DNA from: Microtetraspora niveoalba
GTDB lineage: Bacteria; Actinomycetota; Actinomycetes; Streptosporangiales; Streptosporangiaceae
DNA length: 64,000 nucleotides
NCBI RefSeq assembly: GCF_001570405.1
Contig: NZ_BBYM01000007.1
Location: 1-64,000, forward strand
Direction: 5' to 3'
Under the pieces are notes generated by a model. The model had not been told where the DNA came from. It saw only the letters and a program-made list of their open reading frames with translations, and searched no databases. The translations under genes and the position numbers were made by a program. Below are positions 1-64,000 of this stretch, one piece after another (position 1 is the stretch's first letter; the number at the start of each line of letters is the position of its first letter).

Positions 1-1043
1 ACCAGGATCGGCTCGGCCAACGCCGCCTGCGCATCATCCAACCGGGCCGTGGCCGCACAGATCGCCGTCACATACCCCTCGGCCAGACTCCCCCGCGCGA
101 ACCGCGCCCGCACCGTAGGCAGCCGGGCCAGCTCCACCGCAAGCGCCAGTACCCGCCCCGCACCCGGCACACTCATCCCCGCCGCCGAACGCAGCCAGGA
201 TCGGGTCGAGGCGTGACCGTGTCCCTTGGCCTCCCCGGCCGCGTGCACCCGGCCCACCCGTGCCGCGATCGCCGAGGTCAGCCGATCCCGCGCGTACAGC
301 AGGTCCTCCGCCTCGGCCAGACACACCCCCGCCTCCTCCGGCATCACGGCTACCGCAAGCGCGGAGGCGGCCTGCCGCACCTGAGCGACCAACGGCCACG
401 ACACCCCACCAGCATCCGCACCCGAGGAAGCACCACCACCGGCAGTGGACGCCTCCCGGTCGGCGGAATAGCCCTCACGGACGGGAGCATCAGGGCCGGC
501 GGGAGCGTCACCACCAGCGAAAGCGTCACCGCCCATGGAAGCGCCACGGTTGGGGGAAGCACCACCTCCGGCGGCGGACTCGTCACCGCCCACGGAAGCG
601 TCAGGGCCGGTGGAAGCATCACCGGCTACGGGACTGTCACAGCCGGCGACTGCCGGGCCTGCCTCCGTACCTGGGGCCGATTTCGAAGCAGTCGGGTGTG
701 AAGCCGCAACGCCGTGAGCGGAAGCGGTCGAAGTGGGACGCGGTTGAGTCGTATTTGAGGGAATCGCCCCATGGAGCCCGGGATAGCCGTTTCCATCTCG
801 CCGGGAGCGGGTGAGTCTCGCAATTGAGGAAATCGCGTCATTTGACTCCAGGTGACCGCTTTTGTCTCCCTGAGGGAGGAAGTCATCGAAGGTGAATGCG
901 GCGCGCGTCTGGGGGGTCTCCGCTGCTTGCGGGGTGCCGGAGGTGGTGACGCGGGCCCACCAGTCGGTGTCGCAGGGGTGGGACTCGTCATCGTCGCGCG
1001 ACTTCTCCGAAAAGAAGCCGGCGGCCCCGAAGAGCCGAGCCAT
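1..1043 (-). CDS. DUF222 (HNH endonuclease-type) protein, 3' end beyond window
   Basis: I translated this reading frame by hand. It stays open from ATG at 1043 to the left edge, giving about 347 visible residues, and a GGGGGTG sequence lies just before the start. The N-terminus (MARLFGAAGFF...) is acidic and unfamiliar. Residues of about 70-210 are low-complexity, rich in Ala, Ser, Gly, Asp and Thr. The last 115 or so residues look like the start of a DUF222 domain, with MPEEAGVCLAEAEDLLYARD, HASTRSWLRSAAGMS and a Leu/Ala-rich helix ending LDDAQAALAEPIL. DUF222 proteins usually carry a C-terminal HNH nuclease domain, which would lie outside the window. Such genes form large actinobacterial families, some resembling repeat or mobile genes. 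Having the DUF222 part so far from the N-terminus is unusual and may reflect a late true start. Confidence 0.7.
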   Translation of the reverse strand, partial: MARLFGAAGFFSEKSRDDDESHPCDTDWWARVTTSGTPQAAETPQTRAAFTFDDFLPQGDKSGHLESNDAISSIARLTRSRRDGNGYPGLHGAIPSNTTQPRPTSTASAHGVAASHPTASKSAPGTEAGPAVAGCDSPVAGDASTGPDASVGGDESAAGGGASPNRGASMGGDAFAGGDAPAGPDAPVREGYSADREASTAGGGASSGADAGGVSWPLVAQVRQAASALAVAVMPEEAGVCLAEAEDLLYARDRLTSAIAARVGRVHAAGEAKGHGHASTRSWLRSAAGMSVPGAGRVLALAVELARLPTVRARFARGSLAEGYVTAICAATARLDDAQAALAEPIL

Positions 1044-1263
1044 ATCCACCCCCGATCTTGATTAGAACACCTGTATGAATAATGCCAGAGGTGCCAGCGC
1101 CAATCAAGTTGAATTCGTAAAGAATTTCGAGGAGAATATCGGTATTGTATTTCGTGAAATATCGGCCAAATTGGTCGCTCGTATTCGATCCGCAGGCCTT
1201 CACTGCACGCCGTCCCAGCTCTGTCGCCCGCTCTAGAGAACGAGAGCCGACAGCCGAGGTCAC
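988..1263 (-). CDS. possible small ORF, 91 aa, unknown function
   Basis: A GTG at 1263 is preceded by AAGGAGG at a good distance, the best ribosome site in this part of the window. The predicted protein contains TKYNTDILLEILYEFNLIG and a Gly-rich stretch but matches no family I know. The DNA at about 1080-1200 is clearly richer in A/T than its surroundings, which suggests foreign origin. It overlaps the 5' end of the DUF222 gene by 56 bp on the same strand, so it could be a leader gene. It could equally be chance coding in acquired DNA. Confidence 0.3.
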   Translation of the reverse strand: MTSAVGSRSLERATELGRRAVKACGSNTSDQFGRYFTKYNTDILLEILYEFNLIGAGTSGIIHTGVLIKIGGGYGSALRGRRLLFGEVARR

Positions 1264-1482
1264 CTGATCGGCCTCCTTGTTGCAGCCGGTTTCTGTCGGA
1301 TGCTCCGGCGGCTGACGAGCGATACCGGCTTGTCCTCGGGAGGCCGCCTTGTGGGGCCGCGTGAGGGCGACATCTCGGGTCGAGCGAGGGCCCCTCCCAG
1401 GTGCCGGGACGTCCCGCCGCCGGTGCGATTGGCAGCGCCAGACAGCCCCGGAGGGCGGACGCGCGCGGGCGAGGGAAGTGCC

Positions 1483-1683
1483 CGCCAAGGGGGATGCCCG
1501 TCCAGGAGAAGGGCCTGACAGGAGGGACGTGCTGGCTGCGGGAAATGCCCGCAAAGGGGAAGCGCTCGCCGAGGGGAAGGGCCCGCCGAGGGGAAGCGCT
1601 CGCCAAGGGGGATGCCCGTCCAGGAGAAGGGCCTGACAGGAGGGACGTGCTGGCTGCGGGAAATGCCCGCAAAGGGGAAGCGC
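1483..1683. repeat. 83-bp direct repeat pair plus degenerate copies
   Basis: Bases 1483-1565 recur without change at 1601-1683, an offset of 118 bp. The DNA between and after them (to about 1730) holds shorter degenerate copies built from GGGAAGCGC, TCGCCGAGGGGAAG and AGAAGGGCCTGACAGGAGGGA. Long frames across it encode only repeated Pro/Ser/Leu or Gly/Arg and are not believable genes. The 1264-1859 stretch otherwise shows no gene. Confidence 0.8.
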
Positions 1684-1859
1684 CCGCCGAGAGGAAGGGC
1701 CTGACAGGAGGGAAGCGCTGGCCGGGGGGAGCGTGGGCGGGCGGGTAGACGAGCGGGTCCCCGCGGTGGTGAAGGGCATGCCGGTGCCCAAGGGAATCGG
1801 AGGTGGCCGTGGCAGTGGTTCCCGCGCGCCGCCGTCGCCGCAGGCGCTAGCGTTCGAGG

Positions 1860-2225
1860 ATGGACCGGATCTTCAGCCTTGATGAGGCCAGGTCGCTCAT
1901 GCCCGACGTCCGTGACAAGGTCGCCGACCTGGTGGCGCTACGGGCGGACCTCGCCGAACTCGCCTACGACCTGGCGAGCACCGGAAGCTCGTCTCTCGGC
2001 GGTATCCCGGAGCGGAAGGGGCTGGAGGCGCGGATCGGGGAGATCCTGACGTGGTTCGGCGATCAGGGCATCGAACTCAAGGGCGCGGCGCCCGTCCTCG
2101 TCGACTTCCCAGGGGTGCTCGACGGCGTCTCGGTCCGGCTGTGCTGGGTCGAGGGCGAGACGGACCTCGCCTGGTATCACCGCACCGAGCTCGGCTTCGC
2201 CGGACGGCGTCCCCTGCCCCATTGA
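1860..2225 (+). CDS. DUF2203 family protein
   Basis: This is a 121-residue acidic protein starting MDRIFSLDEARSLMPDVRDK, the typical opening of DUF2203 proteins (short and mostly helical, function unknown). The middle (SLGGIPERKGLEARIGEILTWF) and the C-terminal part (VDFPGVLDGVSVRLCWVEGE, then AWYHRTELGFAGRRPL) match the family's pattern of a helix pair followed by a small sheet. The length is normal. The GAGG just before the ATG is a weak ribosome site. It stands alone between repeat-rich DNA and the convergent DUF574 gene. No catalytic residues can be named. Confidence 0.82.
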   Translation: MDRIFSLDEARSLMPDVRDKVADLVALRADLAELAYDLASTGSSSLGGIPERKGLEARIGEILTWFGDQGIELKGAAPVLVDFPGVLDGVSVRLCWVEGETDLAWYHRTELGFAGRRPLPH

Positions 2226-2418
2226 GCGTATGTACCTGATGTGGCTTTGCCGGTGTGAGCATGCGTATCTGACGGCGTTGCCTGGCCGTGTGGGCCTCTG
2301 TTCTCGGTTTGGCTGGGTCGTGTGAGTGTGCGCGTCCGGTGGAGCCGCTTGGTGGGCGTATGGATCTGACCGAGTTGCCTGGCCCTGTGGACAGGTACCT
2401 GACGAGCGGCCGGGCGGT
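2226..2418. repeat. short degenerate repeat region
   Basis: Between two convergent genes, a unit of the type CGTATCTGAC..GTTGCCTGGCCGTGTGG near 2265 recurs as CGTATGGATCTGACCGAGTTGCCTGGCCCTGTGG (split here for length) near 2355, and a poorer copy starts at 2227. No open frame looks coding. The region is T/G-biased on the plus strand, unlike the flanking genes. Confidence 0.4.
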
Positions 2419-3237
2419 TCAGGGTTTGCGACCGACGCCGCAGATCGCGTCCACCTCGGTGGGGGAGGGGCCGAGAGCGGGGATGTCCGGCCGCCACATT
2501 GACGTCGTGACCACACCCGGCTCCACCAGCTCCAGCCCCGCGAAGAAGCCGGCGATCCGCTCCGGGCTGCGCAGATGGTAGGAACCGGCCGAGTTGCGGT
2601 TGTAGATCCGGATGGCCTCGTTGAGCGTCGCGCTGGTGTCGGCGCCGTCGCTGAGGGCCAGATAGCTCCCGGACGGCAGAGCCGCGAGCAGTCGCCGGAG
2701 GATCGCCCGGGGATCGTCGTCGTCGGGGAGCTGCCCCATGATCCCGAGCATCATGAGCCCGATCGGCCGGGTGAAGTCGAGCGTCCTGGCCGCCGCCTCC
2801 AGGATCGTGTCCGGATCGCGCACGTCGGCCTCGACGTAGTCGGTCGCGCCCGCCGGGACGCTGCTGAGCAGGGCTTGGGCGTGCACCAGTACGAGCGGGT
2901 CGTTGTCGACGTAGACCACCCGCGACTCGGGGGCGATCCGCTGCGCGACCTGATGCGTGTTGTCGGCCGTCGGCAGGCCGGTGCCGATGTCGAGGAACTG
3001 GCGGACACCCGCCTCCCCGGCCAGGTGGCGTACGGCGCGGGCGAGGAAGGAACGCTGCACCCGCGCGATGCGGGCGATGTCCGGGAACATCCGAAGGATC
3101 ATGTCACCGGTCTGGCGATCGACCGCGTAATTGTCCTTGCCGCCCAGCAGGTAGTTCCAGACGCGAGCGGAGTGCGCGGCACCGGTGTCGATCCGGGAGG
3201 GCCACGCCGGTCCGGATGTGGAGGAACCGTCGGTCAC
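2419..3237 (-). CDS. SAM-dependent methyltransferase, DUF574 family
   Basis: This 272-residue protein belongs to the S-adenosyl methyltransferase family PF04672 (DUF574), which is expanded in actinomycetes. Visible landmarks are the signature NYLLGGKDNYAVDR near residue 30, a SAM-binding glycine motif FLDIGTGLPT near 85, VVYVDNDPLVLVHA for the second SAM strand, and a C-terminal FFAGLELVEPGVV. No substrate is known for the family. Such genes often sit beside WhiJ/XRE-type regulators, but none is seen here. A second member lies at 42540-43352. Two direct copies of a 10-bp sequence lie in the upstream region. Confidence 0.93.
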   Translation of the reverse strand: MTDGSSTSGPAWPSRIDTGAAHSARVWNYLLGGKDNYAVDRQTGDMILRMFPDIARIARVQRSFLARAVRHLAGEAGVRQFLDIGTGLPTADNTHQVAQRIAPESRVVYVDNDPLVLVHAQALLSSVPAGATDYVEADVRDPDTILEAAARTLDFTRPIGLMMLGIMGQLPDDDDPRAILRRLLAALPSGSYLALSDGADTSATLNEAIRIYNRNSAGSYHLRSPERIAGFFAGLELVEPGVVTTSMWRPDIPALGPSPTEVDAICGVGRKP

Positions 3238-3305
3238 TGCTCACTGCTCCTGCGCTCGGGACGGACACGGCAAGCGTAGCCCCACATACCCCCACAAGAT
3301 CGACT

Positions 3306-3334
3306 TTTCGTGAATCAGTGTGTATTTCGTGAAT
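3306..3334 (-). promoter_or_regulatory. direct repeat upstream of DUF574 gene
   Basis: On the minus strand ATTCACGAAA occurs twice (3334-3325 and 3315-3306), 19 bp apart, about 70-95 bp upstream of the methyltransferase start. The sites lie in the only A/T-rich patch of the intergenic region. The spacing, close to two helical turns, suggests a regulator operator. No regulator can be assigned. Confidence 0.35.
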
Positions 3335-3352
3335 TTCCGGCTTTGTGGCGCT

Positions 3353-3402
3353 TCCTGTGTCAGTGGTCCTGACCGGATCCTGTGTCAGTGGTCCTGATCG
3401 GA
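3353..3402. repeat. 25-bp tandem duplication across the NUDIX stop codon
   Basis: TCCTGTGTCAGTGGTCCTGA plus CCGGA (3353-3377) is followed directly by a second copy (3378-3402) with one C-to-T change. The NUDIX stop codon lies in the second copy. The duplication therefore gives the gene a repeated 3' end with a spare in-frame stop. Confidence 0.8.
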
Positions 3403-3894
3403 GCCGGCCTGGCCGATGCCGCCCTCCAGATAGACGGCGCCGCGTCCCAGAGTGCGCAGGCAGGCCCGGATCCGCCGGGCCATGTCCGGAAGCACCAGTT
3501 CGTCGAGATCGCCGGCGGCCACGAACGCGAACCGTTCCAGCTCGTCCGGAGGGAGCCGCACGGCCGCCAGATCGGACGCGGGCAGGACACCGCCGTCGAA
3601 GACGAACATCAAGCCCCCGTCCCACGGCGGCAGCGGCGGGACCCAGTCCACGCACAGCAGGGGCCCGATCTCGGGCGAGATGGACAGCTCCTCCCGAAGC
3701 TCGCGGACGCACGCCGCGCGCGGCGACTCGTCAGCCTCCAGAGCGCCGCCCGGGATGTCCCAGGTCGTCTTGTACGTGGGACGGACGAGCATGACCCTCC
3801 CGCTGTCGTCGCGGATCAGCGCACCGGCCGCCGCTCGCACCCGCGCCAGGCCGGCGATGTACGCGGGATCGGGCTCGTGATCGTGAACGCTCAC
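3385..3894 (-). CDS. NUDIX hydrolase
   Basis: This is a 169-residue protein with a NUDIX box: DIPGGALEADESPRAACVRE leading into LREELSI matches Gx5Ex7REUxEExGU. It would hydrolyse a nucleoside diphosphate linked to another group, with Mg2+ bound by the Glu residues of REEL. The preceding strand AAGALIRDDSGRVMLVRPTYK is typical of actinobacterial NUDIX proteins of this length. I chose GTG at 3894 because homologues of this type start shortly before a YIAGL segment. ATG at 3960 would add 22 residues. The frame stays open much further upstream, but that part is shadow. The substrate is unknown. Confidence 0.85.
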   Translation of the reverse strand: MSVHDHEPDPAYIAGLARVRAAAGALIRDDSGRVMLVRPTYKTTWDIPGGALEADESPRAACVRELREELSISPEIGPLLCVDWVPPLPPWDGGLMFVFDGGVLPASDLAAVRLPPDELERFAFVAAGDLDELVLPDMARRIRACLRTLGRGAVYLEGGIGQAGSDQDH

Positions 3895-4065
3895 CCCGCC
3901 GACCCTATGCGCGGGCACCCCGGCCATCCAGCACGCCGCCGCCCCCTCCCGGGCGCTCATCCGGAGTCCGCCGATCCTCCGGACGGCCGGGTGGGGCGCG
4001 ACCGTGAAATGACGCCAGGCGCGCGGACATGGACGCAGTGACCGACGATCAAGTGAGGAGGCCGG

Positions 4066-4614
4066 ATGGGAGCCGATCCCCACGGCCGGTTCGTGGAAAT
4101 CTACGAACGCGCCTACGAACCGATACTCGGGTACGTCCTGCGCCGCTGCCGGGACCCCGAGGACGCCGCCGATGTGGTTGCCGAGACGTTCACCGTCGCC
4201 TGGCGGCGCATCGATGAACTGCCGGAGGGCGACGAGGCGAGGCTCTGGCTGTACGGCGTGGCCCGACGGGTTCTCGCCAACCAGCGGCGGGGCGAGCTGC
4301 GCAGGGAACGCCGGACGGAGGCGTTGCGCGAGCACCTCGCGTCCCTGCCCGTCCTGGCGCACACGCGTTCGCCCGAGGAGGACTTCTCCACGGTCGGCAG
4401 GGTGTTCCGCACGCTCCCGGACGGCGACAGGGAACTGCTGTCCCTGGTGGCCTGGGAGCGGCTGGACACCCGGCAGCTCGCCGCCACGCTCGGCATCTCC
4501 CGCAACGCCGTACGGATCCGGCTCTATCGGGCGCGCAGGAGGTTCGCGCGGGCCCTCGCCACCGCAGGAGTCGACCACCCCCACGCCGCCATGCTCGAAG
4601 GGAGCTCGTTGTGA
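4066..4614 (+). CDS. ECF-type RNA polymerase sigma factor
   Basis: This 182-residue sigma-70 protein has region 2 (FVEIYERAYEPILGYVLRRC, then EDAADVVAETFTVAWRR, the -10 binding helix) and region 4 with a helix-turn-helix (DTRQLAATLGISRNAVRIRL). GAGGAGG lies 5 bases before the ATG. It lacks the extra C-terminal domains of larger ECF groups. The downstream gene starts inside its stop codon (GTGA overlap) and encodes a membrane protein, probably its partner or anti-sigma factor, so the two are co-translated. The target promoters are not evident. Confidence 0.93.
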   Translation: MGADPHGRFVEIYERAYEPILGYVLRRCRDPEDAADVVAETFTVAWRRIDELPEGDEARLWLYGVARRVLANQRRGELRRERRTEALREHLASLPVLAHTRSPEEDFSTVGRVFRTLPDGDRELLSLVAWERLDTRQLAATLGISRNAVRIRLYRARRRFARALATAGVDHPHAAMLEGSSL

Positions 4615-5552
4615 ACCTCGCGAACCTCGCCCGGCTGCGTGACGAGGACCTGGCCGGACAGGTGTCCACCGCCCCGGCCCGGGCGCTGATGGAGTCGATC
4701 GTGTCCGAGGAGCGCGCGCCGGCGGCGCGGCGTCTCCGGGCTCCCCAGCGCGGCCGTTTTCGGGGGCCCCTCCCCGAGTGGGGCGGGACGCGGCGGGCGC
4801 TCGCGCTCGGCGCGGTCGCCGTCGGGCTGGGCGTCGCCGTCGCGATCGGCGTCGGCCTGCCCGGCGGACCGGCCACCCGCTACGCCAACGCGGCGGTCTC
4901 CGTCGAGAGGGCGACGGACTACTTCAGCGTCACCGTCACCGATCCGGCGGCCGACCCGGGCCGCTTCGAGGAGGCGTTCCGGGCGGTGGGGCTGAATGTC
5001 ACGGTGAAGACGATCCCGGTGCCGCCCGACGAGGTGGGCAGGCTGATCGGGCCGGTCGTGCCCGACGGGTTCCGTGGGCCGGGGAGCATCGGCGTGCAGG
5101 ACGTGGAGCCGTGCGCGAGTGCGTTCTGCGCCAAGGTGTGGCTGCCCGCCGATTACTCCGGGAGGGTGGTGTTCGGGATCGGCCGCGCCGCCGCGCCGGG
5201 CGAGCCGTACGCCGACGACGTCGTGGACCCCTCGTCGGCGGAGGCGCTGGACGGCTACCGCAGCCACGGCAGGACGGTCGCGGAGGTACGGGACGAGCTG
5301 CGCCGGCGGGGGCTGAAGGTCGGCTATCGCCTGCACTGGACGCTTTCGGGACCGGGGCGACCGGACGGGAGCTTCTTCGACCAGCGGGTCACCGCCGACC
5401 GGATCGAGGACGGCTGGGTCGTCGAGGGCTCCCGCCACTCCAGCTCCGACACCGTCGATCTCTATGTCGTCCCCGGTCCGGAAGCGGGCCCGGCGCCCGA
5501 TCCCATGGCGGCCTACGAGGCCGAGCCTCATTGGTACGACCGGACGGACTGA
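4611..5552 (+). CDS. membrane-anchored protein coupled to the ECF sigma factor
   Basis: The 313-residue product starts at GTG 4611, overlapping the sigma stop by 4 bp. A cytoplasmic segment of about 60 residues is followed by one transmembrane helix near residues 63-83 (ALALGAVAVGLGVAVAIGVG), then an extracytoplasmic domain of about 230 residues. That domain contains VERATDYFSVTVTDPAADPG and a Cys pair (EPCASAFCAKVW). There is no zinc-binding HxxxCxxC motif, so it is not a classical ZAS anti-sigma factor. Placement and topology still fit a sigma regulator or sensor, and this class is common beside actinobacterial ECF genes. The role is inferred from context. Confidence 0.75.
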   Translation: MNLANLARLRDEDLAGQVSTAPARALMESIVSEERAPAARRLRAPQRGRFRGPLPEWGGTRRALALGAVAVGLGVAVAIGVGLPGGPATRYANAAVSVERATDYFSVTVTDPAADPGRFEEAFRAVGLNVTVKTIPVPPDEVGRLIGPVVPDGFRGPGSIGVQDVEPCASAFCAKVWLPADYSGRVVFGIGRAAAPGEPYADDVVDPSSAEALDGYRSHGRTVAEVRDELRRRGLKVGYRLHWTLSGPGRPDGSFFDQRVTADRIEDGWVVEGSRHSSSDTVDLYVVPGPEAGPAPDPMAAYEAEPHWYDRTD

Positions 5553-5573
5553 CGCGCTTCTCCGGCCTTACCG

Positions 5574-5609
5574 CGCCCGCTCCCCGGAGCATCGACGGGG
5601 GAGCGGGCG
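5574..5609. terminator. hairpin between convergent genes
   Basis: CGCCCGCTCCCC (5574-5585) pairs with GGGGAGCGGGCG (ending 5609) across an 11-12 base loop, between the convergent ends of the sigma partner gene and the CbiX-like gene. There is no T-tract, as is common for actinobacterial terminators. It could serve both strands. Confidence 0.65.
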
Positions 5610-5676
5610 TGAGCCGTGGAGAGGGCACCGAGCGCGGGCCGGACCGCCCGATTCCGACCGAGGCCCCGGCAGGGCC

Positions 5677-6525
5677 TCAGTCCTCGTCGGACTCCTCGTA
5701 CGAGCCGAGGACGGAGCCGTAGCGCATGCCGACCAGGCGGGCCACGGCCTCGTGGGCGCCGAGGGGAGCGGCGCAGCCCGCGCCGATGGCCTCGGCCGCG
5801 GCGGTGGCGCGCTCGTGGTCCGCCTCGGGCCCGATGACGAACGGGACGAGGGCCAGCCGGTTGGCGCCGATCTTGCGCAGCCGCTCGGCGGCGTCGGCGA
5901 CGTTCGGCACGCCGTCGAGTGCGGCGGGGACGACCGGCAGGGTGAGCCGGGCGGCCAGGAGCACCGCTGTGGCGTCCGCCCCGCGCGCGCCCTCGTCGCC
6001 GCCGGTGGTCGCCACGATGATGCCGTCCACCGGCGAGGTCACGTTGAACAGCCGCATGCGGTCGACCCTGGCCAGACCGGCCTCGGAGAGCCGCATGTGC
6101 AGCGCCTCGGCGAGCAGCGGGTGCGGGCCGAGCGGGTCGGTGATCGCCACCGGGGTCTCGCTCTGGGTGACCGCGTCGCGCACCGCGCGCATGACACGCG
6201 GGTGCGGCCCGGTCACCAGCGGCACGACAACCGCGGCGGTCTCGGCGGCCGGCCGGTCGGCGGCGGCGGAGACGAACTCCTTCGCCAGGTCGGCGCCGCC
6301 GTCGCTGAGCGAGACGAGGCGGAGGTCCACCTGGGGGTTGTCGAGCCGGATGATCGAGGCGATCTCGGCCGCGACGTCCCCCGCCATGCCGGGAACGGCC
6401 AGCACCAAGGCGGGCGCGTCCGGCGGCAGGTTCGCCGGCAGCGGACGCCGGTGGCGGCCGGATCCGGGCCGGAATGACCGCTCCCGGATGGGAAGCTTCG
6501 GCGGGTCGTCGTGACCTTCGTTCAC
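5677..6525 (-). CDS. CbiX/sirohydrochlorin chelatase-like protein lacking the usual His
   Basis: The 282-residue product has two similar halves, as in the CbiX chelatase family: a first strand LVLAVPGMAGDVAAEIASII and a second DGIIVATTGGDEGARGADAT. Segments GPHPRVMRAVRDAV and GPHPLLAEALHMRL fit the helices after the substrate loop. Family enzymes insert cobalt or iron into sirohydrochlorin using a His at the end of strand 1 (usually GHG). Here the position reads AVPG, so chelatase activity is doubtful. The N-terminus (30 or so charged residues) and the GTG start have no clear ribosome site, and a later start is possible. It stands alone, not in a cobalamin operon. Confidence 0.68.
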   Translation of the reverse strand: MNEGHDDPPKLPIRERSFRPGSGRHRRPLPANLPPDAPALVLAVPGMAGDVAAEIASIIRLDNPQVDLRLVSLSDGGADLAKEFVSAAADRPAAETAAVVVPLVTGPHPRVMRAVRDAVTQSETPVAITDPLGPHPLLAEALHMRLSEAGLARVDRMRLFNVTSPVDGIIVATTGGDEGARGADATAVLLAARLTLPVVPAALDGVPNVADAAERLRKIGANRLALVPFVIGPEADHERATAAAEAIGAGCAAPLGAHEAVARLVGMRYGSVLGSYEESDED

Positions 6526-6618
6526 ATCGGCGGATTCTAGGGCGAATCAGGCCGAATGAGTGAACCAACCCACCGCTTGATGCCGATCTTTAGCCTGATC
6601 GGTTTACGCGATCGTGAC

Positions 6619-6648
6619 TTGACGCTCTTCCCGGCGGGCGTGTTTCAT
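6619..6648 (+). promoter_or_regulatory. putative promoter of the LacI/ABC operon
   Basis: TTGACG at 6619-6624 and TTTCAT at 6643-6648 are 18 bp apart, just upstream of the first LacI-type palindrome. The -10 match is weak, and the call rests mainly on position. Confidence 0.4.
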
Positions 6649-6663
6649 TGCCACATCCCATCC

Positions 6664-6675
6664 GTAAACGTTTAC
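6664..6675. promoter_or_regulatory. LacI-family operator, site 1
   Basis: GTAAACGTTTAC is a perfect 12-bp palindrome with the central CG typical of LacI-family operators. It lies 50 bp before the start of the lacI-type gene. A bound repressor here would sit at or just after the transcription start. Confidence 0.85.
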
Positions 6676-6690
6676 AGAGCCAGTGCTTTC

Positions 6691-6702
6691 GTAAACGTTT
6701 AC
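6691..6702. promoter_or_regulatory. LacI-family operator, site 2
   Basis: This is a second identical GTAAACGTTTAC palindrome, 27 bp from the first and 23 bp before the regulator's GTG. Paired identical sites suggest cooperative autoregulation of the regulator and the transporter operon behind it. Confidence 0.85.
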
Positions 6703-6724
6703 ACCACCGTTGACGAGGTGACTT

Positions 6725-7870
6725 GTGGCCGAAGGCCCCACGATCAACACGATCGCCCGGCACGCCGGGGTGTCGATCGCCTCGGTCTCCCGGGTCCTGA
6801 ACGGTCTGCCGACCCGCGAGGAGACGGTCCGCCGCGTGCTGCGCGCCGCCGAGGAACTCGGGTACGTCCCCAACTCCGTGGCCCGCTCGCTGAAGAGCCG
6901 GCGCACCAATCAGGTCGCGTTCGCGATGGCCGACATCGGCAACCCGGTCTATCTCGCGATGGTGCGCGAGATCCAGCCGGTGCTCCGCGCCGCGGGCTAC
7001 CGCCTCCTGCTGCACTCGACCGACGCCGACGTCGCCGACGAGCTGGACGTGCTGCGCGGGCTCGGCGAGCGGTACGTCGACGGCCTGATCATGAGCCCCC
7101 TCCGGGTCACCGAGGGGCACCTGCGCGCCCTCGCCGCCGCCCGCGCCCCCGTCGTCGTCATCGGCTCGGTGCCCGAGGGCGCCGGCGTCGACAACGTCCG
7201 GGCCGACTCGCGCACCGGCGTCCGGCTCGCCCTCGACCACCTGTACGGCCTCGGCCGCCGCCGCGTCGCGTTCGTCAACGGCCCGGCCGACACCGTCCCC
7301 GGCGCCGCTCGGGCCGCCGCCTACCGTGAGGCGCTCGAGGCCCTCGGTCTGCCGTACGACGAGGATCTCGTCGAGGTCGGTGACTTCTATCGGGAGGACG
7401 GGGCGAGGGCCGTACAGGCGCTCCTGGACCGCGCGGGCGACGTGGACGCGCTCATGTGCGCCAACGACCTGATCGCGCTCGGCGCGCTCGACGTGCTGCG
7501 CCGGGCGGGGCGGCGGGTCCCCGAGGACGTCGCCGTCGTCGGCATGGACGACACCGACCTGGCCGCCGTCGCCTGGCCGTCGCTGACCAGCGTGTCGCTC
7601 GGCTCGGCCCGCCGCGGCCGCGCCGCCGCCGAGCTGCTGCTCGACCGCCTGGAGAACGGCGAGCGCGAGCCGCGGGTCGTCACCGTCGAGCCGCGCCTCG
7701 CCGTACGCGCCTCGACCGTCGGCGTGCGCGAGGCCGAGGAGCGCGACGAGGCCCTGCGGACCGGACGTGCCCCGCGAACCGGAAGAGCCCAGCGAACCGA
7801 GGAAGCCGTACAAGCCGCGGAGGCACCGGCCGGAGAGGTCGCCGGGGACGCGGGGGAGGGGCTCCGATGA
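6725..7870 (+). CDS. LacI-family transcriptional repressor
   Basis: This is a 381-residue regulator. Residues 5-55 form the LacI DNA-binding domain (TINTIARHAGVSIASVSRVL, hinge SVARSLKSRRTNQVAFAM), followed by a periplasmic-binding-protein-like sensor domain (DGLIMSPLRV, ALMCANDLIALGALDVL, VVGMDDTDLAAVAWPSLTSV). The tail after residue 340 is extra and rich in Arg, Glu and Ala. It starts at GTG after GAGGTGA, just downstream of two GTAAACGTTTAC operators, so autorepression is likely. Its stop overlaps the first permease start by 4 bp. The inducer is probably the transported sugar or riboside. Confidence 0.94.
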   Translation: MAEGPTINTIARHAGVSIASVSRVLNGLPTREETVRRVLRAAEELGYVPNSVARSLKSRRTNQVAFAMADIGNPVYLAMVREIQPVLRAAGYRLLLHSTDADVADELDVLRGLGERYVDGLIMSPLRVTEGHLRALAAARAPVVVIGSVPEGAGVDNVRADSRTGVRLALDHLYGLGRRRVAFVNGPADTVPGAARAAAYREALEALGLPYDEDLVEVGDFYREDGARAVQALLDRAGDVDALMCANDLIALGALDVLRRAGRRVPEDVAVVGMDDTDLAAVAWPSLTSVSLGSARRGRAAAELLLDRLENGEREPRVVTVEPRLAVRASTVGVREAEERDEALRTGRAPRTGRAQRTEEAVQAAEAPAGEVAGDAGEGLR

Positions 7871-8772
7871 CGCTCACCGCCCCACGCGCCGCCGGGACCC
7901 GGCGGCGGCCCGCCCAGGGCCGGTCGCGGGCCCGGGAGACGTTCCTGCTGCTGCTCCCCGCCCTCGTGCCCGTGCTGGTGCTCAGCGTCGGCCCGCTCGT
8001 GTACGGCATCCTGCTCGCGTTCACCGACGCGAGGTCGGGGCGGAACACCGAGACGTCGTTCGTCGGCCTGGCCAACTTCGGCGACCTGCTCGCGGACGGC
8101 GACTTCTGGGAGTCGTTCCGGATCGGCATGGTGTGGGCGGTCTCGGTGACCGTGCTGCAGTTCCTCGCGTCGCTCGGGCTCGCATTGCTGCTCAACCAGG
8201 ACCTGCGACTGCGCGGGTTCGCCCGCGTGCTCGCGCTGGTGCCGTGGGCGATGCCGCCCGTCGTCATCGGCCTGATGTGGCGGCTGGTCTACCACCCGGA
8301 CGCGGGCATTCTCAACGCCGTCCTCGGCACCGACGTGGACTGGCTCAACGACTTCTCCGTGGCGCTCCCGGCCGTGATCGTGGTCGGCGTCTGGATGGGC
8401 ATGCCGCAGACGACCGTCGTCCTGCTCGCCGGGCTGCAGAACGTGCCCAAGGAGCTGCACGAGGCCGCGGGAGTGGACGGCGCGGGCGTGTGGCGGCGCT
8501 TCCGGAGCGTCACGCTGCCGCAGCTCCGGCCGGTGATCGTCGCGATCACCTCGCTCGACTTCGTCTGGAACATCAACCAGTTCAGCCTGGTCTACGTCCT
8601 GACGCAGGGCGGGCCGGGCGGCCGGACCCGGCTGCCGATGTTGTTCGCGTACGAGGAGGCGTTCCGTTACGGCTTCTTCGGGTACGCGGCGACCCTCGGC
8701 GTGGCGATCACGATCGTCGTCCTCGCCGTGCTCGGCCTGTACCTGTGGCGCCAGATGAGGGAGGTCGACTGA
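7867..8772 (+). CDS. ABC sugar transporter permease, MalF type
   Basis: The 301-residue protein has about six hydrophobic helices, the first at FLLLLPALVPVLVLSVGPLV. The EAA loop, which contacts the ATPase, reads ELHEAAGVDGAGVWRRFRSV. It forms a heterodimer with the next gene product in a CUT1-type importer. Its ATG overlaps the lacI stop (ATGA). No ATP-binding subunit is encoded in the operon; in actinomycetes such systems usually borrow a shared MsiK-type ATPase. Confidence 0.93.
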   Translation: MTLTAPRAAGTRRRPAQGRSRARETFLLLLPALVPVLVLSVGPLVYGILLAFTDARSGRNTETSFVGLANFGDLLADGDFWESFRIGMVWAVSVTVLQFLASLGLALLLNQDLRLRGFARVLALVPWAMPPVVIGLMWRLVYHPDAGILNAVLGTDVDWLNDFSVALPAVIVVGVWMGMPQTTVVLLAGLQNVPKELHEAAGVDGAGVWRRFRSVTLPQLRPVIVAITSLDFVWNINQFSLVYVLTQGGPGGRTRLPMLFAYEEAFRYGFFGYAATLGVAITIVVLAVLGLYLWRQMREVD

Positions 8773-8788
8773 GATGGGAGGCCGGACG

Positions 8789-9607
8789 GTGCGCACCGCC
8801 CTGAAGTACCTCGCCCTGCTGGGCTACGTCGTCTTCCTGGCGTTCCCGCTCGCGTGGCTGCTGTCGACCGCGCTGAAGACGCCGCAGGAGATGGCGAGCC
8901 TGGACCCGACCTGGATCCCGCGCGACCCGACCCTGGCGAACTTCGCCGACGCCTTCGGCGAGCAGGACCTCGTGGGAAGCGCGACGCGCAGCCTGGCGGT
9001 CGCCCTGGCGAGCGCCGTGATCACCGTGCTCGTGGCCCTTCCTGCGGCGTACGCGCTGGCGCGGTACCGCGGCGCGCTGAACAAGGTCGCGATCGGGTGG
9101 GTGCTGGTCAGCCAGGTCTTCCCGGTCATCCTGATCATCATCCCGCTGTTCATGGTGCTGCGCGGGCTCGACCTGGTGAACACCCTCCCCGGGCTCGCGC
9201 TCGTGCACGTCACCTTCACGCTGCCGTTCGCGCTGTGGATGCTCCAGGGCTACGTGCGGGCCGTGCCCCGCGAGCTGGAGGAGGCGGCGGCCGTGGACGG
9301 GGCGGGACGGCTGCGGGCGCTCGCGGCCGTCGTCGCGCCGCTGCTCGTCCCGGGCGTCGTGGCGACCCTGCTGTTCGCCTTCATCTCGTCCTGGAACGAG
9401 TTCCTGTTCGCGCTCGTGGTCCTCAAGGACCCCGAGGTGGCCACGCTGCCGCTGACGCTGGTCAAGTTCACCGGCCCGGAGGGCGTCGTACGGCTGGGCC
9501 CGCTCGCCGCGGCCTCGCTGCTGGCGACGATCCCGAGCCTGGCGTTCTTCGCGGTCATCCAGCGGCGGCTCAGATCCGGACTGATGGCGGGCGCGGTCAA
9601 GGGGTGA
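8789..9607 (+). CDS. ABC sugar transporter permease, MalG type
   Basis: The second CUT1 permease is about 272 residues with six hydrophobic segments, the first at YLALLGYVVFLAFPLAWLLS. Its EAA loop, ELEEAAAVDGAGRLRALAAV, is located late in the protein as expected. GTG 8789 has GGGAGG 8 bases upstream. ATG 8774 is in frame and would add 5 residues but has no good ribosome site. The gene follows the MalF-type gene directly and precedes the binding protein. Confidence 0.92.
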   Translation: MRTALKYLALLGYVVFLAFPLAWLLSTALKTPQEMASLDPTWIPRDPTLANFADAFGEQDLVGSATRSLAVALASAVITVLVALPAAYALARYRGALNKVAIGWVLVSQVFPVILIIIPLFMVLRGLDLVNTLPGLALVHVTFTLPFALWMLQGYVRAVPRELEEAAAVDGAGRLRALAAVVAPLLVPGVVATLLFAFISSWNEFLFALVVLKDPEVATLPLTLVKFTGPEGVVRLGPLAAASLLATIPSLAFFAVIQRRLRSGLMAGAVKG

Positions 9608-9653
9608 CGCCGCCCCCGGATCCCGTCCCCGAGCTTTTCGATAGGAGAGTCAC

Positions 9654-10958
9654 ATGAGGCGTTGGAGTGCCGCGCTCGCGGTGGCGGCCGTCGTTCTGGC
9701 GGCCGGATGTTCGAACGGGGGAGGCGACGGCGACGGCGCCGCCTCCGACGGCCCGGTCAAGCTGCGGTTCCTCAGCCTGGCCTGGCAGAAGGAGTCGATC
9801 GCCGCCAACAAGCAGCTCGTCGACGAGTGGAACAAGGCCAATCCCAAGATCCAGGTCGAGTACGTCCAGGGGAGCTGGGACAACGTCAACGACCAGCTCG
9901 TCACCTCGTTCGAGGCGGGCGACCCGCCGGACGTGATCCACGACGACTCGCCCGCGCTGTCCGGCTTCGCCTCGCGCGGCTTCCTGCTCGACCTGTCGGG
10001 CTCGCTGCCGTCCGAGCTCAAGAGCGACATCCCGCAGACCGCGTGGGACACCGTCACCTTCGGCGACGGCAAGGGCGGCCAGGGCGTGTACGGCGTGCCT
10101 TTCCTGCAGGAGTCGCAGGTCCTCTACGCCAACAAGAAGCTCCTCGACGCGTCCGGCGTCCGGGTCCCGACGTCCGACGCCCCGTGGACGTGGGACGAGT
10201 TCGCCGAGGCCGCCAAGAAGATGACCAAGGGCGGCGCGTACGGCGTGGCCTGGCCGATGAAGTCGCCGGTCAACAAGGTGCTCAGCCTCGGGCTCAACTT
10301 CGGCGGCACCTTCTTCACGACCGAGGGCGGCAAGACCAGGGTCAAGGTCGGCGCCGAGGAGCGCGAGGTGCTGAGCCGCATCCACGACCAGCTCTACAAG
10401 GACAAGTCGGCCGACCCGTCGGCGCTCGGCATGGGCACCGCCGACCCGCTGCCCGGCTTCTTCGCCGGCAAGTACGCGATGGTGCCCGCGGGCGTCTACC
10501 TGCGCCAGCAGGTGGCCGAGCAGGCGCCCGACGGGTTCGAGTGGGTCACGCTGCCGCCGCTGAAGGGCGTCACCGCGCAGCAGGGCGCGACGTCGCAGAC
10601 CCTGTCCGTGGCGGCCGACAGCAAGCACCCGCAGGAGGCCGTCAAGTTCATCGCGTTCTTCCTGAACGGTCCGAACCAGGCCAAGCTCGCCAAGGGCGAC
10701 TGGCTGCTCCCGACGAGCACCTCGGCGGCGGCCGACCCCGCCATGACCGCCAAGGAGAACTTCTGGGACGTCGCCACCGCGTCGGCCAAGGACCTCGTGG
10801 TCGCGCCGTACCTCAAGGTGGACGGCTACGACGAGTGGAAGAGCAAGGTGGCCACGCCGACGCTCCAGGAGTACTTCGCCGACAAGATCAGCCTTGACGA
10901 GGCGGCGAAGCGGCTCGTCGAGGAGGGCGACAAGGTGCTGGAGCGGTACGGACGGTGA
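9654..10958 (+). CDS. ABC transporter solute-binding lipoprotein
   Basis: The 434-residue protein starts MRRWSAALAVAAVVLAAGCS, a lipoprotein signal peptide with lipobox LAAGC, so it is anchored outside the membrane. The mature part is a family 1 extracellular solute-binding protein (SLAWQKESIAANKQLVDEWN, VEYVQGSWDNVNDQLVTSFE, GVPFLQESQVLYANKKLL, PLPGFFAGKYAMVPAGVYLR). GGAGAG precedes the ATG. Ligand specificity is not readable. The DraG-family genes and ribokinase that follow suggest a ribosylated compound. Confidence 0.93.
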   Translation: MRRWSAALAVAAVVLAAGCSNGGGDGDGAASDGPVKLRFLSLAWQKESIAANKQLVDEWNKANPKIQVEYVQGSWDNVNDQLVTSFEAGDPPDVIHDDSPALSGFASRGFLLDLSGSLPSELKSDIPQTAWDTVTFGDGKGGQGVYGVPFLQESQVLYANKKLLDASGVRVPTSDAPWTWDEFAEAAKKMTKGGAYGVAWPMKSPVNKVLSLGLNFGGTFFTTEGGKTRVKVGAEEREVLSRIHDQLYKDKSADPSALGMGTADPLPGFFAGKYAMVPAGVYLRQQVAEQAPDGFEWVTLPPLKGVTAQQGATSQTLSVAADSKHPQEAVKFIAFFLNGPNQAKLAKGDWLLPTSTSAAADPAMTAKENFWDVATASAKDLVVAPYLKVDGYDEWKSKVATPTLQEYFADKISLDEAAKRLVEEGDKVLERYGR

Positions 10959-11995
10959 CCGTGCCCCCCACGCCTTCCCTCGTGCCCGTCCGCCCGCCGC
11001 GCGACCGCGCCCGGGGCTGCCTGCTCGGCCTCGCGGCCGGCGACGCCCTCGGCGCGCCCGCGGAGAACATGACGCCCGAGGCCATCGCCGCGCGGTGGGG
11101 CGTGCTCGAGGAGATCGAGGGCGGCGGGACGGACGACACCGAGTACAGCCTGTTCGCCGCGTCCCTCCTCCTCCGGCACGGCCACGCGCTGACGTCGCGG
11201 GACGTCGCCGAGGCGTGGCACGCCGAGATCGTGGACCGGATCGACGGGCCGATGCGCGGCGCCGGGTTCTCCGAGCTCGGCACCGTGCGGGCGCTGCGCC
11301 GCGGGCTCGGGCCGCCGCTGAGCGGCCGGTGGCACCCGCACGGCTGGTCCGACGGCCTCGCCATGCGGGCGGCGCCGTACGGGATCTTCGCGGCGGGCGA
11401 CCCCGGCGAGGCGGCGCGGCTGGCCGAGATCGACGGGCGGGTCAGCCACGACGGCGAGGGCGTCCTGGGCGGCCGGGCGGTCGCGGCGGCGGTGGCGGTC
11501 GCGATGACCGGCGCCGGACCGGACGAGGTGGTCGAGGCGGGCCTGCGGGCGATCCCCGCGGACTCCTGGACCGCGCGCGCCGCCGGGAAGGCGGTCGAGA
11601 TCGCCCGTGACGGGAGGGAGCGGACCTCGCGGGAGGAGTTCGCCCGCGCCCTCCACGACTCCGTCGTGCTGAAGCACTACCCGTGGACGGATCTGGCCCC
11701 GGAGGCGGTCGCACTCGCCTTCTCCGCCTATATCAGGGGCGGCGGAGAGGTCGAGGCGGCCGTGGTCACCGCGGCCAACCTGGGCCGGGACGCCGACACG
11801 ACGGCCGCGATCGCGGGCGCGCTGGCCGGCGCGGGCGCCGGAGAGGCGGGCGTGCCCACACGCTGGGCCCGCCGGATCGCGCCGGTCACCGGCCGCTGCC
11901 TGCCCGCGATGGCGGGCCGGCACGTCCTGGACGCCGCCGACCGGCTCGCCGGCGCTCTGACGGACCGCCAGGCGGACGGCCCCGCCGGCGGATGA
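10955..11995 (+). CDS. ADP-ribosylglycohydrolase family protein 1
   Basis: This 346-residue DraG/ARH-fold hydrolase would cleave a ribosyl glycosidic bond using two Mg2+ ions. The metal motifs are complete: GLAAGDALGAPAE near residue 25, GGTDDTEYS near 52, and NLGRDADTTAAIAGALAGA near the C-terminus. Its GTG start overlaps the stop of the binding-protein gene (GTGA), which ties it to the importer. It is the first of four consecutive family members. Cleavage of imported ribosides, rather than protein de-ADP-ribosylation, is inferred from the neighbours. Confidence 0.93.
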   Translation: MTVPPTPSLVPVRPPRDRARGCLLGLAAGDALGAPAENMTPEAIAARWGVLEEIEGGGTDDTEYSLFAASLLLRHGHALTSRDVAEAWHAEIVDRIDGPMRGAGFSELGTVRALRRGLGPPLSGRWHPHGWSDGLAMRAAPYGIFAAGDPGEAARLAEIDGRVSHDGEGVLGGRAVAAAVAVAMTGAGPDEVVEAGLRAIPADSWTARAAGKAVEIARDGRERTSREEFARALHDSVVLKHYPWTDLAPEAVALAFSAYIRGGGEVEAAVVTAANLGRDADTTAAIAGALAGAGAGEAGVPTRWARRIAPVTGRCLPAMAGRHVLDAADRLAGALTDRQADGPAGG

Positions 11996-12018
11996 CCCCT
12001 GGAAGGGATGGAGAGAGC

Positions 12019-13311
12019 ATGTCATCGGGGGGCGGAGGCGGCATGCCGCCGCCGGAGGAGGACCGCGTTCTCGGCGCGTTCGCCGGCCTCGCCGTGGGCG
12101 ACGCCGCGGGCTGGCCGGCGGCGCGTCACCGGTCGCTGCGGCTCGCGCCGTGGAGCAGGCGGCTGCACCGGGAGCTGGACGCGTTCGCCGAAGAGCGCCA
12201 GGTGACCACGTTGCCGGTGCCGTTCGCGCTGAACCAGCCGGTCGAGCCGCTGGCGCTCGGGCCGTCCGACGACGCGGAATGGCTCGCCTGGACGGCGACG
12301 ACGATCCACGAGGACCGCGCGGAGGCGTTCGGGCGGCTGGCCCGGCGTGACGACCTGCGCGCCCGGATCTCGGTCTGGTCCGCGCTCGACAACCTCGCCG
12401 CCGGCCTGGGGCCGCCCGCGAGCGGCCACGACAACCCGCACTTCTTCGACGACGCGGCGGCGGTGCGTGCGGTGGCGTTCGGCGCGGCGGGGATGGACCC
12501 GGTCGCCGACGCCGAGGTCACGAACTCCGGGGACGGCGTCCTCGGGGCGGTGGCGATCGCGACGGCGGTCGGCGCGCTGGTGAGGGGCGCGCCGATGCGG
12601 GAGGCGGTGGACGCGGCCGTCGCCGTGCTCCCGGAGGACACCGCGATCGGGCACGCCGCACGTACGGCCGTCGCGGTGGCGCGTAAGCACGGCGACCCGT
12701 TCGCCGCCGTCCCCGCGCTCGACGCGGCGCTGCTCGACCACGTCTACAGCTACGGCGTCGCCGCCGCCGAGACCGTCCCGATCGCGCTCGCCCTCGCCGA
12801 CGCGGCGATGCCGGGCGAAGGCGCGTCCGGCTCCGCACGGTCCTTCACACGGTCCTCCACACGGTCCTCCACGGGGGGACGCGGGGCGGGGGAGGCGTTC
12901 GGCGCCGCCGTGTCCGCGGCGGCCTGCCTGGCGTCGGTCGCGGACTCGGCGCCGGCGCTCACCGGGGCGCTGGCCGGGGCGTACGCGGGGTACGCGGCGC
13001 TGCCGGAGGCGTGGCGGGAGTCGGCGCGCACGCTGGCCGGCTGCTGCCTGCCCGAACTGGCCGGCACCGACCTGGTCGCCGTCGCCCGGACCCTGGCGTC
13101 CGGAGGTCCGGCCCGAAGCGCCCCGGAGCAGGAGGGCGCGGCACAGGAGGGCGCGGCACTGGACGGCGCGCGACAGCACGGCGTGGCAAAGGACGGCCAG
13201 ACAGGCAGCGGTACGACACAGAGCGGTTCGACAGACAGCGGTTCGACAGACAGCGGTTCGACAGACAGCGGTTCGACAGACAGCGGTTCGACACGGAGGG
13301 GGACGGCATGA
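12019..13311 (+). CDS. ADP-ribosylglycohydrolase family protein 2, divergent
   Basis: This 430-residue member has GAFAGLAVGDAAGWPAARH at the N-terminus, PSDDAEWLAWTATTI as its first metal motif and TNSGDGVLGAVAIATAV in the middle. The C-terminal metal motif is altered. Where paralogue 1 has GRDADT, this one has SVADS, losing the first Asp and changing Thr to Ser before the conserved ALTGALAGA. Activity may be weak or different. The last 60 or so residues are not part of the domain and end in SGSTD repeats. ATG 12019 follows GGAGAGAG. A Ser/Thr/Arg insertion (SARSFTRSSTRSSTGG) sits near residue 275. Confidence 0.88.
   Translation: MSSGGGGGMPPPEEDRVLGAFAGLAVGDAAGWPAARHRSLRLAPWSRRLHRELDAFAEERQVTTLPVPFALNQPVEPLALGPSDDAEWLAWTATTIHEDRAEAFGRLARRDDLRARISVWSALDNLAAGLGPPASGHDNPHFFDDAAAVRAVAFGAAGMDPVADAEVTNSGDGVLGAVAIATAVGALVRGAPMREAVDAAVAVLPEDTAIGHAARTAVAVARKHGDPFAAVPALDAALLDHVYSYGVAAAETVPIALALADAAMPGEGASGSARSFTRSSTRSSTGGRGAGEAFGAAVSAAACLASVADSAPALTGALAGAYAGYAALPEAWRESARTLAGCCLPELAGTDLVAVARTLASGGPARSAPEQEGAAQEGAALDGARQHGVAKDGQTGSGTTQSGSTDSGSTDSGSTDSGSTDSGSTRRGTA
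13207..13296 (+). repeat. 15-bp tandem repeat in the 3' end of the second DraG-family gene
   Basis: The unit AGCGGTTCGACAGAC is repeated five times from 13222 to 13296, preceded by a degenerate copy (AGCGGTACGACACAG). It encodes repeats of Ser-Gly-Ser-Thr-Asp. The unit is a multiple of three, so changes in copy number keep the frame, and the next gene's start overlaps the stop just after it. Confidence 0.9.
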
Positions 13312-14456
13312 CGCCGCTTGAGGACAGGGCCGTCGGCTGCGTGGCCGGTGCGGCGGTCGGCGACGCGCTCGGCGGCGCGACCGAGGGGTGGACGCCGGAG
13401 CAGATCCGGGCGCGCTACGGGGGCCCGGTCGAGGGTGTGGTCCCGCCGTACCACGCGGACTGGCGCAACGCCCGGCCGATCGCGCCGTACCACAAGGGCG
13501 ACGGCCACGTGACCGACGACACGCTGATGACCCACGCGCTGATCCGCGTGTACGAGCGGGTGGGCGGGCACCTGGACGCCTACTCCGCCGCCGAGCACCT
13601 GGTGCCCGAGATGATGGGCCAGAAGCGCTGGATCCCCGAGCTGGAGGCCGAGGCGCTGCCGCTGCACCGGGTGTTCCTGGCCGAGAAGTGGCTGGTCCTG
13701 CGGCTGCACTACGGCCACGCCGACCCGCGCGAGGCGGGCGTCGGCAACATCGTGAACTGCGGCGCGGCCATGTACATGGCCCCGGTGGGCGTCGTCAACG
13801 CGGGCGACCCGGACGGCGCGTACGCCGAGGCGGTCGACCTGGCGGGGGCGCACCAGTCCAGCTACGGCCGTGAGGCGGCCGGGGTGCTCGCCGCCGCCGT
13901 CGCCGAGGCGATGCGGCCAGGGGCCACGCCGGACTCGGTGGTCGCGGCCTGCCTGCGGCTCGCCCGCGACGGCACGCGGGCGGCCATCGAGGCGGTGTGC
14001 TCGGCCGCGCGCGGCATCGGCCACTGGGAGGGCTCGTTCGAGACGCTGCGCGCCGCCATGCGCCCGTACGACACGGTGGCCGACACCTATCGGGACCAGG
14101 GGCTGGGCGCGCGCCGCCCGAGCCGGGTGCACAGCATCGAGGAACTGCCGCTCGCCCTCGCGTTCCTGCTGATCGCCAAGGGCGACTTCCGCGAGACCGT
14201 GCTGGGCGGGGTGAACTACGGCCGGGACGCGGACTCGATCGCCTCCATGGGCGGCGCGATCGCCGGGGCGCTGGGCGGGCGGTCCGCCGTACCGGCCGGG
14301 TGGATCGAGGAGGTGGCGGCGGCGAGCAGGACCGACCTCGTCGCGCCCGGCCTCGCCCTCGCCGCCGTGGCGCGCCGGGTGCGCGCCGCGGACGCGGAGC
14401 GCCGCCGCGCGGCCGACGCCGCGTTCGCCGAGCTGCTGGCCGGGGGCGGGGCGTGA
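13308..14456 (+). CDS. ADP-ribosylglycohydrolase family protein 3
   Basis: This 382-residue member has complete metal motifs: GAAVGDALGGATEGW, GHVTDDTLMTHALIRVY and NYGRDADSIASMGGAIAGAL. A longer loop between the first two (WRNARPIAPYHKGD) and the segment GNIVNCGAAMYMAPVGVVNA mark a different subfamily from paralogue 1. ATG 13308 overlaps the preceding stop by 4 bp. It probably cleaves a ribosyl or related N-glycosidic bond; the substrate is unknown. Confidence 0.92.
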   Translation: MTPLEDRAVGCVAGAAVGDALGGATEGWTPEQIRARYGGPVEGVVPPYHADWRNARPIAPYHKGDGHVTDDTLMTHALIRVYERVGGHLDAYSAAEHLVPEMMGQKRWIPELEAEALPLHRVFLAEKWLVLRLHYGHADPREAGVGNIVNCGAAMYMAPVGVVNAGDPDGAYAEAVDLAGAHQSSYGREAAGVLAAAVAEAMRPGATPDSVVAACLRLARDGTRAAIEAVCSAARGIGHWEGSFETLRAAMRPYDTVADTYRDQGLGARRPSRVHSIEELPLALAFLLIAKGDFRETVLGGVNYGRDADSIASMGGAIAGALGGRSAVPAGWIEEVAAASRTDLVAPGLALAAVARRVRAADAERRRAADAAFAELLAGGGA

Positions 14457-15844
14457 CGCGGCTCACCTGGGTGCAGCCGGAGGACCTGGTGGGCCACGAG
14501 CTGCGCCAGGCCGCCGAGGACGGCAGGGGCGACCTGCCGGAGGTGCGGGAGATCGCGGCCCGCTGGCGGGCGGCCGGGGGGCATCCCGCGCCGCCCCGGG
14601 CCGGCGCCTCGCCGCAGGCCGCTCCCGTACGGCTGCGCCGCCTGGCGGAGGACCTGCTCGACGAGCTGGCCGCGATCCCCTCGCCGCTGCCCGAGCCGTC
14701 CGCCTGGGAGGAGATCGTCGCCGCCTGTCCGGACTGGCCCGGCGGAAGAAGCGCGGGCGGGGCAGGCAGCGTGGATCCGGCGCGGGTGCTCGGCGCCTGG
14801 CGGGGCCGGGCGGCAGGATGCGTGCTCGGCAAGCCGGTGGAGAAGATCCCCCGCGAGGGCATCCGGGAGATCGCCGAGGCGACCGGCAACTGGCCGATCC
14901 GCGGCTGGTTCACCGCCGAGGGCCTGCCGCCGGAGGTCGCGCTCAGGTGGCCGTGGAACCGGCGCAGCGCCGTCAACAGCCTCGCGGAGAACATCGACGG
15001 CGTTCCCGAGGACGACGACCTCAACTTCCCGCTGCTCGCGCTCGCCCTGCTGGAGCGGTACGGCAGGGGCTTCACCACGGCGGACGTCGCGCAGATGTGG
15101 CTCGACGAGCTGCCCGGCGGCCGGGTGTTCACCGCCGAGCGGGTCGCGTACCGGAACCTGCTGACGGGCATCGAACCGGAGCCGGTGGAGCCCGCGCCCG
15201 GCGCGGAGCGGGAGCCGGGGCGGACGACGGCCGCCTACCGCAACCCGTTCCGGGAATGGATCGGCGCGCTCATCCGGGCCGACGTGTACGGCTGGGTCAA
15301 TCCGGGAGATCCGGCGACGGCGGCCGAGTTCGCCTGGCGCGACGCCCGGCTCAGCCACACGGCGAACGGCCTCTACGGCGCGATGTTCACCGCCGCGATG
15401 TGCGCGCGGTCCCTGGACGGCTCCTCCGTGACGGAGGTGGTCGAGGCGGGCCTGTCCGTGGTGCCCGCCGGGTCCAGGCTGGCCGGCGCCGTACGGGACG
15501 CCGTGGAGGCGGCCGGCGCCGAGCCGGACTTCGAGCGGGTCGTGGACCACCTGTACGCCCGGCACGGCGGCCTGCACTGGGTCCACACGATCAACAACGC
15601 GGCCCTGATCGCGGCGGCGCTGGTCCACGGGAAGGGGGACTTCACCGCCTCGATCGCGGCCGCGGTCGCGGCCGGCTGGGACACCGACTCGGCGGGCGCG
15701 ACGGTCGGCTCGATCGTCGGCGGGCTGAACGGAGGCGTGCCCGGGCAGTGGTCCATGAAAGACCGCCTGACCAGCAGCGTCACCGGATTCGACGGCATCG
15801 CCCTGGGGGAGCTCGCCCGGCGCACCCGGTTGATGGCAGGGTAA
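14453..15844 (+). CDS. ADP-ribosylglycohydrolase family protein 4, long form
   Basis: This 463-residue member starts at GTG 14453, overlapping the stop of paralogue 3. About 105 N-terminal residues (TRLTWVQPEDLVGHELRQAA...) precede the catalytic fold. The family motif then appears as WRGRAAGCVLGKPVEKIPRE, followed by PEDDDLNFPLLALALLERYG in the DDT position, and AGWDTDSAGATVGSIVGGLN as the C-terminal metal motif. YGWVNPGDPATAAEFAWRDA resembles the middle of other long members. It belongs to a distinct branch of the family; the substrate is unknown. Confidence 0.9.
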   Translation: MTRLTWVQPEDLVGHELRQAAEDGRGDLPEVREIAARWRAAGGHPAPPRAGASPQAAPVRLRRLAEDLLDELAAIPSPLPEPSAWEEIVAACPDWPGGRSAGGAGSVDPARVLGAWRGRAAGCVLGKPVEKIPREGIREIAEATGNWPIRGWFTAEGLPPEVALRWPWNRRSAVNSLAENIDGVPEDDDLNFPLLALALLERYGRGFTTADVAQMWLDELPGGRVFTAERVAYRNLLTGIEPEPVEPAPGAEREPGRTTAAYRNPFREWIGALIRADVYGWVNPGDPATAAEFAWRDARLSHTANGLYGAMFTAAMCARSLDGSSVTEVVEAGLSVVPAGSRLAGAVRDAVEAAGAEPDFERVVDHLYARHGGLHWVHTINNAALIAAALVHGKGDFTASIAAAVAAGWDTDSAGATVGSIVGGLNGGVPGQWSMKDRLTSSVTGFDGIALGELARRTRLMAG

Positions 15845-15878
15845 GCGGGATAAAGGTGACGATCCTGGAGGAAGCATC

Positions 15879-16766
15879 GTGATCTCGGTGTTCGGCAGCG
15901 CCAACATGGACCTGGTGGCCTACGTACCGTCCGCTCCCAAGCTGGGCGAGACCGTCACGGGGCGGGCGTTCCGCACGATCCCCGGCGGCAAGGGCGCGAA
16001 CCAGGCGGTCGCCGCCGCGCGGGCGGGTGCCCAGGTGGCGTTCATCGGCGCCGTCGGCGACGACGCCTTCGGCCCGGAGCTGCGCGGGGCGTTGTTCGAG
16101 GCGGGCATCGACACCAGCAGGCTGCGGGTCGTGCCCGGACCGTCCGGGATCGCCCACATCGTGGTGGAGGACAGCGGCGGCAACTCGATCGTCGTCGTGC
16201 CCGGCGCCAACGGCTCCGTCACCGGCTGCTCCGCCGAGGACGTCGCGATGATCGCCCGTTCGCGGGCGTTGCTGCTGCAGCTCGAACTGCCCCTTGAGGG
16301 GGTCGTCGAGGCCGCCCGCGCCGCGCGCGCGGCCGGGGTGCCGGTGGTCCTGACCCCCGCGCCCGTCGTGGAACTGCCCGGCGAGCTGCTCGACGCCGTG
16401 GACCTGATCGTGCCGAACGAGCACGAGGCCGCCGCCATCACCGGCGCGGCCGACCCGGACGACGCGCTCAAGGTCCTGCTCGACCGCGTCCCCGAGGCCG
16501 TGATCACCCTGGGCTCCCGCGGCGCGCTGTACGGCTCGCGCGCCGGGGTCCGGCTGCTGGTGCCGGCCGTGCGGGTCGAGGCGGTGGACACGACGGCGGC
16601 CGGCGACACGTTCGTCGGCGCGCTCGCCGTCGCCAGGTCCGAGGGCCGCGACCCCGCGGACGCGCTGCGCTTCGCCTCGACGGCGGCGGCGCTGTCCGTC
16701 CAGCGGGAGGGCGCGAGCACGTCGATGCCGAGCCGCGCCGAGATCGACGCGGCGCTTCTGTCGTGA
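15879..16766 (+). CDS. rbsK: ribokinase-like PfkB carbohydrate kinase
   Basis: This 295-residue PfkB-family kinase has the ribokinase opening (FGSANMDLVAYV), the sugar-binding GGKGANQAVAAARAGA, the PNEHEAAAITG segment and the catalytic anion hole VDTTAAGDTFVGALA with the base Asp. It would transfer phosphate from ATP to ribose (O5), giving ribose-5-phosphate. GTG 15879 is preceded by GGAGGAAG. It follows four DraG-family hydrolase genes, which fits phosphorylation of ribose released by them. Another furanose or nucleoside as substrate is possible. The symbol is by family only. Confidence 0.88.
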   Translation: MISVFGSANMDLVAYVPSAPKLGETVTGRAFRTIPGGKGANQAVAAARAGAQVAFIGAVGDDAFGPELRGALFEAGIDTSRLRVVPGPSGIAHIVVEDSGGNSIVVVPGANGSVTGCSAEDVAMIARSRALLLQLELPLEGVVEAARAARAAGVPVVLTPAPVVELPGELLDAVDLIVPNEHEAAAITGAADPDDALKVLLDRVPEAVITLGSRGALYGSRAGVRLLVPAVRVEAVDTTAAGDTFVGALAVARSEGRDPADALRFASTAAALSVQREGASTSMPSRAEIDAALLS

Positions 16767-16864
16767 CCGCGGGCCGCGCGAGGCGGGGCCTGCCGCCCCG
16801 TCCGTGCGGCCCCGACGCGATCGCCGGGGGCGGCCCCGGTGCGCGAAACCCATGGGAGGAACGA

Positions 16865-18040
16865 ATGACCGCCCCCGCCACGCCGCCCCTGTCGGGCGTA
16901 CGCGTGCTGGACCTGGCGACGCTGTTCGCCGGGCCGATGGCCGCGATGCTGCTCGGCGACTACGGCGCGGACGTGATCAAGGTGGAGCATCCGGCGAAGC
17001 CGGACCCCTCGCGCGGCCACGGGCCGGAGGGGTTGTGGTGGAAGATGCTCGGCCGGAACAAGCGTGTGATCACGCTCGACCTGTCCACGCCGGACGGCCA
17101 GGACCTGTTGGTCGAGCTGGCGCGGGACGCCGACGTGGTGATCGAGAACTTCCGTCCGGGCACGCTTGAGCGGTGGAATCTCGGATACGAGCGGCTGAGC
17201 GCGGCCAATCCCGGGCTGGTGCTCGCCCGGGTGACCGGCTTCGGGCAGTTCGGCCCGTACGCCAGAAGGCCCGGCTTCGGCACGCTGGCCGAGGCCATGA
17301 GCGGGTTCGCGGCGATGACGGGGGAGCCGGACGGCCCGCCGACGCTGCCGCCGTTCGGGCTGGCCGACGGCATCTGCGCGCTCGCGACCGCGTTCGCGGT
17401 CATGACCGCGCTCAAATCGGGCCGGGGGCAGGTGGTCGACCTGTCGATCATCGAGCCGATCCTGGGCGTCCTCGGGGCGCAGCCCACCGTCTTCGACCGG
17501 CTCGGCGTCGTGCCCCCGCGCACCGGCAACCGGTCGGTCAACAACGCGCCGCGCAACACGTACCGGTGCGCGGACGGCTCGTGGCTGGCCGTCTCCACCT
17601 CGGCCCAGAACATCGCCGAGCGCGTGATGCGGCTGGTCGGCCGTCCCGAGTTCATCGCCGAGCCGTGGTTCGCGACCGGCGCGGGCCGGGTCCGGCACGC
17701 CGACGAGCTGGACGGGGCCGTGGCCGCCTGGGTGGCCCGGCACACCCGCGACGAGGTGCTCGCCGCCTTCGAGGAGGCGCAGGCCGCCGTCGCGCCCGTC
17801 TACGACGTGCGGGACGTCATGGCCGACCCCCAGATCGCGGCGCTCGACGCGATCACCACGGTCGAGGACCCCGAGCTGGGGCCGCTGCGGATGCAGAACG
17901 TCATGTTCCGGCTGTCGGAGACGCCGGGGACGATCCGCTGGACCGGCCGCCCGCACGGCGCCGACACCGACGAGGTGCTGGCCGCGCTCGGCCTGCCGCC
18001 CGGCCGGATCGCCGAGCTGCGCGAGAAGGGGATCGTGTGA
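16865..18040 (+). CDS. CaiB/BaiF class III CoA-transferase
   Basis: The 391-residue protein starts PPLSGVRVLDLATLFAGPMA and continues GDYGADVIKVEHP, the hallmark of family III CoA-transferases. The catalytic Asp, which forms the acyl anhydride, should lie in the segment FGTLAEAMSGFA to FGLADGICAL. It would move CoA between carboxylic acids. GGGAGG precedes the ATG. It lies 98 bp after ribokinase on the same strand and overlaps or nearly touches the CitE-type gene after it, suggesting activation of an organic acid to its CoA ester and then cleavage by the lyase. The acid is unknown. Confidence 0.92.
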   Translation: MTAPATPPLSGVRVLDLATLFAGPMAAMLLGDYGADVIKVEHPAKPDPSRGHGPEGLWWKMLGRNKRVITLDLSTPDGQDLLVELARDADVVIENFRPGTLERWNLGYERLSAANPGLVLARVTGFGQFGPYARRPGFGTLAEAMSGFAAMTGEPDGPPTLPPFGLADGICALATAFAVMTALKSGRGQVVDLSIIEPILGVLGAQPTVFDRLGVVPPRTGNRSVNNAPRNTYRCADGSWLAVSTSAQNIAERVMRLVGRPEFIAEPWFATGAGRVRHADELDGAVAAWVARHTRDEVLAAFEEAQAAVAPVYDVRDVMADPQIAALDAITTVEDPELGPLRMQNVMFRLSETPGTIRWTGRPHGADTDEVLAALGLPPGRIAELREKGIV

Positions 18041-18120
18041 CGGATCACAGCCCCTCCGCGGTTGACCCGGTGTGTCAGGGGGATCATCAGGCGGCAGAAA
18101 AAGCCGTGAGGAGTGACCCC

Positions 18121-19020
18121 GTGCCCCCGACCATGCCCCCGACCGCGCCCCCAGCCGCGTCCGTGACCGCGCCGCTGACCTGGTTGTACGTGCCCGCCGA
18201 CCGGCCGGACCGGGTCGCCAAGGCGCTCGCCGCGGACGCCGACGTCGTCATCGTCGACCTGGAGGACGCGGTCGCGCCCGAGAACAAGGGCCGGGCCAGG
18301 GCCGAGGCCGTCGCCCTGCTCGCCACGCCGCAGCCCCGGGTGCAGATCCGGGTGAACGACGTGCGCACGCCGTACGGGCAGGCGGACCTGCACGCGCTGG
18401 CCGCCCTCGTCACGGGGACGTGCGGCGTCCGGCTGCCCAAGGTGGAGTCGGCGGCGGAGGTGCGGGAGATCGCGGCGGCGCTGCCCGGCGTGCCCCTGCA
18501 CCCGCTGATCGAGTCCGCCCTCGGGCTGGAACGCGCCTTCGAGATCGCCACCGCCTGCGACGCGGTGGCGAGCGTCGGGCTCGGCGAGGCCGACCTGCGC
18601 GCCGACCTCGGCGTCAGCTCCGATGGCGGGCTCGCCTGGGCGCGCTCGAGGATCGTGGTCGCCGCCCGTGCCGCCGGGCTGCCCGCGCCCTCGCAGTCGG
18701 TCTATCCGGACGTCCGGGACCTCGCCGGGCTGGCGGCGTCCTGCCTGGAGGGGCGCGCGACCGGGTTCCGCGGCCGGACGGCGGTCCACCCGGCCCAGCT
18801 CCCGGTCATCGTGGAGGCGTACCGGCCCAGCGAGGCGGAGATCGCCGCCGCCCAGGAGGTGCTCGCGGCGGCGGGCCAGGGGGCGGTGGCCCTGCCGGAC
18901 GGCCGGTTCGTGGACGAGGCCGTGGTGCGGCAGGCCCGCCGCGTCCTGGAGAGCGCCCGCCCCGCCGCGTACCCGGGGCCGGCCGCGTATCAGGGCGGGG
19001 CCGGGGCGAGCAGGCCGTAG
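18121..19020 (+). CDS. CitE/HpcH-type CoA-ester lyase
   Basis: This TIM-barrel protein of about 299 residues is related to citrate lyase beta (CitE) and malyl/citramalyl-CoA lyases. Motifs are TWLYVPADRPDRVAKALAAD, VIVDLEDAVAPENKGRAR, RLPKVESAAEV (the metal-site Glu), HPLIESALGLERA and GRTAVHPAQLPVIVEAY. It would cleave or form a beta-hydroxyacyl-CoA. GTG 18121 has GAGGAG 9 bases upstream. GTG 18037 is in frame and overlaps the CoA-transferase stop by 4 bp, so an N-terminus longer by 28 residues is possible. The C-terminus is Ala/Gly/Pro-rich. A two-step acid degradation with the CoA-transferase is inferred. Confidence 0.88.
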   Translation: MPPTMPPTAPPAASVTAPLTWLYVPADRPDRVAKALAADADVVIVDLEDAVAPENKGRARAEAVALLATPQPRVQIRVNDVRTPYGQADLHALAALVTGTCGVRLPKVESAAEVREIAAALPGVPLHPLIESALGLERAFEIATACDAVASVGLGEADLRADLGVSSDGGLAWARSRIVVAARAAGLPAPSQSVYPDVRDLAGLAASCLEGRATGFRGRTAVHPAQLPVIVEAYRPSEAEIAAAQEVLAAAGQGAVALPDGRFVDEAVVRQARRVLESARPAAYPGPAAYQGGAGASRP

Positions 19021-19119
19021 GCGACCGCGTACCGGTGGCCGAGCGCGTCGAGTCGCCGCGTGCCGCGCCTCGGCGGGGGGTAGGGGCCGGGGGAGACCCC
19101 GCGCGAGAGGACCCCCGCC

Positions 19120-20214
19120 GTGGACGCCGTCGACCCCGCCGCCGATCCAGCCCCCGACCGCACCGCCGACCGTGCTCTCGGTCATGCCGCCGACCGGACG
19201 TTCGATCGTGCCGCCGACCGGGCCTTCGATCGTGCTCCCGATCGTGCCGGGGGCCGGACGCCCTTCGGTCCCCGCGTCAGGGTGGCGAGCGCGCCGGTCA
19301 GCTTCGGTGTCTACGACGCGGAGAGCGCGTCGATCGCCCCTGACGACATGCTCGCCACGATGCGCGCCGCCGGATACGCGGGGACGGACTCCGGGCCCGT
19401 CGGCTACCTCGGCACCGGCGCCGAACTGGCGGACCGGCTCGCCCGGCACGGCCTCGCCCTCGCGGGCGGCTGGGTGGACCTCCGGTACGGCGACGCCCGC
19501 GGCTTCGCGGAGGACCTGGCCGGACTGGAGGCCGCGCTGGACGTGTTCGCCGGGGTCCCGGTGGACGACCCGCGGTTCGCGCCCCGGCCGACGCTCGCCT
19601 GCCCGGCCGACCCGGCGAGGTTCGCCCGGCCGGGCGCGCCGGTCGATCGGGCGCTCCAGCTCGCCCCGGACGTGTGGCCGGGGTTCGCCGCCCGGGTGCG
19701 GGAGGCCGCCGCCCGGTGCCGCGACCGCGGCCTCGAACCCGTCTTCCACCACCATCTCGGCACCGACGTGGAGACGGAGGAGGAGGTCGAGCGGCTGCTC
19801 GACCTCGCCGACGTCTCCCTGTGCCTGGACACCGGGCACCTGTGGCTCGCGGGCGGCGACCCGGTCGCCGCGATCGCCCGCTGGTCCGGCCGGATCCGGC
19901 AGGTGCACGTCAAGGACGCCTCCCGCGACACGCTCGCCCGCGTACGGGCGGCGGGCGGCGACCTGTGGGACGCCGTCCGCGGCGGCGTCTTCCCGCCGCT
20001 CGGCGGGGGCGACCTCGACCTGGACGCCGTGGTCGGCGCGCTCGCGCGGACCGGCTACGAGGGGTGGGTGGTCGTGGAGCAGGACGTCCCGGCGACCGGC
20101 CCGGACCTGGGAAGAGTGGCCGCCGACCAGGTGGCCAACCGGGAACGGCTGGCCCGGGCGGGTCTGGTCGGCGGCCCGCCTACCGCTCCGTCGGCGCCGC
20201 GAGGGCGCGGGTGA
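19120..20214 (+). CDS. sugar phosphate isomerase/epimerase (EryC/IolE-like TIM barrel)
   Basis: This 364-residue protein of the xylose-isomerase superfamily has SAPVSFGVYDAESASIAPDD, PVFHHHLGTDVETEEEVERL, SLCLDTGHLWLAGGDPVAAI, RQVHVKDASRDTLA and YEGWVVVEQDVPATG. These supply the usual His, Asp, His and Glu metal ligands. The first 45 residues are Asp/Arg/Ala repeats (about DR-x-x-DRA) and look added. GTG 19120 follows GAGAGG. EryC of Brucella, a tetrulose-phosphate racemase, and IolE belong to this fold. With the kinase and TPI-like genes next door I favour an EryC-type role, but the inosose dehydratase type cannot be excluded. Its 3' end overlaps the convergent fusion gene by 35 bp. Confidence 0.82.
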   Translation: MDAVDPAADPAPDRTADRALGHAADRTFDRAADRAFDRAPDRAGGRTPFGPRVRVASAPVSFGVYDAESASIAPDDMLATMRAAGYAGTDSGPVGYLGTGAELADRLARHGLALAGGWVDLRYGDARGFAEDLAGLEAALDVFAGVPVDDPRFAPRPTLACPADPARFARPGAPVDRALQLAPDVWPGFAARVREAAARCRDRGLEPVFHHHLGTDVETEEEVERLLDLADVSLCLDTGHLWLAGGDPVAAIARWSGRIRQVHVKDASRDTLARVRAAGGDLWDAVRGGVFPPLGGGDLDLDAVVGALARTGYEGWVVVEQDVPATGPDLGRVAADQVANRERLARAGLVGGPPTAPSAPRGRG

Positions 20215-21928
20215 CGGAGGCGAGCTCGTGCCAGCGGGCGGACAGGACGTCCGCCGCGCCGGGGATCAGGGCGGAGCCGGCGTCGAGCAGGTCCGCCCAC
20301 AGCGACCGGCCGACGACGAAGCCGCTCGCGCCGGACGCGCACGCGACGGCCACCTGGCGGACGACCGCCCCGAAGTCCTGTCCTCCGGACAGGATCGTCC
20401 ACGGGAGCGATCCGGCCGCGGCGTCCAGGTCGTCGCAGGCCGCGCGCGCGGCGGCGTGCCCGGCGACGGCGTCCACCCCGGCGGGGAAGGCGAGCTTGAG
20501 GAAGTCGGGCGCGCGACGCGCCACCTCCGCCACGACGTCGAGTTGACGGCGGCGCAACGACTCGGCCGACTCCTCCCGGTCGCGCGGCGTCACCAGGACC
20601 TCGGCCATGACGGCGAGGCCCACCGCGTGGAAGTCCGCGATCACCCGTTCGAGCAGCGCGAACCGGTCGGCCGACCCGGCGTCGTCCAGGTCCTCCACCC
20701 ACATGAGCTTGATCGCGTCCGCTCCGGCCGCCGCCACGGTGGCCGCGTCCCTCCCGTCCGCCACGAGTTCGGCGGCCGGTACGGGCGCGGTGGGCGCGGT
20801 CTGCCGCTCCAGCCCGACGATCAGGCCGGACGGTGTGACGAGGTCACGGGACAGGCAGGCGGGCGCGCCGTGCTCGACGTCGACGAGTACGGACGACGGG
20901 AGGCCGCGCAAGGCGGCGACGATGTCGGCCTTGGGACCGGCCAGGGCGGCCGCGTCCGGGACCGGCGTCACCGGCCAGGCGTCGGGGCCGTGGTCGACGG
21001 CGAGCGACAACATCCGGCCGGACGGGTCCAGGACCCGCTGCACCGCGAGCCGGCGTCGCCCCGCGCCCGGCGCGGGGACGCGGGGGGCGGCCGGGGTGCG
21101 GCGCGGGCCGGCGGACGGCGTGCCGTACGGCGCGTCCGTGCTCCAGCGGCGCTCCGCCCGTGTGCCGAGAGCGCGGGCGGCGGCCGCGCAGAGGCCGAGG
21201 AACCCGTCCGGGTCCCAGGCGGCCCGGCCGACGAACAGGCCGTCCACCTCGGCGCTGCGCGACAGCTCGTCCACGTTGCCCGGGTTGACGCTGCCGCCGT
21301 ACAGGATGACCGGGTCGGCCTGGCCGAGATCCTTCAGCACCGCGCGCACCGCCGCGTGGACCGGCTCGACCTCGGGCAGCGTCGCCGCCCGGGAGCCCTC
21401 GCCGATCGCCCACACCGGCTCGTACGCCACCAGGACCCGGTCCCGCTCGTCCGGCCGTACGCGGGCGAAGGCGGCGCGGACCTGGCCGGTCACGTGCTCG
21501 AGCGCCCGGCCCTCGTCGCGGACCACCTGGGTCTCGCCCACGCACAGCAGCACCCGGAGGCCGCGCGCGAGCGCCGCGCCCACCTTGGCCGCGACCACGT
21601 CGTCGGTCTCGTGGTGGTCGCGGCGCCGCTCGGCGTGGCCGATCTCGACCAGGGCGGCGCCCGTCTCGGCGATCATCGCGGCGCTGACGTCCCCCGTGTG
21701 GGCGCCGTCGGGCCAGGGGGAGGTGTCCTGCGCGCCGACGAGGACCGGCGACCCGCGCAGCGCCCCGGCGACCCGGTTCAGGTGCGTGTACGGCGGAACC
21801 ACGAAGAGCCGCAGCGGCCCGTGGTGGGCCGGCCACCCCGCGGCGAGGGCCGCGGCGAACCGCTCGGCCTCCTCCGCGGACTTGGTCATCTTCCAGCTCG
21901 TGCCGATCCAGAACTCTCTGCCGGACAT
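20180..21928 (-). CDS. fusion of TPI-like isomerase (EryH type) and class I aldolase
   Basis: This 582-residue protein has two enzymes in one chain. Residues 1-250 are a triosephosphate-isomerase fold: GTSWKMTK at the substrate Lys, EIGHAERRRDH (catalytic His), VAYEPVWAIGEGSR (catalytic Glu) and LYGGSVNPGNVDELS. The GTSWKM variant in place of GNWKMN suits the TPI-like tetrulose-phosphate isomerases (EryH) better than glycolytic TPI. After an Ala/Pro/Arg linker of about 40 residues comes a LacD/YihT-type aldolase: MLSLAVDHGPDAWPV, DAIKLMWVEDLDD, and DFLKLAFPAGVDA with the likely Schiff-base Lys. The frame is continuous, with GGGAG before the ATG. It would isomerise a tetrulose phosphate; the aldolase substrate is unknown. 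Confidence 0.88.
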   Translation of the reverse strand: MSGREFWIGTSWKMTKSAEEAERFAAALAAGWPAHHGPLRLFVVPPYTHLNRVAGALRGSPVLVGAQDTSPWPDGAHTGDVSAAMIAETGAALVEIGHAERRRDHHETDDVVAAKVGAALARGLRVLLCVGETQVVRDEGRALEHVTGQVRAAFARVRPDERDRVLVAYEPVWAIGEGSRAATLPEVEPVHAAVRAVLKDLGQADPVILYGGSVNPGNVDELSRSAEVDGLFVGRAAWDPDGFLGLCAAAARALGTRAERRWSTDAPYGTPSAGPRRTPAAPRVPAPGAGRRRLAVQRVLDPSGRMLSLAVDHGPDAWPVTPVPDAAALAGPKADIVAALRGLPSSVLVDVEHGAPACLSRDLVTPSGLIVGLERQTAPTAPVPAAELVADGRDAATVAAAGADAIKLMWVEDLDDAGSADRFALLERVIADFHAVGLAVMAEVLVTPRDREESAESLRRRQLDVVAEVARRAPDFLKLAFPAGVDAVAGHAAARAACDDLDAAAGSLPWTILSGGQDFGAVVRQVAVACASGASGFVVGRSLWADLLDAGSALIPGAADVLSARWHELASVTRALAAPTER

Positions 21929-21951
21929 GACTGTCTCCCTCGTCCCCACGT

Positions 21952-23457
21952 TCATCCCCACGTTGATCTCGCCCCGTCCGCGATGCGCCGGTACCGCTCG
22001 TACGCGTCGGCCATCCGCCGCCGCCCGGCCGCGCCGGGCTCGTAGGTCGCGAGGTCCCGCACGGTTGCCGCGACCGCCTCGGGCAGGCCGGTGTACACGC
22101 CGGCCCCGACGCCCGCGACCATCGCCGCGCCGAGCGCGCCGACCTCCCGGGCCGACGTCGTGGTCACCGGCAGGTCCAGCCCGTCGGCGAACATCTGCAG
22201 CCATGTGCCGCTTCTGGTCGCCCCGCCGCTGATCCGGGCGGAGTCCACCGTGAAGTGCGAGCGCAGCGCGTCGGCGTGCCGGCGGTGGTTGTGCACCACG
22301 CCCTCGTACAGGGCGCGCACCAGGTGGCCGCGGGTGTGCCAGCCGCGCAGGCCCGCGAACCCGGCGCCGACCGCCGCCCCGTCGGGCGAACCGTACAGGA
22401 AGGGCAGGTAGGTGACCTCGGACGGGCCGTCGAGGACGGCGTCCACCTCGTGCGACAGCCGGGTGAAGACCTCGTCCGGCTGCCCGGCCGCGCTCAGCTC
22501 CGCCCCGCACAGGGTCTGGACGAACCATTCGAGGTTCGTGGCCGAGGCGGGGGACAGCGCCATGTTCAGCCAGCGGCCCGGCTCGACGAAGGTGCGGCAG
22601 TACCACGAGCGGCTGGGCGCGGGCGCGTCGCTGACGACCTGGTTGATGCTGTACGACCCGGCGACGACCGACAGCGTGCCCGGCCGGTGGACGCCGGTGG
22701 CCAGCGCGCACGCGTCCACGTCGTGCAGGCCCGACACGACCGGCGTCCCCGCCCTCAGGCCGGTACGGCGGGCGGCGTCGGCGGTCACGGCGCCGGCCAC
22801 CTCGTGGCTGTTCACGATCGGCGGCAGCAGGTGCCGCCACCGGCCCAGCCCGTACGCGTCCACGACGGCGTCGGACCAGGTCTGGGTGTGCGGGTCGGTG
22901 AAGGACTGGCTGGCCTCGGTGGGGTCGGTGTTCACCTCGCCGGTGAGCCACGACTTCAGCAGGTCCTTGCAGCCGATGACCGCGGCGGTGCGCGCGACGA
23001 CGTCGGGCTCGTGCTCGGCGAGCCAGGCCAGCACGGTGGCCGGGCTGGGCGCCCACGGCCGCTGCCCGCCGGTGGCGAAGGCCCGCTCGGCCGTGCCGTC
23101 CCGCTCCCAGCGGTCGAGCAGCGGCTGGGCCCTGCTGTCCAGCGACAACACGCCGGGCCGGGTCGGTACGCCGGCGGCGTCGACGAGGTAGAGGCCGTCG
23201 CCGTGCCCGGTGATGCCGACGGCGAGGATGTCCCCGGCCGGCACCCGCGCGGTGATCTCACCGAGCACGGTGTCGAACGCGGAGCGCAGGGCGGTGAGGT
23301 CACGCTCGACGTGGTGCGGGGCGGGGGTCTCGGCGCGCAGCCGGGCGGAGCCCCGGGCGACCTCGGCGCCGGACCGGTCGAACGCCACGGCCTTCAGGAC
23401 GGTGGTGCCGGCGTCGATCCCCAGCAGAAGTCCGGTTCCCGGACGGTGACCGGACAT
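21952..23457 (-). CDS. FGGY-family kinase, EryA (erythritol kinase)-like
   Basis: This 501-residue FGGY carbohydrate kinase starts GLLLGIDAGTTVLKAVAFD (phosphate-binding loop 1). VGITGHGDGLYLVDAAGVPT follows in the sugar-binding part, and the C-terminal ATPase half has ARISGGATRSGTWLQMFADG and GALGAAMVAG. The GHGDG segment differs from the GQxHG/GQQ forms of xylulose and glycerol kinases and resembles polyol kinases of the EryA type. It would phosphorylate a C4 polyol with ATP. It lies 23 bp upstream of the TPI-aldolase gene and 3 bp after glpD/eryB, so the three form one operon. Confidence 0.87.
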   Translation of the reverse strand: MSGHRPGTGLLLGIDAGTTVLKAVAFDRSGAEVARGSARLRAETPAPHHVERDLTALRSAFDTVLGEITARVPAGDILAVGITGHGDGLYLVDAAGVPTRPGVLSLDSRAQPLLDRWERDGTAERAFATGGQRPWAPSPATVLAWLAEHEPDVVARTAAVIGCKDLLKSWLTGEVNTDPTEASQSFTDPHTQTWSDAVVDAYGLGRWRHLLPPIVNSHEVAGAVTADAARRTGLRAGTPVVSGLHDVDACALATGVHRPGTLSVVAGSYSINQVVSDAPAPSRSWYCRTFVEPGRWLNMALSPASATNLEWFVQTLCGAELSAAGQPDEVFTRLSHEVDAVLDGPSEVTYLPFLYGSPDGAAVGAGFAGLRGWHTRGHLVRALYEGVVHNHRRHADALRSHFTVDSARISGGATRSGTWLQMFADGLDLPVTTTSAREVGALGAAMVAGVGAGVYTGLPEAVAATVRDLATYEPGAAGRRRMADAYERYRRIADGARSTWG

Positions 23458-23460
23458 GTG

Positions 23461-25245
23461 TCAGCCGATCTCGCCGAGCCGGCGGATGTAGGTGCGGTAA
23501 CCGGCGATGTCCCGCTCGACCCGGCCCGCGTCCCAGCCGCAGTGCTCGGCCAGCACGGCGCCGACCCGCTCCAGCGCCGGGACGCCGAGGTCGGGTTCGA
23601 GGCCGATCATGGTACGGCGGGCGACGACGTCGGAGATCGTGGTCGCGAGCTCCTCGCGCACCGCGAAGACGACCTGGGCCGCGATGGTGCCGGTCGCCTC
23701 GTCCACGACCTCGGCCAGGCGCGGGTCGGCGGCGGCGAGCGCGGCGACGTCGGCCGCGCGCGTGCCGTACACGCGCAGCAGGCGCTCGGCGGTCGCGGCG
23801 GGCAGGCCGGACGCCGCGGTGAACTCGCGGGCGAACGCGTCGAGGTCGAGGGCGCGGGCGCCGGGCAGCCGCATCCGGGTGGTGGAGCTGCGCCGCCTGG
23901 TCCAGCGGCGGGACAGGCGCGGCGGGCGGGGGCCGTGCCTCCGGGCCTGGCGGGCCATGACGGCGTCGACGGTCTCCTCGGCCAGCCCGCGGAACGTCGT
24001 GAGCTTGCCCCCGATCACGGAGATCAGGCCGATGATCTCGGGGGCGTGGTCCACGAGCAGGTGCCGCCGCGAGATGTCGCCCTCGGGCTTGCCCGCGTCG
24101 TACGGCAGGGGCCGCACGCCGCAGTAGCTGTAGCGGACGTCCGCCGGGGTCAGCCCGGCCATGGGGATGATCCGGTTGGTCTCCTCCAGGATGTAGGCGA
24201 GCTCCTCCTCGTCGCTGCGCACGGTGTCGAGGTCGCCGTCGAAGCGCAGGTCGGTGCTGCCGATGAGATAGCGGCCGAGCCAGGGGATGACCATGAGCGG
24301 GCGGCCGTCGCGGTGCGCCTCATAGTAGAACGCCTGGTCGGGGGCGCCGGGGAACGGGTCGACGACGTAGTGGCTGCCCTTGGTGCCGCCCATGCGGCGG
24401 GCGCCCGCGCGGGCGCCGAGCGCGGCGGCGAGCGTCTGGTCCACCCAGGGGCCGGAGGCGTTCACGACGACGGGGGCGGCGATCTCGTGGCGCTCCCCGG
24501 TGAGCCGGTCGGTGAAGCCGACCCCGCGCACCCGGTCGCCCTCGGTGAGGATCTCGTCGACCTGCGCGTACGTGAGCACGGTGGCGCCCTCGGCGGTGGC
24601 GGCGAGCGCGGTCTCCAGGACCATGCGCTCGGCGAACTCGACCTGCGCGTCGTAGTAGGCGGCGCCGCCCTGGAGGCCGTCGGGGCTGAGGCCGGGGCAC
24701 AGCTCCAGGAGCCGCTCCTTGGAGTACGCCCGGTGGTGGTCCACCGTCTTGTCGAAGCTGAGCAGGTCGTAGGCGATCATGCCGAGCCGCAGGATCGCCT
24801 TTCCGTGCGAGTTCCCCCGGTAGAACGGCAGCACGAACCGCAGGGGCTTCACCAGGTGCGGCGCCGCCTGCAGCAGCCACTCGCGCTCGCGCAGGGACTC
24901 GCGGACCAGCAGGACGTCCTTCTGCTCCAGGTACTTCAGACCGCCGTGGACCATGCGGCTCGACCAGGACGAGGTGCCGGAGCCGATGTCGCCCTTGTCC
25001 AGCAGGGCGACCCGCAGCCCTCGGGCCGCCGCGTCCCAGGCGATCCCCGCGCCGTTGACGCCGGCGCCGATCACGACGAGGTCGACGCCGCGGGCGAGCC
25101 GGGCGAGGGCGTCGGCGCGCCGCCGGAGCAGGGTCTCCGGTGTGCCGGCGGTGTCCCGGGTCAGCCCGTCCGGCGCCGACGGCGCGGACTCAGTGGAGGA
25201 CGCGGCGGAGGGCGCGGACGACGTGGTCGGGTCCGGCTGGTTCAT
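23461..25245 (-). CDS. GlpD-like FAD-dependent polyol-phosphate dehydrogenase (EryB-like)
   Basis: This protein of about 594 residues is homologous to glycerol-3-phosphate dehydrogenase GlpD. Its FAD-binding Rossmann motif is LVVIGAGVNGAGIAWDAAAR, followed by SWSSRMVHGGLKYLEQKDVL, GGTKGSHYVV and ISVIGGKLTTFRGLAEE. It passes electrons to the quinone pool at the membrane. In this operon (FGGY kinase, TPI-like isomerase) the likely substrate is a tetritol phosphate, as for EryB, rather than glycerol-3-phosphate. ATG 25245 has AAGGTGG 8 bases upstream; ATG 25278 would add 11 residues without a good site. The N-terminal 45 residues are Ser/Ala/Pro-rich. Confidence 0.86.
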   Translation of the reverse strand: MNQPDPTTSSAPSAASSTESAPSAPDGLTRDTAGTPETLLRRRADALARLARGVDLVVIGAGVNGAGIAWDAAARGLRVALLDKGDIGSGTSSWSSRMVHGGLKYLEQKDVLLVRESLREREWLLQAAPHLVKPLRFVLPFYRGNSHGKAILRLGMIAYDLLSFDKTVDHHRAYSKERLLELCPGLSPDGLQGGAAYYDAQVEFAERMVLETALAATAEGATVLTYAQVDEILTEGDRVRGVGFTDRLTGERHEIAAPVVVNASGPWVDQTLAAALGARAGARRMGGTKGSHYVVDPFPGAPDQAFYYEAHRDGRPLMVIPWLGRYLIGSTDLRFDGDLDTVRSDEEELAYILEETNRIIPMAGLTPADVRYSYCGVRPLPYDAGKPEGDISRRHLLVDHAPEIIGLISVIGGKLTTFRGLAEETVDAVMARQARRHGPRPPRLSRRWTRRRSSTTRMRLPGARALDLDAFAREFTAASGLPAATAERLLRVYGTRAADVAALAAADPRLAEVVDEATGTIAAQVVFAVREELATTISDVVARRTMIGLEPDLGVPALERVGAVLAEHCGWDAGRVERDIAGYRTYIRRLGEIG

Positions 25246-25374
25246 ATCTCGTGCCACCTTGGTCGGTCGTTTCGACATGGCCGGGCCCCCGTGAGCGCGG
25301 CTGCGGTCGTACGCCCGGCGGGGCCGTTCGGCGATGGGTCGCCCAGATGTCGCGGCCCGCCTCGTGGACGTTCA

Positions 25375-25429
25375 TCACATCTTTCGTGTGACATCCGCCA
25401 GTATCAGATGTGAAAAATATACCTGTCAA
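25375..25429 (-). promoter_or_regulatory. promoter and operator of the glpD/eryB-like operon
   Basis: Read on the minus strand, TTGACA (25429-25424) and TGATAC (25406-25401) are 17 bp apart, a good sigma-70 promoter. TGTGA half-sites lie at 25409-25413 (inside the spacer) and 25387-25391 (near +1), exactly 22 bp apart. TCACA at 25375-25379 makes an inverted pair with either. The arms TCACATC and GATGTGA are 7-bp complements. This is a likely binding region for the DeoR protein encoded at 29294. Confidence 0.6.
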
Positions 25430-25433
25430 CGTC

Positions 25434-25462
25434 TTGTTTCGGTGAAATTAACCATCTAGCGT
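25434..25462 (+). promoter_or_regulatory. possible promoter of the RbsA-type transporter operon
   Basis: TTGTTT at 25434-25439, then 17 bp, then TAGCGT at 25457-25462, in the A/T-rich divergent region upstream of the ABC operon. The match is moderate and position is the main support. Confidence 0.35.
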
Positions 25463-25521
25463 GTCCCATCAAGCAGCGACGCTGTTAGATCTACCTTCTA
25501 CCTTGTTACATCGGAGTCGGC

Positions 25522-27024
25522 GTGAACGGTTCGCTCGAGTGCCGGGATCTCACGAAAAGCTTCGGAGGTCTCCCCATCCTGCGCGGCGTGAGCCTGTGCC
25601 TGGAGCCGGGCACGGTCACCGTGCTGGCCGGTGAGAACGGGGCAGGCAAGTCCACGCTGATGAAGATCATCTCCGGCCAGCTCCGCCCCGACACGGGGGA
25701 GGTCCTCTTCGGCGGCGAGCCGCTCGCCCCGGGCGACGTCCACGCCGCGCGCGGCGCGGGCGTCGGCATCGTCCCGCAGGAGCTCGCGCCGATCCCCGAC
25801 CTGTCCATCTACGAGAACCTCTTCGTCGGCAGGGAGAAGCGCACCAGGACGGGCCTGCTCGACCGCCGCGGCATGATCAGGGCGGCGCGCGAGATGCTCA
25901 CCGTCTTCGGGATCGACCTCGACCCGCGCACCCCGATGCGCCGGCTGTCGGTCGGCATGACCCAGCTCGTCGAGATCGTCAAGAACACGTCGTGGGGCGC
26001 GCGCGTCGTGCTCCTCGACGAGCCGACCTCCGCGATCTCCGACCGCGAGGTCGAGCGCCTCTTCACGCTGGTCGACCAGCTCCGCGAGCGCGGCGTGGCG
26101 ATCGTCTACACCACCCACAAGATGGCGGAGATCCAGGCGGTCGCCGACCGGGTCGTGGTCCTGCGCGACGGAAGGCTCGTCGCCGACGAGCCGCTGGCCG
26201 CCCTCTCCGAGCACGACATCGTCCAGCACATGATCGGCCGCGAACTGTCGGAGCTCTTCCCCGAACGGCCGGAGCCCGGCACCGAGGTCGCCCTGCGCGT
26301 CGGCGGCGTCCGGCGTGACGGCGCGCCGCCCGTGGACCTGGAGGTGCGCGCGGGGGAGATCGTGGGGCTCGCCGGCCTCATCGGCGCCGGCCGCACCGAG
26401 CTGCTGGAGACCCTCTTCGGCGTACGCGCCCGGACCGGCGGCGAGATCGAGGTCGGCGGGAGGCGGCTGCGGCCGAACCGGGTGACCGAGGCGATCGCGT
26501 CCGGCATGGCGCTCGTCCCCGAGGACCGCAAGGGCGCGGGGCTGGTCCTCTCCATGGACGTTCTCGACAACGGCTCGCTTCCCCACCTCGGAGCCTTCTC
26601 CGTCGCCGGGTGGCTCCGCTCCAAGGCACGGGCCGAGGCCGTCGGCTCATGGGGGCGGACGCTGGGACTGCGCAGCCGCGGGCTCTCCCAGGAGGTGCAG
26701 ACCCTCTCCGGCGGCAACCAGCAGAAGGTCGTCCTCGGCCGCTGGCTGTCCGGCGACGTCAAGGTCCTCCTGCTGGACGAGCCAACCCGCGGCGTCGACA
26801 TCGGCGCGCGGAGCGAGATCTACCGCGCGATCATCCGGCTCGCCGAGTCCGGGCTCGCCGTGCTGATGGCGTCGTCCGACATGGCGGAGGTCATCGGACT
26901 GTCCCACCGGCTCCTGGTCATGCGCGGCGGCGGAGTCGTCGCCGAGCTGGACCGCCGGGCCATGGACGCGCCGGACGTGCAGGAACGGATCTTCCGGCAC
27001 GCCGCGGGCCTCCACGTCGCTTAA
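25522..27024 (+). CDS. ABC sugar importer ATPase, RbsA type
   Basis: This is a 500-residue double ATPase. In the first half, Walker A is LAGENGAGKSTLMKIISGQL and Walker B is VVLLDEPTSAISDREVERLF. The second half keeps a degenerate Walker A (GLAGLIGAGRTELLETLFGV) and a good signature plus Walker B (LSGGNQQKVVLGRWL, VLLLDEPTRGVDIGARSEI). This is the CUT2 (ribose/erythritol-type) arrangement. GTG 25522 has CGGAG upstream. The gene begins an operon divergent from the kinase/dehydrogenase operon, with permease and binding protein next. Brucella ery loci also use a CUT2 importer (EryEFG), consistent with tetritol uptake. Confidence 0.94.
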   Translation: MNGSLECRDLTKSFGGLPILRGVSLCLEPGTVTVLAGENGAGKSTLMKIISGQLRPDTGEVLFGGEPLAPGDVHAARGAGVGIVPQELAPIPDLSIYENLFVGREKRTRTGLLDRRGMIRAAREMLTVFGIDLDPRTPMRRLSVGMTQLVEIVKNTSWGARVVLLDEPTSAISDREVERLFTLVDQLRERGVAIVYTTHKMAEIQAVADRVVVLRDGRLVADEPLAALSEHDIVQHMIGRELSELFPERPEPGTEVALRVGGVRRDGAPPVDLEVRAGEIVGLAGLIGAGRTELLETLFGVRARTGGEIEVGGRRLRPNRVTEAIASGMALVPEDRKGAGLVLSMDVLDNGSLPHLGAFSVAGWLRSKARAEAVGSWGRTLGLRSRGLSQEVQTLSGGNQQKVVLGRWLSGDVKVLLLDEPTRGVDIGARSEIYRAIIRLAESGLAVLMASSDMAEVIGLSHRLLVMRGGGVVAELDRRAMDAPDVQERIFRHAAGLHVA

Positions 27025-27049
27025 GAACCACTGATCCAAGGAACCCATC

Positions 27050-28078
27050 GTGAACGTAGCCGCGCCCAGCACGACTGGGAAGAACTCGCCCGCACAGCCG
27101 CCGGAACGGCGCGGCCCCGCCCTCGGCCGCGCCGGCGAGGCCGTACGGGAGTGGGCGATCCGCAATCCCATGGTCCTCGTCATGGCCCTGGTGATCCTCT
27201 ACTTCCTGTACATGAGCGACCGTTTCGGCACGGTGGGCAACCTCCAGACGATCGCGATCGCCGCCGCGCCGTTCGCGCTCATCGCCCTGGGGCAGACGCT
27301 GGTCATCCTCACCGGCGGCATCGACCTGAGCGTCGGCAGCGTCATCGCCGCAAGTGCGATGACGGCGGCCCTCGTGGTGAAGGACCATCCCGAGCGGATG
27401 TGGCTGGCCGTCCTCGCCGCCGTCCTGGTCGGCGTGGTCGTCGGCGGGATCAGCGGCTTCGCGGTCTCCCGGCTCGGCGTGCCGCCGTTCGTGGCCACCC
27501 TGGGCATGATGACGGTCGCGTCGGGGCTCGCCTACGTCCTCGGCAACGGAGCGCCGATCAACGGCCTGCCCGCCGACTACTCCACGATCGCCAACACCAA
27601 GGTGCTGGGCATCGACCTTCCGGTCGTCATCATGATCGTCGGCTTCATCGTCATGATCGTCCTGATGTCGCGGACCACGTACGGCCTGCGCGTGTACGCG
27701 GTCGGCGGCAACCCGCTGGCCTCCCGGATCGCCGGCCTGAACGTGAACCGGACGCTGTTCAGCGTCTACGTCATCAGCGGCGGCCTCGCCGGGTTGTCCG
27801 GGGTGATCCTCTCCTCCCGCGTCATCTCGGCCTTCCCCAGCCTCGGCTCGGGCTACGAGCTCGACGCCATCGCCGCCGTCGTCATCGGCGGCGCGAGCCT
27901 CATGGGCGGTCGCGGCACGGTCTGGGGCACCATCCTCGGCCTGTTCCTGATCCAGACCCTCAACAACGGCCTGGACCTGCTGATCGTCCCCTCGTACTGG
28001 CAGAAGGTGATCAAGGGCGTTCTCATCATCGCCGCGGTCGCGCTGGACGTCTGGGTCGTACGGCGCCGATCGCGCTGA
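27050..28078 (+). CDS. ABC sugar importer permease, RbsC type
   Basis: This 342-residue membrane protein has about eight to ten hydrophobic segments after a cytoplasmic N-terminus of 40 residues. LGQTLVILTGGIDLSVGSVI is the CUT2 permease signature, followed by GLRVYAVGGNPLASRIAGLN. GTG 27050 is preceded by AAGGAACC. It forms the channel for the RbsA-type ATPase before it. Confidence 0.93.
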   Translation: MNVAAPSTTGKNSPAQPPERRGPALGRAGEAVREWAIRNPMVLVMALVILYFLYMSDRFGTVGNLQTIAIAAAPFALIALGQTLVILTGGIDLSVGSVIAASAMTAALVVKDHPERMWLAVLAAVLVGVVVGGISGFAVSRLGVPPFVATLGMMTVASGLAYVLGNGAPINGLPADYSTIANTKVLGIDLPVVIMIVGFIVMIVLMSRTTYGLRVYAVGGNPLASRIAGLNVNRTLFSVYVISGGLAGLSGVILSSRVISAFPSLGSGYELDAIAAVVIGGASLMGGRGTVWGTILGLFLIQTLNNGLDLLIVPSYWQKVIKGVLIIAAVALDVWVVRRRSR

Positions 28079-28186
28079 CCCCCGGCCCGCGCCGCGCCTC
28101 ACGGCGTCGCACCTCCACCGGGCCGCAACCGAACCACGCGGACGCCCCCGTGCGCCCGCATCCTCAGCAAAGGGAGCGCAAGTCAC

Positions 28187-29218
28187 ATGTTCAAGAAGAT
28201 CCGGGCCACCGCCGCGATCACCGCGGTGCTCGCCCTCGGCGCGGCCGGCTGCGGCGCCGGAGCCTCCGGCTCCGGAGGCGGAGACGGCCAGGTCAGGATC
28301 GGTGTCACGGTCTACGACATGACCTCCTTCATCACCCAGGGCAAGGAGGGCATGGAGGCGTACGCCAAGGCCCGCGACATCAACCTGACCTGGCTCAACG
28401 CCGGCGGCGACGTCAACACCCAGGCCAGCCAGATGGAGCAGCTCGTCAACGCGGGCGTCGACGCCATCGTCATCGCGCCGGTGCAGGCGGACTCGCTCAG
28501 CCCGCAGATCGCCCAGGCCAAGGCGAAGAACATCCCGGTGATCGCGGTCAACACGTCCCTCAAGGACACCAGCTCGCTCGCCGCCACCGTGCTGCCCGAC
28601 GACGTCGCCGCGGGCGCGCAGGAGATGCAGCAGATGGCCGACAAGCTGGGCGGCAAGGGCAACATCGTCGTCCTGCAGGGCCCGCTCGCCTCCTCGCCGG
28701 AGCTCGACCGGACCAAGGGCATCATGCAGACCCTGGCGAAGTACCCGGACATCAAGATCCTCGCCAAGGACACCGCGAACTGGAACCGCGAAGAGGCGGT
28801 CAACAAGACCAAGAACTGGCTGTCCAGCTTCGGCGACCAGCTCGACGGCATCGTGGCCGAGAACGACGACATGGCCCTCGGCGCGCTGCGCGCCCTGAAG
28901 GAAGCGGGCAAGACGCTGCCCGTCGTCGGCATCGACGGCATCCAGGACGGCCTGCAGGCCGTCAAGAACGGCGAGCTGATCGGCTCCTCGCTCCAGCACG
29001 GCCGGGTCGAGATGGGCGCCGGCCTCGCCGTGGCGCTCAAGGTCGTCAAGAAGGAGAGCGTCAAGAAGGACAACACGTACGTGATGCCGGCCATCACGCC
29101 GGAGAACGTCGACAAGCTCCTCGACCACGTGGTCACCGGCAAGGACGCCTTCCTCGCCAAACTTCCCGATCTTGTTGACAAGAACCTCGAGAGCGGCAAC
29201 ATCGCCAACGAGGAATGA
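28187..29218 (+). CDS. CUT2 sugar-binding lipoprotein, RbsB type
   Basis: The 343-residue protein has a lipoprotein signal peptide ([17 protein letters not shown]) and a type I periplasmic-binding fold: [106 protein letters not shown] precedes the ATG. It delivers the ligand to RbsC/RbsA-type partners. A tetritol or tetrulose ligand is inferred from the neighbouring enzymes. Confidence 0.94.
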
Positions 29219-29293
29219 CCCGGTGGGCGGGGCGGTCACGGCCGCCCCGCGCACATCGTAGGGCGGGACCGGCACGGCCCCGCCTCGGAGCGG

Positions 29294-30130
29294 ATGCGAG
29301 GTTCGGTTCAGGTGGGGAACAACACGGAGTTCCTGGAGGGCACGGGGCAGGGACGCCCCAACCGCCAGCAGGCACGGTGGGACCGGATCGCCGAGTACGT
29401 GATGCAGCACGGCTCCGTCCGCATCGAGGAGCTCAGCGAGCAACTCGGCGTCAGCGTCATGACCATCCACCGGGACCTGACCGAGCTGGAGAACAAGGGG
29501 CTGCTGCGCAAGACGCGCGGCCAGGCCACCGCCGTCGCGACCAGCCTGGTCGAGGCGAGCACGGTCTACCGCGGGTCGCGGAACCGCGACAGCAAACGCG
29601 CGCTCTCGGCCGCCGCGCTCGAGCTGATCGAGCCGGGGGAGGCCGTCGTGCTCGACGACTCGACCACGATCGTGCCGCTCGCGGAACGGCTGGTCGAACG
29701 CGCCCCCCTGACGGTGATCACACCGTCGTTGCACCTGATCAAGATGATGACCCGGCAGCCCGGCATCACGCTGCTGTCGCTGGGCGGCCAGTACTACGAG
29801 TGGGCCGACGCGTTCCTCGGCCGCGTCACCGTGGCCGCCGCCAGGGAACTGCGCGCCGACGTGTGCGTCATGTCCACCGCCGCGATCGTCGGAGACGTCT
29901 GCTACCACCAGATGGAGGAGATCGTCACGGTGAAGCAGGCGCTCCTGGAGTGCGCCGAGCGCAAGATCCTGCTCGCCGACCACACGAAGTTCACCCGGCG
30001 GGCCCTGCACGCGCTCATGCCGCTGGCCAGCTTCGACGTCGTCATCGTGGACGAGCAGACCCCGGCCGCCGAGGTGGAGCGGCTCCGCGGCAAGGGGATC
30101 AACGTGGTCGTCGCGCCGCCCGTTCCCTAG
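29294..30130 (+). CDS. DeoR-family regulator of the tetritol locus
   Basis: This 278-residue protein has a DeoR helix-turn-helix (VRIEELSEQLGVSVMTIHRD, LTELENKGLLRKTRGQA) near residues 40-75 and a sugar-phosphate-sensing domain (VVLDDSTTIVPLAERL, DVCVMSTAAIVGDVCYHQME, ILLADHTKF). Family members sense a phosphorylated intermediate and repress catabolic operons. The sites at 25375-25413 are candidate operators. ATG 29294 has GGAG upstream; GTG 29312 is an alternative. It lies inside the locus, between the transporter and the DhaK-type kinase, so it is probably the pathway repressor. Confidence 0.92.
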   Translation: MRGSVQVGNNTEFLEGTGQGRPNRQQARWDRIAEYVMQHGSVRIEELSEQLGVSVMTIHRDLTELENKGLLRKTRGQATAVATSLVEASTVYRGSRNRDSKRALSAAALELIEPGEAVVLDDSTTIVPLAERLVERAPLTVITPSLHLIKMMTRQPGITLLSLGGQYYEWADAFLGRVTVAAARELRADVCVMSTAAIVGDVCYHQMEEIVTVKQALLECAERKILLADHTKFTRRALHALMPLASFDVVIVDEQTPAAEVERLRGKGINVVVAPPVP

Positions 30131-30187
30131 ACGGCCCCGACCGCCGACCCGCCGGCCCAGCCGCCGGCCTACCGACTGGAGGATGTG

Positions 30188-31918
30188 ATGACGCGCCTGT
30201 ACAACGACCCCCGCGCGTTCGCCGACGAGATGCTCGCCGGATTCGCCGACGCCCACTCCCGCCATGTGACGCGGGTGCCCGGCGGCGTGGTGCGGGCCGC
30301 CGAGACGCCGGCGGGCAAGGTCGCGGTGGTCGTCGGCGGCGGCTCCGGGCACTACCCGGCCTTCTGCGGCGTGGTCGGCGCCGGTTTCGCCGACGGCGCG
30401 GTGGTGGGGCACGTCTTCACCTCGCCCTCCACCCAGGACGCGGTGTCGGTCGGCCGGGAGGCCGCCTCCGACGCCGGGCTCCTGTTCATCACCGGCAACT
30501 ACGCCGGCGACGTCATGAACTTCACCCTCGCCCGCGACCGGCTGGCGGCCGAGGGTGTGGACACGCGGGTGCTGTTCGTCACCGACGACATCGCCAGCGC
30601 GCCCGCCGACGAGGCCGGCAGGCGGCGCGGCATCGCCGGGGACTTCGTCGTCTTCAAGGTCGCGGGCGCCGCCGCCGAGGAGGGCTACTCCCTCGACGAG
30701 GTCGAGCGGGTCGCGCGGCACGCCAACGACCGCACCCGCACGCTGGGCGTCGCCTTCGGCGGCTGCACCCTGCCCGGCGACCCGGCCCCGCTGTTCACCG
30801 TCCCCGGCGGACGTATGGGCGTGGGCCTCGGCATCCACGGCGAGCCGGGCATCTCGGAGGAGGACCTGCCGACCGCGGACGAGCTCGCCCGGCGACTGGT
30901 GGACGGCGTGCTCGCCGAGGTCCCGGCCGACGGCGCGCGGCGGCTCGGCGTCATCCTGAACGGCCTCGGCACCACCAAGCACGAGGAGCTGTTCATCGTC
31001 TGGCGCTCCGTGGCGACGCTGCTGGCCGAGCGCGGGTTCACCGTGGTCGAGCCCGAGGTCGGCGAGCTGGTGACCAGCCTCGACATGGCCGGCTGCTCGC
31101 TCACCGTCGTCCCGCTCGACGACGAGCTCGAACGGCTGTGGCGGGCCCCCGCCGACACGCCCGCGTACCGGAAGGGAACCGCGACGACTCCCGCGGCCCC
31201 GGGCGGGGCCCGCCGCCGGGCGGGCGGGACCTCCGGCGCGCGCCAGGAGACGGAGGCCGCGGGCTCGGCCGCCTCGCGGGCGTGCGCGGCGACGGTGGTC
31301 CGCGCCCTGGGCGCGATGAGCGAGCGGTTGCGCGCGGCCGAGGCCGAGCTCGGCCGGATCGACGCCGTCGCGGGCGACGGCGACCACGGCCGGGGGATGG
31401 TCAACGGCGTGAGCGCCGCGCTCGAAGCCGCGACGGCGGCCGCGGGCCGGGGCGCGGGAGCCGGGTCGGTCCTCGCCGCCGCGGGCGACGCCTGGGCCGC
31501 GAAGGCCGGGGGCACCTCGGGTGTGCTGTGGGGCGCGATCCTGCGCGCCGTCGGCGACGGCCTGGGCGACCAGGGCGAGGAGGTCCCGGCCGCCCGGGTG
31601 GCGGCGGCGGTTCGCGCCGGCGTCGCCGAGCTGCGCCGCCTCGGCAAGGTCGAGGTCGGCGACAAGACCATGCTCGACGCGCTCGCGCCGTTCGCCGAGA
31701 CGCTGGAGACGGGCGTCGAGCCCGGCCGGCCGCTGGCGGAGGCATGGGCCGAGGCGGCCGGGGCCGCGGGGCGCGCGGCCGAGGGTACGGCGGCGCTGCG
31801 GCCCAGGGTCGGGCGGGCGCGGCCGCTCGCCGAGAAGAGCGTCGGGACCCCCGACGCGGGGGCCCTGTCGATGGCTATGTGCCTCGACGCGGTGGCCGGC
31901 GTGCTCGCCGCCGAATGA
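30188..31918 (+). CDS. DhaK-DhaL fused keto-sugar kinase (erythrulose kinase-like)
   Basis: This 576-residue ATP-dependent kinase has a DhaK domain (residues 1-330) and a DhaL domain (380-576). DhaK shows VVGGGSGHYPAFCGVVGAGF, NYAGDVMNFTLARDRLAAEG and GLGIHGEPGISEEDL, with the His that binds the ketone covalently. DhaL shows VAGDGDHGRGMVNGVSAALE, the Mg-ATP Asp cluster. Dihydroxyacetone kinases usually read GGGSGHEPAH; the YPAF form and the RpiB-like gene next door suit the tetrulose (erythrulose) kinases of the mycobacterial threitol pathways. GGAGG lies 7 bases before ATG 30188. An Ala/Gly/Arg linker joins the domains. Confidence 0.88.
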   Translation: MTRLYNDPRAFADEMLAGFADAHSRHVTRVPGGVVRAAETPAGKVAVVVGGGSGHYPAFCGVVGAGFADGAVVGHVFTSPSTQDAVSVGREAASDAGLLFITGNYAGDVMNFTLARDRLAAEGVDTRVLFVTDDIASAPADEAGRRRGIAGDFVVFKVAGAAAEEGYSLDEVERVARHANDRTRTLGVAFGGCTLPGDPAPLFTVPGGRMGVGLGIHGEPGISEEDLPTADELARRLVDGVLAEVPADGARRLGVILNGLGTTKHEELFIVWRSVATLLAERGFTVVEPEVGELVTSLDMAGCSLTVVPLDDELERLWRAPADTPAYRKGTATTPAAPGGARRRAGGTSGARQETEAAGSAASRACAATVVRALGAMSERLRAAEAELGRIDAVAGDGDHGRGMVNGVSAALEAATAAAGRGAGAGSVLAAAGDAWAAKAGGTSGVLWGAILRAVGDGLGDQGEEVPAARVAAAVRAGVAELRRLGKVEVGDKTMLDALAPFAETLETGVEPGRPLAEAWAEAAGAAGRAAEGTAALRPRVGRARPLAEKSVGTPDAGALSMAMCLDAVAGVLAAE

Positions 31919-31968
31919 CTTTTGCTTCAAGGCACAAATAAGTGCGAAATGTACAAAGAGGTGGGGGA

Positions 31969-32490
31969 ATGACCGACAAACTGCGCATCGTCGTGGGCAG
32001 CGACGATGCCGGGCTCGACTACAAGGAGGTCCTCAAGGCCGACCTGGAGGCGGACGACCGCGTCAGCCGGGTCATCGACGTCGGAGTCGGCGCCGGGCAG
32101 CACACCGCGTACCCGCACGTGGCCGTCGCGGCGGCCCGGCTCGTCGCCGCGGGCGAGGCCGACCGCGCCCTGCTGGTCTGCGGCACCGGGCTCGGCGTGG
32201 CGATCAGCGCCAACAAGGTGCCCGGCATCCGGGCCGTCACCGCGCACGACAGCTTCTCCGTCGAGCGCGCCGTCCTCAGCAACGACGCGCAGGTCCTGTG
32301 CTTCGGCCAGCGGGTCATCGGCCTGGAACTGGCCCGGCGGCTGGCCAGGGAGTGGCTGGGCTACCGGTTCGACGACAGGTCGCCCTCGGCGTCCAAGGTC
32401 GAGGCGCTCAACTCGTACGAGACGGGCGGGGCCGCCGCCTCCGAAGACGAGGCGCTCGCCGTCTCCTGCTCGGACCCCCGGGCCGAGTAG
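31969..32490 (+). CDS. RpiB/LacAB-family isomerase (EryI/DerI-like)
   Basis: This 173-residue isomerase starts [20 protein letters not shown] and has [19 protein letters not shown], with the catalytic Cys and the RpiB anion hole. The usual DHAG/DHAA reads DDAG here, as expected of tetrose-phosphate rather than ribose-phosphate members (the latter from memory). It would interconvert an erythrulose phosphate and erythrose-4-phosphate, feeding the pentose phosphate pathway. ATG 31969 follows GTGGGGG. The gene sits 50 bp after the DhaK-type kinase and 33 bp before the SDR. Confidence 0.88.
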
Positions 32491-32523
32491 CCCCCGGCCC
32501 GATTCGACGATCAAGGAGAAACG

Positions 32524-33282
32524 ATGAGCACGCTCGACCTTTCCTTCGGCCTGGACGGCAAGGTGGCCCTGATCACCGGAGGAGCCTCCGGGATCGGCGC
32601 GGCCGTCGCCGACGCCTTCGCGGCCAAGGGGGCGCACGTCGCGGTGCTCGACCGCGACGGCGACGCGGCCGCGGCCAAGGCGGCCGCCCTCGGCCCGGAC
32701 AGCTCGGCGACGGCCTGCGACGTGTCCGACGCCGCCGCGGTCGAGAGCGCGGTCCGGGCGGTGATCGACCGCCACGGCCGGGTGGACGTCCTGGTCAACA
32801 GCGCCGGCGTCGCCATCCTCGCCCCCGCCGAGGAGCTGACCGAGTCGATGTGGGACACCACGATGAACGTCAACCTCAAGGGGACGTTCCTCATGTGCCA
32901 GGCCGTCGGCCGGCACATGCTGGAGGCGGGACGCGGAAAGATCGTCAACCTCGCGTCGCAGGCGGCCACCGTCGCGCTGGACGCGCACGCGGCCTACTGC
33001 GCCTCGAAGTTCGGCGTCGTCGGGCTGTCCAAGGTCCTCGCCTCGGAGTGGGCCGGGCGCGGCGTGACGGTCAACACGATCTCGCCGACCGTCGTGCTCA
33101 CCGACCTCGGCCGCAAGGCGTGGGCGGGAGAGAAGGGCGACAGGCTCAAGGCGCTGATCCCGACCGGGCGCTTCGCCTACCCGGAGGAGATCGCGGCGAC
33201 CGCCGTCTTCCTCGCGTCCGACGCGTCCGACATGATCAACGGCGCCGACATCCTGGTGGACGGCGGCTACACGATCCGCTGA
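32524..33282 (+). CDS. SDR-family dehydrogenase (putative polyol dehydrogenase)
   Basis: This 252-residue short-chain dehydrogenase has cofactor motif ITGGASGIGAAVADAFAAKG, an Asp after strand 2 (VAVLDRDGD) favouring NAD over NADP, NSAGVAILAPAEELT, and the catalytic Ser with YCASK (Tyr and Lys). The end, DILVDGGYTIR, is typical. AAGGAG precedes the ATG. Last in the operon with an erythrulose-type kinase and an RpiB-like isomerase, it probably oxidises a C4 polyol such as threitol or erythritol to erythrulose. The exact polyol cannot be read from sequence. Confidence 0.88.
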   Translation: MSTLDLSFGLDGKVALITGGASGIGAAVADAFAAKGAHVAVLDRDGDAAAAKAAALGPDSSATACDVSDAAAVESAVRAVIDRHGRVDVLVNSAGVAILAPAEELTESMWDTTMNVNLKGTFLMCQAVGRHMLEAGRGKIVNLASQAATVALDAHAAYCASKFGVVGLSKVLASEWAGRGVTVNTISPTVVLTDLGRKAWAGEKGDRLKALIPTGRFAYPEEIAATAVFLASDASDMINGADILVDGGYTIR

Positions 33283-33417
33283 CGTGAGCCGTCTCTCCCG
33301 CCGGGGCCCTGATCGCGTCGGGAGAACAATCACGAATCGGTGACCCCTCCCAGAAATGGCGACATCGCGTACTTCGTCGCGGCAAGGTGGAGCCATCCAC
33401 GGACGAGGAGGCGATCG

Positions 33418-34443
33418 GTGGCTCTGGCTCGGGTGACGCGGCTGCCGCCGTCGGCGGCCCTGCCGTACACGCTGCGACGGAACGCGGACGGCGCGGCCGC
33501 GCGGGAGGAGGCCCTGGCGGCCTTCCTCGCCCCGCGCACCAGGACCACCGTGAAGCGGGTCCTGGAGACCGCGTCCCGGGTGGCGACGCGCGGGCGGCCG
33601 GCCGGGGTGCTGAAGGGCGTGGCCGCGACCGACTGGTTCCGCCTCGACGCCAAGGACGACGTCACCGAGAAGTGGTACCCGCAGGGGTTGTCCTGCGGCT
33701 CCGACGCCGGGCTGAGCGACCCGGCGGCGTTCGCGATCAGCTGGTACTGGAAGCCCGACCCCTCCGCCGAGCCGGAGCGCGGCGTCCGGGTCAGCTTCCT
33801 GAACGTCGCGACCCTCCGGTACGCCCACGTGCTGCTGGTGGAGCCGGACGCCTCCGGCGAGCCCGCCCCGATCGACGTCCACGCGGGCGGGCTCGTCTGG
33901 TACAAGAACCTGCTCTACGTGCCCGACACCACCGGCGGCCTGCGGGTGTTCGACCTGCGCAACCTGTGCGTGGGCGGGCCGTTCGGCTACGCGTTCACGC
34001 TGCCGCAGTCGGACATGTGGTCCTGCGACCGCGCGCTGGGCGCGAGGTTCTCGTTCGCGTCACTCGACCGCAGCGCCGACCCCGTCCTGCTCGTGTCCGG
34101 CGAGTACCTCACCTCGGGCACCGGCCGCGTCGTCCGCTGGGCGCTCGCCCCCGACGGCTCCCTCGCCGCGGGCGAGAAGGGGGCGGCCGTGCCGGTGGAC
34201 GCGTACAGCGCCCCGGGCGCCAAGATCCAGGGCGCGGTCTCCTACAAGGGGCGCTGGTACTTCAGCCAGTCCGGGCTGACCGGGGCGAACGACCGGCTGC
34301 TGACCGCGCTCCCCGGGGAGGCCGTGCGGGAGCGCAAGTACCCCAAGGGTCCCGAGGACCTCACCGTGTGGCGGGGGAAGGGCACGGTCTGGACCGTCGC
34401 GGAGAAGCCCGGCGGCCGGGTCATCGTCGGCGTCCCCCTCTGA
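33418..34443 (+). CDS. hypothetical protein, possibly beta-propeller
   Basis: This 341-residue protein starts at GTG 33418, 6-7 bases after GAGGAGG. I see no signal peptide, membrane helix or named domain. It is rich in beta-type segments: FAISWYWKPDPSAEPERGVR, VSFLNVATLRYAHVLLVEP, GGLVWYKNLLYVPDTTGGLR, YKGRWYFSQSGLTGAND, GKGTVWTVAEKPGGRVIVGV. The recurring pattern (label-Tyr/Trp-value, then Gly) is like a beta-propeller. Similar proteins occur in actinomycetes as unknowns. No link to the tetritol locus is evident. Confidence 0.72.
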   Translation: MALARVTRLPPSAALPYTLRRNADGAAAREEALAAFLAPRTRTTVKRVLETASRVATRGRPAGVLKGVAATDWFRLDAKDDVTEKWYPQGLSCGSDAGLSDPAAFAISWYWKPDPSAEPERGVRVSFLNVATLRYAHVLLVEPDASGEPAPIDVHAGGLVWYKNLLYVPDTTGGLRVFDLRNLCVGGPFGYAFTLPQSDMWSCDRALGARFSFASLDRSADPVLLVSGEYLTSGTGRVVRWALAPDGSLAAGEKGAAVPVDAYSAPGAKIQGAVSYKGRWYFSQSGLTGANDRLLTALPGEAVRERKYPKGPEDLTVWRGKGTVWTVAEKPGGRVIVGVPL

Positions 34444-34497
34444 CGGACCCCGTTCGCAGTCCCCGACCGGGCGCGGGCCCCGGCGTATCGTGGCCGC

Positions 34498-35772
34498 ATG
34501 GTGCTCGAACTCGACGGCAGGGAAGTGGAGATCACCAACCCGGACCGCGTGGTCTTCCCGCGTACGGGACACACCAAGGGCGACCTGATCGCCTACTACC
34601 GGGCGGTGGCCGAGGGCGCCCTGCGCGGCGTCGCGGACCGTCCGGTCATCCTCAAGCGGTACGTCAACGGCGTCGACGACGCGCCCTTCTTCCAGAAGCG
34701 CGCCCCGGCGAAGCGGCCCGGGTGGGTCGAGGTCGCGCGGTTCGCCTACCCCTCCGGCCGGACCGCCGACGAGGTCGTCATCCGCGACCTCGCGCACCTG
34801 GCGTGGACGGTGAACCTCGGCTGCGTCGACCTCAACCCCCATCCCGTACGCGCCGGGGACCTCGACCATCCCGACGAGCTGCGGATCGACCTGGACCCGG
34901 TGCCCGGCGTCGGATGGGAGCAGATCGTCCGGGTGGCCCTGCTCGCCCGGGACGTGCTGGAGGACCACGGCCTGGCCGCGTGGCCCAAGACGTCCGGGTC
35001 GCGGGGCTTCCACGTGTACTGCCGGATCGAGGCCCGCTGGACGTTCCGCGAGGTGCGCGGGGCCGCCGAGGCGGTCGCCCGCGAGGTGGAGCGGCGCGCT
35101 CCCGACATCGCCACCAGCCGCTGGTGGAAGGAGGAGCGGGAGGGCGTCTTCGTGGACTACAACCAGAACGCCCGGGACCGGACCGTCGCCTCGGCGTACT
35201 CGGTGCGGCCGACCGGCCGCGTCTCCACGCCGCTGGCCTGGGACGAGGTGGAGCGGTGCCGCCCGGAGGCGTTCACGATCGCCACCGTCCCCGTACGGCT
35301 GGCCGAGACGGGGGACCCCTGGGCGCCGATGGACGGCGCCGCCGGGTCGCTGGACGCGCTGCTCGAACTCGCCGAGTCGCAGGGCCCCCGGCCCGCCCCT
35401 GCCGGCACGACGGGGAAAGCCGCCAAGGCCGAGAAGACTGCGAAGACCACGAAGGCAGAGAAGACCACGAAGACAGAGAGGTCCGCGAAGGCCGGGGACG
35501 GCGCCGCGGGCCGCCGCCGCCCGGTCAAGCCCCTGATCGAGATCGCCAGGGCCGAGACCGCCGACGAGGCGATGGCCGGGTTCGAGCGGTGGAAGGCGCG
35601 CCACCCCGGCGTCGCGCGGCTGCTGCGCCCGGCCGACGTGCTGGTCGACTCCATGCGGGGCCGCAGCTCGACCTGGACCCGGATCCGGGTGAACCTCCAG
35701 CACGTCCCCGAGGCGGACCGGCCGCCGCAGGAGCCGCTCGAAGTCGACTACGACCCCTGGCGCGGCCGGTAG
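34498..35772 (+). CDS. stand-alone LigD-type polymerase (archaeo-eukaryotic primase family)
   Basis: This 424-residue protein matches the polymerase domain of LigD, used in bacterial non-homologous end joining. EITNPDRVVFPRTGHTKGDL and YYRAVAE open the domain, DELRIDLDPVPG carries the catalytic Asp pair, and WPKTSGSRGFHVYCRIE and RDRTVASAYSVRPTGRVSTP follow. No ligase or phosphoesterase domain is attached. After residue 300 there is a Lys/Ala/Thr-rich linker (EKTAKTTKAEKTTKTE), then about 75 residues of unknown fold (IEIARAETADEAMAGFERWK). No ku or ligase gene is in the window. The 3' end overlaps the convergent GMC gene by 25 bp. Confidence 0.9.
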   Translation: MVLELDGREVEITNPDRVVFPRTGHTKGDLIAYYRAVAEGALRGVADRPVILKRYVNGVDDAPFFQKRAPAKRPGWVEVARFAYPSGRTADEVVIRDLAHLAWTVNLGCVDLNPHPVRAGDLDHPDELRIDLDPVPGVGWEQIVRVALLARDVLEDHGLAAWPKTSGSRGFHVYCRIEARWTFREVRGAAEAVAREVERRAPDIATSRWWKEEREGVFVDYNQNARDRTVASAYSVRPTGRVSTPLAWDEVERCRPEAFTIATVPVRLAETGDPWAPMDGAAGSLDALLELAESQGPRPAPAGTTGKAAKAEKTAKTTKAEKTTKTERSAKAGDGAAGRRRPVKPLIEIARAETADEAMAGFERWKARHPGVARLLRPADVLVDSMRGRSSTWTRIRVNLQHVPEADRPPQEPLEVDYDPWRGR

Positions 35773-38135
35773 ACCTCCCACAGCTCGCCGAGGAAGAACC
35801 GGCCGAACCTCGCCAGCGCCGCCGCGCCGTCCGGCCCCTCCGTACGGAACGTGGTGAGCATCCGGACCAGGTCGGACGGGAGCACGTGCAGCGTCCCCGC
35901 CGCGAGCACCGGCGCCCCGGCGTCCCCGTCCACGTCGCCGTCCTCCTCCGCGACCCGGCCGTCGAGCAGCCGGACGAGCAGCGTCGTCGTGTCCGGCCAC
36001 AGCCGGGCGGGCGGTCCGGGCCGTACGTCCTTCCAGCCCACGAGGGTGCGGGGCCGGCCTTCGCCGTCGGTGAACTGCAACCGGTAGCGCATCTCCCTCG
36101 CGTCCGGGCGGTCGCCCGGCGCGAAGAGGTTGAACCAGCCCCGCTCGATCGGACGCCGGCCCCCGCATATGGCGGCGTCGATCCATCCCTCGGCCCGCGC
36201 CGGATGCTCGGGCTCGGCCAGGAAGCGGCCCACATCGTCGGCGGTGATCGTCAGCCGGAAGGCGAACCGGCCCCCCTCGGGCATGCCGTCCAGCTCGCGC
36301 GGGTCGCTCAGGCCGGGGGCCAGGAACCCGCGCATCTCCTCCACGAACGACAGCGACGTGCGACCGCCCTTCGGGCTCGGGCCGCCCAGACCGGCCGGGC
36401 CGTCCGCGCGGCCGCACGCCGCGTCTCCCCCCACCACGCCCGCGGGGACGACCGGTGGCCCGGCCTCCAGCAGGCGCGTGCACATGCGGTCCGCCAGGGC
36501 CGCGATGGTGAGCGACGGGTTCGCCCCCACCGGCCCCGGCATGGCCGCACCGTCCGCGACGTACAGTCCGGGGAAGCCGAACACCTCCCCGTAGGCGTCG
36601 CACACCCCCTCGCCCGGATGGTGGCCCATCGGCGCCCCGCCGAGCGGGTGCACCGTGATGGTCCGGTCCCGGTGCCAGGCCGGGCCGTCGGCGTACTCGG
36701 CCCCGAGCACGTGGCCGATCCGCCGCATCGTCGCCCGCACCCGGTCGGCGTACGCCTCGCTGGTCTCGGCCGTCCACACGGCGTCGAGCCGCCCGTTCCT
36801 GAGCCGGAGCACGCCGTCGGGCACGTCCCGGCCCATGCCGAGCAGCGGCAGCGAGCTGCCGGACAGGTCGCCGGGCCCGAGCAGCGCGGCGATCTCCGCC
36901 GACATGTTCGTGTCGTGCCCCACCAGCGCGCGCAGCCGGTCCAGGACGAACCGCGCGACCCGGCCGAGCTCGCCGCGCACGTCGGCGCCCTCGACCAGCC
37001 AGTCGACGAACCCCGGGTAGCCGCCCTCCTCGATGTAGGCCCCACGGCCGCTCTCGCCGTCCGGCAGCCGGACGGCGCTGGTGATGACCGGCCCGTGGCT
37101 GGCGCTGACCGGCAGCGTGCGGCTGCGGTCCCTCGCCCGCAGCAGGAAGGACAACATGTCGCCGTTGCCGGAGAACCGGGTGCCGAGCGTCCCGCTGAGC
37201 CCCGGGAACCGGCCCCGGTTCTTCAGCAGCAGGTACGACGTGCCGAGCGTGCCGGCGGCCAGCACGAGACGGTCGCAGGTGATCGTCCCGGACGGCCGCA
37301 GCTCCGGGTCGGCCGGGTCGTGCCGCACGTAGTCCACCGCGTAGCCGCCCCGGTCCAGGGGCCCGATCCCCTTGACCTCGTGCAGGGTGCGCAGGTCGGC
37401 GCCGTGGTGCCGCGCGGCGGCGAGATAGGTGTGGTCGAGGCTGTTCTTGGCCCCGTCGTTGCAGCCGATGTCGCACTCGCCGCACAGCCGGCAGGTGCGG
37501 CGCAGCACGCCGTGCATGTTGCCGTACTCGGGGTCGGCGACCGGCAGGCCGAGGCCCGGCTCGGCGCCGGGGGAGGGCGCGAAGCTGATCGCCAGCGGCG
37601 GCAGCCCCCAGTCGAGGCCCAGCTCGGCCGCCGCGTCCCGCATCGCGCCGGTCTTCAGCGTGCCCGAGTACGCCGGCCGGTCGAACGGGTACGGCGTCAC
37701 GCCGATCATCCGCTCCACCGCGTCGTAGTGCGGGTCGAGGTCGGCCCGGCCCACCGGCCAGCACTCGTGGCCGCCGCCCGGCAGCGGGTCCTCGTGGACG
37801 AAGGTGTCCTCGTCCTTGCGCAGCAGCACGTTGGCGTAGATCAGCGAGCCGCCCCCGAGGCCGCTGGCCACGACCGAGTCGCAGTCGCGGAAGCTCCACA
37901 CGTCGAACATGCCGTACAGGCGCTCGGCCGGGTCCCAGAAGGCGCGGCCCATCTGCGAGGGGCTGCGCGGGAACGACCCCGGCGGGTACGCGCGCCCGCG
38001 TTCCAGCACGACCACCGACAGCCCCGCCTCGGCGAGCCGGTAGGCCGCGACCGCGCCGCCGAAACCGGAGCCGACGACGACGGCGTCCACGTGCTCGGCG
38101 CCCGGTCCGGCGCCGTCCGCTCTGCCATGTGCCAC
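35748..38135 (-). CDS. GMC-family FAD oxidoreductase, cholesterol oxidase-like
   Basis: This 795-residue flavoprotein has FAD motif DAVVVGSGFGGAVAAYRLAE at the N-terminus, SGLGGGSLIYANVLLRKDED, and the catalytic HPLGGAPMGHHP with ADGAAMPGPVGANPSLTIAA near residue 540. These are features of cholesterol oxidase-type GMC enzymes. No Tat or Sec signal is present, so it is probably intracellular. About 230 extra C-terminal residues (RFAFRLTITADDVGRF, RYRLQFTDGEGRPRTLVGWK, ARFGRFFLGELWEVY) form a second domain seen in other actinobacterial members. The GTG start lies 1 base after the stop of the upstream hydrolase gene, so the two are a pair. A lipid or sterol alcohol substrate is likely. Confidence 0.88.
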   Translation of the reverse strand: MAHGRADGAGPGAEHVDAVVVGSGFGGAVAAYRLAEAGLSVVVLERGRAYPPGSFPRSPSQMGRAFWDPAERLYGMFDVWSFRDCDSVVASGLGGGSLIYANVLLRKDEDTFVHEDPLPGGGHECWPVGRADLDPHYDAVERMIGVTPYPFDRPAYSGTLKTGAMRDAAAELGLDWGLPPLAISFAPSPGAEPGLGLPVADPEYGNMHGVLRRTCRLCGECDIGCNDGAKNSLDHTYLAAARHHGADLRTLHEVKGIGPLDRGGYAVDYVRHDPADPELRPSGTITCDRLVLAAGTLGTSYLLLKNRGRFPGLSGTLGTRFSGNGDMLSFLLRARDRSRTLPVSASHGPVITSAVRLPDGESGRGAYIEEGGYPGFVDWLVEGADVRGELGRVARFVLDRLRALVGHDTNMSAEIAALLGPGDLSGSSLPLLGMGRDVPDGVLRLRNGRLDAVWTAETSEAYADRVRATMRRIGHVLGAEYADGPAWHRDRTITVHPLGGAPMGHHPGEGVCDAYGEVFGFPGLYVADGAAMPGPVGANPSLTIAALADRMCTRLLEAGPPVVPAGVVGGDAACGRADGPAGLGGPSPKGGRTSLSFVEEMRGFLAPGLSDPRELDGMPEGGRFAFRLTITADDVGRFLAEPEHPARAEGWIDAAICGGRRPIERGWFNLFAPGDRPDAREMRYRLQFTDGEGRPRTLVGWKDVRPGPPARLWPDTTTLLVRLLDGRVAEEDGDVDGDAGAPVLAAGTLHVLPSDLVRMLTTFRTEGPDGAAALARFGRFFLGELWEVYRPRQGS

Positions 38136-38136
38136 G

Positions 38137-39270
38137 TCAGTGCCGCTTCAGGAAGTCGAGGATCCGGGGGAACACGTCGAGGTGCGCGTTCTTCCCGATC
38201 ATGGTGTCGATGTGCCCGTAACCCGGGACGATCTCCAGCTCGTGCCGGCCCGGCAGGGCCCGCTCCAATACGCGGTGGGCCGCGATGTTGGAGTCGGTGA
38301 ACACGTCGTTGTGGTCGCCCGTCAGGTAGAGGACCGGCGTGGTCGCCCGCGCCGGGTTCGCCAGGTGATGGGCGAGATAGTCGGCGGGCAGCCCGGAGTG
38401 ACGGGGGTCGGACGGGTCGAGCCGCACGGCGCGGCCCGCGCGCACCATCGCGGCCACGTGCCGGTAGTAGTGCAGGCCGGCGGCGCCGTTCAGATCGGCC
38501 AGCCGCTCGTGGACGTGCGTCTCCGGCCGCAGGTTGGCGTGCCGGTACATCGCCGGCCTGCCGTCGCCCCACATGAAGCTCTGCATGTGGCAGGCCGGCT
38601 CCCGGCACTCCGGATGCGCCAGCGACACGGCCCCGGCCAGGAGGCGGCGGCGCGACAGCGGCGGCGCGTCCGCGAACCGCGGGTCCAGGCAGGTCAGGCC
38701 CATCACGTGCTCCAGCATGGGCGGGCCGAACCTGAGCTTGAGCCGCGCCCACGGGTGCACCCGGGGGATGGGCCCCACGCTGTTCGCCACCAGGCTGGCC
38801 ACACCCCCCGTGTCATCGGTGTCAAGCGCGCCCCCGAACAGGCTCATGTGGAACGACACCGACCCCAGGCAGTGCGCGATCACGTGGATCCGCCGCGCCC
38901 CAACGTGGCGGCGGAGCTCACGCAGCGCGGCCGGGTGGTCGAAGTGCGCGATGTCGTCCAGTGTGTGCCCGCGCGTCTCGACGTTGTACGGGAACCGGTT
39001 GCTCATGCGGAAGTCGAGCGCCCAGACGTCCCCGAACCCGTTGCCGTGCAGGAACCGGACCAGGTTCCGATGCTCCGGCATGATGAACATGTCGCTGGAC
39101 GACGTCAGCCCGTGGACCAGCAGCACGACGTCGCCCTCGGAGGATCCCGGCGCCGGGTCGAGGAACCGGGTCAGCGTGAGCCCCAGATCGTCCTCGGTCG
39201 TGAACGGGTGGACCGACACCTTCGCGCCGGACACGCCGTCCAGCGTGAAACGCGGAATGTTGCGGCCCAT
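38137..39270 (-). CDS. alpha/beta hydrolase with Cys in the nucleophile elbow
   Basis: This 377-residue alpha/beta hydrolase has VVLLVHGLTSSSDMFIMPEH for the oxyanion loop. At the nucleophile elbow HVIAHCLGSVSFHMS puts Cys where Ser usually lies. LYLTGDHNDVFTDSN holds the acid and IVPGYGHIDTMIG the His. Cys nucleophiles occur in PHA synthases and dienelactone hydrolases. AAGGAGGA lies before ATG 39270. It is co-transcribed with the GMC oxidase. Similar hydrolase-oxidase pairs occur in actinobacterial sterol/lipid gene sets, so an ester or acyl-thioester substrate is likely. Confidence 0.87.
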   Translation of the reverse strand: MGRNIPRFTLDGVSGAKVSVHPFTTEDDLGLTLTRFLDPAPGSSEGDVVLLVHGLTSSSDMFIMPEHRNLVRFLHGNGFGDVWALDFRMSNRFPYNVETRGHTLDDIAHFDHPAALRELRRHVGARRIHVIAHCLGSVSFHMSLFGGALDTDDTGGVASLVANSVGPIPRVHPWARLKLRFGPPMLEHVMGLTCLDPRFADAPPLSRRRLLAGAVSLAHPECREPACHMQSFMWGDGRPAMYRHANLRPETHVHERLADLNGAAGLHYYRHVAAMVRAGRAVRLDPSDPRHSGLPADYLAHHLANPARATTPVLYLTGDHNDVFTDSNIAAHRVLERALPGRHELEIVPGYGHIDTMIGKNAHLDVFPRILDFLKRH

Positions 39271-39383
39271 CTCGTCCTCCTCCTTGACGGCGTTTATGCT
39301 CCCAAGACCGCCCGTATCGCCACATCGTGGAAAACCCGTACTTCGACGCATCCGGGTGTCCTGAATCAGTGGACGGACGGGGA

Positions 39384-42300
39384 TCAGGTCGCGCGGCTCA
39401 GGGCGGTCGCCACGCCGACCCGGGACGAGACGTCGAGCTTGGCGAAGATCCGGGACAGGTGCGTCTCGACGGTCCGCACGCTGAGGAAGAGCCGCTGGGC
39501 GACCTGCTGGTTCGTCAGCCCCTCGGCGACCAGCAGGGCCACCTCCAGCTCCCTCGGGGAGAGGCCGAACGGCGTGTCCCCCTTCCCGGCGGGCGCGCCC
39601 GCCACCCGGACGCCCAGGCGGCGCAGCTCGCGGTCGGTCCGCGCCTTGAGACCGCGCGCGCCGCACGCGTCGAACGCGGCGGCGGCGTCCTTCAGGTCCG
39701 TACGCGCCCTGGCACGTTCCCCGGCGTCCAGATGGGCCAGCCCGGCGGCCAGCAGCGCCCGCCCCGCGTCGAGCCGCCGCCCCGCCGCCGCGAGCAGGGC
39801 CGCCGCCTCCCCGGCCGCCTCGGCGGCGCGGGACGGCTTGCGCGCCCGCAGCGCGTGCGCGCGGGCCAGCGAGACGAGCCCCCCGTAGGCGGGCAGCCCG
39901 GGGTCGTGCAGGGCGGCGGCCCGGTCCGCCCAGCGGGCGGCGCGGTCGGGGCGGCCGAGATCCGCGGCGGCCTGCGCGAGCGTCTCGCAGCTCAGCAGCA
40001 GCGTGCCCCGGTCCAGGCGGGGCGAGGCGAAGCCGTCGCACGCCTCCAGCACCGCCTCGGCGCCCTCCTCCAGCCGCCCGGAGTTGATCAGGGCCTGGCC
40101 GCGCGCGTGCCGGGCCATCGCCCCCCAGACCTCGCCGCCGCCCACGCCACGCCGAACGGCCTCCTCGCCGGCGAGGATCGCCGCGTCGTCGTCGCCGCTC
40201 CACGACGCGGCCAGGCAGCGTTGGGTGAGCGCGAAGACGAGCTGCTGCCCGGAGTCGAGCAGCCGGGCCTCCTCCTCCGACTCCTCCGCCGTCGCCAGCG
40301 CCTCGGCCAGCCGTCCGGTCATGACCAGGGTCCGCGCCTTCCCGGCCAGCAGGTTCGTCAGGATGTAGCTCTGCCCGGTCGCCGCCGCCACCGCCGCGGC
40401 CCGGTCGAAATGCCGCAGCGCCTCGTCGTGCCTGCCCATGTTCATCTCGGCCCAGCACAACCACGAGACGGCGTCCAGCCACTCGGCCAGGTGGTCGTCG
40501 GGCGCCGCCGCCATCAGCCGCCCGGCCGCCTCCGCGTACCGCACCGCCTCGGCGCTGCGGCCCGCCGCGTACGCCGGCATGGGCCGCAGCGCCGCCACCG
40601 CGACCGCGAGCCCCGGCTCCCAGTCCTCCGCGGCGTCGGGCATCAGGTCCAGCACGGCCTGGGCCGCGTCGAAGTCGACCCGCATGAGGCTCTCGGCGAC
40701 CAGCCGCATCCGCAGGGGTACGGCGGCGGCGGCCCTCGGGTTGGGCATGCGGCCCAGCTCGTCCAGGAGGAGCGCGCGAGCCTCGTGCGGGCGGTCGAGC
40801 TGGCGCTCCATCAGCGCGCACAACCGCGCCGCCCTGCCCCGCCGCGCGTAGTCGTCCAGCGGCAACATCCGCAGCAGCTCACGCGCGGTGTCCCGGCCCT
40901 CCGCCAGCCGCCCGCTGACGCCCTGGGCCCGGCTGAGCTCCAGCAGCAGCTCCATCCGCGAGTCGCGGCCCTCCGGGTCGTCCGGCATCAGCCGCACCGC
41001 GGCCTGCAGCCAGTGCGCCGACGTGGCGGGCGCGTGCGCGGCGACCGCGCGGGCCGCCTCGACCAGCACCTCGACGGCGCCCGGGTCGCCGAACGAGCCG
41101 GAACGTTCGAGATGGCCGGCCCGCGAGACGGCGGGCGCGCCCAGCGCGGTCAGGCGGGCGGCGATCCGCGCGTGCGCGGCGACGCGCCAACCGGCCGCCG
41201 CCGACTCGTAGACCGCGCGCCGGACGAGGGGGTGCCGGAAGCGGAACCGGCCGCCGTGCGCGCGGACGATGTCGCGCCGCGCCAGCTCGTCCAGGGCGTC
41301 GAGGGCGTCCGGGGTCTCGACCTCGGCCGCGACCGCGGCGATGGCGGGGTCGAACTCGTCGGCCGCGACGGCGGCGCCCTGCGCCACCAGCAGGGCGCCG
41401 GGCGACAGCTCGCCCAGCTCGACCTGCAGCGCGGCGAGCACGGTGGGCGGCAACGTCCCCGGCACACCCAGCCCGCCCTCCTCCATCCGGGCCAGCGCCT
41501 CCAGATAGAAGGGGTTGCCGCCGCTCGCCTCGTACAGCGCCCGGCCGCGGCCCTTGCCGACCCGCGCGCCGAGCAGCTCCTCGGCCTCGAGGGGGCTGAG
41601 CGGGCCGACCGCGATCTCGTGGGCGCGCGCGCCCGCCGCCAGCGGCAGCGCGGCCAGCCGGGGCGGGGCCTGGGCGGGGCGGAAGGCGACCGCGAGCAGC
41701 ACCGGACCGGCGGGCGGGTGCCGCGTGAGGTGGTCGAGGAACTCCAGCGAGCTCTCGTCGGCCCAGTGGACGTCGTCGAGGATCAGGACGAGCCCGCCCG
41801 GACCGGACAGCGTGTCCAGCACCCGCCGCACCGCCCGGTAGAGCCGGTACCGCGCGAGACCCCGCTCCTGACCCGGTACGGCGGGCTCCCCGGCACGCCC
41901 GGGGCCCCCGGAGACGGGCATGTGGCCCGGGCCGTGGTCCGCGCCGTGGTCGGGCCATGGGCGGATGCCGTGCTCCGTTCCGGGATCCGGGGCGCGGCCG
42001 GTGGCGTGCTCCGTGTGGTGGCGCTGGGCGAGCGCGGGGAACACGGTGGAGAGCAGCCGGCTCTCGTCCGTCCCGAGCGCTTCGGCGACCTCCGAGTGCC
42101 GCGCCTCCAGATGGTCGTCGAGCGCGTCGACCAGCGGGCTGAACGGCATCATCTGTTCGAACTCGGCGGCCCGGCCCCACATGGTGGCCCGGCCGAGCCC
42201 GGCGGCCATCGCGGCGAGCTCGCCGAGCAGGCGGGTCTTGCCCGCTCCGGGATCGCCGGCCAGAGTGAGGAACCGGAACCCGTCCCGCCCGCTCGCGGCG

Positions 42301-42398
42301 AGCGCGCCGCGCATCGCGTCCAGCGCGTCTCGCCGTCCGACCAGGGGCATGAGGCCGCCCGGTACGGCCGGCCCCGCCGTACGACCCTCCATGCCCAC
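39384..42398 (-). CDS. large ATP-binding LuxR-family regulator (LAL/AAA type)
   Basis: The 1004-residue protein has an N-terminal ATPase: Walker [21 protein letters not shown] near residue 50 and Walker [21 protein letters not shown] near 225. A long helical, TPR-like middle follows. The C-terminal LuxR helix-turn-helix is [20 protein letters not shown] then [16 protein letters not shown]. The signal is unknown; such proteins often activate secondary metabolism or carbon use genes. A His/Gly/Pro-rich insertion ([15 protein letters not shown]) near residue 150 is unusual. GTG 42398 and ATG 42392 are both possible starts. It lies just upstream of the hydrolase/GMC pair on the same strand and is a candidate regulator of it. 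Confidence 0.93.
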
Positions 42399-42539
42399 CC
42401 CAGCAGTGACGCGTTCCGCGTCACCACCAGTTCACGCGGACATCAGTTCGTAAGGCACTTTACAGATCATGCCTATCTGGAGCAGTACATATCTCCTGGG
42501 AACGGATAAAAATCCGACTTCCGCGAGGCGGTGGCGGCG

Positions 42540-43352
42540 TCATTCGGGTTTGCGGCCCATTCCGGCGAGGAGGTAGCCCGGCAGCGCGCTCTCCCAGGCC
42601 GTCTCCTCCGTCTCGGGCCGCCAGCGGGAGCACTCGACCAATCCGGGCTCCACGAGTTCGAAACCGTCGAAGAACGCCATGATCTCGGCCGGGCTGCGAT
42701 CGGCCGCACCGGCCGACGACGATCCCCGGTAGACCTCGCGCACGCCCTCCTCCGCGTCGGGCCGCCGCCCGCCGCTGCCGTGGGTGAGGACGAGGAAGCT
42801 GCCCGGCGCCATCCGGTCCCGAAGCAGGCGCACCAGGGCGACCGGGTCGTCGGCGTCCTGGATGAAGTGGAGGATCGACACCATCAGCACCGCGACCGGC
42901 CGGTCCAGGTCGATCACCCGGGTCAGCTCGGGTGAGGAGAGGATCTCCTCCGGCCGCCGGAGGTCGGCGTGGACGAACACCGTCGAGCCCCTGTCCCGCA
43001 GCAGGGCGCGGGCGTGCGCGGCGACCACGGGATCGTTGTCGACGTACGCGACCCGCGCGTCCGGCCTGGCCTCCGCGGCAACCTCGTGGACGTTGCCGGC
43101 GGTGGGCAGGCCGCTGCCCAGGTCGATGAACTGGCGGATCCCGCCGTGCGCCAGGAAGCGCACCGCCCGCCGCAGGAACGCGCGGTTCGCCCGCGCGAGC
43201 GCCGGGGCTTCGGGGAGGAGCCGGATGACCGCGTCGGCCGCCTCGCGGTCCACCGCGAAGTTGTCCTTCCCACCCAGGAAATAGTCGTACATCCGGGCGA
43301 CATTCGCGGTCTTCGCGGTGAATTGCGGCATGGACGCGTTCCGCTCGGTCAC
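42540..43352 (-). CDS. SAM-dependent methyltransferase, DUF574 family (second copy)
   Basis: The 270-residue protein has the family signature RMYDYFLGGKDNFAVDREAA, SAM loop QFIDLGSGLPTAGNVHEVA, RVAYVDNDPVVAAHARALL and FFDGFELVEPGLVECSRW. It is related to the gene at 2419-3237 but clearly divergent, so it is not a recent duplicate. The substrate is unknown. A 140-bp gap separates it from the LuxR gene, and nothing is recognised in the 262 bp upstream. Confidence 0.93.
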   Translation of the reverse strand: MTERNASMPQFTAKTANVARMYDYFLGGKDNFAVDREAADAVIRLLPEAPALARANRAFLRRAVRFLAHGGIRQFIDLGSGLPTAGNVHEVAAEARPDARVAYVDNDPVVAAHARALLRDRGSTVFVHADLRRPEEILSSPELTRVIDLDRPVAVLMVSILHFIQDADDPVALVRLLRDRMAPGSFLVLTHGSGGRRPDAEEGVREVYRGSSSAGAADRSPAEIMAFFDGFELVEPGLVECSRWRPETEETAWESALPGYLLAGMGRKPE

Positions 43353-43615
43353 GAGACCGCCTCTCGATCGCCGGTCCGGAGGAGATTTTCACCGGCGATC
43401 GTAACGTCCGGTCAGCGGCCTTGCCAGATCAGATCTTCATCATGAATACGTCGTATGTATGTCGTGATCCCCGGCGGCCCCCGGTGCGGCCGGGATCCGC
43501 ATCATCCGGCCGTGCCCCGATCGCGCGGCGCGGGACGACGGCGTCGGTGCTCTCACGCGGCGTGGCGCGCCCCCCGAACGCGAGGGCGGTCTTGATCGGC
43601 AGAGCGCGGTGCGCC

Positions 43616-44152
43616 TCAGGGACGCTCGTCGCCGGGTTCGGCGCCGAGGGGGATCCCGCGCAGCGTGAGCAGCGCGAGCAGAGCGCAGCCCGCGGTGAGC
43701 GCGATATCGGCGACGTTGCCGATGAAGAGGCCGCCGTAGTCGATGAAGTCGACGACATGCCCCCGGCCGAACCCGGGAGAGCGCAGGAGGCGATCGAGCA
43801 GGTGGGACGCGGCGCCGCCCAGCAGCCCGCCCAGCACCCAGGTCCAGGCGGCCGAGCGCAGCCGTCGCGCCGCGTACAGGATGCCGGCCACCGCGATGGC
43901 GGTGGTCACGGCGAACACCGGCGTCGCCCCGGTCCCGAAGGAGAACGCCGCACCGGGGTTGTACCAGAGCCGCAGCTCGAGCAGCCGCGGGAGCACCGTG
44001 ATGCGCTCTCCCCCCGAGAGGGCGGAAACCGCCCAGATCTTCGACGTCTGGTCCACGAGGAGAACGACCGCGGCCAGCGCGATCATCCACCCGTACAGTC
44101 GCGGCCGCCCCTGCGCCCGCGAGCGTCGTCCGCCCACCCTGCCACCTCGCAA
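43616..44152 (-). CDS. lspA: lipoprotein signal peptidase (signal peptidase II)
   Basis: This 178-residue membrane protease has four hydrophobic helices. It shows the LspA landmarks VVLLVDQTSKIWAVSAL, RLWYNPGAAFSFG, GGLLGGAASHLLDRLLRSPG and the catalytic Asp region VVDFIDYGGLFIGNVADIAL. It cleaves the signal peptide of prolipoproteins before the lipidated Cys. The first 20 residues are basic and Gly/Arg-rich. It is not next to ileS or rluD, so it may be a second copy; the window cannot show the main one. Confidence 0.9.
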   Translation of the reverse strand: MRGGRVGGRRSRAQGRPRLYGWMIALAAVVLLVDQTSKIWAVSALSGGERITVLPRLLELRLWYNPGAAFSFGTGATPVFAVTTAIAVAGILYAARRLRSAAWTWVLGGLLGGAASHLLDRLLRSPGFGRGHVVDFIDYGGLFIGNVADIALTAGCALLALLTLRGIPLGAEPGDERP

Positions 44153-44282
44153 TCGACGATCTCGCGCATCCTAGTGCCTCGACCGGCGAGGTTCGCCCGG
44201 ACGGAGCGGTGCCCGGGGTGGTGCGGCGCAAGGCGGGCAAGGAGGCCGGAGCGGGATCGCCAAGGAGGGGCGCCGGCTCCGG

Positions 44283-44402
44283 TCACGTCGTGCGGGCGCG
44301 CGGTTCGACGCCGGCGAACGCCTTGCGGAGCAGGTCGTGCAGCAGCGCCCGCTCCCGCTCGTCCAGCGCCGCCAGCACGTCGTCGCGCACGCCGGCCGGG
44401 CC
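44283..44402 (-). pseudogene. C-terminal remnant of a MarR-type regulator
   Basis: On the minus strand a frame ending at TGA 44283-44285 reads GVRDDVLAALDERERALLHD, then LLRKAFAGVEPRARTT. This is the pattern of the last helix of MarR-family regulators. Nothing upstream in this frame continues the family: it runs through the end of the cobalt transporter gene in another frame. Only a fragment of about 40 codons is left. The surrounding 44153-44451 shows no other gene. Confidence 0.45.
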
Positions 44403-44451
44403 TGACCAAGGGGACCCCGGACGGGCCCTACGCGCGCGCCGTCCCGTCCCT

Positions 44452-45543
44452 TCACAGATCTTGCGCCGCCCCCGGCCGGAACAGGTGCCAATAGCCGATT
44501 GAGACGCCCCAGACCGCGACGAACAGCCCGACGATGACGAACCCGACGTTGTCGAGGTCGAGCCCGGCGATCCACGCCGTCAGGGGAACGTCCAGGCCGA
44601 GGTCGTCGCGCAGGATCGCGACCAGCTCGATGGTCCCGACGACCAGCGCGACCGCGACCGAGAGACCGGTGACGGTGATGTTGTAGTAGACCTTGCGGAG
44701 CGGGTCGGCGAACGCCCAGCCGTACGCGAAGTTCATGAAGGTGCCGTCGATCGTGTCGAGCAGCGTCATCCCGGCGGCGAACAGCAGCGGCAGCACGATG
44801 ACCACGTGCCAGGGCAGCCCGCCTGCCGCGCCGGTTCCGGCCAGGACCAGCATCGTGACCTCGGTCGCGGTGTCGAACCCCAGCCCGAAGAGCAGCCCGA
44901 GCGGGAACATCTGCACCGGGCTCCGGACGGACCGGGTGAGCCCGCCGAGGAAGCGGTTGAGGAACCCGCGGCTGTCGAGCCGCGCCTCAAGCTCGGCCTC
45001 GTCGAAGTCTCCCCGGCGCATCCTCCGGAAGACCTTCACGATGCCGACCAGGGCGGCGAGGTTGAGCAGGCCGATCAGGTAGAGGAATCCGGCCGAGACG
45101 CCGGTGCCGAGGAAACTCAGCACGTGGTGGGTCGTGGACCGGTCGGAGGTCAGCGTCCCGACCGCGCGGGTGCCGACCAGGATGATCAGTGCCAGGATCA
45201 CGACCACGCTGGAGTGGCCGAGCGCGAACCAGAAGCCCACCGACACGGGCTTGCGCCCGCCGTCGTTCATCAGTTTGCACGTGGTGTTGTCGATCGCCGC
45301 CAGATGGTCCGCGTCGAACGCGTGCCGCAGGCCGAGGGTGTAGGCGGTGACGCCGAGCCCGAGCCCGAACACCTGGGAGCCGATCGTGTAGTGCCCCGGC
45401 AGCACGCCCAGAAGCAGCGTGCCCCAGGCGACCGCGTGAAGAAGGACGATCACCGCGACCATCGCGCCGATACGGGTCCAATCCCGCCGGCCGATGCCCC
45501 TGTGAGGATTCGCGATGATCGTCCCGGCCCGATCAGGAAGCAC
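44452..45543 (-). CDS. NiCoT-family nickel/cobalt permease
   Basis: This 363-residue transporter has about eight hydrophobic segments and the family's metal signature LRHAFDADHLAAIDNTT (HX4DH) in helix 2, with FALGHSSVVVILALI and LGLLFGLGFDTATEV as further NiCoT motifs. It brings Co2+ or Ni2+ into the cytoplasm. GTG 45543 is 2 bases after the stop of the activator-like gene, so it is last in the hydratase operon. Similar permeases (NhlF) supply cobalt to Co-type nitrile hydratases, so cobalt is the likely ion. Confidence 0.93.
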   Translation of the reverse strand: MLPDRAGTIIANPHRGIGRRDWTRIGAMVAVIVLLHAVAWGTLLLGVLPGHYTIGSQVFGLGLGVTAYTLGLRHAFDADHLAAIDNTTCKLMNDGGRKPVSVGFWFALGHSSVVVILALIILVGTRAVGTLTSDRSTTHHVLSFLGTGVSAGFLYLIGLLNLAALVGIVKVFRRMRRGDFDEAELEARLDSRGFLNRFLGGLTRSVRSPVQMFPLGLLFGLGFDTATEVTMLVLAGTGAAGGLPWHVVIVLPLLFAAGMTLLDTIDGTFMNFAYGWAFADPLRKVYYNITVTGLSVAVALVVGTIELVAILRDDLGLDVPLTAWIAGLDLDNVGFVIVGLFVAVWGVSIGYWHLFRPGAAQDL

Positions 45544-45545
45544 GC

Positions 45546-45887
45546 CTATACCGCTTCCAGGCGGGCGCGTACCTCTTTCATCTTCGCTCGGAGCTCCTCT
45601 TCGGTGAAGATCTCCCGGTCCATCAGCGAGTGAGCGACGGTCAGGGCCGATCGCGTGTGAACGGGGAAGCGGGCGTAGACCGTCTCGCCCAGCCGGTCCT
45701 CGGCCTGGCGGCGCTCCAGGTTGTCCAGCGTTCCGGCCGAGGAGAGGCACTCGCAGGTCGCCTGAACGGCGGACTCCCACGGCGCGGGGGTCCGCTCGCC
45801 GCACACCAGGTCGTTTCCGGTTCGTTCCTCGACGTCGCTCAGGGCGCTCATGAGCACGTCGTACGGGCGGGCTCCGCCGCGGCTCAT
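45546..45887 (-). CDS. P15K/NhlE-like maturation factor for Co-type hydratase
   Basis: This 113-residue protein is related to the N-terminal half of nitrile hydratase beta. PWESAVQATCECL and the end FTEEELRAKMKEVRARLEAV closely resemble NTYLTCECLGWR and TDELGRKMDEVRARLEG of the beta-N subunit at 46887. Proteins of this type deliver cobalt to the alpha subunit and oxidise its Cys ligands by subunit exchange (P15K, P14K, NhlE). Its ATG overlaps the stop of the alpha gene by 4 bp. Its own Cys pair (TCECL) could bind metal during transfer. Confidence 0.78.
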   Translation of the reverse strand: MSRGGARPYDVLMSALSDVEERTGNDLVCGERTPAPWESAVQATCECLSSAGTLDNLERRQAEDRLGETVYARFPVHTRSALTVAHSLMDREIFTEEELRAKMKEVRARLEAV

Positions 45888-46579
45888 CGCTTGTTCCCCC
45901 CGTTACGTCCCTTGGGCTGCTTGGGGACCTGGGAGGCGGTCACGTCCGCCCTCGGCAGCGCGACCCCGATCAGGCAGTCGCGGGTGACGATGGCGGCGAG
46001 CTGGTCCTCGCTCCAGCCCTCGGTCCCCTCGGGCCGCATCGGCATGACCATGAACCGGGACTTCTGGTTGGAGTCGTGCACCCGGACCTCGACGTCCGGC
46101 GGGAGGTGCAGGCCGAACTCGGCGAGCACCTGGCGCGGCCAGCGGACCATCCGGCGGCGGTAGTTGGGCGTCCGGTACCAGTCCGGCGACATCCCGAGGA
46201 CGGGCCGCGGGTAGCAGGAGCACAGGGTGCAGACGATCACGTTGTGGAGCTTCGGCGTGTTCTCCAGCACGTAGAAGTAGGTGTAGTCGCTCGGCGTGCC
46301 CTGGCCGGTCGGCTGCAGCCAGTCGACCCCCACCTCCTTGCTGGTCTCGGTGCCGTCCCTCAGGAGCCGCTCCTTGAAGGCCGGGTCCAGCCAGCTCCTG
46401 GCGACCATGCGGGAGCCCACGGTGTAGGTGCGGGACTCCGCCCACTCGGCGAACCTGCGGTGGTCGTCCGCGGAGAACAGCCCCTTCTCGATCGCGAGTT
46501 CGCGTACGGCGAGTTCGAGGACCTCGAACTCGGTGAGCGGGGACTCCTTGAGTGGAGCATGGCTGTGCGTCGTGCTCAC
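45884..46579 (-). CDS. Co-type nitrile hydratase alpha / thiocyanate hydrolase gamma subunit
   Basis: This 231-residue catalytic subunit has the metal site VCTLCSCYPRPVLGMSPDWY at residues 116-135. Cys117, Cys120 and Cys122 with Ser121 form the claw, and Thr118 (CTLCSC) marks the cobalt type, whereas iron types have Ser. TPNYRRRMVRWPRQVLAEFG follows as in the family. Arg125 stands where many nitrile hydratases have Trp. The beta subunit is split in two genes here, as in thiocyanate hydrolase (ScnABC) and toyocamycin nitrile hydratase (ToyJKL), so the substrate may be thiocyanate or a nitrile. GTG 46579 overlaps the beta-C stop; AAGGAGAAG lies upstream. Confidence 0.9.
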   Translation of the reverse strand: MSTTHSHAPLKESPLTEFEVLELAVRELAIEKGLFSADDHRRFAEWAESRTYTVGSRMVARSWLDPAFKERLLRDGTETSKEVGVDWLQPTGQGTPSDYTYFYVLENTPKLHNVIVCTLCSCYPRPVLGMSPDWYRTPNYRRRMVRWPRQVLAEFGLHLPPDVEVRVHDSNQKSRFMVMPMRPEGTEGWSEDQLAAIVTRDCLIGVALPRADVTASQVPKQPKGRNGGNKR

Positions 46580-46890
46580 TTCTTCTCCTTGCCTGCCGGT
46601 TCGAGCCACAGCTCCGAACACTCGGTCTCGAGCGTGTCGACCTCGAAGCCGGTGTAGTCCGGCCAGAGGTCGGTCTGCTTGAAGCGCACGACGTAGAAGG
46701 GCGTGTACCGCCCGTTCTCGATGATGCCGAACGCCTCGTCCTCGGGCACGATCCACGCGGGCCGGTGCTCCGTCACCGTGCCGGTGTGGCCGCGGACGTA
46801 GCCCTGGGTCCGGGTGTGGAACATCGTCGTCGCGTCGCGAACGGTGACCTGGTCGCCGACCTGGAATCGCGGCGTCGGTGTCGTGGTCAT
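46576..46890 (-). CDS. nitrile hydratase/thiocyanate hydrolase beta subunit, C-terminal half
   Basis: The 104-residue protein matches the SH3-like C-terminal barrel of nitrile hydratase beta: PRFQVGDQVTVRDATTMF, HTRTQGYVRGHTGTVTEHR (the TR.P.Y.RG.TG pattern) and FYVVRFKQTDLWPDY. In ordinary nitrile hydratases this is fused to the beta-N half; here it is a separate gene, like ScnB. ATG 46890 overlaps the stop of the beta-N gene by 4 bp, and its stop overlaps the alpha start, so the three subunits are made in coupled fashion. Confidence 0.87.
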   Translation of the reverse strand: MTTTPTPRFQVGDQVTVRDATTMFHTRTQGYVRGHTGTVTEHRPAWIVPEDEAFGIIENGRYTPFYVVRFKQTDLWPDYTGFEVDTLETECSELWLEPAGKEKK

Positions 46891-47318
46891 GAGCGCTGCC
46901 CTTCCAGACGCGCCCGCACCTCGTCCATCTTGCGGCCGAGCTCGTCGGTGGTGATGAGTCCGCGGTCGACGAGGGCCTTCGCCGCCGTCGTGATCCAGCG
47001 GGCGTAGTACGGGAGCCCGAAGTACTGCGTCGCGCCGAGGTCGTTCTCGCGGCGGCGCCGCTCCTCGGAGTTCCACACACCACGCCACCCGAGGCATTCG
47101 CAGGTGAGGTAGGTGTTCATCTCCCAGTCCTCCTCACCCTTCTCCGTGAACGGAACGGGCGTGTCCGGCTGACCGCCGAGGTCGTGGAGCACCTTGCGCA
47201 GGAGGCCGTACAGCTCGTTGGAGATCTCGTACGGAGAGTCCAGCGGAAGGCGGTCCGCCGGGGTCAGGTTCGCGGCCTGCCTCTGGAATGAGTCGTATTG
47301 CGTCGGCGTGCTTGCCAT
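46887..47318 (-). CDS. nitrile hydratase/thiocyanate hydrolase beta subunit, N-terminal half
   Basis: The 143-residue protein matches the helical N-terminal half of nitrile hydratase beta (like ScnA). Segments include DSPYEISNELYGLLRKVLHD, FTEKGEEDWEMNTYLTCECL, YFGLPYYARWITTAAKALVD and TTDELGRKMDEVRARLEGQ. It is the first gene of the operon. Its ATG has GGAG 6 bases upstream. It pairs with the beta-C and alpha subunits; its resemblance to the activator at 45546 suggests both came from one ancestor. Confidence 0.85.
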   Translation of the reverse strand: MASTPTQYDSFQRQAANLTPADRLPLDSPYEISNELYGLLRKVLHDLGGQPDTPVPFTEKGEEDWEMNTYLTCECLGWRGVWNSEERRRRENDLGATQYFGLPYYARWITTAAKALVDRGLITTDELGRKMDEVRARLEGQRS

Positions 47319-47716
47319 GGAGATCTCCGTTCGTTCGGAGAGTCGGTCGGGGGGGCAGATACCCGCGCGGCCCCCCGGGACGCCGGGTCAGACGCGCTCT
47401 TGGCGGCGGGATGCGGTTTCTTGCCGGGTCACGCGCGGTCTCCGGCGCCGCCTGCCCGGCGGCATCGGGTGATGTGTGCCTGGGAGACGGACCGAGACCG
47501 GCGAAGGAGTCAGGTGGAGAACCAGGCGGAACCTTTCCCTGAAGACGCGGCCGCCGACCACGGCCCGGCCGTCTCCGTGGTCGCGGCACAGGGAAAGGGG
47601 ATCCGCGAAGTCGTCGCCGTAGGCCGTCCCGGCGTGATGAGACGCTCCCGCGGGTGAGAGCCGGGGTGCTGAAAAGCCGAGGACCCCGGAACCTGTCTGG
47701 CCCGGGGTCCTCGAAC
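47319..47716. other. intergenic region upstream of the hydratase operon
   Basis: About 400 bp between the hydratase operon start and tRNA-Val. I see no gene. On the minus strand this must contain the operon's promoter, but no clear -35/-10 pair stands out. CGCCGCCTGCCCGGCGGCAT near 47450 can form a hairpin. I found no B12-box and no known cobalt or NiCo riboswitch pattern. Confidence 0.5.
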
Positions 47717-47719
47717 TGG

Positions 47720-47791
47720 TGGACGATACTGGGATTGAACCAGTGACCTCTTCCGTGTCAGGGAAGCGCTCTCCCGCTGAGCTAATCGTCC
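47720..47791 (-). tRNA. tRNA-Val (GAC)
   Basis: On the minus strand GGACGAT pairs with ATCGTCC. D-arm TAGCTCAGCGGGAGAGC, anticodon stem CTTCC..GGAAG with loop CTGACAC (anticodon GAC), and T-arm GGTTCAATCC are all present. The 3' ACCA (47720-47717) is encoded. It is first from the left in a minus-strand tRNA group. Confidence 0.95.
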
Positions 47792-47805
47792 GTGCAGGAA
47801 CTGCG

Positions 47806-47877
47806 AGCGGAAGACGGGATTCGAACCCGCGACCCTCACCTTGGCAAGGTGATGCTCTACCACTGAGCCACTTCCGC
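47806..47877 (-). tRNA. tRNA-Gly (GCC), copy 1
   Basis: GCGGAAG pairs with CTTCCGC. D-arm TGGCTCAGTGGTAGAGC, anticodon arm TCACCTTGCCAAGGTGA with anticodon GCC, and T-loop GGTTCGAATCC are visible. It is identical to the copy at 48065-48136. CCA is not encoded. Confidence 0.95.
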
Positions 47878-47954
47878 GCGATCGCTTGAGGTTTCCCTCG
47901 GCGACGCCTTCTTTACTTTAGCGGATCAGACGGAGTGCCCGTGCCGTCCGCTAG

Positions 47955-48025
47955 AGGTGGAGACGGGATTTGAACCCGTGTACGCGGCTTTGCAGGCCGC
48001 TGCCTCGCCTCTCGGCCACTCCACC
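47955..48025 (-). tRNA. tRNA-Cys (GCA)
   Basis: GGTGGAG pairs with CTCCACC. The D-arm TGGCCGAGAGGCGAGGC, anticodon arm CGGCCTGCAAAGCCG with GCA, and GGTTCAAATCC are visible, with a U discriminator as usual for tRNA-Cys. It lies between two tRNA-Gly copies. Confidence 0.95.
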
Positions 48026-48064
48026 AGGATCACAGGCAGCACCGAGGTGCCGCCGGCGAAACCG

Positions 48065-48136
48065 AGCGGAAGACGGGATTCGAACCCGCGACCCTCACCT
48101 TGGCAAGGTGATGCTCTACCACTGAGCCACTTCCGC
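48065..48136 (-). tRNA. tRNA-Gly (GCC), copy 2
   Basis: This is a second, identical tRNA-Gly (GCC) with the same acceptor, D, anticodon and T arms as the 47806 copy. It is the 5'-most gene of the Gly-Cys-Gly-Val group as transcribed. Confidence 0.95.
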
Positions 48137-48306
48137 GTGCTTCCGGGAGAACTCCCGGCCACGCGGAAGACTCTATCGCCTTCCGGCCACTGCCCGTGCA
48201 AGTACGGCCGGAGGCCGGGCGGGTCGGGGGAGGGGCGCCGATCGACGGGAGCGGGGAGCGAGAACCCGGACGCGGCGATCACGGAGCGCTTTGAGATACT
48301 GATTTC

Positions 48307-48358
48307 TGCCCGATTTCGGGCACGAAACTTGGTGTCACACATCTTCCGTCCGTAGGGT
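48307..48358 (+). promoter_or_regulatory. palindrome and promoter before the small gene and glmS
   Basis: TGCCCGA-TT-TCGGGCA (48307-48322) is a perfect 7+7 inverted repeat. It is followed by TTGGTG (48329-48334), 18 bp and TAGGGT (48353-48358). A start about 7 bases after the -10 falls 1-3 bases before GTG 48367, which has no ribosome site, so the transcript may be leaderless. The palindrome looks like an operator placed just upstream of the -35. Confidence 0.5.
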
Positions 48359-48366
48359 CCTGCTCT

Positions 48367-48642
48367 GTGTCGACGCAACGGCATCCCCACGAGGACCTCA
48401 TCGTGCACCTGACCCGGACGACCGCGCTCGGGCCCGGGGAAGCGGCGCGTGTCGTCGCCGACGTGCTCACCTACTTCGGAGAGCCGGTGGACGAGTACGT
48501 GCGCCGCCGCCACGGCGAGCTCAGGTCGAAGGGGTTCTCCAACGACAAGATCTTCCCGAGGATCTCGGACGAGCTGTCGGGAAGGCGCGTCGCCGCACCG
48601 GAGCTGTCTCTACGCCAACTGCGCCGGATCGTCTACGGATAG
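48367..48642 (+). CDS. small conserved-looking protein upstream of glmS
   Basis: This 91-residue charged, mostly helical protein begins MSTQRHPHEDLIVHLTRTTA and contains TYFGEPVDEYVRRRHGELRS, KGFSNDKIFPRISDELSGRR and ELSLRQLRRIVYG. I do not recognise a named family. The end resembles a small nucleic-acid-binding or regulatory protein, but this is not firm. It lies 8 bp before glmS and is almost certainly co-transcribed. GTG 48367 has no Shine-Dalgarno sequence and lies at the predicted transcription start. Confidence 0.75.
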   Translation: MSTQRHPHEDLIVHLTRTTALGPGEAARVVADVLTYFGEPVDEYVRRRHGELRSKGFSNDKIFPRISDELSGRRVAAPELSLRQLRRIVYG

Positions 48643-48650
48643 GAGCGGAT

Positions 48651-50468
48651 ATGTGCGGAATCGTCGCTTATGTCGGGCCGAAGGACGCGGCCCCCATCCT
48701 GCTCGAAGGACTCCAGCGACTGGAGTACCGCGGGTACGACTCCGCCGGCCTCGCCGTGGTCAACGGCAAGTCGCTGAAGATGCGCAAGGTCAAGGGCCGG
48801 GTGGCCGACCTGGCGGAGGCCGTGCCGGCCCGGTTCAAGGGCGCCTGCGGCATCGGGCACACGCGGTGGGCCACGCACGGCGTGCCGAGCGACGTCAACG
48901 CGCACCCGCACCTCGACGGGGAGGGGCGGATCGCGGTCGTGCACAACGGGATCATCGAGAACGCCGATGCCCTGCGCCAGCGGCTCGAAGGCGAGGGCGT
49001 CACCTTCGAGAGCGAGACCGACACCGAGGTCCTGTGCCATCTCATCGCGCGCACCGTCAAGGAGACCGACTCCCTCGACGACGCCGTGCGCCGCGCGCTC
49101 AAGAGCGTCGTCGGCACGTACGGCATCGCCGTCGTCGACGCGCAGCGGCCCGGCGAGATCGTGGTGGCCCGCAACGGCAGCCCGATCGTCCTCGGCATCG
49201 GCGAGAAGGAGATGTTCGCCGCCTCCGACGTCGCCGCGCTGGTGCGCTACACCCGGCAGGTCGTCCACCTCGAGGACGGCGAGCTGGCGGTGCTGCGGGC
49301 CGACGGTTTCCACACGTTCACCAGCGACGCCAGGGAGACCGCCAAGGAGCCCTTCACCGTCGACTGGGACACGGGCCACTACGACAACGGCGGCTACGAG
49401 CACTACCTCCTGAAGGAGATCTCCGAGCAGCCCGACACGGTCGCCCGGACCCTGCGCGGCCGCATCGACGACCGCTTCCACATCGCCCACCTCGGCGGCC
49501 TCAACATGGACGCCAGGGAGACCCGGTCGTTCCGCCGCGTGAAGATCATCGGCTGCGGGTCCGCGTACTACTCCGGCCAGATCGGGGCGCAGCTCATCGA
49601 GGAGCTGGCCCGCATCCCCGCCGACGCCGAGCCCGCCTCCGAGTTCCGGTACCGCAACCCGGTCGTCGAGCCGGACACCCTCTACGTCGCGATCAGCCAG
49701 TCGGGGGAGACCTACGACACGCTCGCCGCGGTCCAGGAGCTCAAGCGCAAGGGCGGTCGGGTGCTGGGCATCGTCAACACGGTCGGCAGCGCGATCGCGC
49801 GCGAGTGCGACGGCGGGCTCTACCTCCACGCCGGGCCCGAGGTGTCGGTCGCCTCGACGAAGGCGTTCACCTCGACCGCGGTCTCCTTCGCGCTGCTCGC
49901 GCTGCACCTGGCCCGGGTGCGGGACCTGTCCCCGGCCGACGGGCGGCGGATCTGCGAGGGCCTGCGCCGGCTGCCCGAGCAGATCGAGCAGATCCTCAAG
50001 CTGGACGAGCAGATCAAGACGCTCGCCGAGAAGTACGCCCAGGCCCCGAGCATGATGTTCGTCGGCCGGGTCCGCGGCTATCCGGTGGCCCGCGAGGGCG
50101 CGCAGAAGCTCAAGGAGATCTCCTACGTCCACGCCGAGGCGTACCCGGCGAGCGAGCTCAAGCACGGCCCGCTCGCGCTGATCAACCCCGACATGCCGAC
50201 CGTGGCGATCGTCCCCGACGACGAGCTGCTGGACAAGAACCTGACCACGCTGGGCGAGATCCGGGCGCGCAGCGGGCGCATCCTGATGATCGGCCACCGC
50301 ACGGCGGACGCGGCCGACGACTGCGTCGTGGTGCCCAAGAACGAGACCGAGCTGGACCCGATCCTGCTGACGATCCCGCTCCAGCTCTTCGCCTACCACG
50401 CCGCCGTCGCCCTCGGCCGCGACGTGGACCGGCCGCGCAACCTCGCCAAGAGCGTCACCGTCGAGTAG
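48651..50468 (+). CDS. glmS: glutamine-fructose-6-phosphate aminotransferase (isomerizing)
   Basis: This 605-residue enzyme makes glucosamine-6-phosphate from fructose-6-phosphate and glutamine, the first step to UDP-GlcNAc for the cell wall. The N-terminal class II glutaminase domain starts MCGIVAYVGPKDAAPILLEG with catalytic Cys2 and has GHTRWATHGVPSDVNAHPH. Two SIS isomerase domains follow, with GCGSAYYSGQIGAQLIEEL, ISQSGETYDTLAAVQELKRK and YPASELKHGPLALI, ending in the usual KSVTVE. Length and motifs are complete. AGGAG precedes the ATG. No glmS ribozyme is visible in the short leader. Confidence 0.97.
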   Translation: MCGIVAYVGPKDAAPILLEGLQRLEYRGYDSAGLAVVNGKSLKMRKVKGRVADLAEAVPARFKGACGIGHTRWATHGVPSDVNAHPHLDGEGRIAVVHNGIIENADALRQRLEGEGVTFESETDTEVLCHLIARTVKETDSLDDAVRRALKSVVGTYGIAVVDAQRPGEIVVARNGSPIVLGIGEKEMFAASDVAALVRYTRQVVHLEDGELAVLRADGFHTFTSDARETAKEPFTVDWDTGHYDNGGYEHYLLKEISEQPDTVARTLRGRIDDRFHIAHLGGLNMDARETRSFRRVKIIGCGSAYYSGQIGAQLIEELARIPADAEPASEFRYRNPVVEPDTLYVAISQSGETYDTLAAVQELKRKGGRVLGIVNTVGSAIARECDGGLYLHAGPEVSVASTKAFTSTAVSFALLALHLARVRDLSPADGRRICEGLRRLPEQIEQILKLDEQIKTLAEKYAQAPSMMFVGRVRGYPVAREGAQKLKEISYVHAEAYPASELKHGPLALINPDMPTVAIVPDDELLDKNLTTLGEIRARSGRILMIGHRTADAADDCVVVPKNETELDPILLTIPLQLFAYHAAVALGRDVDRPRNLAKSVTVE

Positions 50469-50488
50469 CCGCCCGCACGGACGACGTC

Positions 50489-50525
50489 GTACGGCTCCCG
50501 CCCCGGAAGGGGGCGGGAGCCGTAC
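50489..50525. terminator. terminator after glmS
   Basis: GTACGGCTCCCGCCCC (50489-50504) and GGGGCGGGAGCCGTAC (50510-50525) form a perfect 16-bp stem with a 5-base loop just after glmS. There is no T-tract. Confidence 0.85.
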
Positions 50526-50565
50526 CCGTTTCCGGACCGGGAGCCGTGCCCCGCCGGGCGTGCGC

Positions 50566-50592
50566 GAGGCCCCGCCGCGTGGGCGGGGCCTC
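50566..50592. terminator. terminator after fmdA (minus strand) or second glmS terminator
   Basis: GAGGCCCCGCC and GGCGGGGCCTC form an 11-bp stem with a 5-base loop, 24 bp from the end of the convergent acetamidase gene. It can work on either strand. Confidence 0.8.
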
Positions 50593-50615
50593 GAACCGGG
50601 CTCAGGTCCGCCGGG

Positions 50616-51869
50616 TCAGGACGTCACGGCGCACTGCCCGCGGTCCTTCCTGACCGGGCCGTCGGCGGTCGGCCGCACGTCGAAGTCGAAGATCGCGGTG
50701 GGCAGGTAGAGGGAGCAGCACGCGTTCGGGATGTCGACGATCCCGCTGATCCGCCCCTCGATCGGGGCCGACCCGAGCAGCAGGTACGCCTGCTCGCCCG
50801 TGTACCCCCACGTCTTCAGGTACTCGATCGCGTTCAGGCACGCCCTGCGGTAGGCGACCGTCGCGTCGAGGTAGTGGTTCGTGTCGGTGTCGTGGTCCAC
50901 CGAGATGCCGACGAACGACAGGAACTCGGAGTAGCGCGGCTCCACGTTGCCCGGCATGAAGAGCGGGTTGGTGGTGACCCCGTACTTCGCCATGCCGCCC
51001 TTGATCAGGTCGACGTGGAGGTCGATGAACCCGCCCATCTCGACCGCGCCGCAGAAGGTGATCTCGCCGTCGCCCTGGCTGAAGTGCAGGTCGCCGACCG
51101 ACAGGTTGGCCCCCTTGACGAAGACCGGGAAGAAGATCCGCGATCCCCGGGTGAGGTTCTTGATGTCCTGGTTGCCGCCGTGCTCGCGCGGCGGGACCGT
51201 CCTGGCCCCCTCGCGCGCGATCCGCTGGGCGACCTCGCCGGTCGCGGTGCCGGTGACCGCGTTGGTCGGGTCCGGCGGGTTGGCCAGCGGCGGCACCCGG
51301 CCGGAGTCGGTGTCGATCAGCGCCTGCTCCCTGCGGTTCCACTGCGAGAGCAGCTCGGCCGAGGGCGCCGTGGCGAACAGGCCGGGGTGGGTGATCCCCG
51401 TGTAGCGGACGCCGGGCAGGTGCCGGGACGTCGCGTGGATGCCGTGGAAGTCCCAGATCGCCTTGTACGCGTCGGGGAAGTAGTCGGTCAGGAAGCCGCC
51501 GCCGTTCGCCCGCGCGAAGACGCCGGTGTACCCCCAGCCCTCGCCCGGCACGCCGCCGATCCGCTCGGGGTGCTGGACCTGGCCGATGTCCAGGATGTCG
51601 ACGATCAGGAGGTCGCCGGGCTCGGCCCCCTCGACCGCGAAGGGCCCGCTCAGCATGTGCACCTTGGTCAGGTCGATGTCCCGCACGTCGTTGGCCGAGT
51701 CGTTGTTGCCCACCTGGCAGTCGGTCCAGTCCCGGCACTCGACGCGGAACTCGTCGCCGGGACGCACCGTGGCGACCGCGGGGATGTCCGGGTGCCAGCG
51801 GTTGTGCCCCGGCACGTCCTGCTCGCTCATGGGCTTCGACTGGTCGATGCTGAACACGACTTTCGGCAT
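50616..51869 (-). CDS. fmdA: formamidase/acetamidase (FmdA/AmdA family)
   Basis: This 417-residue amidohydrolase of the acetamidase/formamidase family releases ammonia from short-chain amides. Motifs are PGHNRWHPDIPAVATVRPGD, RVECRDWTDCQVGNNDSAND, GWGYTGVFARANGGGFLTDY, HPGLFATAPSAELLSQWNRR, FSQGDGEITFCGAVEMGGF and ITHPG/GNVEPRYSEFLSFVG, all typical of FmdA of about 410 residues. GAGAGGA precedes ATG 51869. It is last in an operon with AmiS-type transporter and FmdB-type zinc ribbon genes. It could also take amides made by the nitrile hydratase encoded nearby. Confidence 0.95.
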   Translation of the reverse strand: MPKVVFSIDQSKPMSEQDVPGHNRWHPDIPAVATVRPGDEFRVECRDWTDCQVGNNDSANDVRDIDLTKVHMLSGPFAVEGAEPGDLLIVDILDIGQVQHPERIGGVPGEGWGYTGVFARANGGGFLTDYFPDAYKAIWDFHGIHATSRHLPGVRYTGITHPGLFATAPSAELLSQWNRREQALIDTDSGRVPPLANPPDPTNAVTGTATGEVAQRIAREGARTVPPREHGGNQDIKNLTRGSRIFFPVFVKGANLSVGDLHFSQGDGEITFCGAVEMGGFIDLHVDLIKGGMAKYGVTTNPLFMPGNVEPRYSEFLSFVGISVDHDTDTNHYLDATVAYRRACLNAIEYLKTWGYTGEQAYLLLGSAPIEGRISGIVDIPNACCSLYLPTAIFDFDVRPTADGPVRKDRGQCAVTS

Positions 51870-52006
51870 TGCAGGTCCTCTCTGTGGAGGGAGCCGGGAG
51901 CGGCCCCGGCCTCCCGCGGATCGGTGTGGATCGGCCTCCTGCGGGGTGGGCGCGCGGCCCGGTCTCTCCGTACGCCGCCGTGCGCCTCCGTGCGCCTCCG
52001 TGCGCG

Positions 52007-52612
52007 TCATCGGGCGGCGGGGGCCCGCCGGGTGAGCGGCCAGAGCGCCGCGAACACGACCACGCCGAACGCGGCGAGGACGATCGCGACGAGGCCCTGG
52101 TTCCAGCTCTTCCAGAAACCGGCGAGCGTGAGATAGGCGGGGACCGCGCCGGTGACCCACCCTTCGACGGCCGTCACCGCGCCCACGTACATGGTGAGGT
52201 GGCCGCGTTTCAGGCCGAGCAGCAGAAAGAAGAGGAACCACAGGAACGACCAGTAGAGCCAGATCACGCCGAACGGCGGGTCGTCCAGGATCTGGAAGCT
52301 CGCGTACGAATAGCCCAGCGCCATGATGGCGACGAACAGCGAGAAATACCCGACGCCGGTGGTGTCGAACCCCCCGAGAAGCCCGATTCCCACATAAAGA
52401 TAGGTGAATGCGAAAAGATACAGTCCCGAGGCGGAAAGGATCTCCTTCGCGCCGCCGCCCGCACTGATGATCAGATAGGTGGGCGTGAACACCTGGAGCC
52501 CTCCGACGAACAGGTTGAAGAGGGCGGCCGCCCGCGCGTCGACCAGGCCGAGCAGCATCAGTCCGTTGATGAACAGCACCGCGCCGACGTACAGAAGTCC
52601 GACATCTCCCAT
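52007..52612 (-). CDS. AmiS/UreI-family amide/urea channel
   Basis: This 201-residue membrane protein has six or seven hydrophobic helices: VGLLYVGAVLFINGLMLLGL, GLYLFAFTYLYVGIGLL, GVIWLYWSFLWFLFFLLLGL and VAIVLAAFGVVVFAALWPL. The FxxxLYxYxGI and W-rich helix patterns match AmiS/UreI channels, which pass short amides or urea. It sits between fmdB and fmdA on the same strand, giving uptake and hydrolysis of formamide or acetamide. Confidence 0.93.
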   Translation of the reverse strand: MGDVGLLYVGAVLFINGLMLLGLVDARAAALFNLFVGGLQVFTPTYLIISAGGGAKEILSASGLYLFAFTYLYVGIGLLGGFDTTGVGYFSLFVAIMALGYSYASFQILDDPPFGVIWLYWSFLWFLFFLLLGLKRGHLTMYVGAVTAVEGWVTGAVPAYLTLAGFWKSWNQGLVAIVLAAFGVVVFAALWPLTRRAPAAR

Positions 52613-52705
52613 CGGGACGCACCTCCTGGCACCGGTGGCGGACGGCGGGCGCGCCCCTCGGTCCAGATCGCGGTGGGGCCCCGGCCCGCCGGGCGCCGGC
52701 GCAGG

Positions 52706-53038
52706 TCAGGGCCGGGGCAGGCGGGCCAGCGCCGGGTGCGGCGGCCGCGCCGACCGCCCCGAGGGCCGCCGGGGGCCCACGTCGTGGCCGCCCCGGCCCC
52801 CGTGGTCGGGCTCGCCGCCGGATCCGGCGCGGACGACCTCGGGCGCCTCCCTGCTCCGCTCCTCCATCGCCAGCCCGGCGGCCAGCGCCCGGTTCACCCT
52901 GCGCAGGTTCGGGCCGGAGTAGCGGCGGCGGGCGGCTCCTCCGCACGCGGTGCAGCCCCGGGCCTCCGGCGCGGTCCCCATCGGCAGGAACACGTCGAAC
53001 GGCCCGCACTCCGGGCAGAGATATTCGTAAATCGCCAT
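52706..53038 (-). CDS. FmdB-type zinc ribbon regulator
   Basis: The 110-residue protein starts MAIYEYLCPECGPFDVFLPM and goes on GCTACGGAARRRYSGP, a CxxC...CxxC zinc ribbon of the FmdB family, which goes with amidase operons as a putative regulatory protein. After residue 50 the chain is Gly/Pro/Arg/His-rich and looks disordered. AGAGGG lies before ATG 53038; GTG 53044 is an alternative. It is first in the fmdB-amiS-fmdA operon. Confidence 0.9.
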   Translation of the reverse strand: MAIYEYLCPECGPFDVFLPMGTAPEARGCTACGGAARRRYSGPNLRRVNRALAAGLAMEERSREAPEVVRAGSGGEPDHGGRGGHDVGPRRPSGRSARPPHPALARLPRP

Positions 53039-53061
53039 TCGCACCCTCTAACAGGCCGGAC

Positions 53062-53125
53062 GGCCGCGCCCCCCGAGCGCGGCCCATACATATCCAGACA
53101 AGACATATAAAGAGTTATCTGTCAA
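53062..53125 (-). promoter_or_regulatory. fmd operon upstream region: hairpin, repeats and possible -35
   Basis: The minus strand has TTGACA (53125-53120), then an A/T-rich stretch with ATATGT twice (15 bp apart), then a GGCCGCGC...GCGCGGCC hairpin (53062-53084) in what would be the leader. A convincing -10 at the right spacing is not seen. The ATATGT repeats may be operator half-sites. Confidence 0.35.
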
Positions 53126-53390
53126 GGATCGTGGGATGTGTTCTCAGGGGGCGGTCCGGTCGGTCAATAATCGGCGAAGAATTCGGAGGATCCGATGGCT
53201 CGGAGAACGGCGCGCTTTTTCCTGTAGCGGCGTTTCCCTTTGCGATGTCTTCCGTTTTCCCTGCGGAAAGCCGCCCCGCGCCGCCCTGTCGACCGTCCCG
53301 CGTCGATCCTCGCCAGATCCCGACATTTCATCACGAACCGTGACGAGCCGTACGCTTGGCGTGCCAGGGACTCTCGGGGGAGGGGGACCG

Positions 53391-54350
53391 ATGCGGCGCC
53401 GCACGTTTCTTGCTCTGGGGGTGGGTCTGCTCCCTCTGTCGGCCGGATGCGGGACGGACCGGCCGCGGATCGGCCGCCCGATCTCACTCCTCGTCCCCGC
53501 CCGGGCCGGAGCCCAGGGCGGCCCGTTCGCCCAGGAGCTGAAGGGCCTGATCGAGCGGCAGCGACTGGCCGGGAAGGTCGAGGTGCGGACGCGCACCGGC
53601 GAGACGGGCGCGCGGGCGATGGCCGGACACCCGGCCGACTCCGCCTCGGGCGACCTGATGGTCACCGGCCCCGCCCTCGTCGCCCTCGCCGCGATGAACG
53701 GCACGGGCGGGCTGATGGACCGGGTCACGCCGCTGGCCAGGTTCGCGGGGGAGTGGCTGGTGCTGGTCACCGGGCGGGACTCCCGCTTCCGCACGTTCGA
53801 CGACCTGGCCGTCGCGCTGGCCCGCGACCCCGGACGGCTGCGGCTGGCGGGCCGCGACACGGGCGGCCCCGACCACGTGCTCTACGGGCTGACCGCGCAG
53901 GGGCTCGGCATCGACGCGCGGACCCTCAACTACGCGCCGCTCCCCGACCTCTCCCACGTGGTCGCCGCGACGACCGAAGGCAGCGCCGCCGCCGGGCTGG
54001 GCGGCCCGCGAGAGCTGGCGGGCCACATCAGGGCCGGGCGGGTCCGGCCCCTCGCCGTCTCGTCCCTGGAACGCCTGGACGGCCTGGACGTGCCCACGCT
54101 GAGGGAGTCCGGCGTGCGCCTGCAGTACGCCAACTGGAGCGGGCTGGTCGCGCCCGGCCGCCCCGCCGAACAGGAGCGGGAGCGGCTGCTCGACCTGTGC
54201 CGCGCCGTCGCCGACCTGCCCGGGTGGGCGGACGCCTGCCGCGCGCACGGGTGGGCCCCGATGTACCTGGACGGCGACGACTTCCGCCAGTGGCTCGGCA
54301 CCGAGACGCGCCGCACGAAGGCGGTCCTCGGCGACCTCGGGCTGCTCTGA
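53391..54350 (+). CDS. TctC/Bug-family solute-binding lipoprotein, orphan
   Basis: This 319-residue extracytoplasmic binding protein starts MRRRTFLALGVGLLPLSAGC, a lipoprotein signal with an N-terminal Arg triplet followed by T-F-L, which suggests Tat export. The Bug fold shows PISLLVPARAGAQGGPFAQE, FDDLAVALARDPGRLRLAGR, NYAPLPDLSHVVAATTEGSA, AGLGGPRELAGHIRAGRVRP and LAVSSLERLDGLDVPTLRES. Bug proteins bind carboxylates for TctAB transporters or sensors, but no tctA or tctB is nearby. GGGGGA precedes the ATG. Confidence 0.88.
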   Translation: MRRRTFLALGVGLLPLSAGCGTDRPRIGRPISLLVPARAGAQGGPFAQELKGLIERQRLAGKVEVRTRTGETGARAMAGHPADSASGDLMVTGPALVALAAMNGTGGLMDRVTPLARFAGEWLVLVTGRDSRFRTFDDLAVALARDPGRLRLAGRDTGGPDHVLYGLTAQGLGIDARTLNYAPLPDLSHVVAATTEGSAAAGLGGPRELAGHIRAGRVRPLAVSSLERLDGLDVPTLRESGVRLQYANWSGLVAPGRPAEQERERLLDLCRAVADLPGWADACRAHGWAPMYLDGDDFRQWLGTETRRTKAVLGDLGLL

Positions 54351-54406
54351 CCGGCCCCGCCTCCGCTCGGGCCGGCAGGCGTCATCGGGCGTCCGCCCCC
54401 GTATCG

Positions 54407-54453
54407 CCACAATTTCTTGTGGTGGTTGCGCGAAGCGGCACTAGATGTAGGAT
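54407..54453 (+). promoter_or_regulatory. tandem NrdR-box-like sites and promoter of nrdAB
   Basis: CCACAATTTCTTGTGG (54407-54422) and GCACTAGATGTAGGAT (54438-54453) resemble the 16-bp NrdR box (roughly 12 and 11 matches to the remembered consensus ACACWATATATWGTGT) and start 31 bp apart, the usual three-turn spacing. TTGCGC (54426-54431) and TAGGAT (54448-54453), 16 bp apart, would be the promoter, with the second box over the -10. NrdR would repress when dATP is high. Confidence 0.6.
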
Positions 54454-54463
54454 CCTCCACGTC

Positions 54464-54672
54464 GCTGGTTCACCCCATGCCCGGGGTGAGGCAAGAGGGA
54501 ACCCGGTGCGAATCCGGGACTGCCCCGCAGCGGTGAGCGGGAACGACCGCCGTCACACGAGCACTGGGCCGGACTCCGGCCCGGGAAGCGACGGCCAGTA
54601 GGACCGGCGCGCGAGAGCCGTACCCATCGGCCCGGCAGCGCCCCGCCCGCGAGTCCGAAGACCTGCCGGCGA
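54464..54672 (+). ncRNA. cobalamin riboswitch upstream of nrdAB
   Basis: The leader has the cobalamin aptamer landmarks in order: AGAGGGAACCCGGTGCGAAT (54494 on), CCGGGACTGCCCCGCAGCGG, GTGAGCGGGAACGACC, GGAAGCGACGGCCAGTAGGA, then the B12-box-like end GAGTCCGAAGACCTGCC (to 54672). With adenosylcobalamin bound it should switch off the B12-independent class Ia reductase, leaving the B12-dependent class II enzyme to work, as known in Streptomyces nrdABS. Confidence 0.95.
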
Positions 54673-54853
54673 CCTGCGCGCGGACCCGTTGTCCGCGCGT
54701 GTTGTGCCGGGCCTCGAGGGAGGGCCCGCCGACGAGCGACGCGCCCGCCGCGCATACGGCCGGGCGCGGACCTGGCGCGAGCCCGCCCGCTCCGACGCGT
54801 ACGCCCGCCCGCCCGAGGCCCCTGACGGGGTTCCGACACGGGAGGGAGATCAC

Positions 54854-57112
54854 GTGGGACTGGCCACGATCGCGGATGCGGGGACCGATGCCCGATGGGA
54901 GGCGATCGAGGAGGCGGCGGCGCGTGTCGTCACCGACCCGGAGAACTCGAAGGCGGCCGCCCGCCTGCTGGCGGCGCTGATCGCGGACGAGGCGGCCGGG
55001 CACGGCGTGACCGGCGCGTCCGGCTTCTCCCGCTCGGTGGCCGCGACCCACGAGGCGGGCCTGGTCCACGACGAGCTGGCCGCGTTCGTCGCACGGCACG
55101 CCGACGAGCTGGACGCGCTCGTCGACCACGCGGCGGACGAGCGGTTCGAGTACTTCGGCCTGCGCACGGTCTACGACCGCTACCTGCTGCGGCACCCGGT
55201 CACCCGCGGCGTCCTCGAACGCCCGCAGCACTTCTTCCTGCGCGTCGCCTGCGGTCTGGCGTACCGGTCGGGCGGCTCGGCGGTGGCCGAGGCGGCCGAG
55301 CTGTACCGGCTGATGTCCGCGCTGGCCTACCTGCCCAGCTCGCCGACGCTGTTCAACTCGGGGGCGCGCCGCCCGCAGCTCTCGTCGTGCTTCCTGCTCG
55401 ACTCGCCGCGCGACGAGCTGGAGAGCATCTACGAGCGGTACGGCCAGGTGGCCCGCCTGTCCAAGTACGCCGGCGGCATCGGCGTCTCGTGGACCAGGAT
55501 CCGGGCCCGCGGCTCGCTGATCAGGGGCACCAACGGGCACTCGAACGGCATCGTGCCGTGGCTGCGCACGCTCGACGCCTCCGTGGCGGCGGTCAACCAG
55601 GGCGGGAGGCGCAAGGGCGCGGCCTGCGTCTACCTGGAGACCTGGCACGCCGACGTCGAGGAGTTCCTGGAGCTGCGGGACAACACCGGCGAGGACGCCC
55701 GCCGCACCCACAACCTCAACCTGGCCAACTGGGTGCCGGACGAGTTCATGCGCCGGGTCGAGGCGGACGGCGTGTGGTCGCTGTTCGACCCCAAGGAGGT
55801 CCCGGAGCTGACCGACCTGTGGGGTGAGGAGTTCGACGCCGCCTACCGCGCCGCCGAGCACGAAGGGCGGTATGTCCGCCAGATCCCGGCGCGCACGCTG
55901 TACGGGCGCATGATGCGCACCCTCGCCCAGACCGGCAACGGCTGGATGACCTTCAAGGACGCCGCCAACCGGACCTCCAACCAGACGGCCCTGCCGCAGA
56001 ACGTGATCCACCTGTCCAACCTCTGCACCGAGATCCTGGAGGTGACGAGCGACACCGAGACCGCCGTGTGCAACCTCGGGTCGGTCAACCTCGCCGCGCA
56101 CCTCACCGGACCGTCGCACGCCCGGACGGTGGACTGGCCCCGTCTGCGCGCCACCGTCCGCACCGCCGTACGGTTCCTGGACCGGACCATCGACCTGGGC
56201 TTCTACCCGACGCCGGAGGCGGAGGCGGCCAACCGGAGGTGGCGGCCCGTCGGGCTCGGCGTGATGGGCCTCGCGGACGTGTTCTTCGCGCTGCGGCTGC
56301 CGTTCGACTCGCCCGGGGCGCTCGCCCTCTCCACCCGGATCGCCGAGGAGATCGCGCTCGCCGCGTACGGGACGTCCGCCGACCTCGCGGTGGAGCGCGG
56401 GCGGCACCTGTCCTACGACGACACCCGCGCCGCGCGCGGCGTGCTGCACCCGGACCACTATCCGGACCGTTATCCGGACCGCGCGGAGCACGCCGCCGAG
56501 TGGGCCGCCCTGCGCGAGAAGATCGCGGCGACCGGGCTGCGGAACTCGCTCATGATCGCGATCGCGCCGACGGCCACCATCGCGTCGATCGCCGGGTGCT
56601 ACGAGTGCGTCGAGCCCCAGGTGTCCAACGTGTTCAAGCGGGAGACCCTGTCGGGGGAGTTCCTCCAGGTCAACCGGTATCTCGTCGCCGACCTCCGGGC
56701 GCTCGGGTTGTGGACTCAGGAGATGCGCGACGCCGTCAAGCGGGCCGACGGGTCGATCCAGGAGATCCCCGGCATCCCCGACGAACTGCGCGCGCTCTAC
56801 CGGACGGCGTGGGAGCTGCCGCAGAAGGCGCTCATCGACCTCGCCGCGGCGCGCCAGCCGTACGTCGACCAGGGGCAGTCGCTCAACCTCTTCATGGCGA
56901 CGCCGACGATCGGCAAGCTCTCGTCGATGTACGCCTACGCGTGGCGGTCCGGCCTGAAGACCACCTACTACCTGCGCTCCCGCCCGGCCACCAGGATCAG
57001 CCAGACCACCGTGCCCGCCGCCGTGCCGGTCGCCGTACCCGCCGCCGTGCCGGTCGCCGAGGCGGTGGCCTGCTCGCTGGAGAACCCCGAGATCTGCGAC
57101 GCCTGCCAGTGA
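54854..57112 (+). CDS. nrdA: class Ia ribonucleotide reductase, large subunit
   Basis: This 752-residue subunit reduces NDPs to dNDPs. It has QLSSCFLLDS with the first redox Cys, NLCTEILEVTSDTE with the thiyl-radical Cys and Glu, TAVCNLGSVNLAAHL with the second redox Cys, and APTATIASIAGCYECVEPQ for the phosphate-binding loop. The C-terminal tail ends NPEICDACQ with the CxxC shuttle pair, and two Tyr near YAYAWRSGLKTTYYLRS carry the radical. The first 90 residues do not show the usual ATP-cone, so overall dATP feedback may be missing. GTG 54854 follows GGAGGGAG. It is under the B12 riboswitch and forms an operon with nrdB. Confidence 0.95.
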   Translation: MGLATIADAGTDARWEAIEEAAARVVTDPENSKAAARLLAALIADEAAGHGVTGASGFSRSVAATHEAGLVHDELAAFVARHADELDALVDHAADERFEYFGLRTVYDRYLLRHPVTRGVLERPQHFFLRVACGLAYRSGGSAVAEAAELYRLMSALAYLPSSPTLFNSGARRPQLSSCFLLDSPRDELESIYERYGQVARLSKYAGGIGVSWTRIRARGSLIRGTNGHSNGIVPWLRTLDASVAAVNQGGRRKGAACVYLETWHADVEEFLELRDNTGEDARRTHNLNLANWVPDEFMRRVEADGVWSLFDPKEVPELTDLWGEEFDAAYRAAEHEGRYVRQIPARTLYGRMMRTLAQTGNGWMTFKDAANRTSNQTALPQNVIHLSNLCTEILEVTSDTETAVCNLGSVNLAAHLTGPSHARTVDWPRLRATVRTAVRFLDRTIDLGFYPTPEAEAANRRWRPVGLGVMGLADVFFALRLPFDSPGALALSTRIAEEIALAAYGTSADLAVERGRHLSYDDTRAARGVLHPDHYPDRYPDRAEHAAEWAALREKIAATGLRNSLMIAIAPTATIASIAGCYECVEPQVSNVFKRETLSGEFLQVNRYLVADLRALGLWTQEMRDAVKRADGSIQEIPGIPDELRALYRTAWELPQKALIDLAAARQPYVDQGQSLNLFMATPTIGKLSSMYAYAWRSGLKTTYYLRSRPATRISQTTVPAAVPVAVPAAVPVAEAVACSLENPEICDACQ

Positions 57113-57134
57113 CCGCCCCCACCCAGAAAGCGTG

Positions 57135-58136
57135 ATGACGATGTTGCTCGACCCCGGCATGGACCTGACCCTCCGGCCGATGCGCTACCCCGGCTTCTAC
57201 GAGCGCTACCGGGCGGCGATCAGGAACACGTGGACGGTGGAGGAGGTGGACCTCCACTCCGACCTCGCCGACCTGGCCAGGCTGGACGCGCAGGAGCGGC
57301 ACCTGATCAACCGGCTGGTCGCGTTCTTCGCCACCGGCGACTCGATCGTGGCCAACAACCTCGTGCTCAACCTCTACCAGCACGTCAACGCGCCGGAGGC
57401 GCGGCTGTACCTCAGCAGGCAGCTGTTCGAGGAGGCCGTGCACGTGCAGTTCTACCTGACGCTGCTCGACACGTACCTGCCCGACCCGGACGAGCGGGCC
57501 AAGGCGTTCGCGGCGATCGAGCACATCCCCTCGATCCGCGACAAGGCCGAGTTCTGCTTCCGGTGGATCGACTCGATCAACGACCTCGCCCGGCTGGAGA
57601 CCCGGGACGACCGGCGCCGCTTCCTGCTGAACCTGATCTGCTTCGCCGCCTGCATCGAGGGCCTGTTCTTCTACGGCGCGTTCGCGTACGTGTACTGGCT
57701 GCGTTCGCGCGGGCTGCTCGGCGGGCTGGCCAGCGGGACGAACTGGGTGTTCCGCGACGAGTCCATGCACATGGAGTTCGCCTTCAGCGTCGTGGACACC
57801 GTCCGGGCCGAGGAGCCCGGCCTGTTCGACGACGAGCTGGGCGAGCAGGTCACCCGCATGATGGAGGAGGCGGTCGCCGCCGAGCTGGCCTTCGCCCACG
57901 ACCTGTGCGGCGACGGCCTGCGCGGCATGAGCGCCGACAACATGCGGCAGTACCTGGAGTACGTCGCCGACCGGCGGCTCGCCCGGCTCGGCCTGCCCCT
58001 CCGGTACGGCACCGCCAACCCGTTCGCGTTCATGGAGCTGCAGGACGTGCAGGAGCTGGCCAACTTCTTCGAGCGGCGGGTCTCGGCCTACCAGGTGGCG
58101 GTCGAGGGCGACGTCAGCCTGGACGAGGCGTTCTGA
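57135..58136 (+). CDS. nrdB: class Ia ribonucleotide reductase, small subunit
   Basis: This subunit of about 333 residues carries the di-iron/tyrosyl radical. FFATGDSIVANN gives the first Asp ligand, and QLFEEAVHVQFYLTLLDTYL gives Glu, His and, four residues after the His, the radical Tyr. FAACIEGLFFYGAFAYVYWL and RDESMHMEFAFSVVD supply the remaining Glu and His ligands. It starts 22 bp after nrdA (ATG 57135; GTG 57132 also possible). The C-terminus (VSLDEAF) is the peptide that docks on NrdA. Streptomyces loci often carry nrdS next; here the next gene is on the opposite strand. Confidence 0.95.
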   Translation: MTMLLDPGMDLTLRPMRYPGFYERYRAAIRNTWTVEEVDLHSDLADLARLDAQERHLINRLVAFFATGDSIVANNLVLNLYQHVNAPEARLYLSRQLFEEAVHVQFYLTLLDTYLPDPDERAKAFAAIEHIPSIRDKAEFCFRWIDSINDLARLETRDDRRRFLLNLICFAACIEGLFFYGAFAYVYWLRSRGLLGGLASGTNWVFRDESMHMEFAFSVVDTVRAEEPGLFDDELGEQVTRMMEEAVAAELAFAHDLCGDGLRGMSADNMRQYLEYVADRRLARLGLPLRYGTANPFAFMELQDVQELANFFERRVSAYQVAVEGDVSLDEAF

Positions 58137-58185
58137 GCCGCGAAAACCGCCTGGACCGCACGAACCGGGGGCCGTCCGGGACGTC

Positions 58186-59760
58186 TCAGGACGGCCCGGA
58201 CGGCCGCAGCACCCGGGTGGCCCCGGCGATCAGGGCCGTGGCGAGGATCCAGCCGGCCGCGATGAGCCCGCCGGCCAGCCACTGCGTCCAGCCGACCGGC
58301 TCCCACGCGGCGCGCTGGTCGAACAGGCTGACCGGCACCAGCAGGTCGAGCGTGTAGAGCAGAGGGTTGAAGCTGCGCCGCTCGTCCAGGCCGATCTGTG
58401 AGGGGTGGTGGGCCGAGAACACCGCCGTGCCCAGCGCCAGCAGCAGGGTCGCCCACACCCCGGCCAGCCACGGCCGGTAGCCGTAGCCCACGATCACGTC
58501 GAGCAGCCAGCCCCAGACCATGCCGGGGAGCCGGAGCGTCCGCCGCCGGCCGCGCTGCTTGGCCAGGAGCACCCGGCGCGCGTCCGACTCGTGCCCGATC
58601 CGCCGGCAGTACGCGGCGAGCTGCTCGTACGGCTGCGGCCGGTACCCGTCCGGGTCGCGCCGCAGCCAGGCCAGCCGATCCGACAGCCGCGCCGGCCCGC
58701 GCAGCGACTCGTACGTGGCCTCGTTCAGGTGGACCGCGCCCGGATAGCAGTCGGGCCGGTCGAGCAGCACCCCGATGCGCGAGTAGCCGAGGTTGATCTC
58801 GCCCTCGATCGACGCCGGGGTGAGGATCAGCTCGTCCACCTGCATGTGGCTCAGGTGCAGCACCCGTTCCGGGGCGGTGAGCCTGGACCGGTCGAAGGAC
58901 AACACCCCGCCGATCCGCGCCCCGCGCAGCCGTACCGTGCCCTTGGCGGTGAAACCCTCGCTGAACTCCGCCGCGGTCGCCTGCAGGTGGTCGGCGTGCA
59001 CCGCGTACGGCCCGGCGGACGTGACGACGGACCGCTGCAGGTAGATCCCGCTGTTGAAACGGGCGCCGATCAGGCGCAGGGTCCCCGTGCTCCGCATGCC
59101 GCGCAGGAACGCCCCGCCGTCCACGGTCAGGCCGCCCGCCCACAACGCCGTGTGGCTGCGGGCGTACCCCCGTGCCTCCACCTCCTGGGGGCTGAACGGC
59201 TCCCGCGCGTCCGCGAGGTAGCTCTCCGTGCCCCGCATGACGTCGTCGGGCGTGCCGATCGTCGCGCGGGACAGCCGGAACTGGCCGGTGACGTGTGTGT
59301 TGTCCAGGCGCACCCCGGCGTGGACGGTGGAGCCGTCGAGATCGAAAAGCCCGTCGATCACCGCCCGGCCGGCCTTGAACCTGCGGATGTCGCAGCCGCG
59401 GAAGCGGACGCCGCGGGTGCGCGCGTCGTTGAGCGAGACCGCGCCCGGGATGTAGCAGTTCAGCAGGTGCAGCTTGGAGGTGAAGACGGCGTCGGACAGG
59501 TTGAGGTCGCCGACGATCCGCGCCCCGGCGAGGCGGACGCCGGGCACCTCGCCCGGCCGGCCCTCGCGCATCCCCAGCAGCAGCGCCGCGATCACCTGGG
59601 CGCGCACCCGCCGCTCCCGGCCCCAGGTCGCCCCGTCGGCGGGGTCGTCCCGGTCGCTCTCGCGCAGGTCCACCCAGGCGCCCGAGGGATAGGCGTCCCA
59701 CAGCTTGCGCTCTGCCGGGTTCAGCCGCCAGAAAGGCCGTGATCTTCCCACTCGACGCAC
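58186..59760 (-). CDS. membrane protein with pentapeptide-like beta repeats
   Basis: The 524-residue protein has a large N-terminal part of repeated short strands (GVRLAGARIVGDLNLSDAVF, LRGARIGGVLSFDRSRL, GTLRLIGARFNSGIYLQ). This is like a right-handed pentapeptide-type solenoid, residues about 70-340. Three C-terminal hydrophobic helices follow (MVWGWLLDVIVGYGYRPWLA, AGVWATLLLALGTAVFS, LAGGLIAAGWILATALIAGA). Actinomycete relatives are often labelled membrane-associated oxidoreductase, but I see no cofactor motif. GTG 59760 has no ribosome site; the next GTG at 59752 is close. The role is unknown. Confidence 0.78.
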   Translation of the reverse strand: MRRVGRSRPFWRLNPAERKLWDAYPSGAWVDLRESDRDDPADGATWGRERRVRAQVIAALLLGMREGRPGEVPGVRLAGARIVGDLNLSDAVFTSKLHLLNCYIPGAVSLNDARTRGVRFRGCDIRRFKAGRAVIDGLFDLDGSTVHAGVRLDNTHVTGQFRLSRATIGTPDDVMRGTESYLADAREPFSPQEVEARGYARSHTALWAGGLTVDGGAFLRGMRSTGTLRLIGARFNSGIYLQRSVVTSAGPYAVHADHLQATAAEFSEGFTAKGTVRLRGARIGGVLSFDRSRLTAPERVLHLSHMQVDELILTPASIEGEINLGYSRIGVLLDRPDCYPGAVHLNEATYESLRGPARLSDRLAWLRRDPDGYRPQPYEQLAAYCRRIGHESDARRVLLAKQRGRRRTLRLPGMVWGWLLDVIVGYGYRPWLAGVWATLLLALGTAVFSAHHPSQIGLDERRSFNPLLYTLDLLVPVSLFDQRAAWEPVGWTQWLAGGLIAAGWILATALIAGATRVLRPSGPS

Positions 59761-59767
59761 TGTAGCG

Positions 59768-60409
59768 CTAGAACGCCCGGATCGTCCCGGCGATCTGTTC
59801 GAACAGGGCGTCGTTCCCGTCGAGGTCGGTGGTCAGGGTGACGACGCACGTCGTGCCCCTGCCGGTCGGCACGTGGTACTGCGTGCCGCGCACCCTGACG
59901 CCGCGCAGCGGCAGCGCGTACCTGATCCGCACCGCCCGCGTGCCGCCCAGCGGCACCCCGGTCGCCTCCGAGACCTCCGCGTGGACCTCGGCGAGCTGCG
60001 CCCTGGCCGCGTCGATGAGCGTCTGCTCGGTCGCGCCCACACTCGGCCGGCAGAAGCCGTTGAGGTTCGTGGCGAAGCGGTTCCGCGACCGCTCGGCCGA
60101 TCTCGGGTCGGTCGCGTAGAGCGCCTTGCTCGCCGCGAGCCCCTTGAGGCTGCTGCGCGCCTGCTCCAGCGCGGGGCCGGACAGGCCGCTCTGTTCCGCC
60201 AGCCGCTCCGGCTCGCCCGCGGCCAGGTCCATCGAGGCCCAGCTCTCGGGTACGGCGATGAGCAGGCCGTTGGCGGCGCCGCCGATCCGCCGGAACCCGT
60301 CCGGCACGTCGCCCGCCGGGGCCTCGCCCGCGTCCCCGCCTCCGCAGCCCGCCGCCAGGACGGCGGCCAGGGCGGTGCCCAGCACGGATCGGGTGACGTG
60401 TCGGCGCAC
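59768..60409 (-). CDS. hypothetical secreted lipoprotein
   Basis: This 213-residue protein starts at GTG 60409, 7 bases after GAGGAGG. It has a lipoprotein signal peptide (MRRHVTRSVLGTALAAVLAAG-C, lipobox LAAGC). The mature domain has GGAANGLLIAVPESWASMDL, RFATNLNGFCRP and GTQYHVPTGRGTTCVVTLTT, a pattern like small LpqN/MTB12-type surface lipoproteins with one likely disulfide. It ends 8 bp before the solenoid membrane protein gene's start on the same strand, so the two may be an operon. Confidence 0.8.
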   Translation of the reverse strand: MRRHVTRSVLGTALAAVLAAGCGGGDAGEAPAGDVPDGFRRIGGAANGLLIAVPESWASMDLAAGEPERLAEQSGLSGPALEQARSSLKGLAASKALYATDPRSAERSRNRFATNLNGFCRPSVGATEQTLIDAARAQLAEVHAEVSEATGVPLGGTRAVRIRYALPLRGVRVRGTQYHVPTGRGTTCVVTLTTDLDGNDALFEQIAGTIRAF

Positions 60410-60637
60410 GGGTCCGCCTCCTCGACCTGCCGGGTTCACGGCCGCTTGGCGGCGATTATCGCATCGCTTGGGGATGCGGGCCGGGTTCGCCCACCTCCGG
60501 CCGGCGACGATGTGGGATGCCGTGAATTGACCAATGGTGTCAAAGCCTTTCCGGAAAAGGCATTCCCTCTGATTATTTTCGCGAGCAAAATAGGCATAAA
60601 CGGGACTCGCAGCGGTAATGACCCTGTGAGGTGTGAG

Positions 60638-61228
60638 ATGTCGCAGAATCCATTCGCCCGGCTCGCTCGATGGCTGGGATTCGACAGGAATCCGCTACGC
60701 CGCCGGTGTGACCGGATCGAGGCGATCATGAGGTTGATCGCCGTCGTGGGCGTGGCGGTCGCCGCCGTGCTCGGGATCCTGTTCGGCGTCCGGGCGTACG
60801 GCGACGGAGTGCGCACGGAGACCGCCCAGGCGCACTCGCGGCACCTGACCCGGGCGACGCTGCTGCAGGACGTGCCGGCACGTGGCCTGGCTCCCTCCGG
60901 GGTCGCGGTCGGCCGAGGCCGGGCGGAGTGGACCTCCGTCACCGGCGCCCATCGCACCGGACTCATCGAGGCGCCGCCGGGCAGGCACACCGGCGACGTC
61001 GTGCAGATCTGGACCGACGACACGGGGGCGCCGGCCCGCCGTCCCCAGGATCGGGAGACCACCGTGGTCGCGGCCATGACGGTGGGGCTCGGCCTGCCCA
61101 CCGGCGCGGCCGCCCTGCTGACCCTGCTCGTCCTGGGCACCCGTACGGTCAACCAGCGGCGGGCCACCCGCGCGTGGGAGGCGCAGTGGAGCGTCGTCGA
61201 GCCGATGTGGCGGATCAACGGTCGATGA
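60638..61228 (+). CDS. Rv1733c-like two-helix membrane protein
   Basis: The 196-residue protein opens [20 protein letters not shown] with [20 protein letters not shown], the signature of Rv1733c-type proteins. It has a helix near residues 30-50, an outside domain of about 90 residues ([34 protein letters not shown]), and a second helix near 145-165 ([20 protein letters not shown]). GTGAGGTG precedes the ATG. The function is unknown; in mycobacteria a member is a dormancy-regulon antigen. Its 3' end overlaps the convergent glgC by 14 bp. Confidence 0.82.
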
Positions 61229-62441
61229 TCTCGTTCTTGCCGATCACCACGACACCGCCGCGGGTCACCGCGAACCGCTGCCGGTCGTAGTCGAGGTCGA
61301 AGCCGATCCGGGCGCCGTCCGGGACGACCACGTTCTTGTCGATGATCGCCCGCCGGACGACCGCGCCCCGGCCGATCTTGACCGCACCCATCAGCACCGA
61401 GTCCTCGACGAGCGAGTGCGAGTGGAGCACGACGCCGGGGGAGAGGATCGAGCGGACGGCCGTCCCGCCGGACACGATGACGCCCGGGGACACCAGCGAG
61501 TCGAGGGCGTGCCCCATCCGCTCGCCCTCGTTGTGCACGAACTTCGCGGGCGGGAGCGGGTCGTGCCCGGTGTAGATCGGCCACCGGCTGTTGTAGAGGT
61601 TGAACACCGGATGCACCGAGATGAGGTCCATGTGCGCCGCGTAGTAGGCGTCCAGCGTCCCCACGTCCCGCCAGTAGCCCCGGTCGCGCTCGGTCGAGCC
61701 GGGGACGACGTTGTCGGCGAAGTCGTACACCTCGGCGCCGCCCGACTTCACGAACATCGGGATGATGTCGCCGCCGAGGTCGTGGCGGCTGGAGGGGTCG
61801 AGGGCGTCCTCGCGCAGCGCCTCGATCAGCGTCTGCGTCTTGAACACGTAGTTGCCCATGGACGCGTAGATCTGGTCCGGCGCGTCCGGCAGGCCGACCG
61901 CGTCCTTGGGCTTCTCGCGGAAGGCCGTCATGCGCCGCCCCGACGGATCGGTCTCGATGACGCCGAACTGGTCGGCCAGCGCCAGCGGCTGGCGGATCGC
62001 GGCGACCGTCACGTCCGCGCCCGAGTCGATGTGCTGCTCGACCATCTGCCGGGGGTCCATGCGGTAGATGTGGTCGGCGCCGAAGACGATGCAGTGGTCC
62101 GGCAACTCGTCGTAGATCAGGTTGAGGTTCTGGAACAGCGCGTCCGCCGAGCCGGCGAACCAGCGGGGGCCGAGCCGCTGCTGGGCCGGCACGGGCGTCA
62201 CGTAGTTGCCGAGCATCGCCGACAACCGCCAGGTCCGCGAGATGTGCCGGTCCAGGCTGTGGTTCTTGTACTGCGTCAGCACAACGATCTGCAGGTAATG
62301 CGCGTTGGCCAGGTTCGACAACACGAAGTCGACGAGCCGGTATATCCCCCCGAACGGCACGGCGGGCTTGGCGCGGTCCGCCGTCAGCGGCATCAGCCGC
62401 TTTCCCTCACCGCCGGCGAGCACGATCGCGAGGACCTTCAT
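61215..62441 (-). CDS. glgC: glucose-1-phosphate adenylyltransferase
   Basis: This 408-residue enzyme makes ADP-glucose from glucose-1-phosphate and ATP. Motifs are [20 protein letters not shown] (nucleotide-binding loop), [65 protein letters not shown] (glucose-1-P site) and a C-terminal left-handed beta-helix ([20 protein letters not shown]). It is divergent from glgA with 183 bp between, the usual actinobacterial arrangement. Confidence 0.97.
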
Positions 62442-62624
62442 AGCCACGACCCTAACCCGCCAAAGCTCGTATAAAACACCGCGATTGCCGACGAGAAATG
62501 CGAAACCACCGCGGAATCCGATGCAGTGCCGGGGGACCCCGCGACGCCGTGCGGCGCCGTCCGGGTGGCGGGCGGGCGGCAGGCGGCGGGACGCGACCCG
62601 GCGCGCACGACCTAAGCTCCTGCC

Positions 62625-63812
62625 ATGCGCGTCGATCTGCTCAGCCGGGAGTACCCGCCCGAGGTGTACGGCGGTGCCGGCGTCCACGTGGAGTACCTCG
62701 CCCGCGAGCTGCGGCGGCTCGCCGACGTCCGGGTCCGGTGCTTCGGCGCGCCGCGCGAGGAGACCGGCGTGGCGGCCTACCGGGTGCCGGGCGGCCTGGA
62801 GACCGCCAACCCGGCGCTCCAGGTGCTCGGGGTCGATCTGGAGATGGCCGCCGCCTGCGCCGGAGCGGACGTGGTGCACAGCCACACCTGGTACGCCAAC
62901 TTCGCCGGACAGGTCGCCAAGACGCTCTACGGCACGCCGCACGTCGTGACCACGCACAGCCTGGAACCGCTCCGCCCGTGGAAGGCCGAGCAGCTCGGCG
63001 GCGGGTACGCCCTGTCGTCCTGGGCCGAGCGGACCGCCCTGGCCTCGGCCGACGCCGTCATCGCCGTGTCCGAGGGCATGCGCCGCGACGTTCTCACTGC
63101 GTATCCCGAAATATCGCCCGACCGGGTGCGGGTGATCCACAACGGCATCGACACCGCCGAATACGCGCCCTCACCCGGCGCCGAGGCGCTGGTCCGGCAC
63201 GGCATCGACCCGCGGCGGCCGTACGTCGTCTTCGTCGGGCGGATCACCCGGCAGAAGGGCCTGGTCCACCTCCTGCGCGCGGCCCGGTCCTTCGACCCGG
63301 GCGCCCAGATCGTGCTCTGCGCCGGGGCGCCGGACACCCCCGAGATCGCCGAGGAGGTCACCACCCTGGTCTCCGAGCTGGCCGCGACCAGGAAGGGCGT
63401 CGTCTGGATCTCCGAGATGCTGCCCCGGCCCGAGGTGATCCAGATCCTCACGCACGCCGCCGTCTTCGTGTGCCCCTCGGTCTACGAGCCCATGGGCATC
63501 GTCAACCTGGAGGCGATGGCGTGCGAGACGGCCGTCGTGGCCACCGCCACCGGCGGGATCCCCGAGGTCGTGGACGACGGCGTCACCGGCCTGCTCGTCC
63601 CCCTCGACCAGGGGCCGGACGGCGAGCCTCATGACCCCGGCGCGTTCGCCGCCGCGATCGCCGAGCGGGTCGGCGCCCTGCTCGCCGACCCGGACCGCGC
63701 CGCCGCCATGGGCGCGGCCGGCCGGAGCAGGGCCGTCGAGCGCTTCTCCTGGCGCAGCATCGCCGAACGGACCCACCGCCTCTACACGACGCTCGCGGAC
63801 GCCCGCACGTGA
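62625..63812 (+). CDS. glgA: actinobacterial glycogen synthase / maltose-1-phosphate synthase
   Basis: This 395-residue GT4-fold glycosyltransferase starts [20 protein letters not shown] with the ADP-glucose loop. It has [57 protein letters not shown] and the E-x7-E segment [20 protein letters not shown]. Actinobacterial GlgA of this type (GlgM) can make maltose-1-phosphate as well as extend glucan, linking to the GlgE pathway. ADP-glucose comes from the divergent glgC. Confidence 0.94.
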
Positions 63813-63867
63813 ACGGCGGGCAGACCCCTTCCGGGCGCCCGCCCGTTCCCCACGGACAAGGAGACAC

Positions 63868-64000
63868 ATGATCGCGATCGACCGGGTCCGCATGGCCTTC
63901 ACCGACCGCCACGGCGGCGTCAGCGTCGAGCCGTACGGCACCCGCAACCTCGGCGGCGCGGTGGGCGACGACCCCGCCGCCGTCGTGAAGAACCGGGCCG
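63868..64000 (+). CDS. PgeF/YfiH laccase-domain protein, N-terminal fragment
   Basis: A frame from ATG 63868 runs off the right edge after 44 codons; AAGGAGA lies upstream. It reads MIAIDRVRMAFTDRHGGVSV, then EPYGTRNLGGAVGDDP, the conserved start of the multicopper polyphenol oxidase/YfiH family (peptidoglycan editing factor PgeF; purine nucleoside-active in some members). The catalytic His/Cys residues lie beyond the window. Confidence 0.85.
   Translation, partial: MIAIDRVRMAFTDRHGGVSVEPYGTRNLGGAVGDDPAAVVKNRA

Follow-up and report, generated by a model that had tools for sequence, protein, structure and literature searches.

Genes of the ADP-ribosylglycohydrolase (ARH) family are routinely annotated as removers of ADP-ribose from proteins, and the two-metal motif of the superfamily has been written as E ... 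[T/S]DDT ... DxD[T/S] (PMC6309922). A "lively ADP-ribosylation metabolism" has been attributed to Streptomyces coelicolor, in part from the count of its ARH-family genes (PMC5087735), and the genes SCO2028-SCO2031 of this species are described only as uncharacterised DraG/ARH homologues (PMC9411070, PMC5087735); two of the products, SCO2028 and SCO2030, did not act on uracil-alpha-ADP-ribose as purified proteins (PMC13036486). ARH genes also accompany transporter and kinase genes in the Escherichia coli yegTUV set (PMC10819704), which encodes a transporter, an ARH-family protein and a PfkB kinase, and in the staphylococcal SCC cassette (PMC3637587, PMC3321955), known from gene content alone, where an ARH adjoins a ribokinase and a permease. 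Classical ribose or nucleoside catabolism (rbsDACBK, or a nucleoside hydrolase with a ribokinase) combines import, ribosyl hydrolysis, a ribokinase and a LacI-type regulator.

The window analysed here (64,000 nucleotides of the soil actinobacterium Microtetraspora niveoalba, contig NZ_BBYM01000007.1) holds an operon that shares elements with each of these systems, with the following features.

6664..6675, no strand: putative operator 1, an exact palindrome (GTAAACGTTTAC), kept 5' of LacI in related loci
6691..6702, no strand: putative operator 2, the same palindrome, 27 bp from operator 1
6725..7870, + strand: LacI-family regulator (PF00356 and PF13377)
7867..8772, + strand: CUT1 permease A (PF00528)
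8774..9607, + strand: CUT1 permease B (PF00528)
9654..10958, + strand: CUT1 solute-binding lipoprotein (PF01547), closest solved relatives sugar-binding proteins
10955..11995, + strand: H1, predicted ARH-fold hydrolase (PF03747, 194.5 bits) with the full two-metal motif E...TDDT...DADT
12019..13311 (alternative start 11992), + strand: H2, ARH-fold protein whose active site is degenerate (PF03747, 80.6 bits)
13308..14456, + strand: H3, predicted ARH-fold hydrolase with the full motif (PF03747, 170.5 bits)
14453..15844, + strand: H4, predicted ARH-fold hydrolase (PF03747, 158.7 bits) with the motif E...EDDD...DTDS
15879..16766, + strand: ribokinase RK (TIGR02152 above cut-off; RbsK ribose residues kept)
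16865..18040, + strand: CaiB family III CoA-transferase (PF02515), optional module, in 43 of 66 related loci
18037..19020, + strand: CitE-like CoA-ester lyase (PF03328), optional module, closest solved relatives acyl-CoA lyase or citrate-lyase-beta-like

The core of this arrangement, with LacI upstream and four consecutive ARH genes flanked by those for a CUT1 importer and a ribokinase, had been proposed in a sequence-only reading, and the Pfam and TIGR02152 scores, above their cut-offs, bear it out. In the Pfam search all four ORFs exceed the cut-off of PF03747 (ADP_ribosyl_GH, 26.2 bits), and four of the only six PF03747 places in the whole genome lie in the operon. The ORF list confirms the lengths given earlier for H1 to H4 (346, 430, 382 and 463 aa), and the 4-bp overlaps with the preceding stop, claimed for three of the four starts, were found for H1 (GTG, 10955), H3 (ATG, 13308) and H4 (GTG, 14453); H2 would share the same overlap if it started at the in-frame ATG at 11992 (439 aa), and the start at 12019 leaves a 23-base gap. 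The CUT1 module is complete for the SBP_bac_1 binding protein and the two BPD_transp_1 permeases, and the gene for the importer ATPase is absent from the operon. This importer is different from the nucleoside:H+ symporter family of yegTUV, from the NCS1-type permease of the staphylococcal cassette, which has a single ARH, and from the RbsABC or PnrA type of the classical pathways. Moreover, the hydrolases are of the ARH fold, in contrast to the IU nucleoside hydrolase of the classical pathways, and no IU_nuc_hydro protein is encoded in the window operon. No riboswitch or other Rfam RNA was found in the operon, and a sigma-70 promoter scan, uninformative here, gave no match.

With DraG, ARH1 and ARH3 (PF03747), the four proteins share the fold, as modelled for H2 and H4, and the two-metal residues, as found in H1 and H3 and, in a variant form, in H4. 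In particular, the models predicted by AlphaFold for H4 and H2 resemble DraG/ARH3 (best E 6.1e-7 for H4, with DraG, and 3.7e-6 for H2; target-normalised TM 0.5-0.7), and the all-helical ARH fold of H1 and H3 is assigned from sequence alone. The two-metal motif is invariant wherever aligned in H1 (76 loci) and in H3 (78 loci), the most conserved of the four; in H4 (76 loci) the glutamate is kept, EDDD takes the place of TDDT and DTDS occurs in 75 of the 76, and this protein carries an N-terminal extension of about 110 residues. However, the scores fall far below the cut-offs of the DraG (TIGR02662) and Tri1 (NF041672) models, with 77.4 bits for H1 and 48.2 bits for H3 against the DraG equivalog cut-off of 337, and, different from the described enzymes, these proteins are encoded beside an importer and a ribokinase and include the degenerate H2.

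In 80 of 80 loci, H2 has A, G, S, T or V at the position of the Glu-flap glutamate, and V, L, A or T stands where the DxD metal motif has its first Asp. It follows that at most three of the four ARH proteins look catalytically competent, and the earlier proposal that each of them cleaves a different ribosyl linkage is not supported in that form. H2 is under purifying selection (dN/dS 0.27-0.32) and keeps an invariant SDDA...DS pattern, which rules out a decaying pseudogene. Since its degenerate site is combined with purifying selection and with a position after H1, H2 probably acts as a partner of H1 without catalytic activity of its own, and the two look more like a pair than like two independent enzymes.

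In the tree, H1, H2, H3 and H4 form four clades, each with its own relatives elsewhere, which excludes the tandem duplication of a single gene and agrees with the earlier assignment to different subfamilies. E. coli YegU groups with the H3 clade (97/90), on a long branch that makes its placement unsure. A literature search found no measured activity for any member of the four clades. Their membership of PF03747 and the metal residues of H1, H3 and H4 would suit protein or nucleic-acid de-ADP-ribosylases involved in signalling or defence, with the sugar genes as neighbours without functional meaning, and the S. coelicolor homologues have indeed been counted as putative ADP-ribosyl hydrolases (PMC5087735, PMC9411070). 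Furthermore, the pyrophosphate-contact residues (Gly, His), variable in H1 and lost in H2, are kept in H3 and H4, which may therefore still accept an ADP-ribosyl substrate. We consider this explanation unlikely, however, as there is no ADP-ribosyltransferase among the annotated operon genes, neither H1-H4 nor RK matched the PADLOC defence library, and the importer, regulator and ribokinase are kept alongside across orders, in a pattern that recurs in other phyla.

RK scores about 314 bits against TIGR02152 (313.7-314.1; cut-off 299.65) and is the only protein of the genome above that cut-off, the next one reaching 116.9 bits; the Allokutzneria copy scores 299.7 bits. It keeps all seven residues checked (N14, D16, G42, K43, N46, E143 and D255 in E. 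coli RbsK numbering), which we take to be ribose-contact or catalytic residues. Five partner kinases from other clusters keep the same seven, and, different from RK, E. coli YegV is missing several RbsK ribose residues. CUT1 importers usually transport oligosaccharides, and the ARHs of Rhizobiales and Deinococcus have a long C-terminal region that matches no Pfam family, both of which would be compatible with glycosidases acting on an oligosaccharide, or on a furanoside of a sugar other than ribose, and a PfkB kinase accepting another sugar. Such an assignment seems very improbable to us, since both the family score and the ribose-contact residues mark RK as a ribokinase, and the ARH enzymes described in a review act on ribosyl bonds (PMC7050489).

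The family models nearest to the LacI protein are RbsR and CcpA, both matched far below cut-off. The 8.47 Mb genome contains the GTAAACGTTTAC palindrome only twice, both times 5' of the operon's LacI; the palindrome is absent 5' of H1 in eight Streptomyces loci, as expected, because the LacI gene is missing there.

The search for this gene order in other genomes, which had been advised earlier, showed H1-H2-H3-H4 in 64 of the 66 related loci with full flanks, so that a chance arrangement is excluded. The order LacI-permease-permease-SBP-H1-H2-H3-H4-ribokinase, accompanied by CaiB and CitE in some cases only, was found in Streptosporangiales, in Allokutzneria and in one Streptomyces, and a diverged cluster reads RK, H2, H1, LacI, H4, SBP, permeases. 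The RK gene is missing in 9 of the 66 loci and CaiB/CitE in 23; the latter, missing from the examined Nonomuraea loci, are thereby ruled out as a universal part. SCO2028-SCO2031 are the orthologues of H1-H4 by position (between gltB and lgt in S. violaceoruber), and CaiB and CitE then follow, but LacI, importer and ribokinase are not beside them. The description of the system as undescribed thus needs qualification, these homologues being already listed as uncharacterised (PMC9411070); it stands for the catabolic role, which our literature searches, on ARHs with ribokinase and more widely, did not find proposed, nor did they find a function for these ARHs.

Most Streptomyces have H1-H4 but no importer beside them, which would fit the salvage of intracellular metabolites of the ADP-ribose type, such as O-acetyl-ADP-ribose or breakdown products of alpha-NAD; O-acetyl-ADP-ribose is a substrate of ARH3, which has been crystallised with alpha-NAD (PMC7050489, PMC8319183), and some Streptomyces have an H4-like gene beside NUDIX- and Sir2-like genes. 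However, this Sir2-linked gene belongs to a sister lineage of H4 in the tree and lies outside the operon, which itself contains no NUDIX or phosphatase gene able to split ADP-ribose. Moreover, the importer adjoins H1-H4 in all but one of the non-Streptomyces loci with full flanks, and LacI is accompanied by two putative operators unique to the operon, so that we regard intracellular salvage as improbable.

The catabolic context recognised in the sequence-only reading, with LacI, CUT1 and a true ribokinase, recurs independently in gene clusters of other phyla. Relatives of H3 and H4 occur with LacI, CUT1 and often a ribokinase in Rhizobiales (where the H3 relatives show 42-44%), Mycolicibacterium and Deinococcus, with the orders LacI-perm-perm-SBP-ARH-ARH-UgpC-ribokinase in Agrobacterium, LacI-ARH-SBP-perm-perm-ribokinase-UgpC in Mycolicibacterium and LacI-perm-perm-SBP-hypothetical-ARH-ribokinase-ARH in Deinococcus. 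The Ensifer and Sinorhizobium clusters include a CoA transferase and a CoA-ester lyase; orthology between the Ensifer CaiB/CitE proteins and the pair in the window is not clear, so that the link may be convergent or loose. An ARH adjoins a ribokinase in a distant actinobacterium, a PfkB gene lies near two ARHs in Subdoligranulum, and a haloarchaeal H4 relative, on the strand opposite to its nucleoside genes, lies beside a PnrA-type importer, a nucleoside hydrolase (IU_nuc_hydro) and a PfkB kinase.

The evidence overall favours riboside catabolism over protein de-ADP-ribosylation, and we suggest that the operon is quite likely a riboside-utilisation system. LacI would repress the operon from both operators until an inducer frees it, and this inducer would probably be ribose or the imported glycoside; the CUT1 importer, with an ATPase supplied from elsewhere in the genome, would take up a ribose-containing glycoside, whose ribosyl bonds would be hydrolysed by the two-metal enzymes H1, H3 and H4. 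The cleaved bond is probably alpha, because ARH1 and ARH3 are selective for alpha-1'' linkages. H2 would probably serve H1 as a non-catalytic partner in a putative H1-H2 complex, RK would convert ribose to ribose 5-phosphate, and CaiB and CitE, where kept, would probably act on a carboxylic acid deriving from a presumably acidic aglycone, activating and cleaving it.

On a broader scale, we put forward, as a tentative hypothesis that may well prove wrong, that a catabolic ARH branch, present in four or more bacterial phyla and with an archaeal relative, cleaves unrecognised ribofuranosides from the environment, which would probably be alpha and of which some would carry an acid aglycone passed on to CaiB/CitE, and that actinobacteria possess three active enzymes and a pseudoenzyme subunit, H2, bound to H1. 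If the operon is indeed a riboside-utilisation system, four of S. coelicolor's eight listed DraG/ARH homologues would belong to sugar catabolism, the substrate range of the ARH family would be wider than signalling, and the orphan cassettes of E. coli (yegTUV) and staphylococci would gain a testable explanation; a ribose-containing nutrient not yet recognised would also be indicated.

In the 8.47-Mb actinobacterial genome of M. niveoalba, eleven genes, all oriented in one direction, extend from 6725 to 19020 of the window:

6664..6675 and 6691..6702, two palindromes (putative operators)
from 6725, LacI regulator, followed by two CUT1 permeases
9654..10958, CUT1 binding lipoprotein (SBP)
10955..11995, H1, ADP-ribosylhydrolase (ARH; PF03747)
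12019..13311, H2, ARH
13308..14456, H3, ARH
14453..15844, H4, ARH
15879..16766, RK, ribokinase
16865..18040, family III CoA-transferase (CaiB)
18037..19020, CitE-like lyase (CitE)

The coordinates and lengths that the sequence-only reading assigned to the four PF03747 genes proved correct, and the LacI regulator, CUT1 importer and ribokinase that it named as neighbors are all present in the operon. The 4-bp overlaps that it described at three starts occur at the H1, H3 and H4 junctions, and the H2 junction could likewise overlap by 4 bp if the start were ATG 11992; 34 bases separate H4 from RK. The region next to the operon (19120-23457) contains a xylose-isomerase-like TIM barrel and then, on the minus strand, a triosephosphate isomerase-like frame and an aldolase-like one (both from translation alone) together with an FGGY kinase; this gene set has the look of a pathway of its own for a polyol or sugar.

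The two palindromes ahead of LacI, both GTAAACGTTTAC, lie 27 bp apart and are the only copies of this sequence in the genome. Most of the related loci that were checked carry one or two such palindromes at the equivalent place, and in the most distant ones the sequence varies, as in GTAAACGTTTCC. RK alone exceeds the TIGR02152 ribokinase cut-off in this genome (313.7 bits; runner-up, 116.9) and retains all the RbsK ribose-site residues checked, different from Escherichia coli YegV, where not all of them are kept.

The sequence-only reading had proposed looking for this gene order in other genomes; an H2 profile run against GTDB genomes gave 80 named loci, and the order H1-H2-H3-H4 is kept in 64 of the 66 with full flanks. 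The closest named relatives of the cluster are those of Microtetraspora fusca and M. malaysiensis. LacI-permease-permease-SBP opens the cluster in 34/66 full-flank loci, and all eleven genes occur in 10/66, including Streptomyces daqingensis, as well as in Allokutzneria (shorter flank); the complete gene set is thus found in three orders. In most Streptomyces, gltB and lgt flank the cluster, which comprises H1-H4, CaiB and CitE, usually with RK, without LacI or importer. Streptomyces sp. CB01580 (locus L143) presents H1-H2-RK-CaiB-CitE without H3 and H4, possibly a natural deletion. Locus L214, from a distant actinobacterium, has an ARH adjacent to a ribokinase. A diverged cluster (L056) contains RK, H2, H1, LacI, H4, SBP and permeases; after it come PEP_hydrolase-like, UPF0261 and xylose-isomerase-like genes (L056:2519-6480), whose products may act on the aglycone or the sugar there. 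The plasmid collection also includes what, judged by its size, is a chromosome, the 11.85-Mb NZ_LT559118.1 of Nonomuraea gerenzanensis (hits H1, H26 and H27, here hit numbers).

In a maximum likelihood tree of 30 ARH domains, H1, H2, H3 and H4 fall apart into four separate families, bearing out the earlier view that they are different subfamilies and not copies of one gene. H3 clusters with Rhizobiales proteins (support, 100/99); E. coli YegU joins it (97/90), less surely because of its long branch. H4 groups with proteins of Mycolicibacterium, Deinococcus and other actinobacteria; no sequence relative of H4 was found in the PDB, and its predicted model matches DraG (E value, 6e-7) and also ARH3; the H2 model likewise matches both. 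Streptomyces possess a second H4-like ARH, 43 to 44% identical (L209:9444-10526, L210:9647-10717, L211:9415-10545), with glycerate kinase-like genes nearby and, variably, NUDIX- and Sir2-like genes (all read from translation); the substrate of this sister lineage could be O-acetyl-ADP-ribose. ARHs of about 700 residues occur in Rhizobiales and Deinococcus (L215:13132-15231, L221:12091-14193), with a C-terminal region of roughly 370 to 400 residues without Pfam match.

The ARH metal motif, E ... [T/S]DDT ... DxD[T/S] (PMC6309922), is complete in H1 and H3 at every locus where the positions align, and H4 has the variant E ... EDDD ... DTDS. In H2, the glutamate and the first aspartate are absent in 80/80 loci, as are the Gly and His at the ARH1/ARH3 pyrophosphate-contact positions; the protein retains an invariant SDDA ... 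DS pattern, is under purifying selection and is preceded by H1 in all 76 testable loci. The simplest reading of these features is that H2 is a partner of H1, either altered or without catalytic activity, and the two proteins may form a complex. Loss of the glutamate alone does not prove inactivity, since the equivalent residue of DraG is of minor importance (PMC7050489). The pocket residues give no way to tell ADP-ribosyl from smaller ribosyl substrates. Two 15-bp tandem arrays (13129-13197, 4.6 copies; 13200-13293, 6.3 copies) encode a repetitive C-terminal tail of H2 that aligned relatives do not share.

A cross-phylum comparison of plasmid records retrieved clusters of the same logic, built on diverged ARHs, in Agrobacterium, Phyllobacterium, Nitratireductor, Ensifer, Sinorhizobium, Mycolicibacterium and Deinococcus, and in Pseudochrobactrum with one ARH; several also contain a ribokinase, or a CoA-transferase and a CoA-ester lyase. 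The archaeon Halostella has an H4-like ARH next to genes for nucleoside import (PnrA/Bmp type), a nucleoside hydrolase and a PfkB kinase, from which it differs in strand, and in Subdoligranulum a ribokinase-like PfkB is close to two ARHs. Published gene tables of staphylococcal cassettes list an ARH with an NCS1-type permease and a ribokinase (PMC3637587, PMC3321955), and E. coli yegTUV is another variant of the importer-ARH-kinase logic. The partners recurring across clusters are importer and ribokinase, an ADP-ribosyltransferase not being among them. A 517-kb plasmid record of Enterobacter hormaechei (CP103578.1, L222) has a LacI-ARH-SBP set amid core chromosomal genes (fur, fldA, seqA, glnS, nag), the result of either a transfer from the chromosome or a faulty assembly.

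Judged by sequence, gene context and structural models, the best reading of the operon is import, hydrolysis and phosphorylation: the importer would take up a ribose glycoside, H1, H3 and H4 would hydrolyze it, and RK would phosphorylate the released ribose. The substrate is likely an alpha-riboside, since ARH1 and ARH3 select alpha-1'' linkages (PMC7050489). The CaiB-CitE pair, which is optional and of weak cross-phylum orthology, suggests a carboxylic acid as aglycone. The several ARHs may serve either one compound or a family of related compounds; the minimal one-ARH clusters of Mycolicibacterium and Pseudochrobactrum suggest that a single one can suffice.

The S. violaceoruber set (L149; H1-H4, CaiB and CitE) fits by position SCO2028-SCO2033 of S. 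coelicolor. SCO2028-SCO2031 have been listed among eight uncharacterized DraG/ARH homologues (PMC9411070), and SCO2028 and SCO2030 were inactive on uracil-alpha-ADP-ribose (PMC13036486), which is compatible with a non-ADP-ribose substrate without proving one. Among open-access full texts, no paper was found that gives the H1-H4 clades a function or reports an importer-ARH-ribokinase system. The operons contrast with the viral ARH domains of a survey, argued to prefer macromolecular ADP-ribose conjugates (PMC9503650). The operons would follow the logic of riboside or nucleoside catabolism, with a hydrolase of a different fold.
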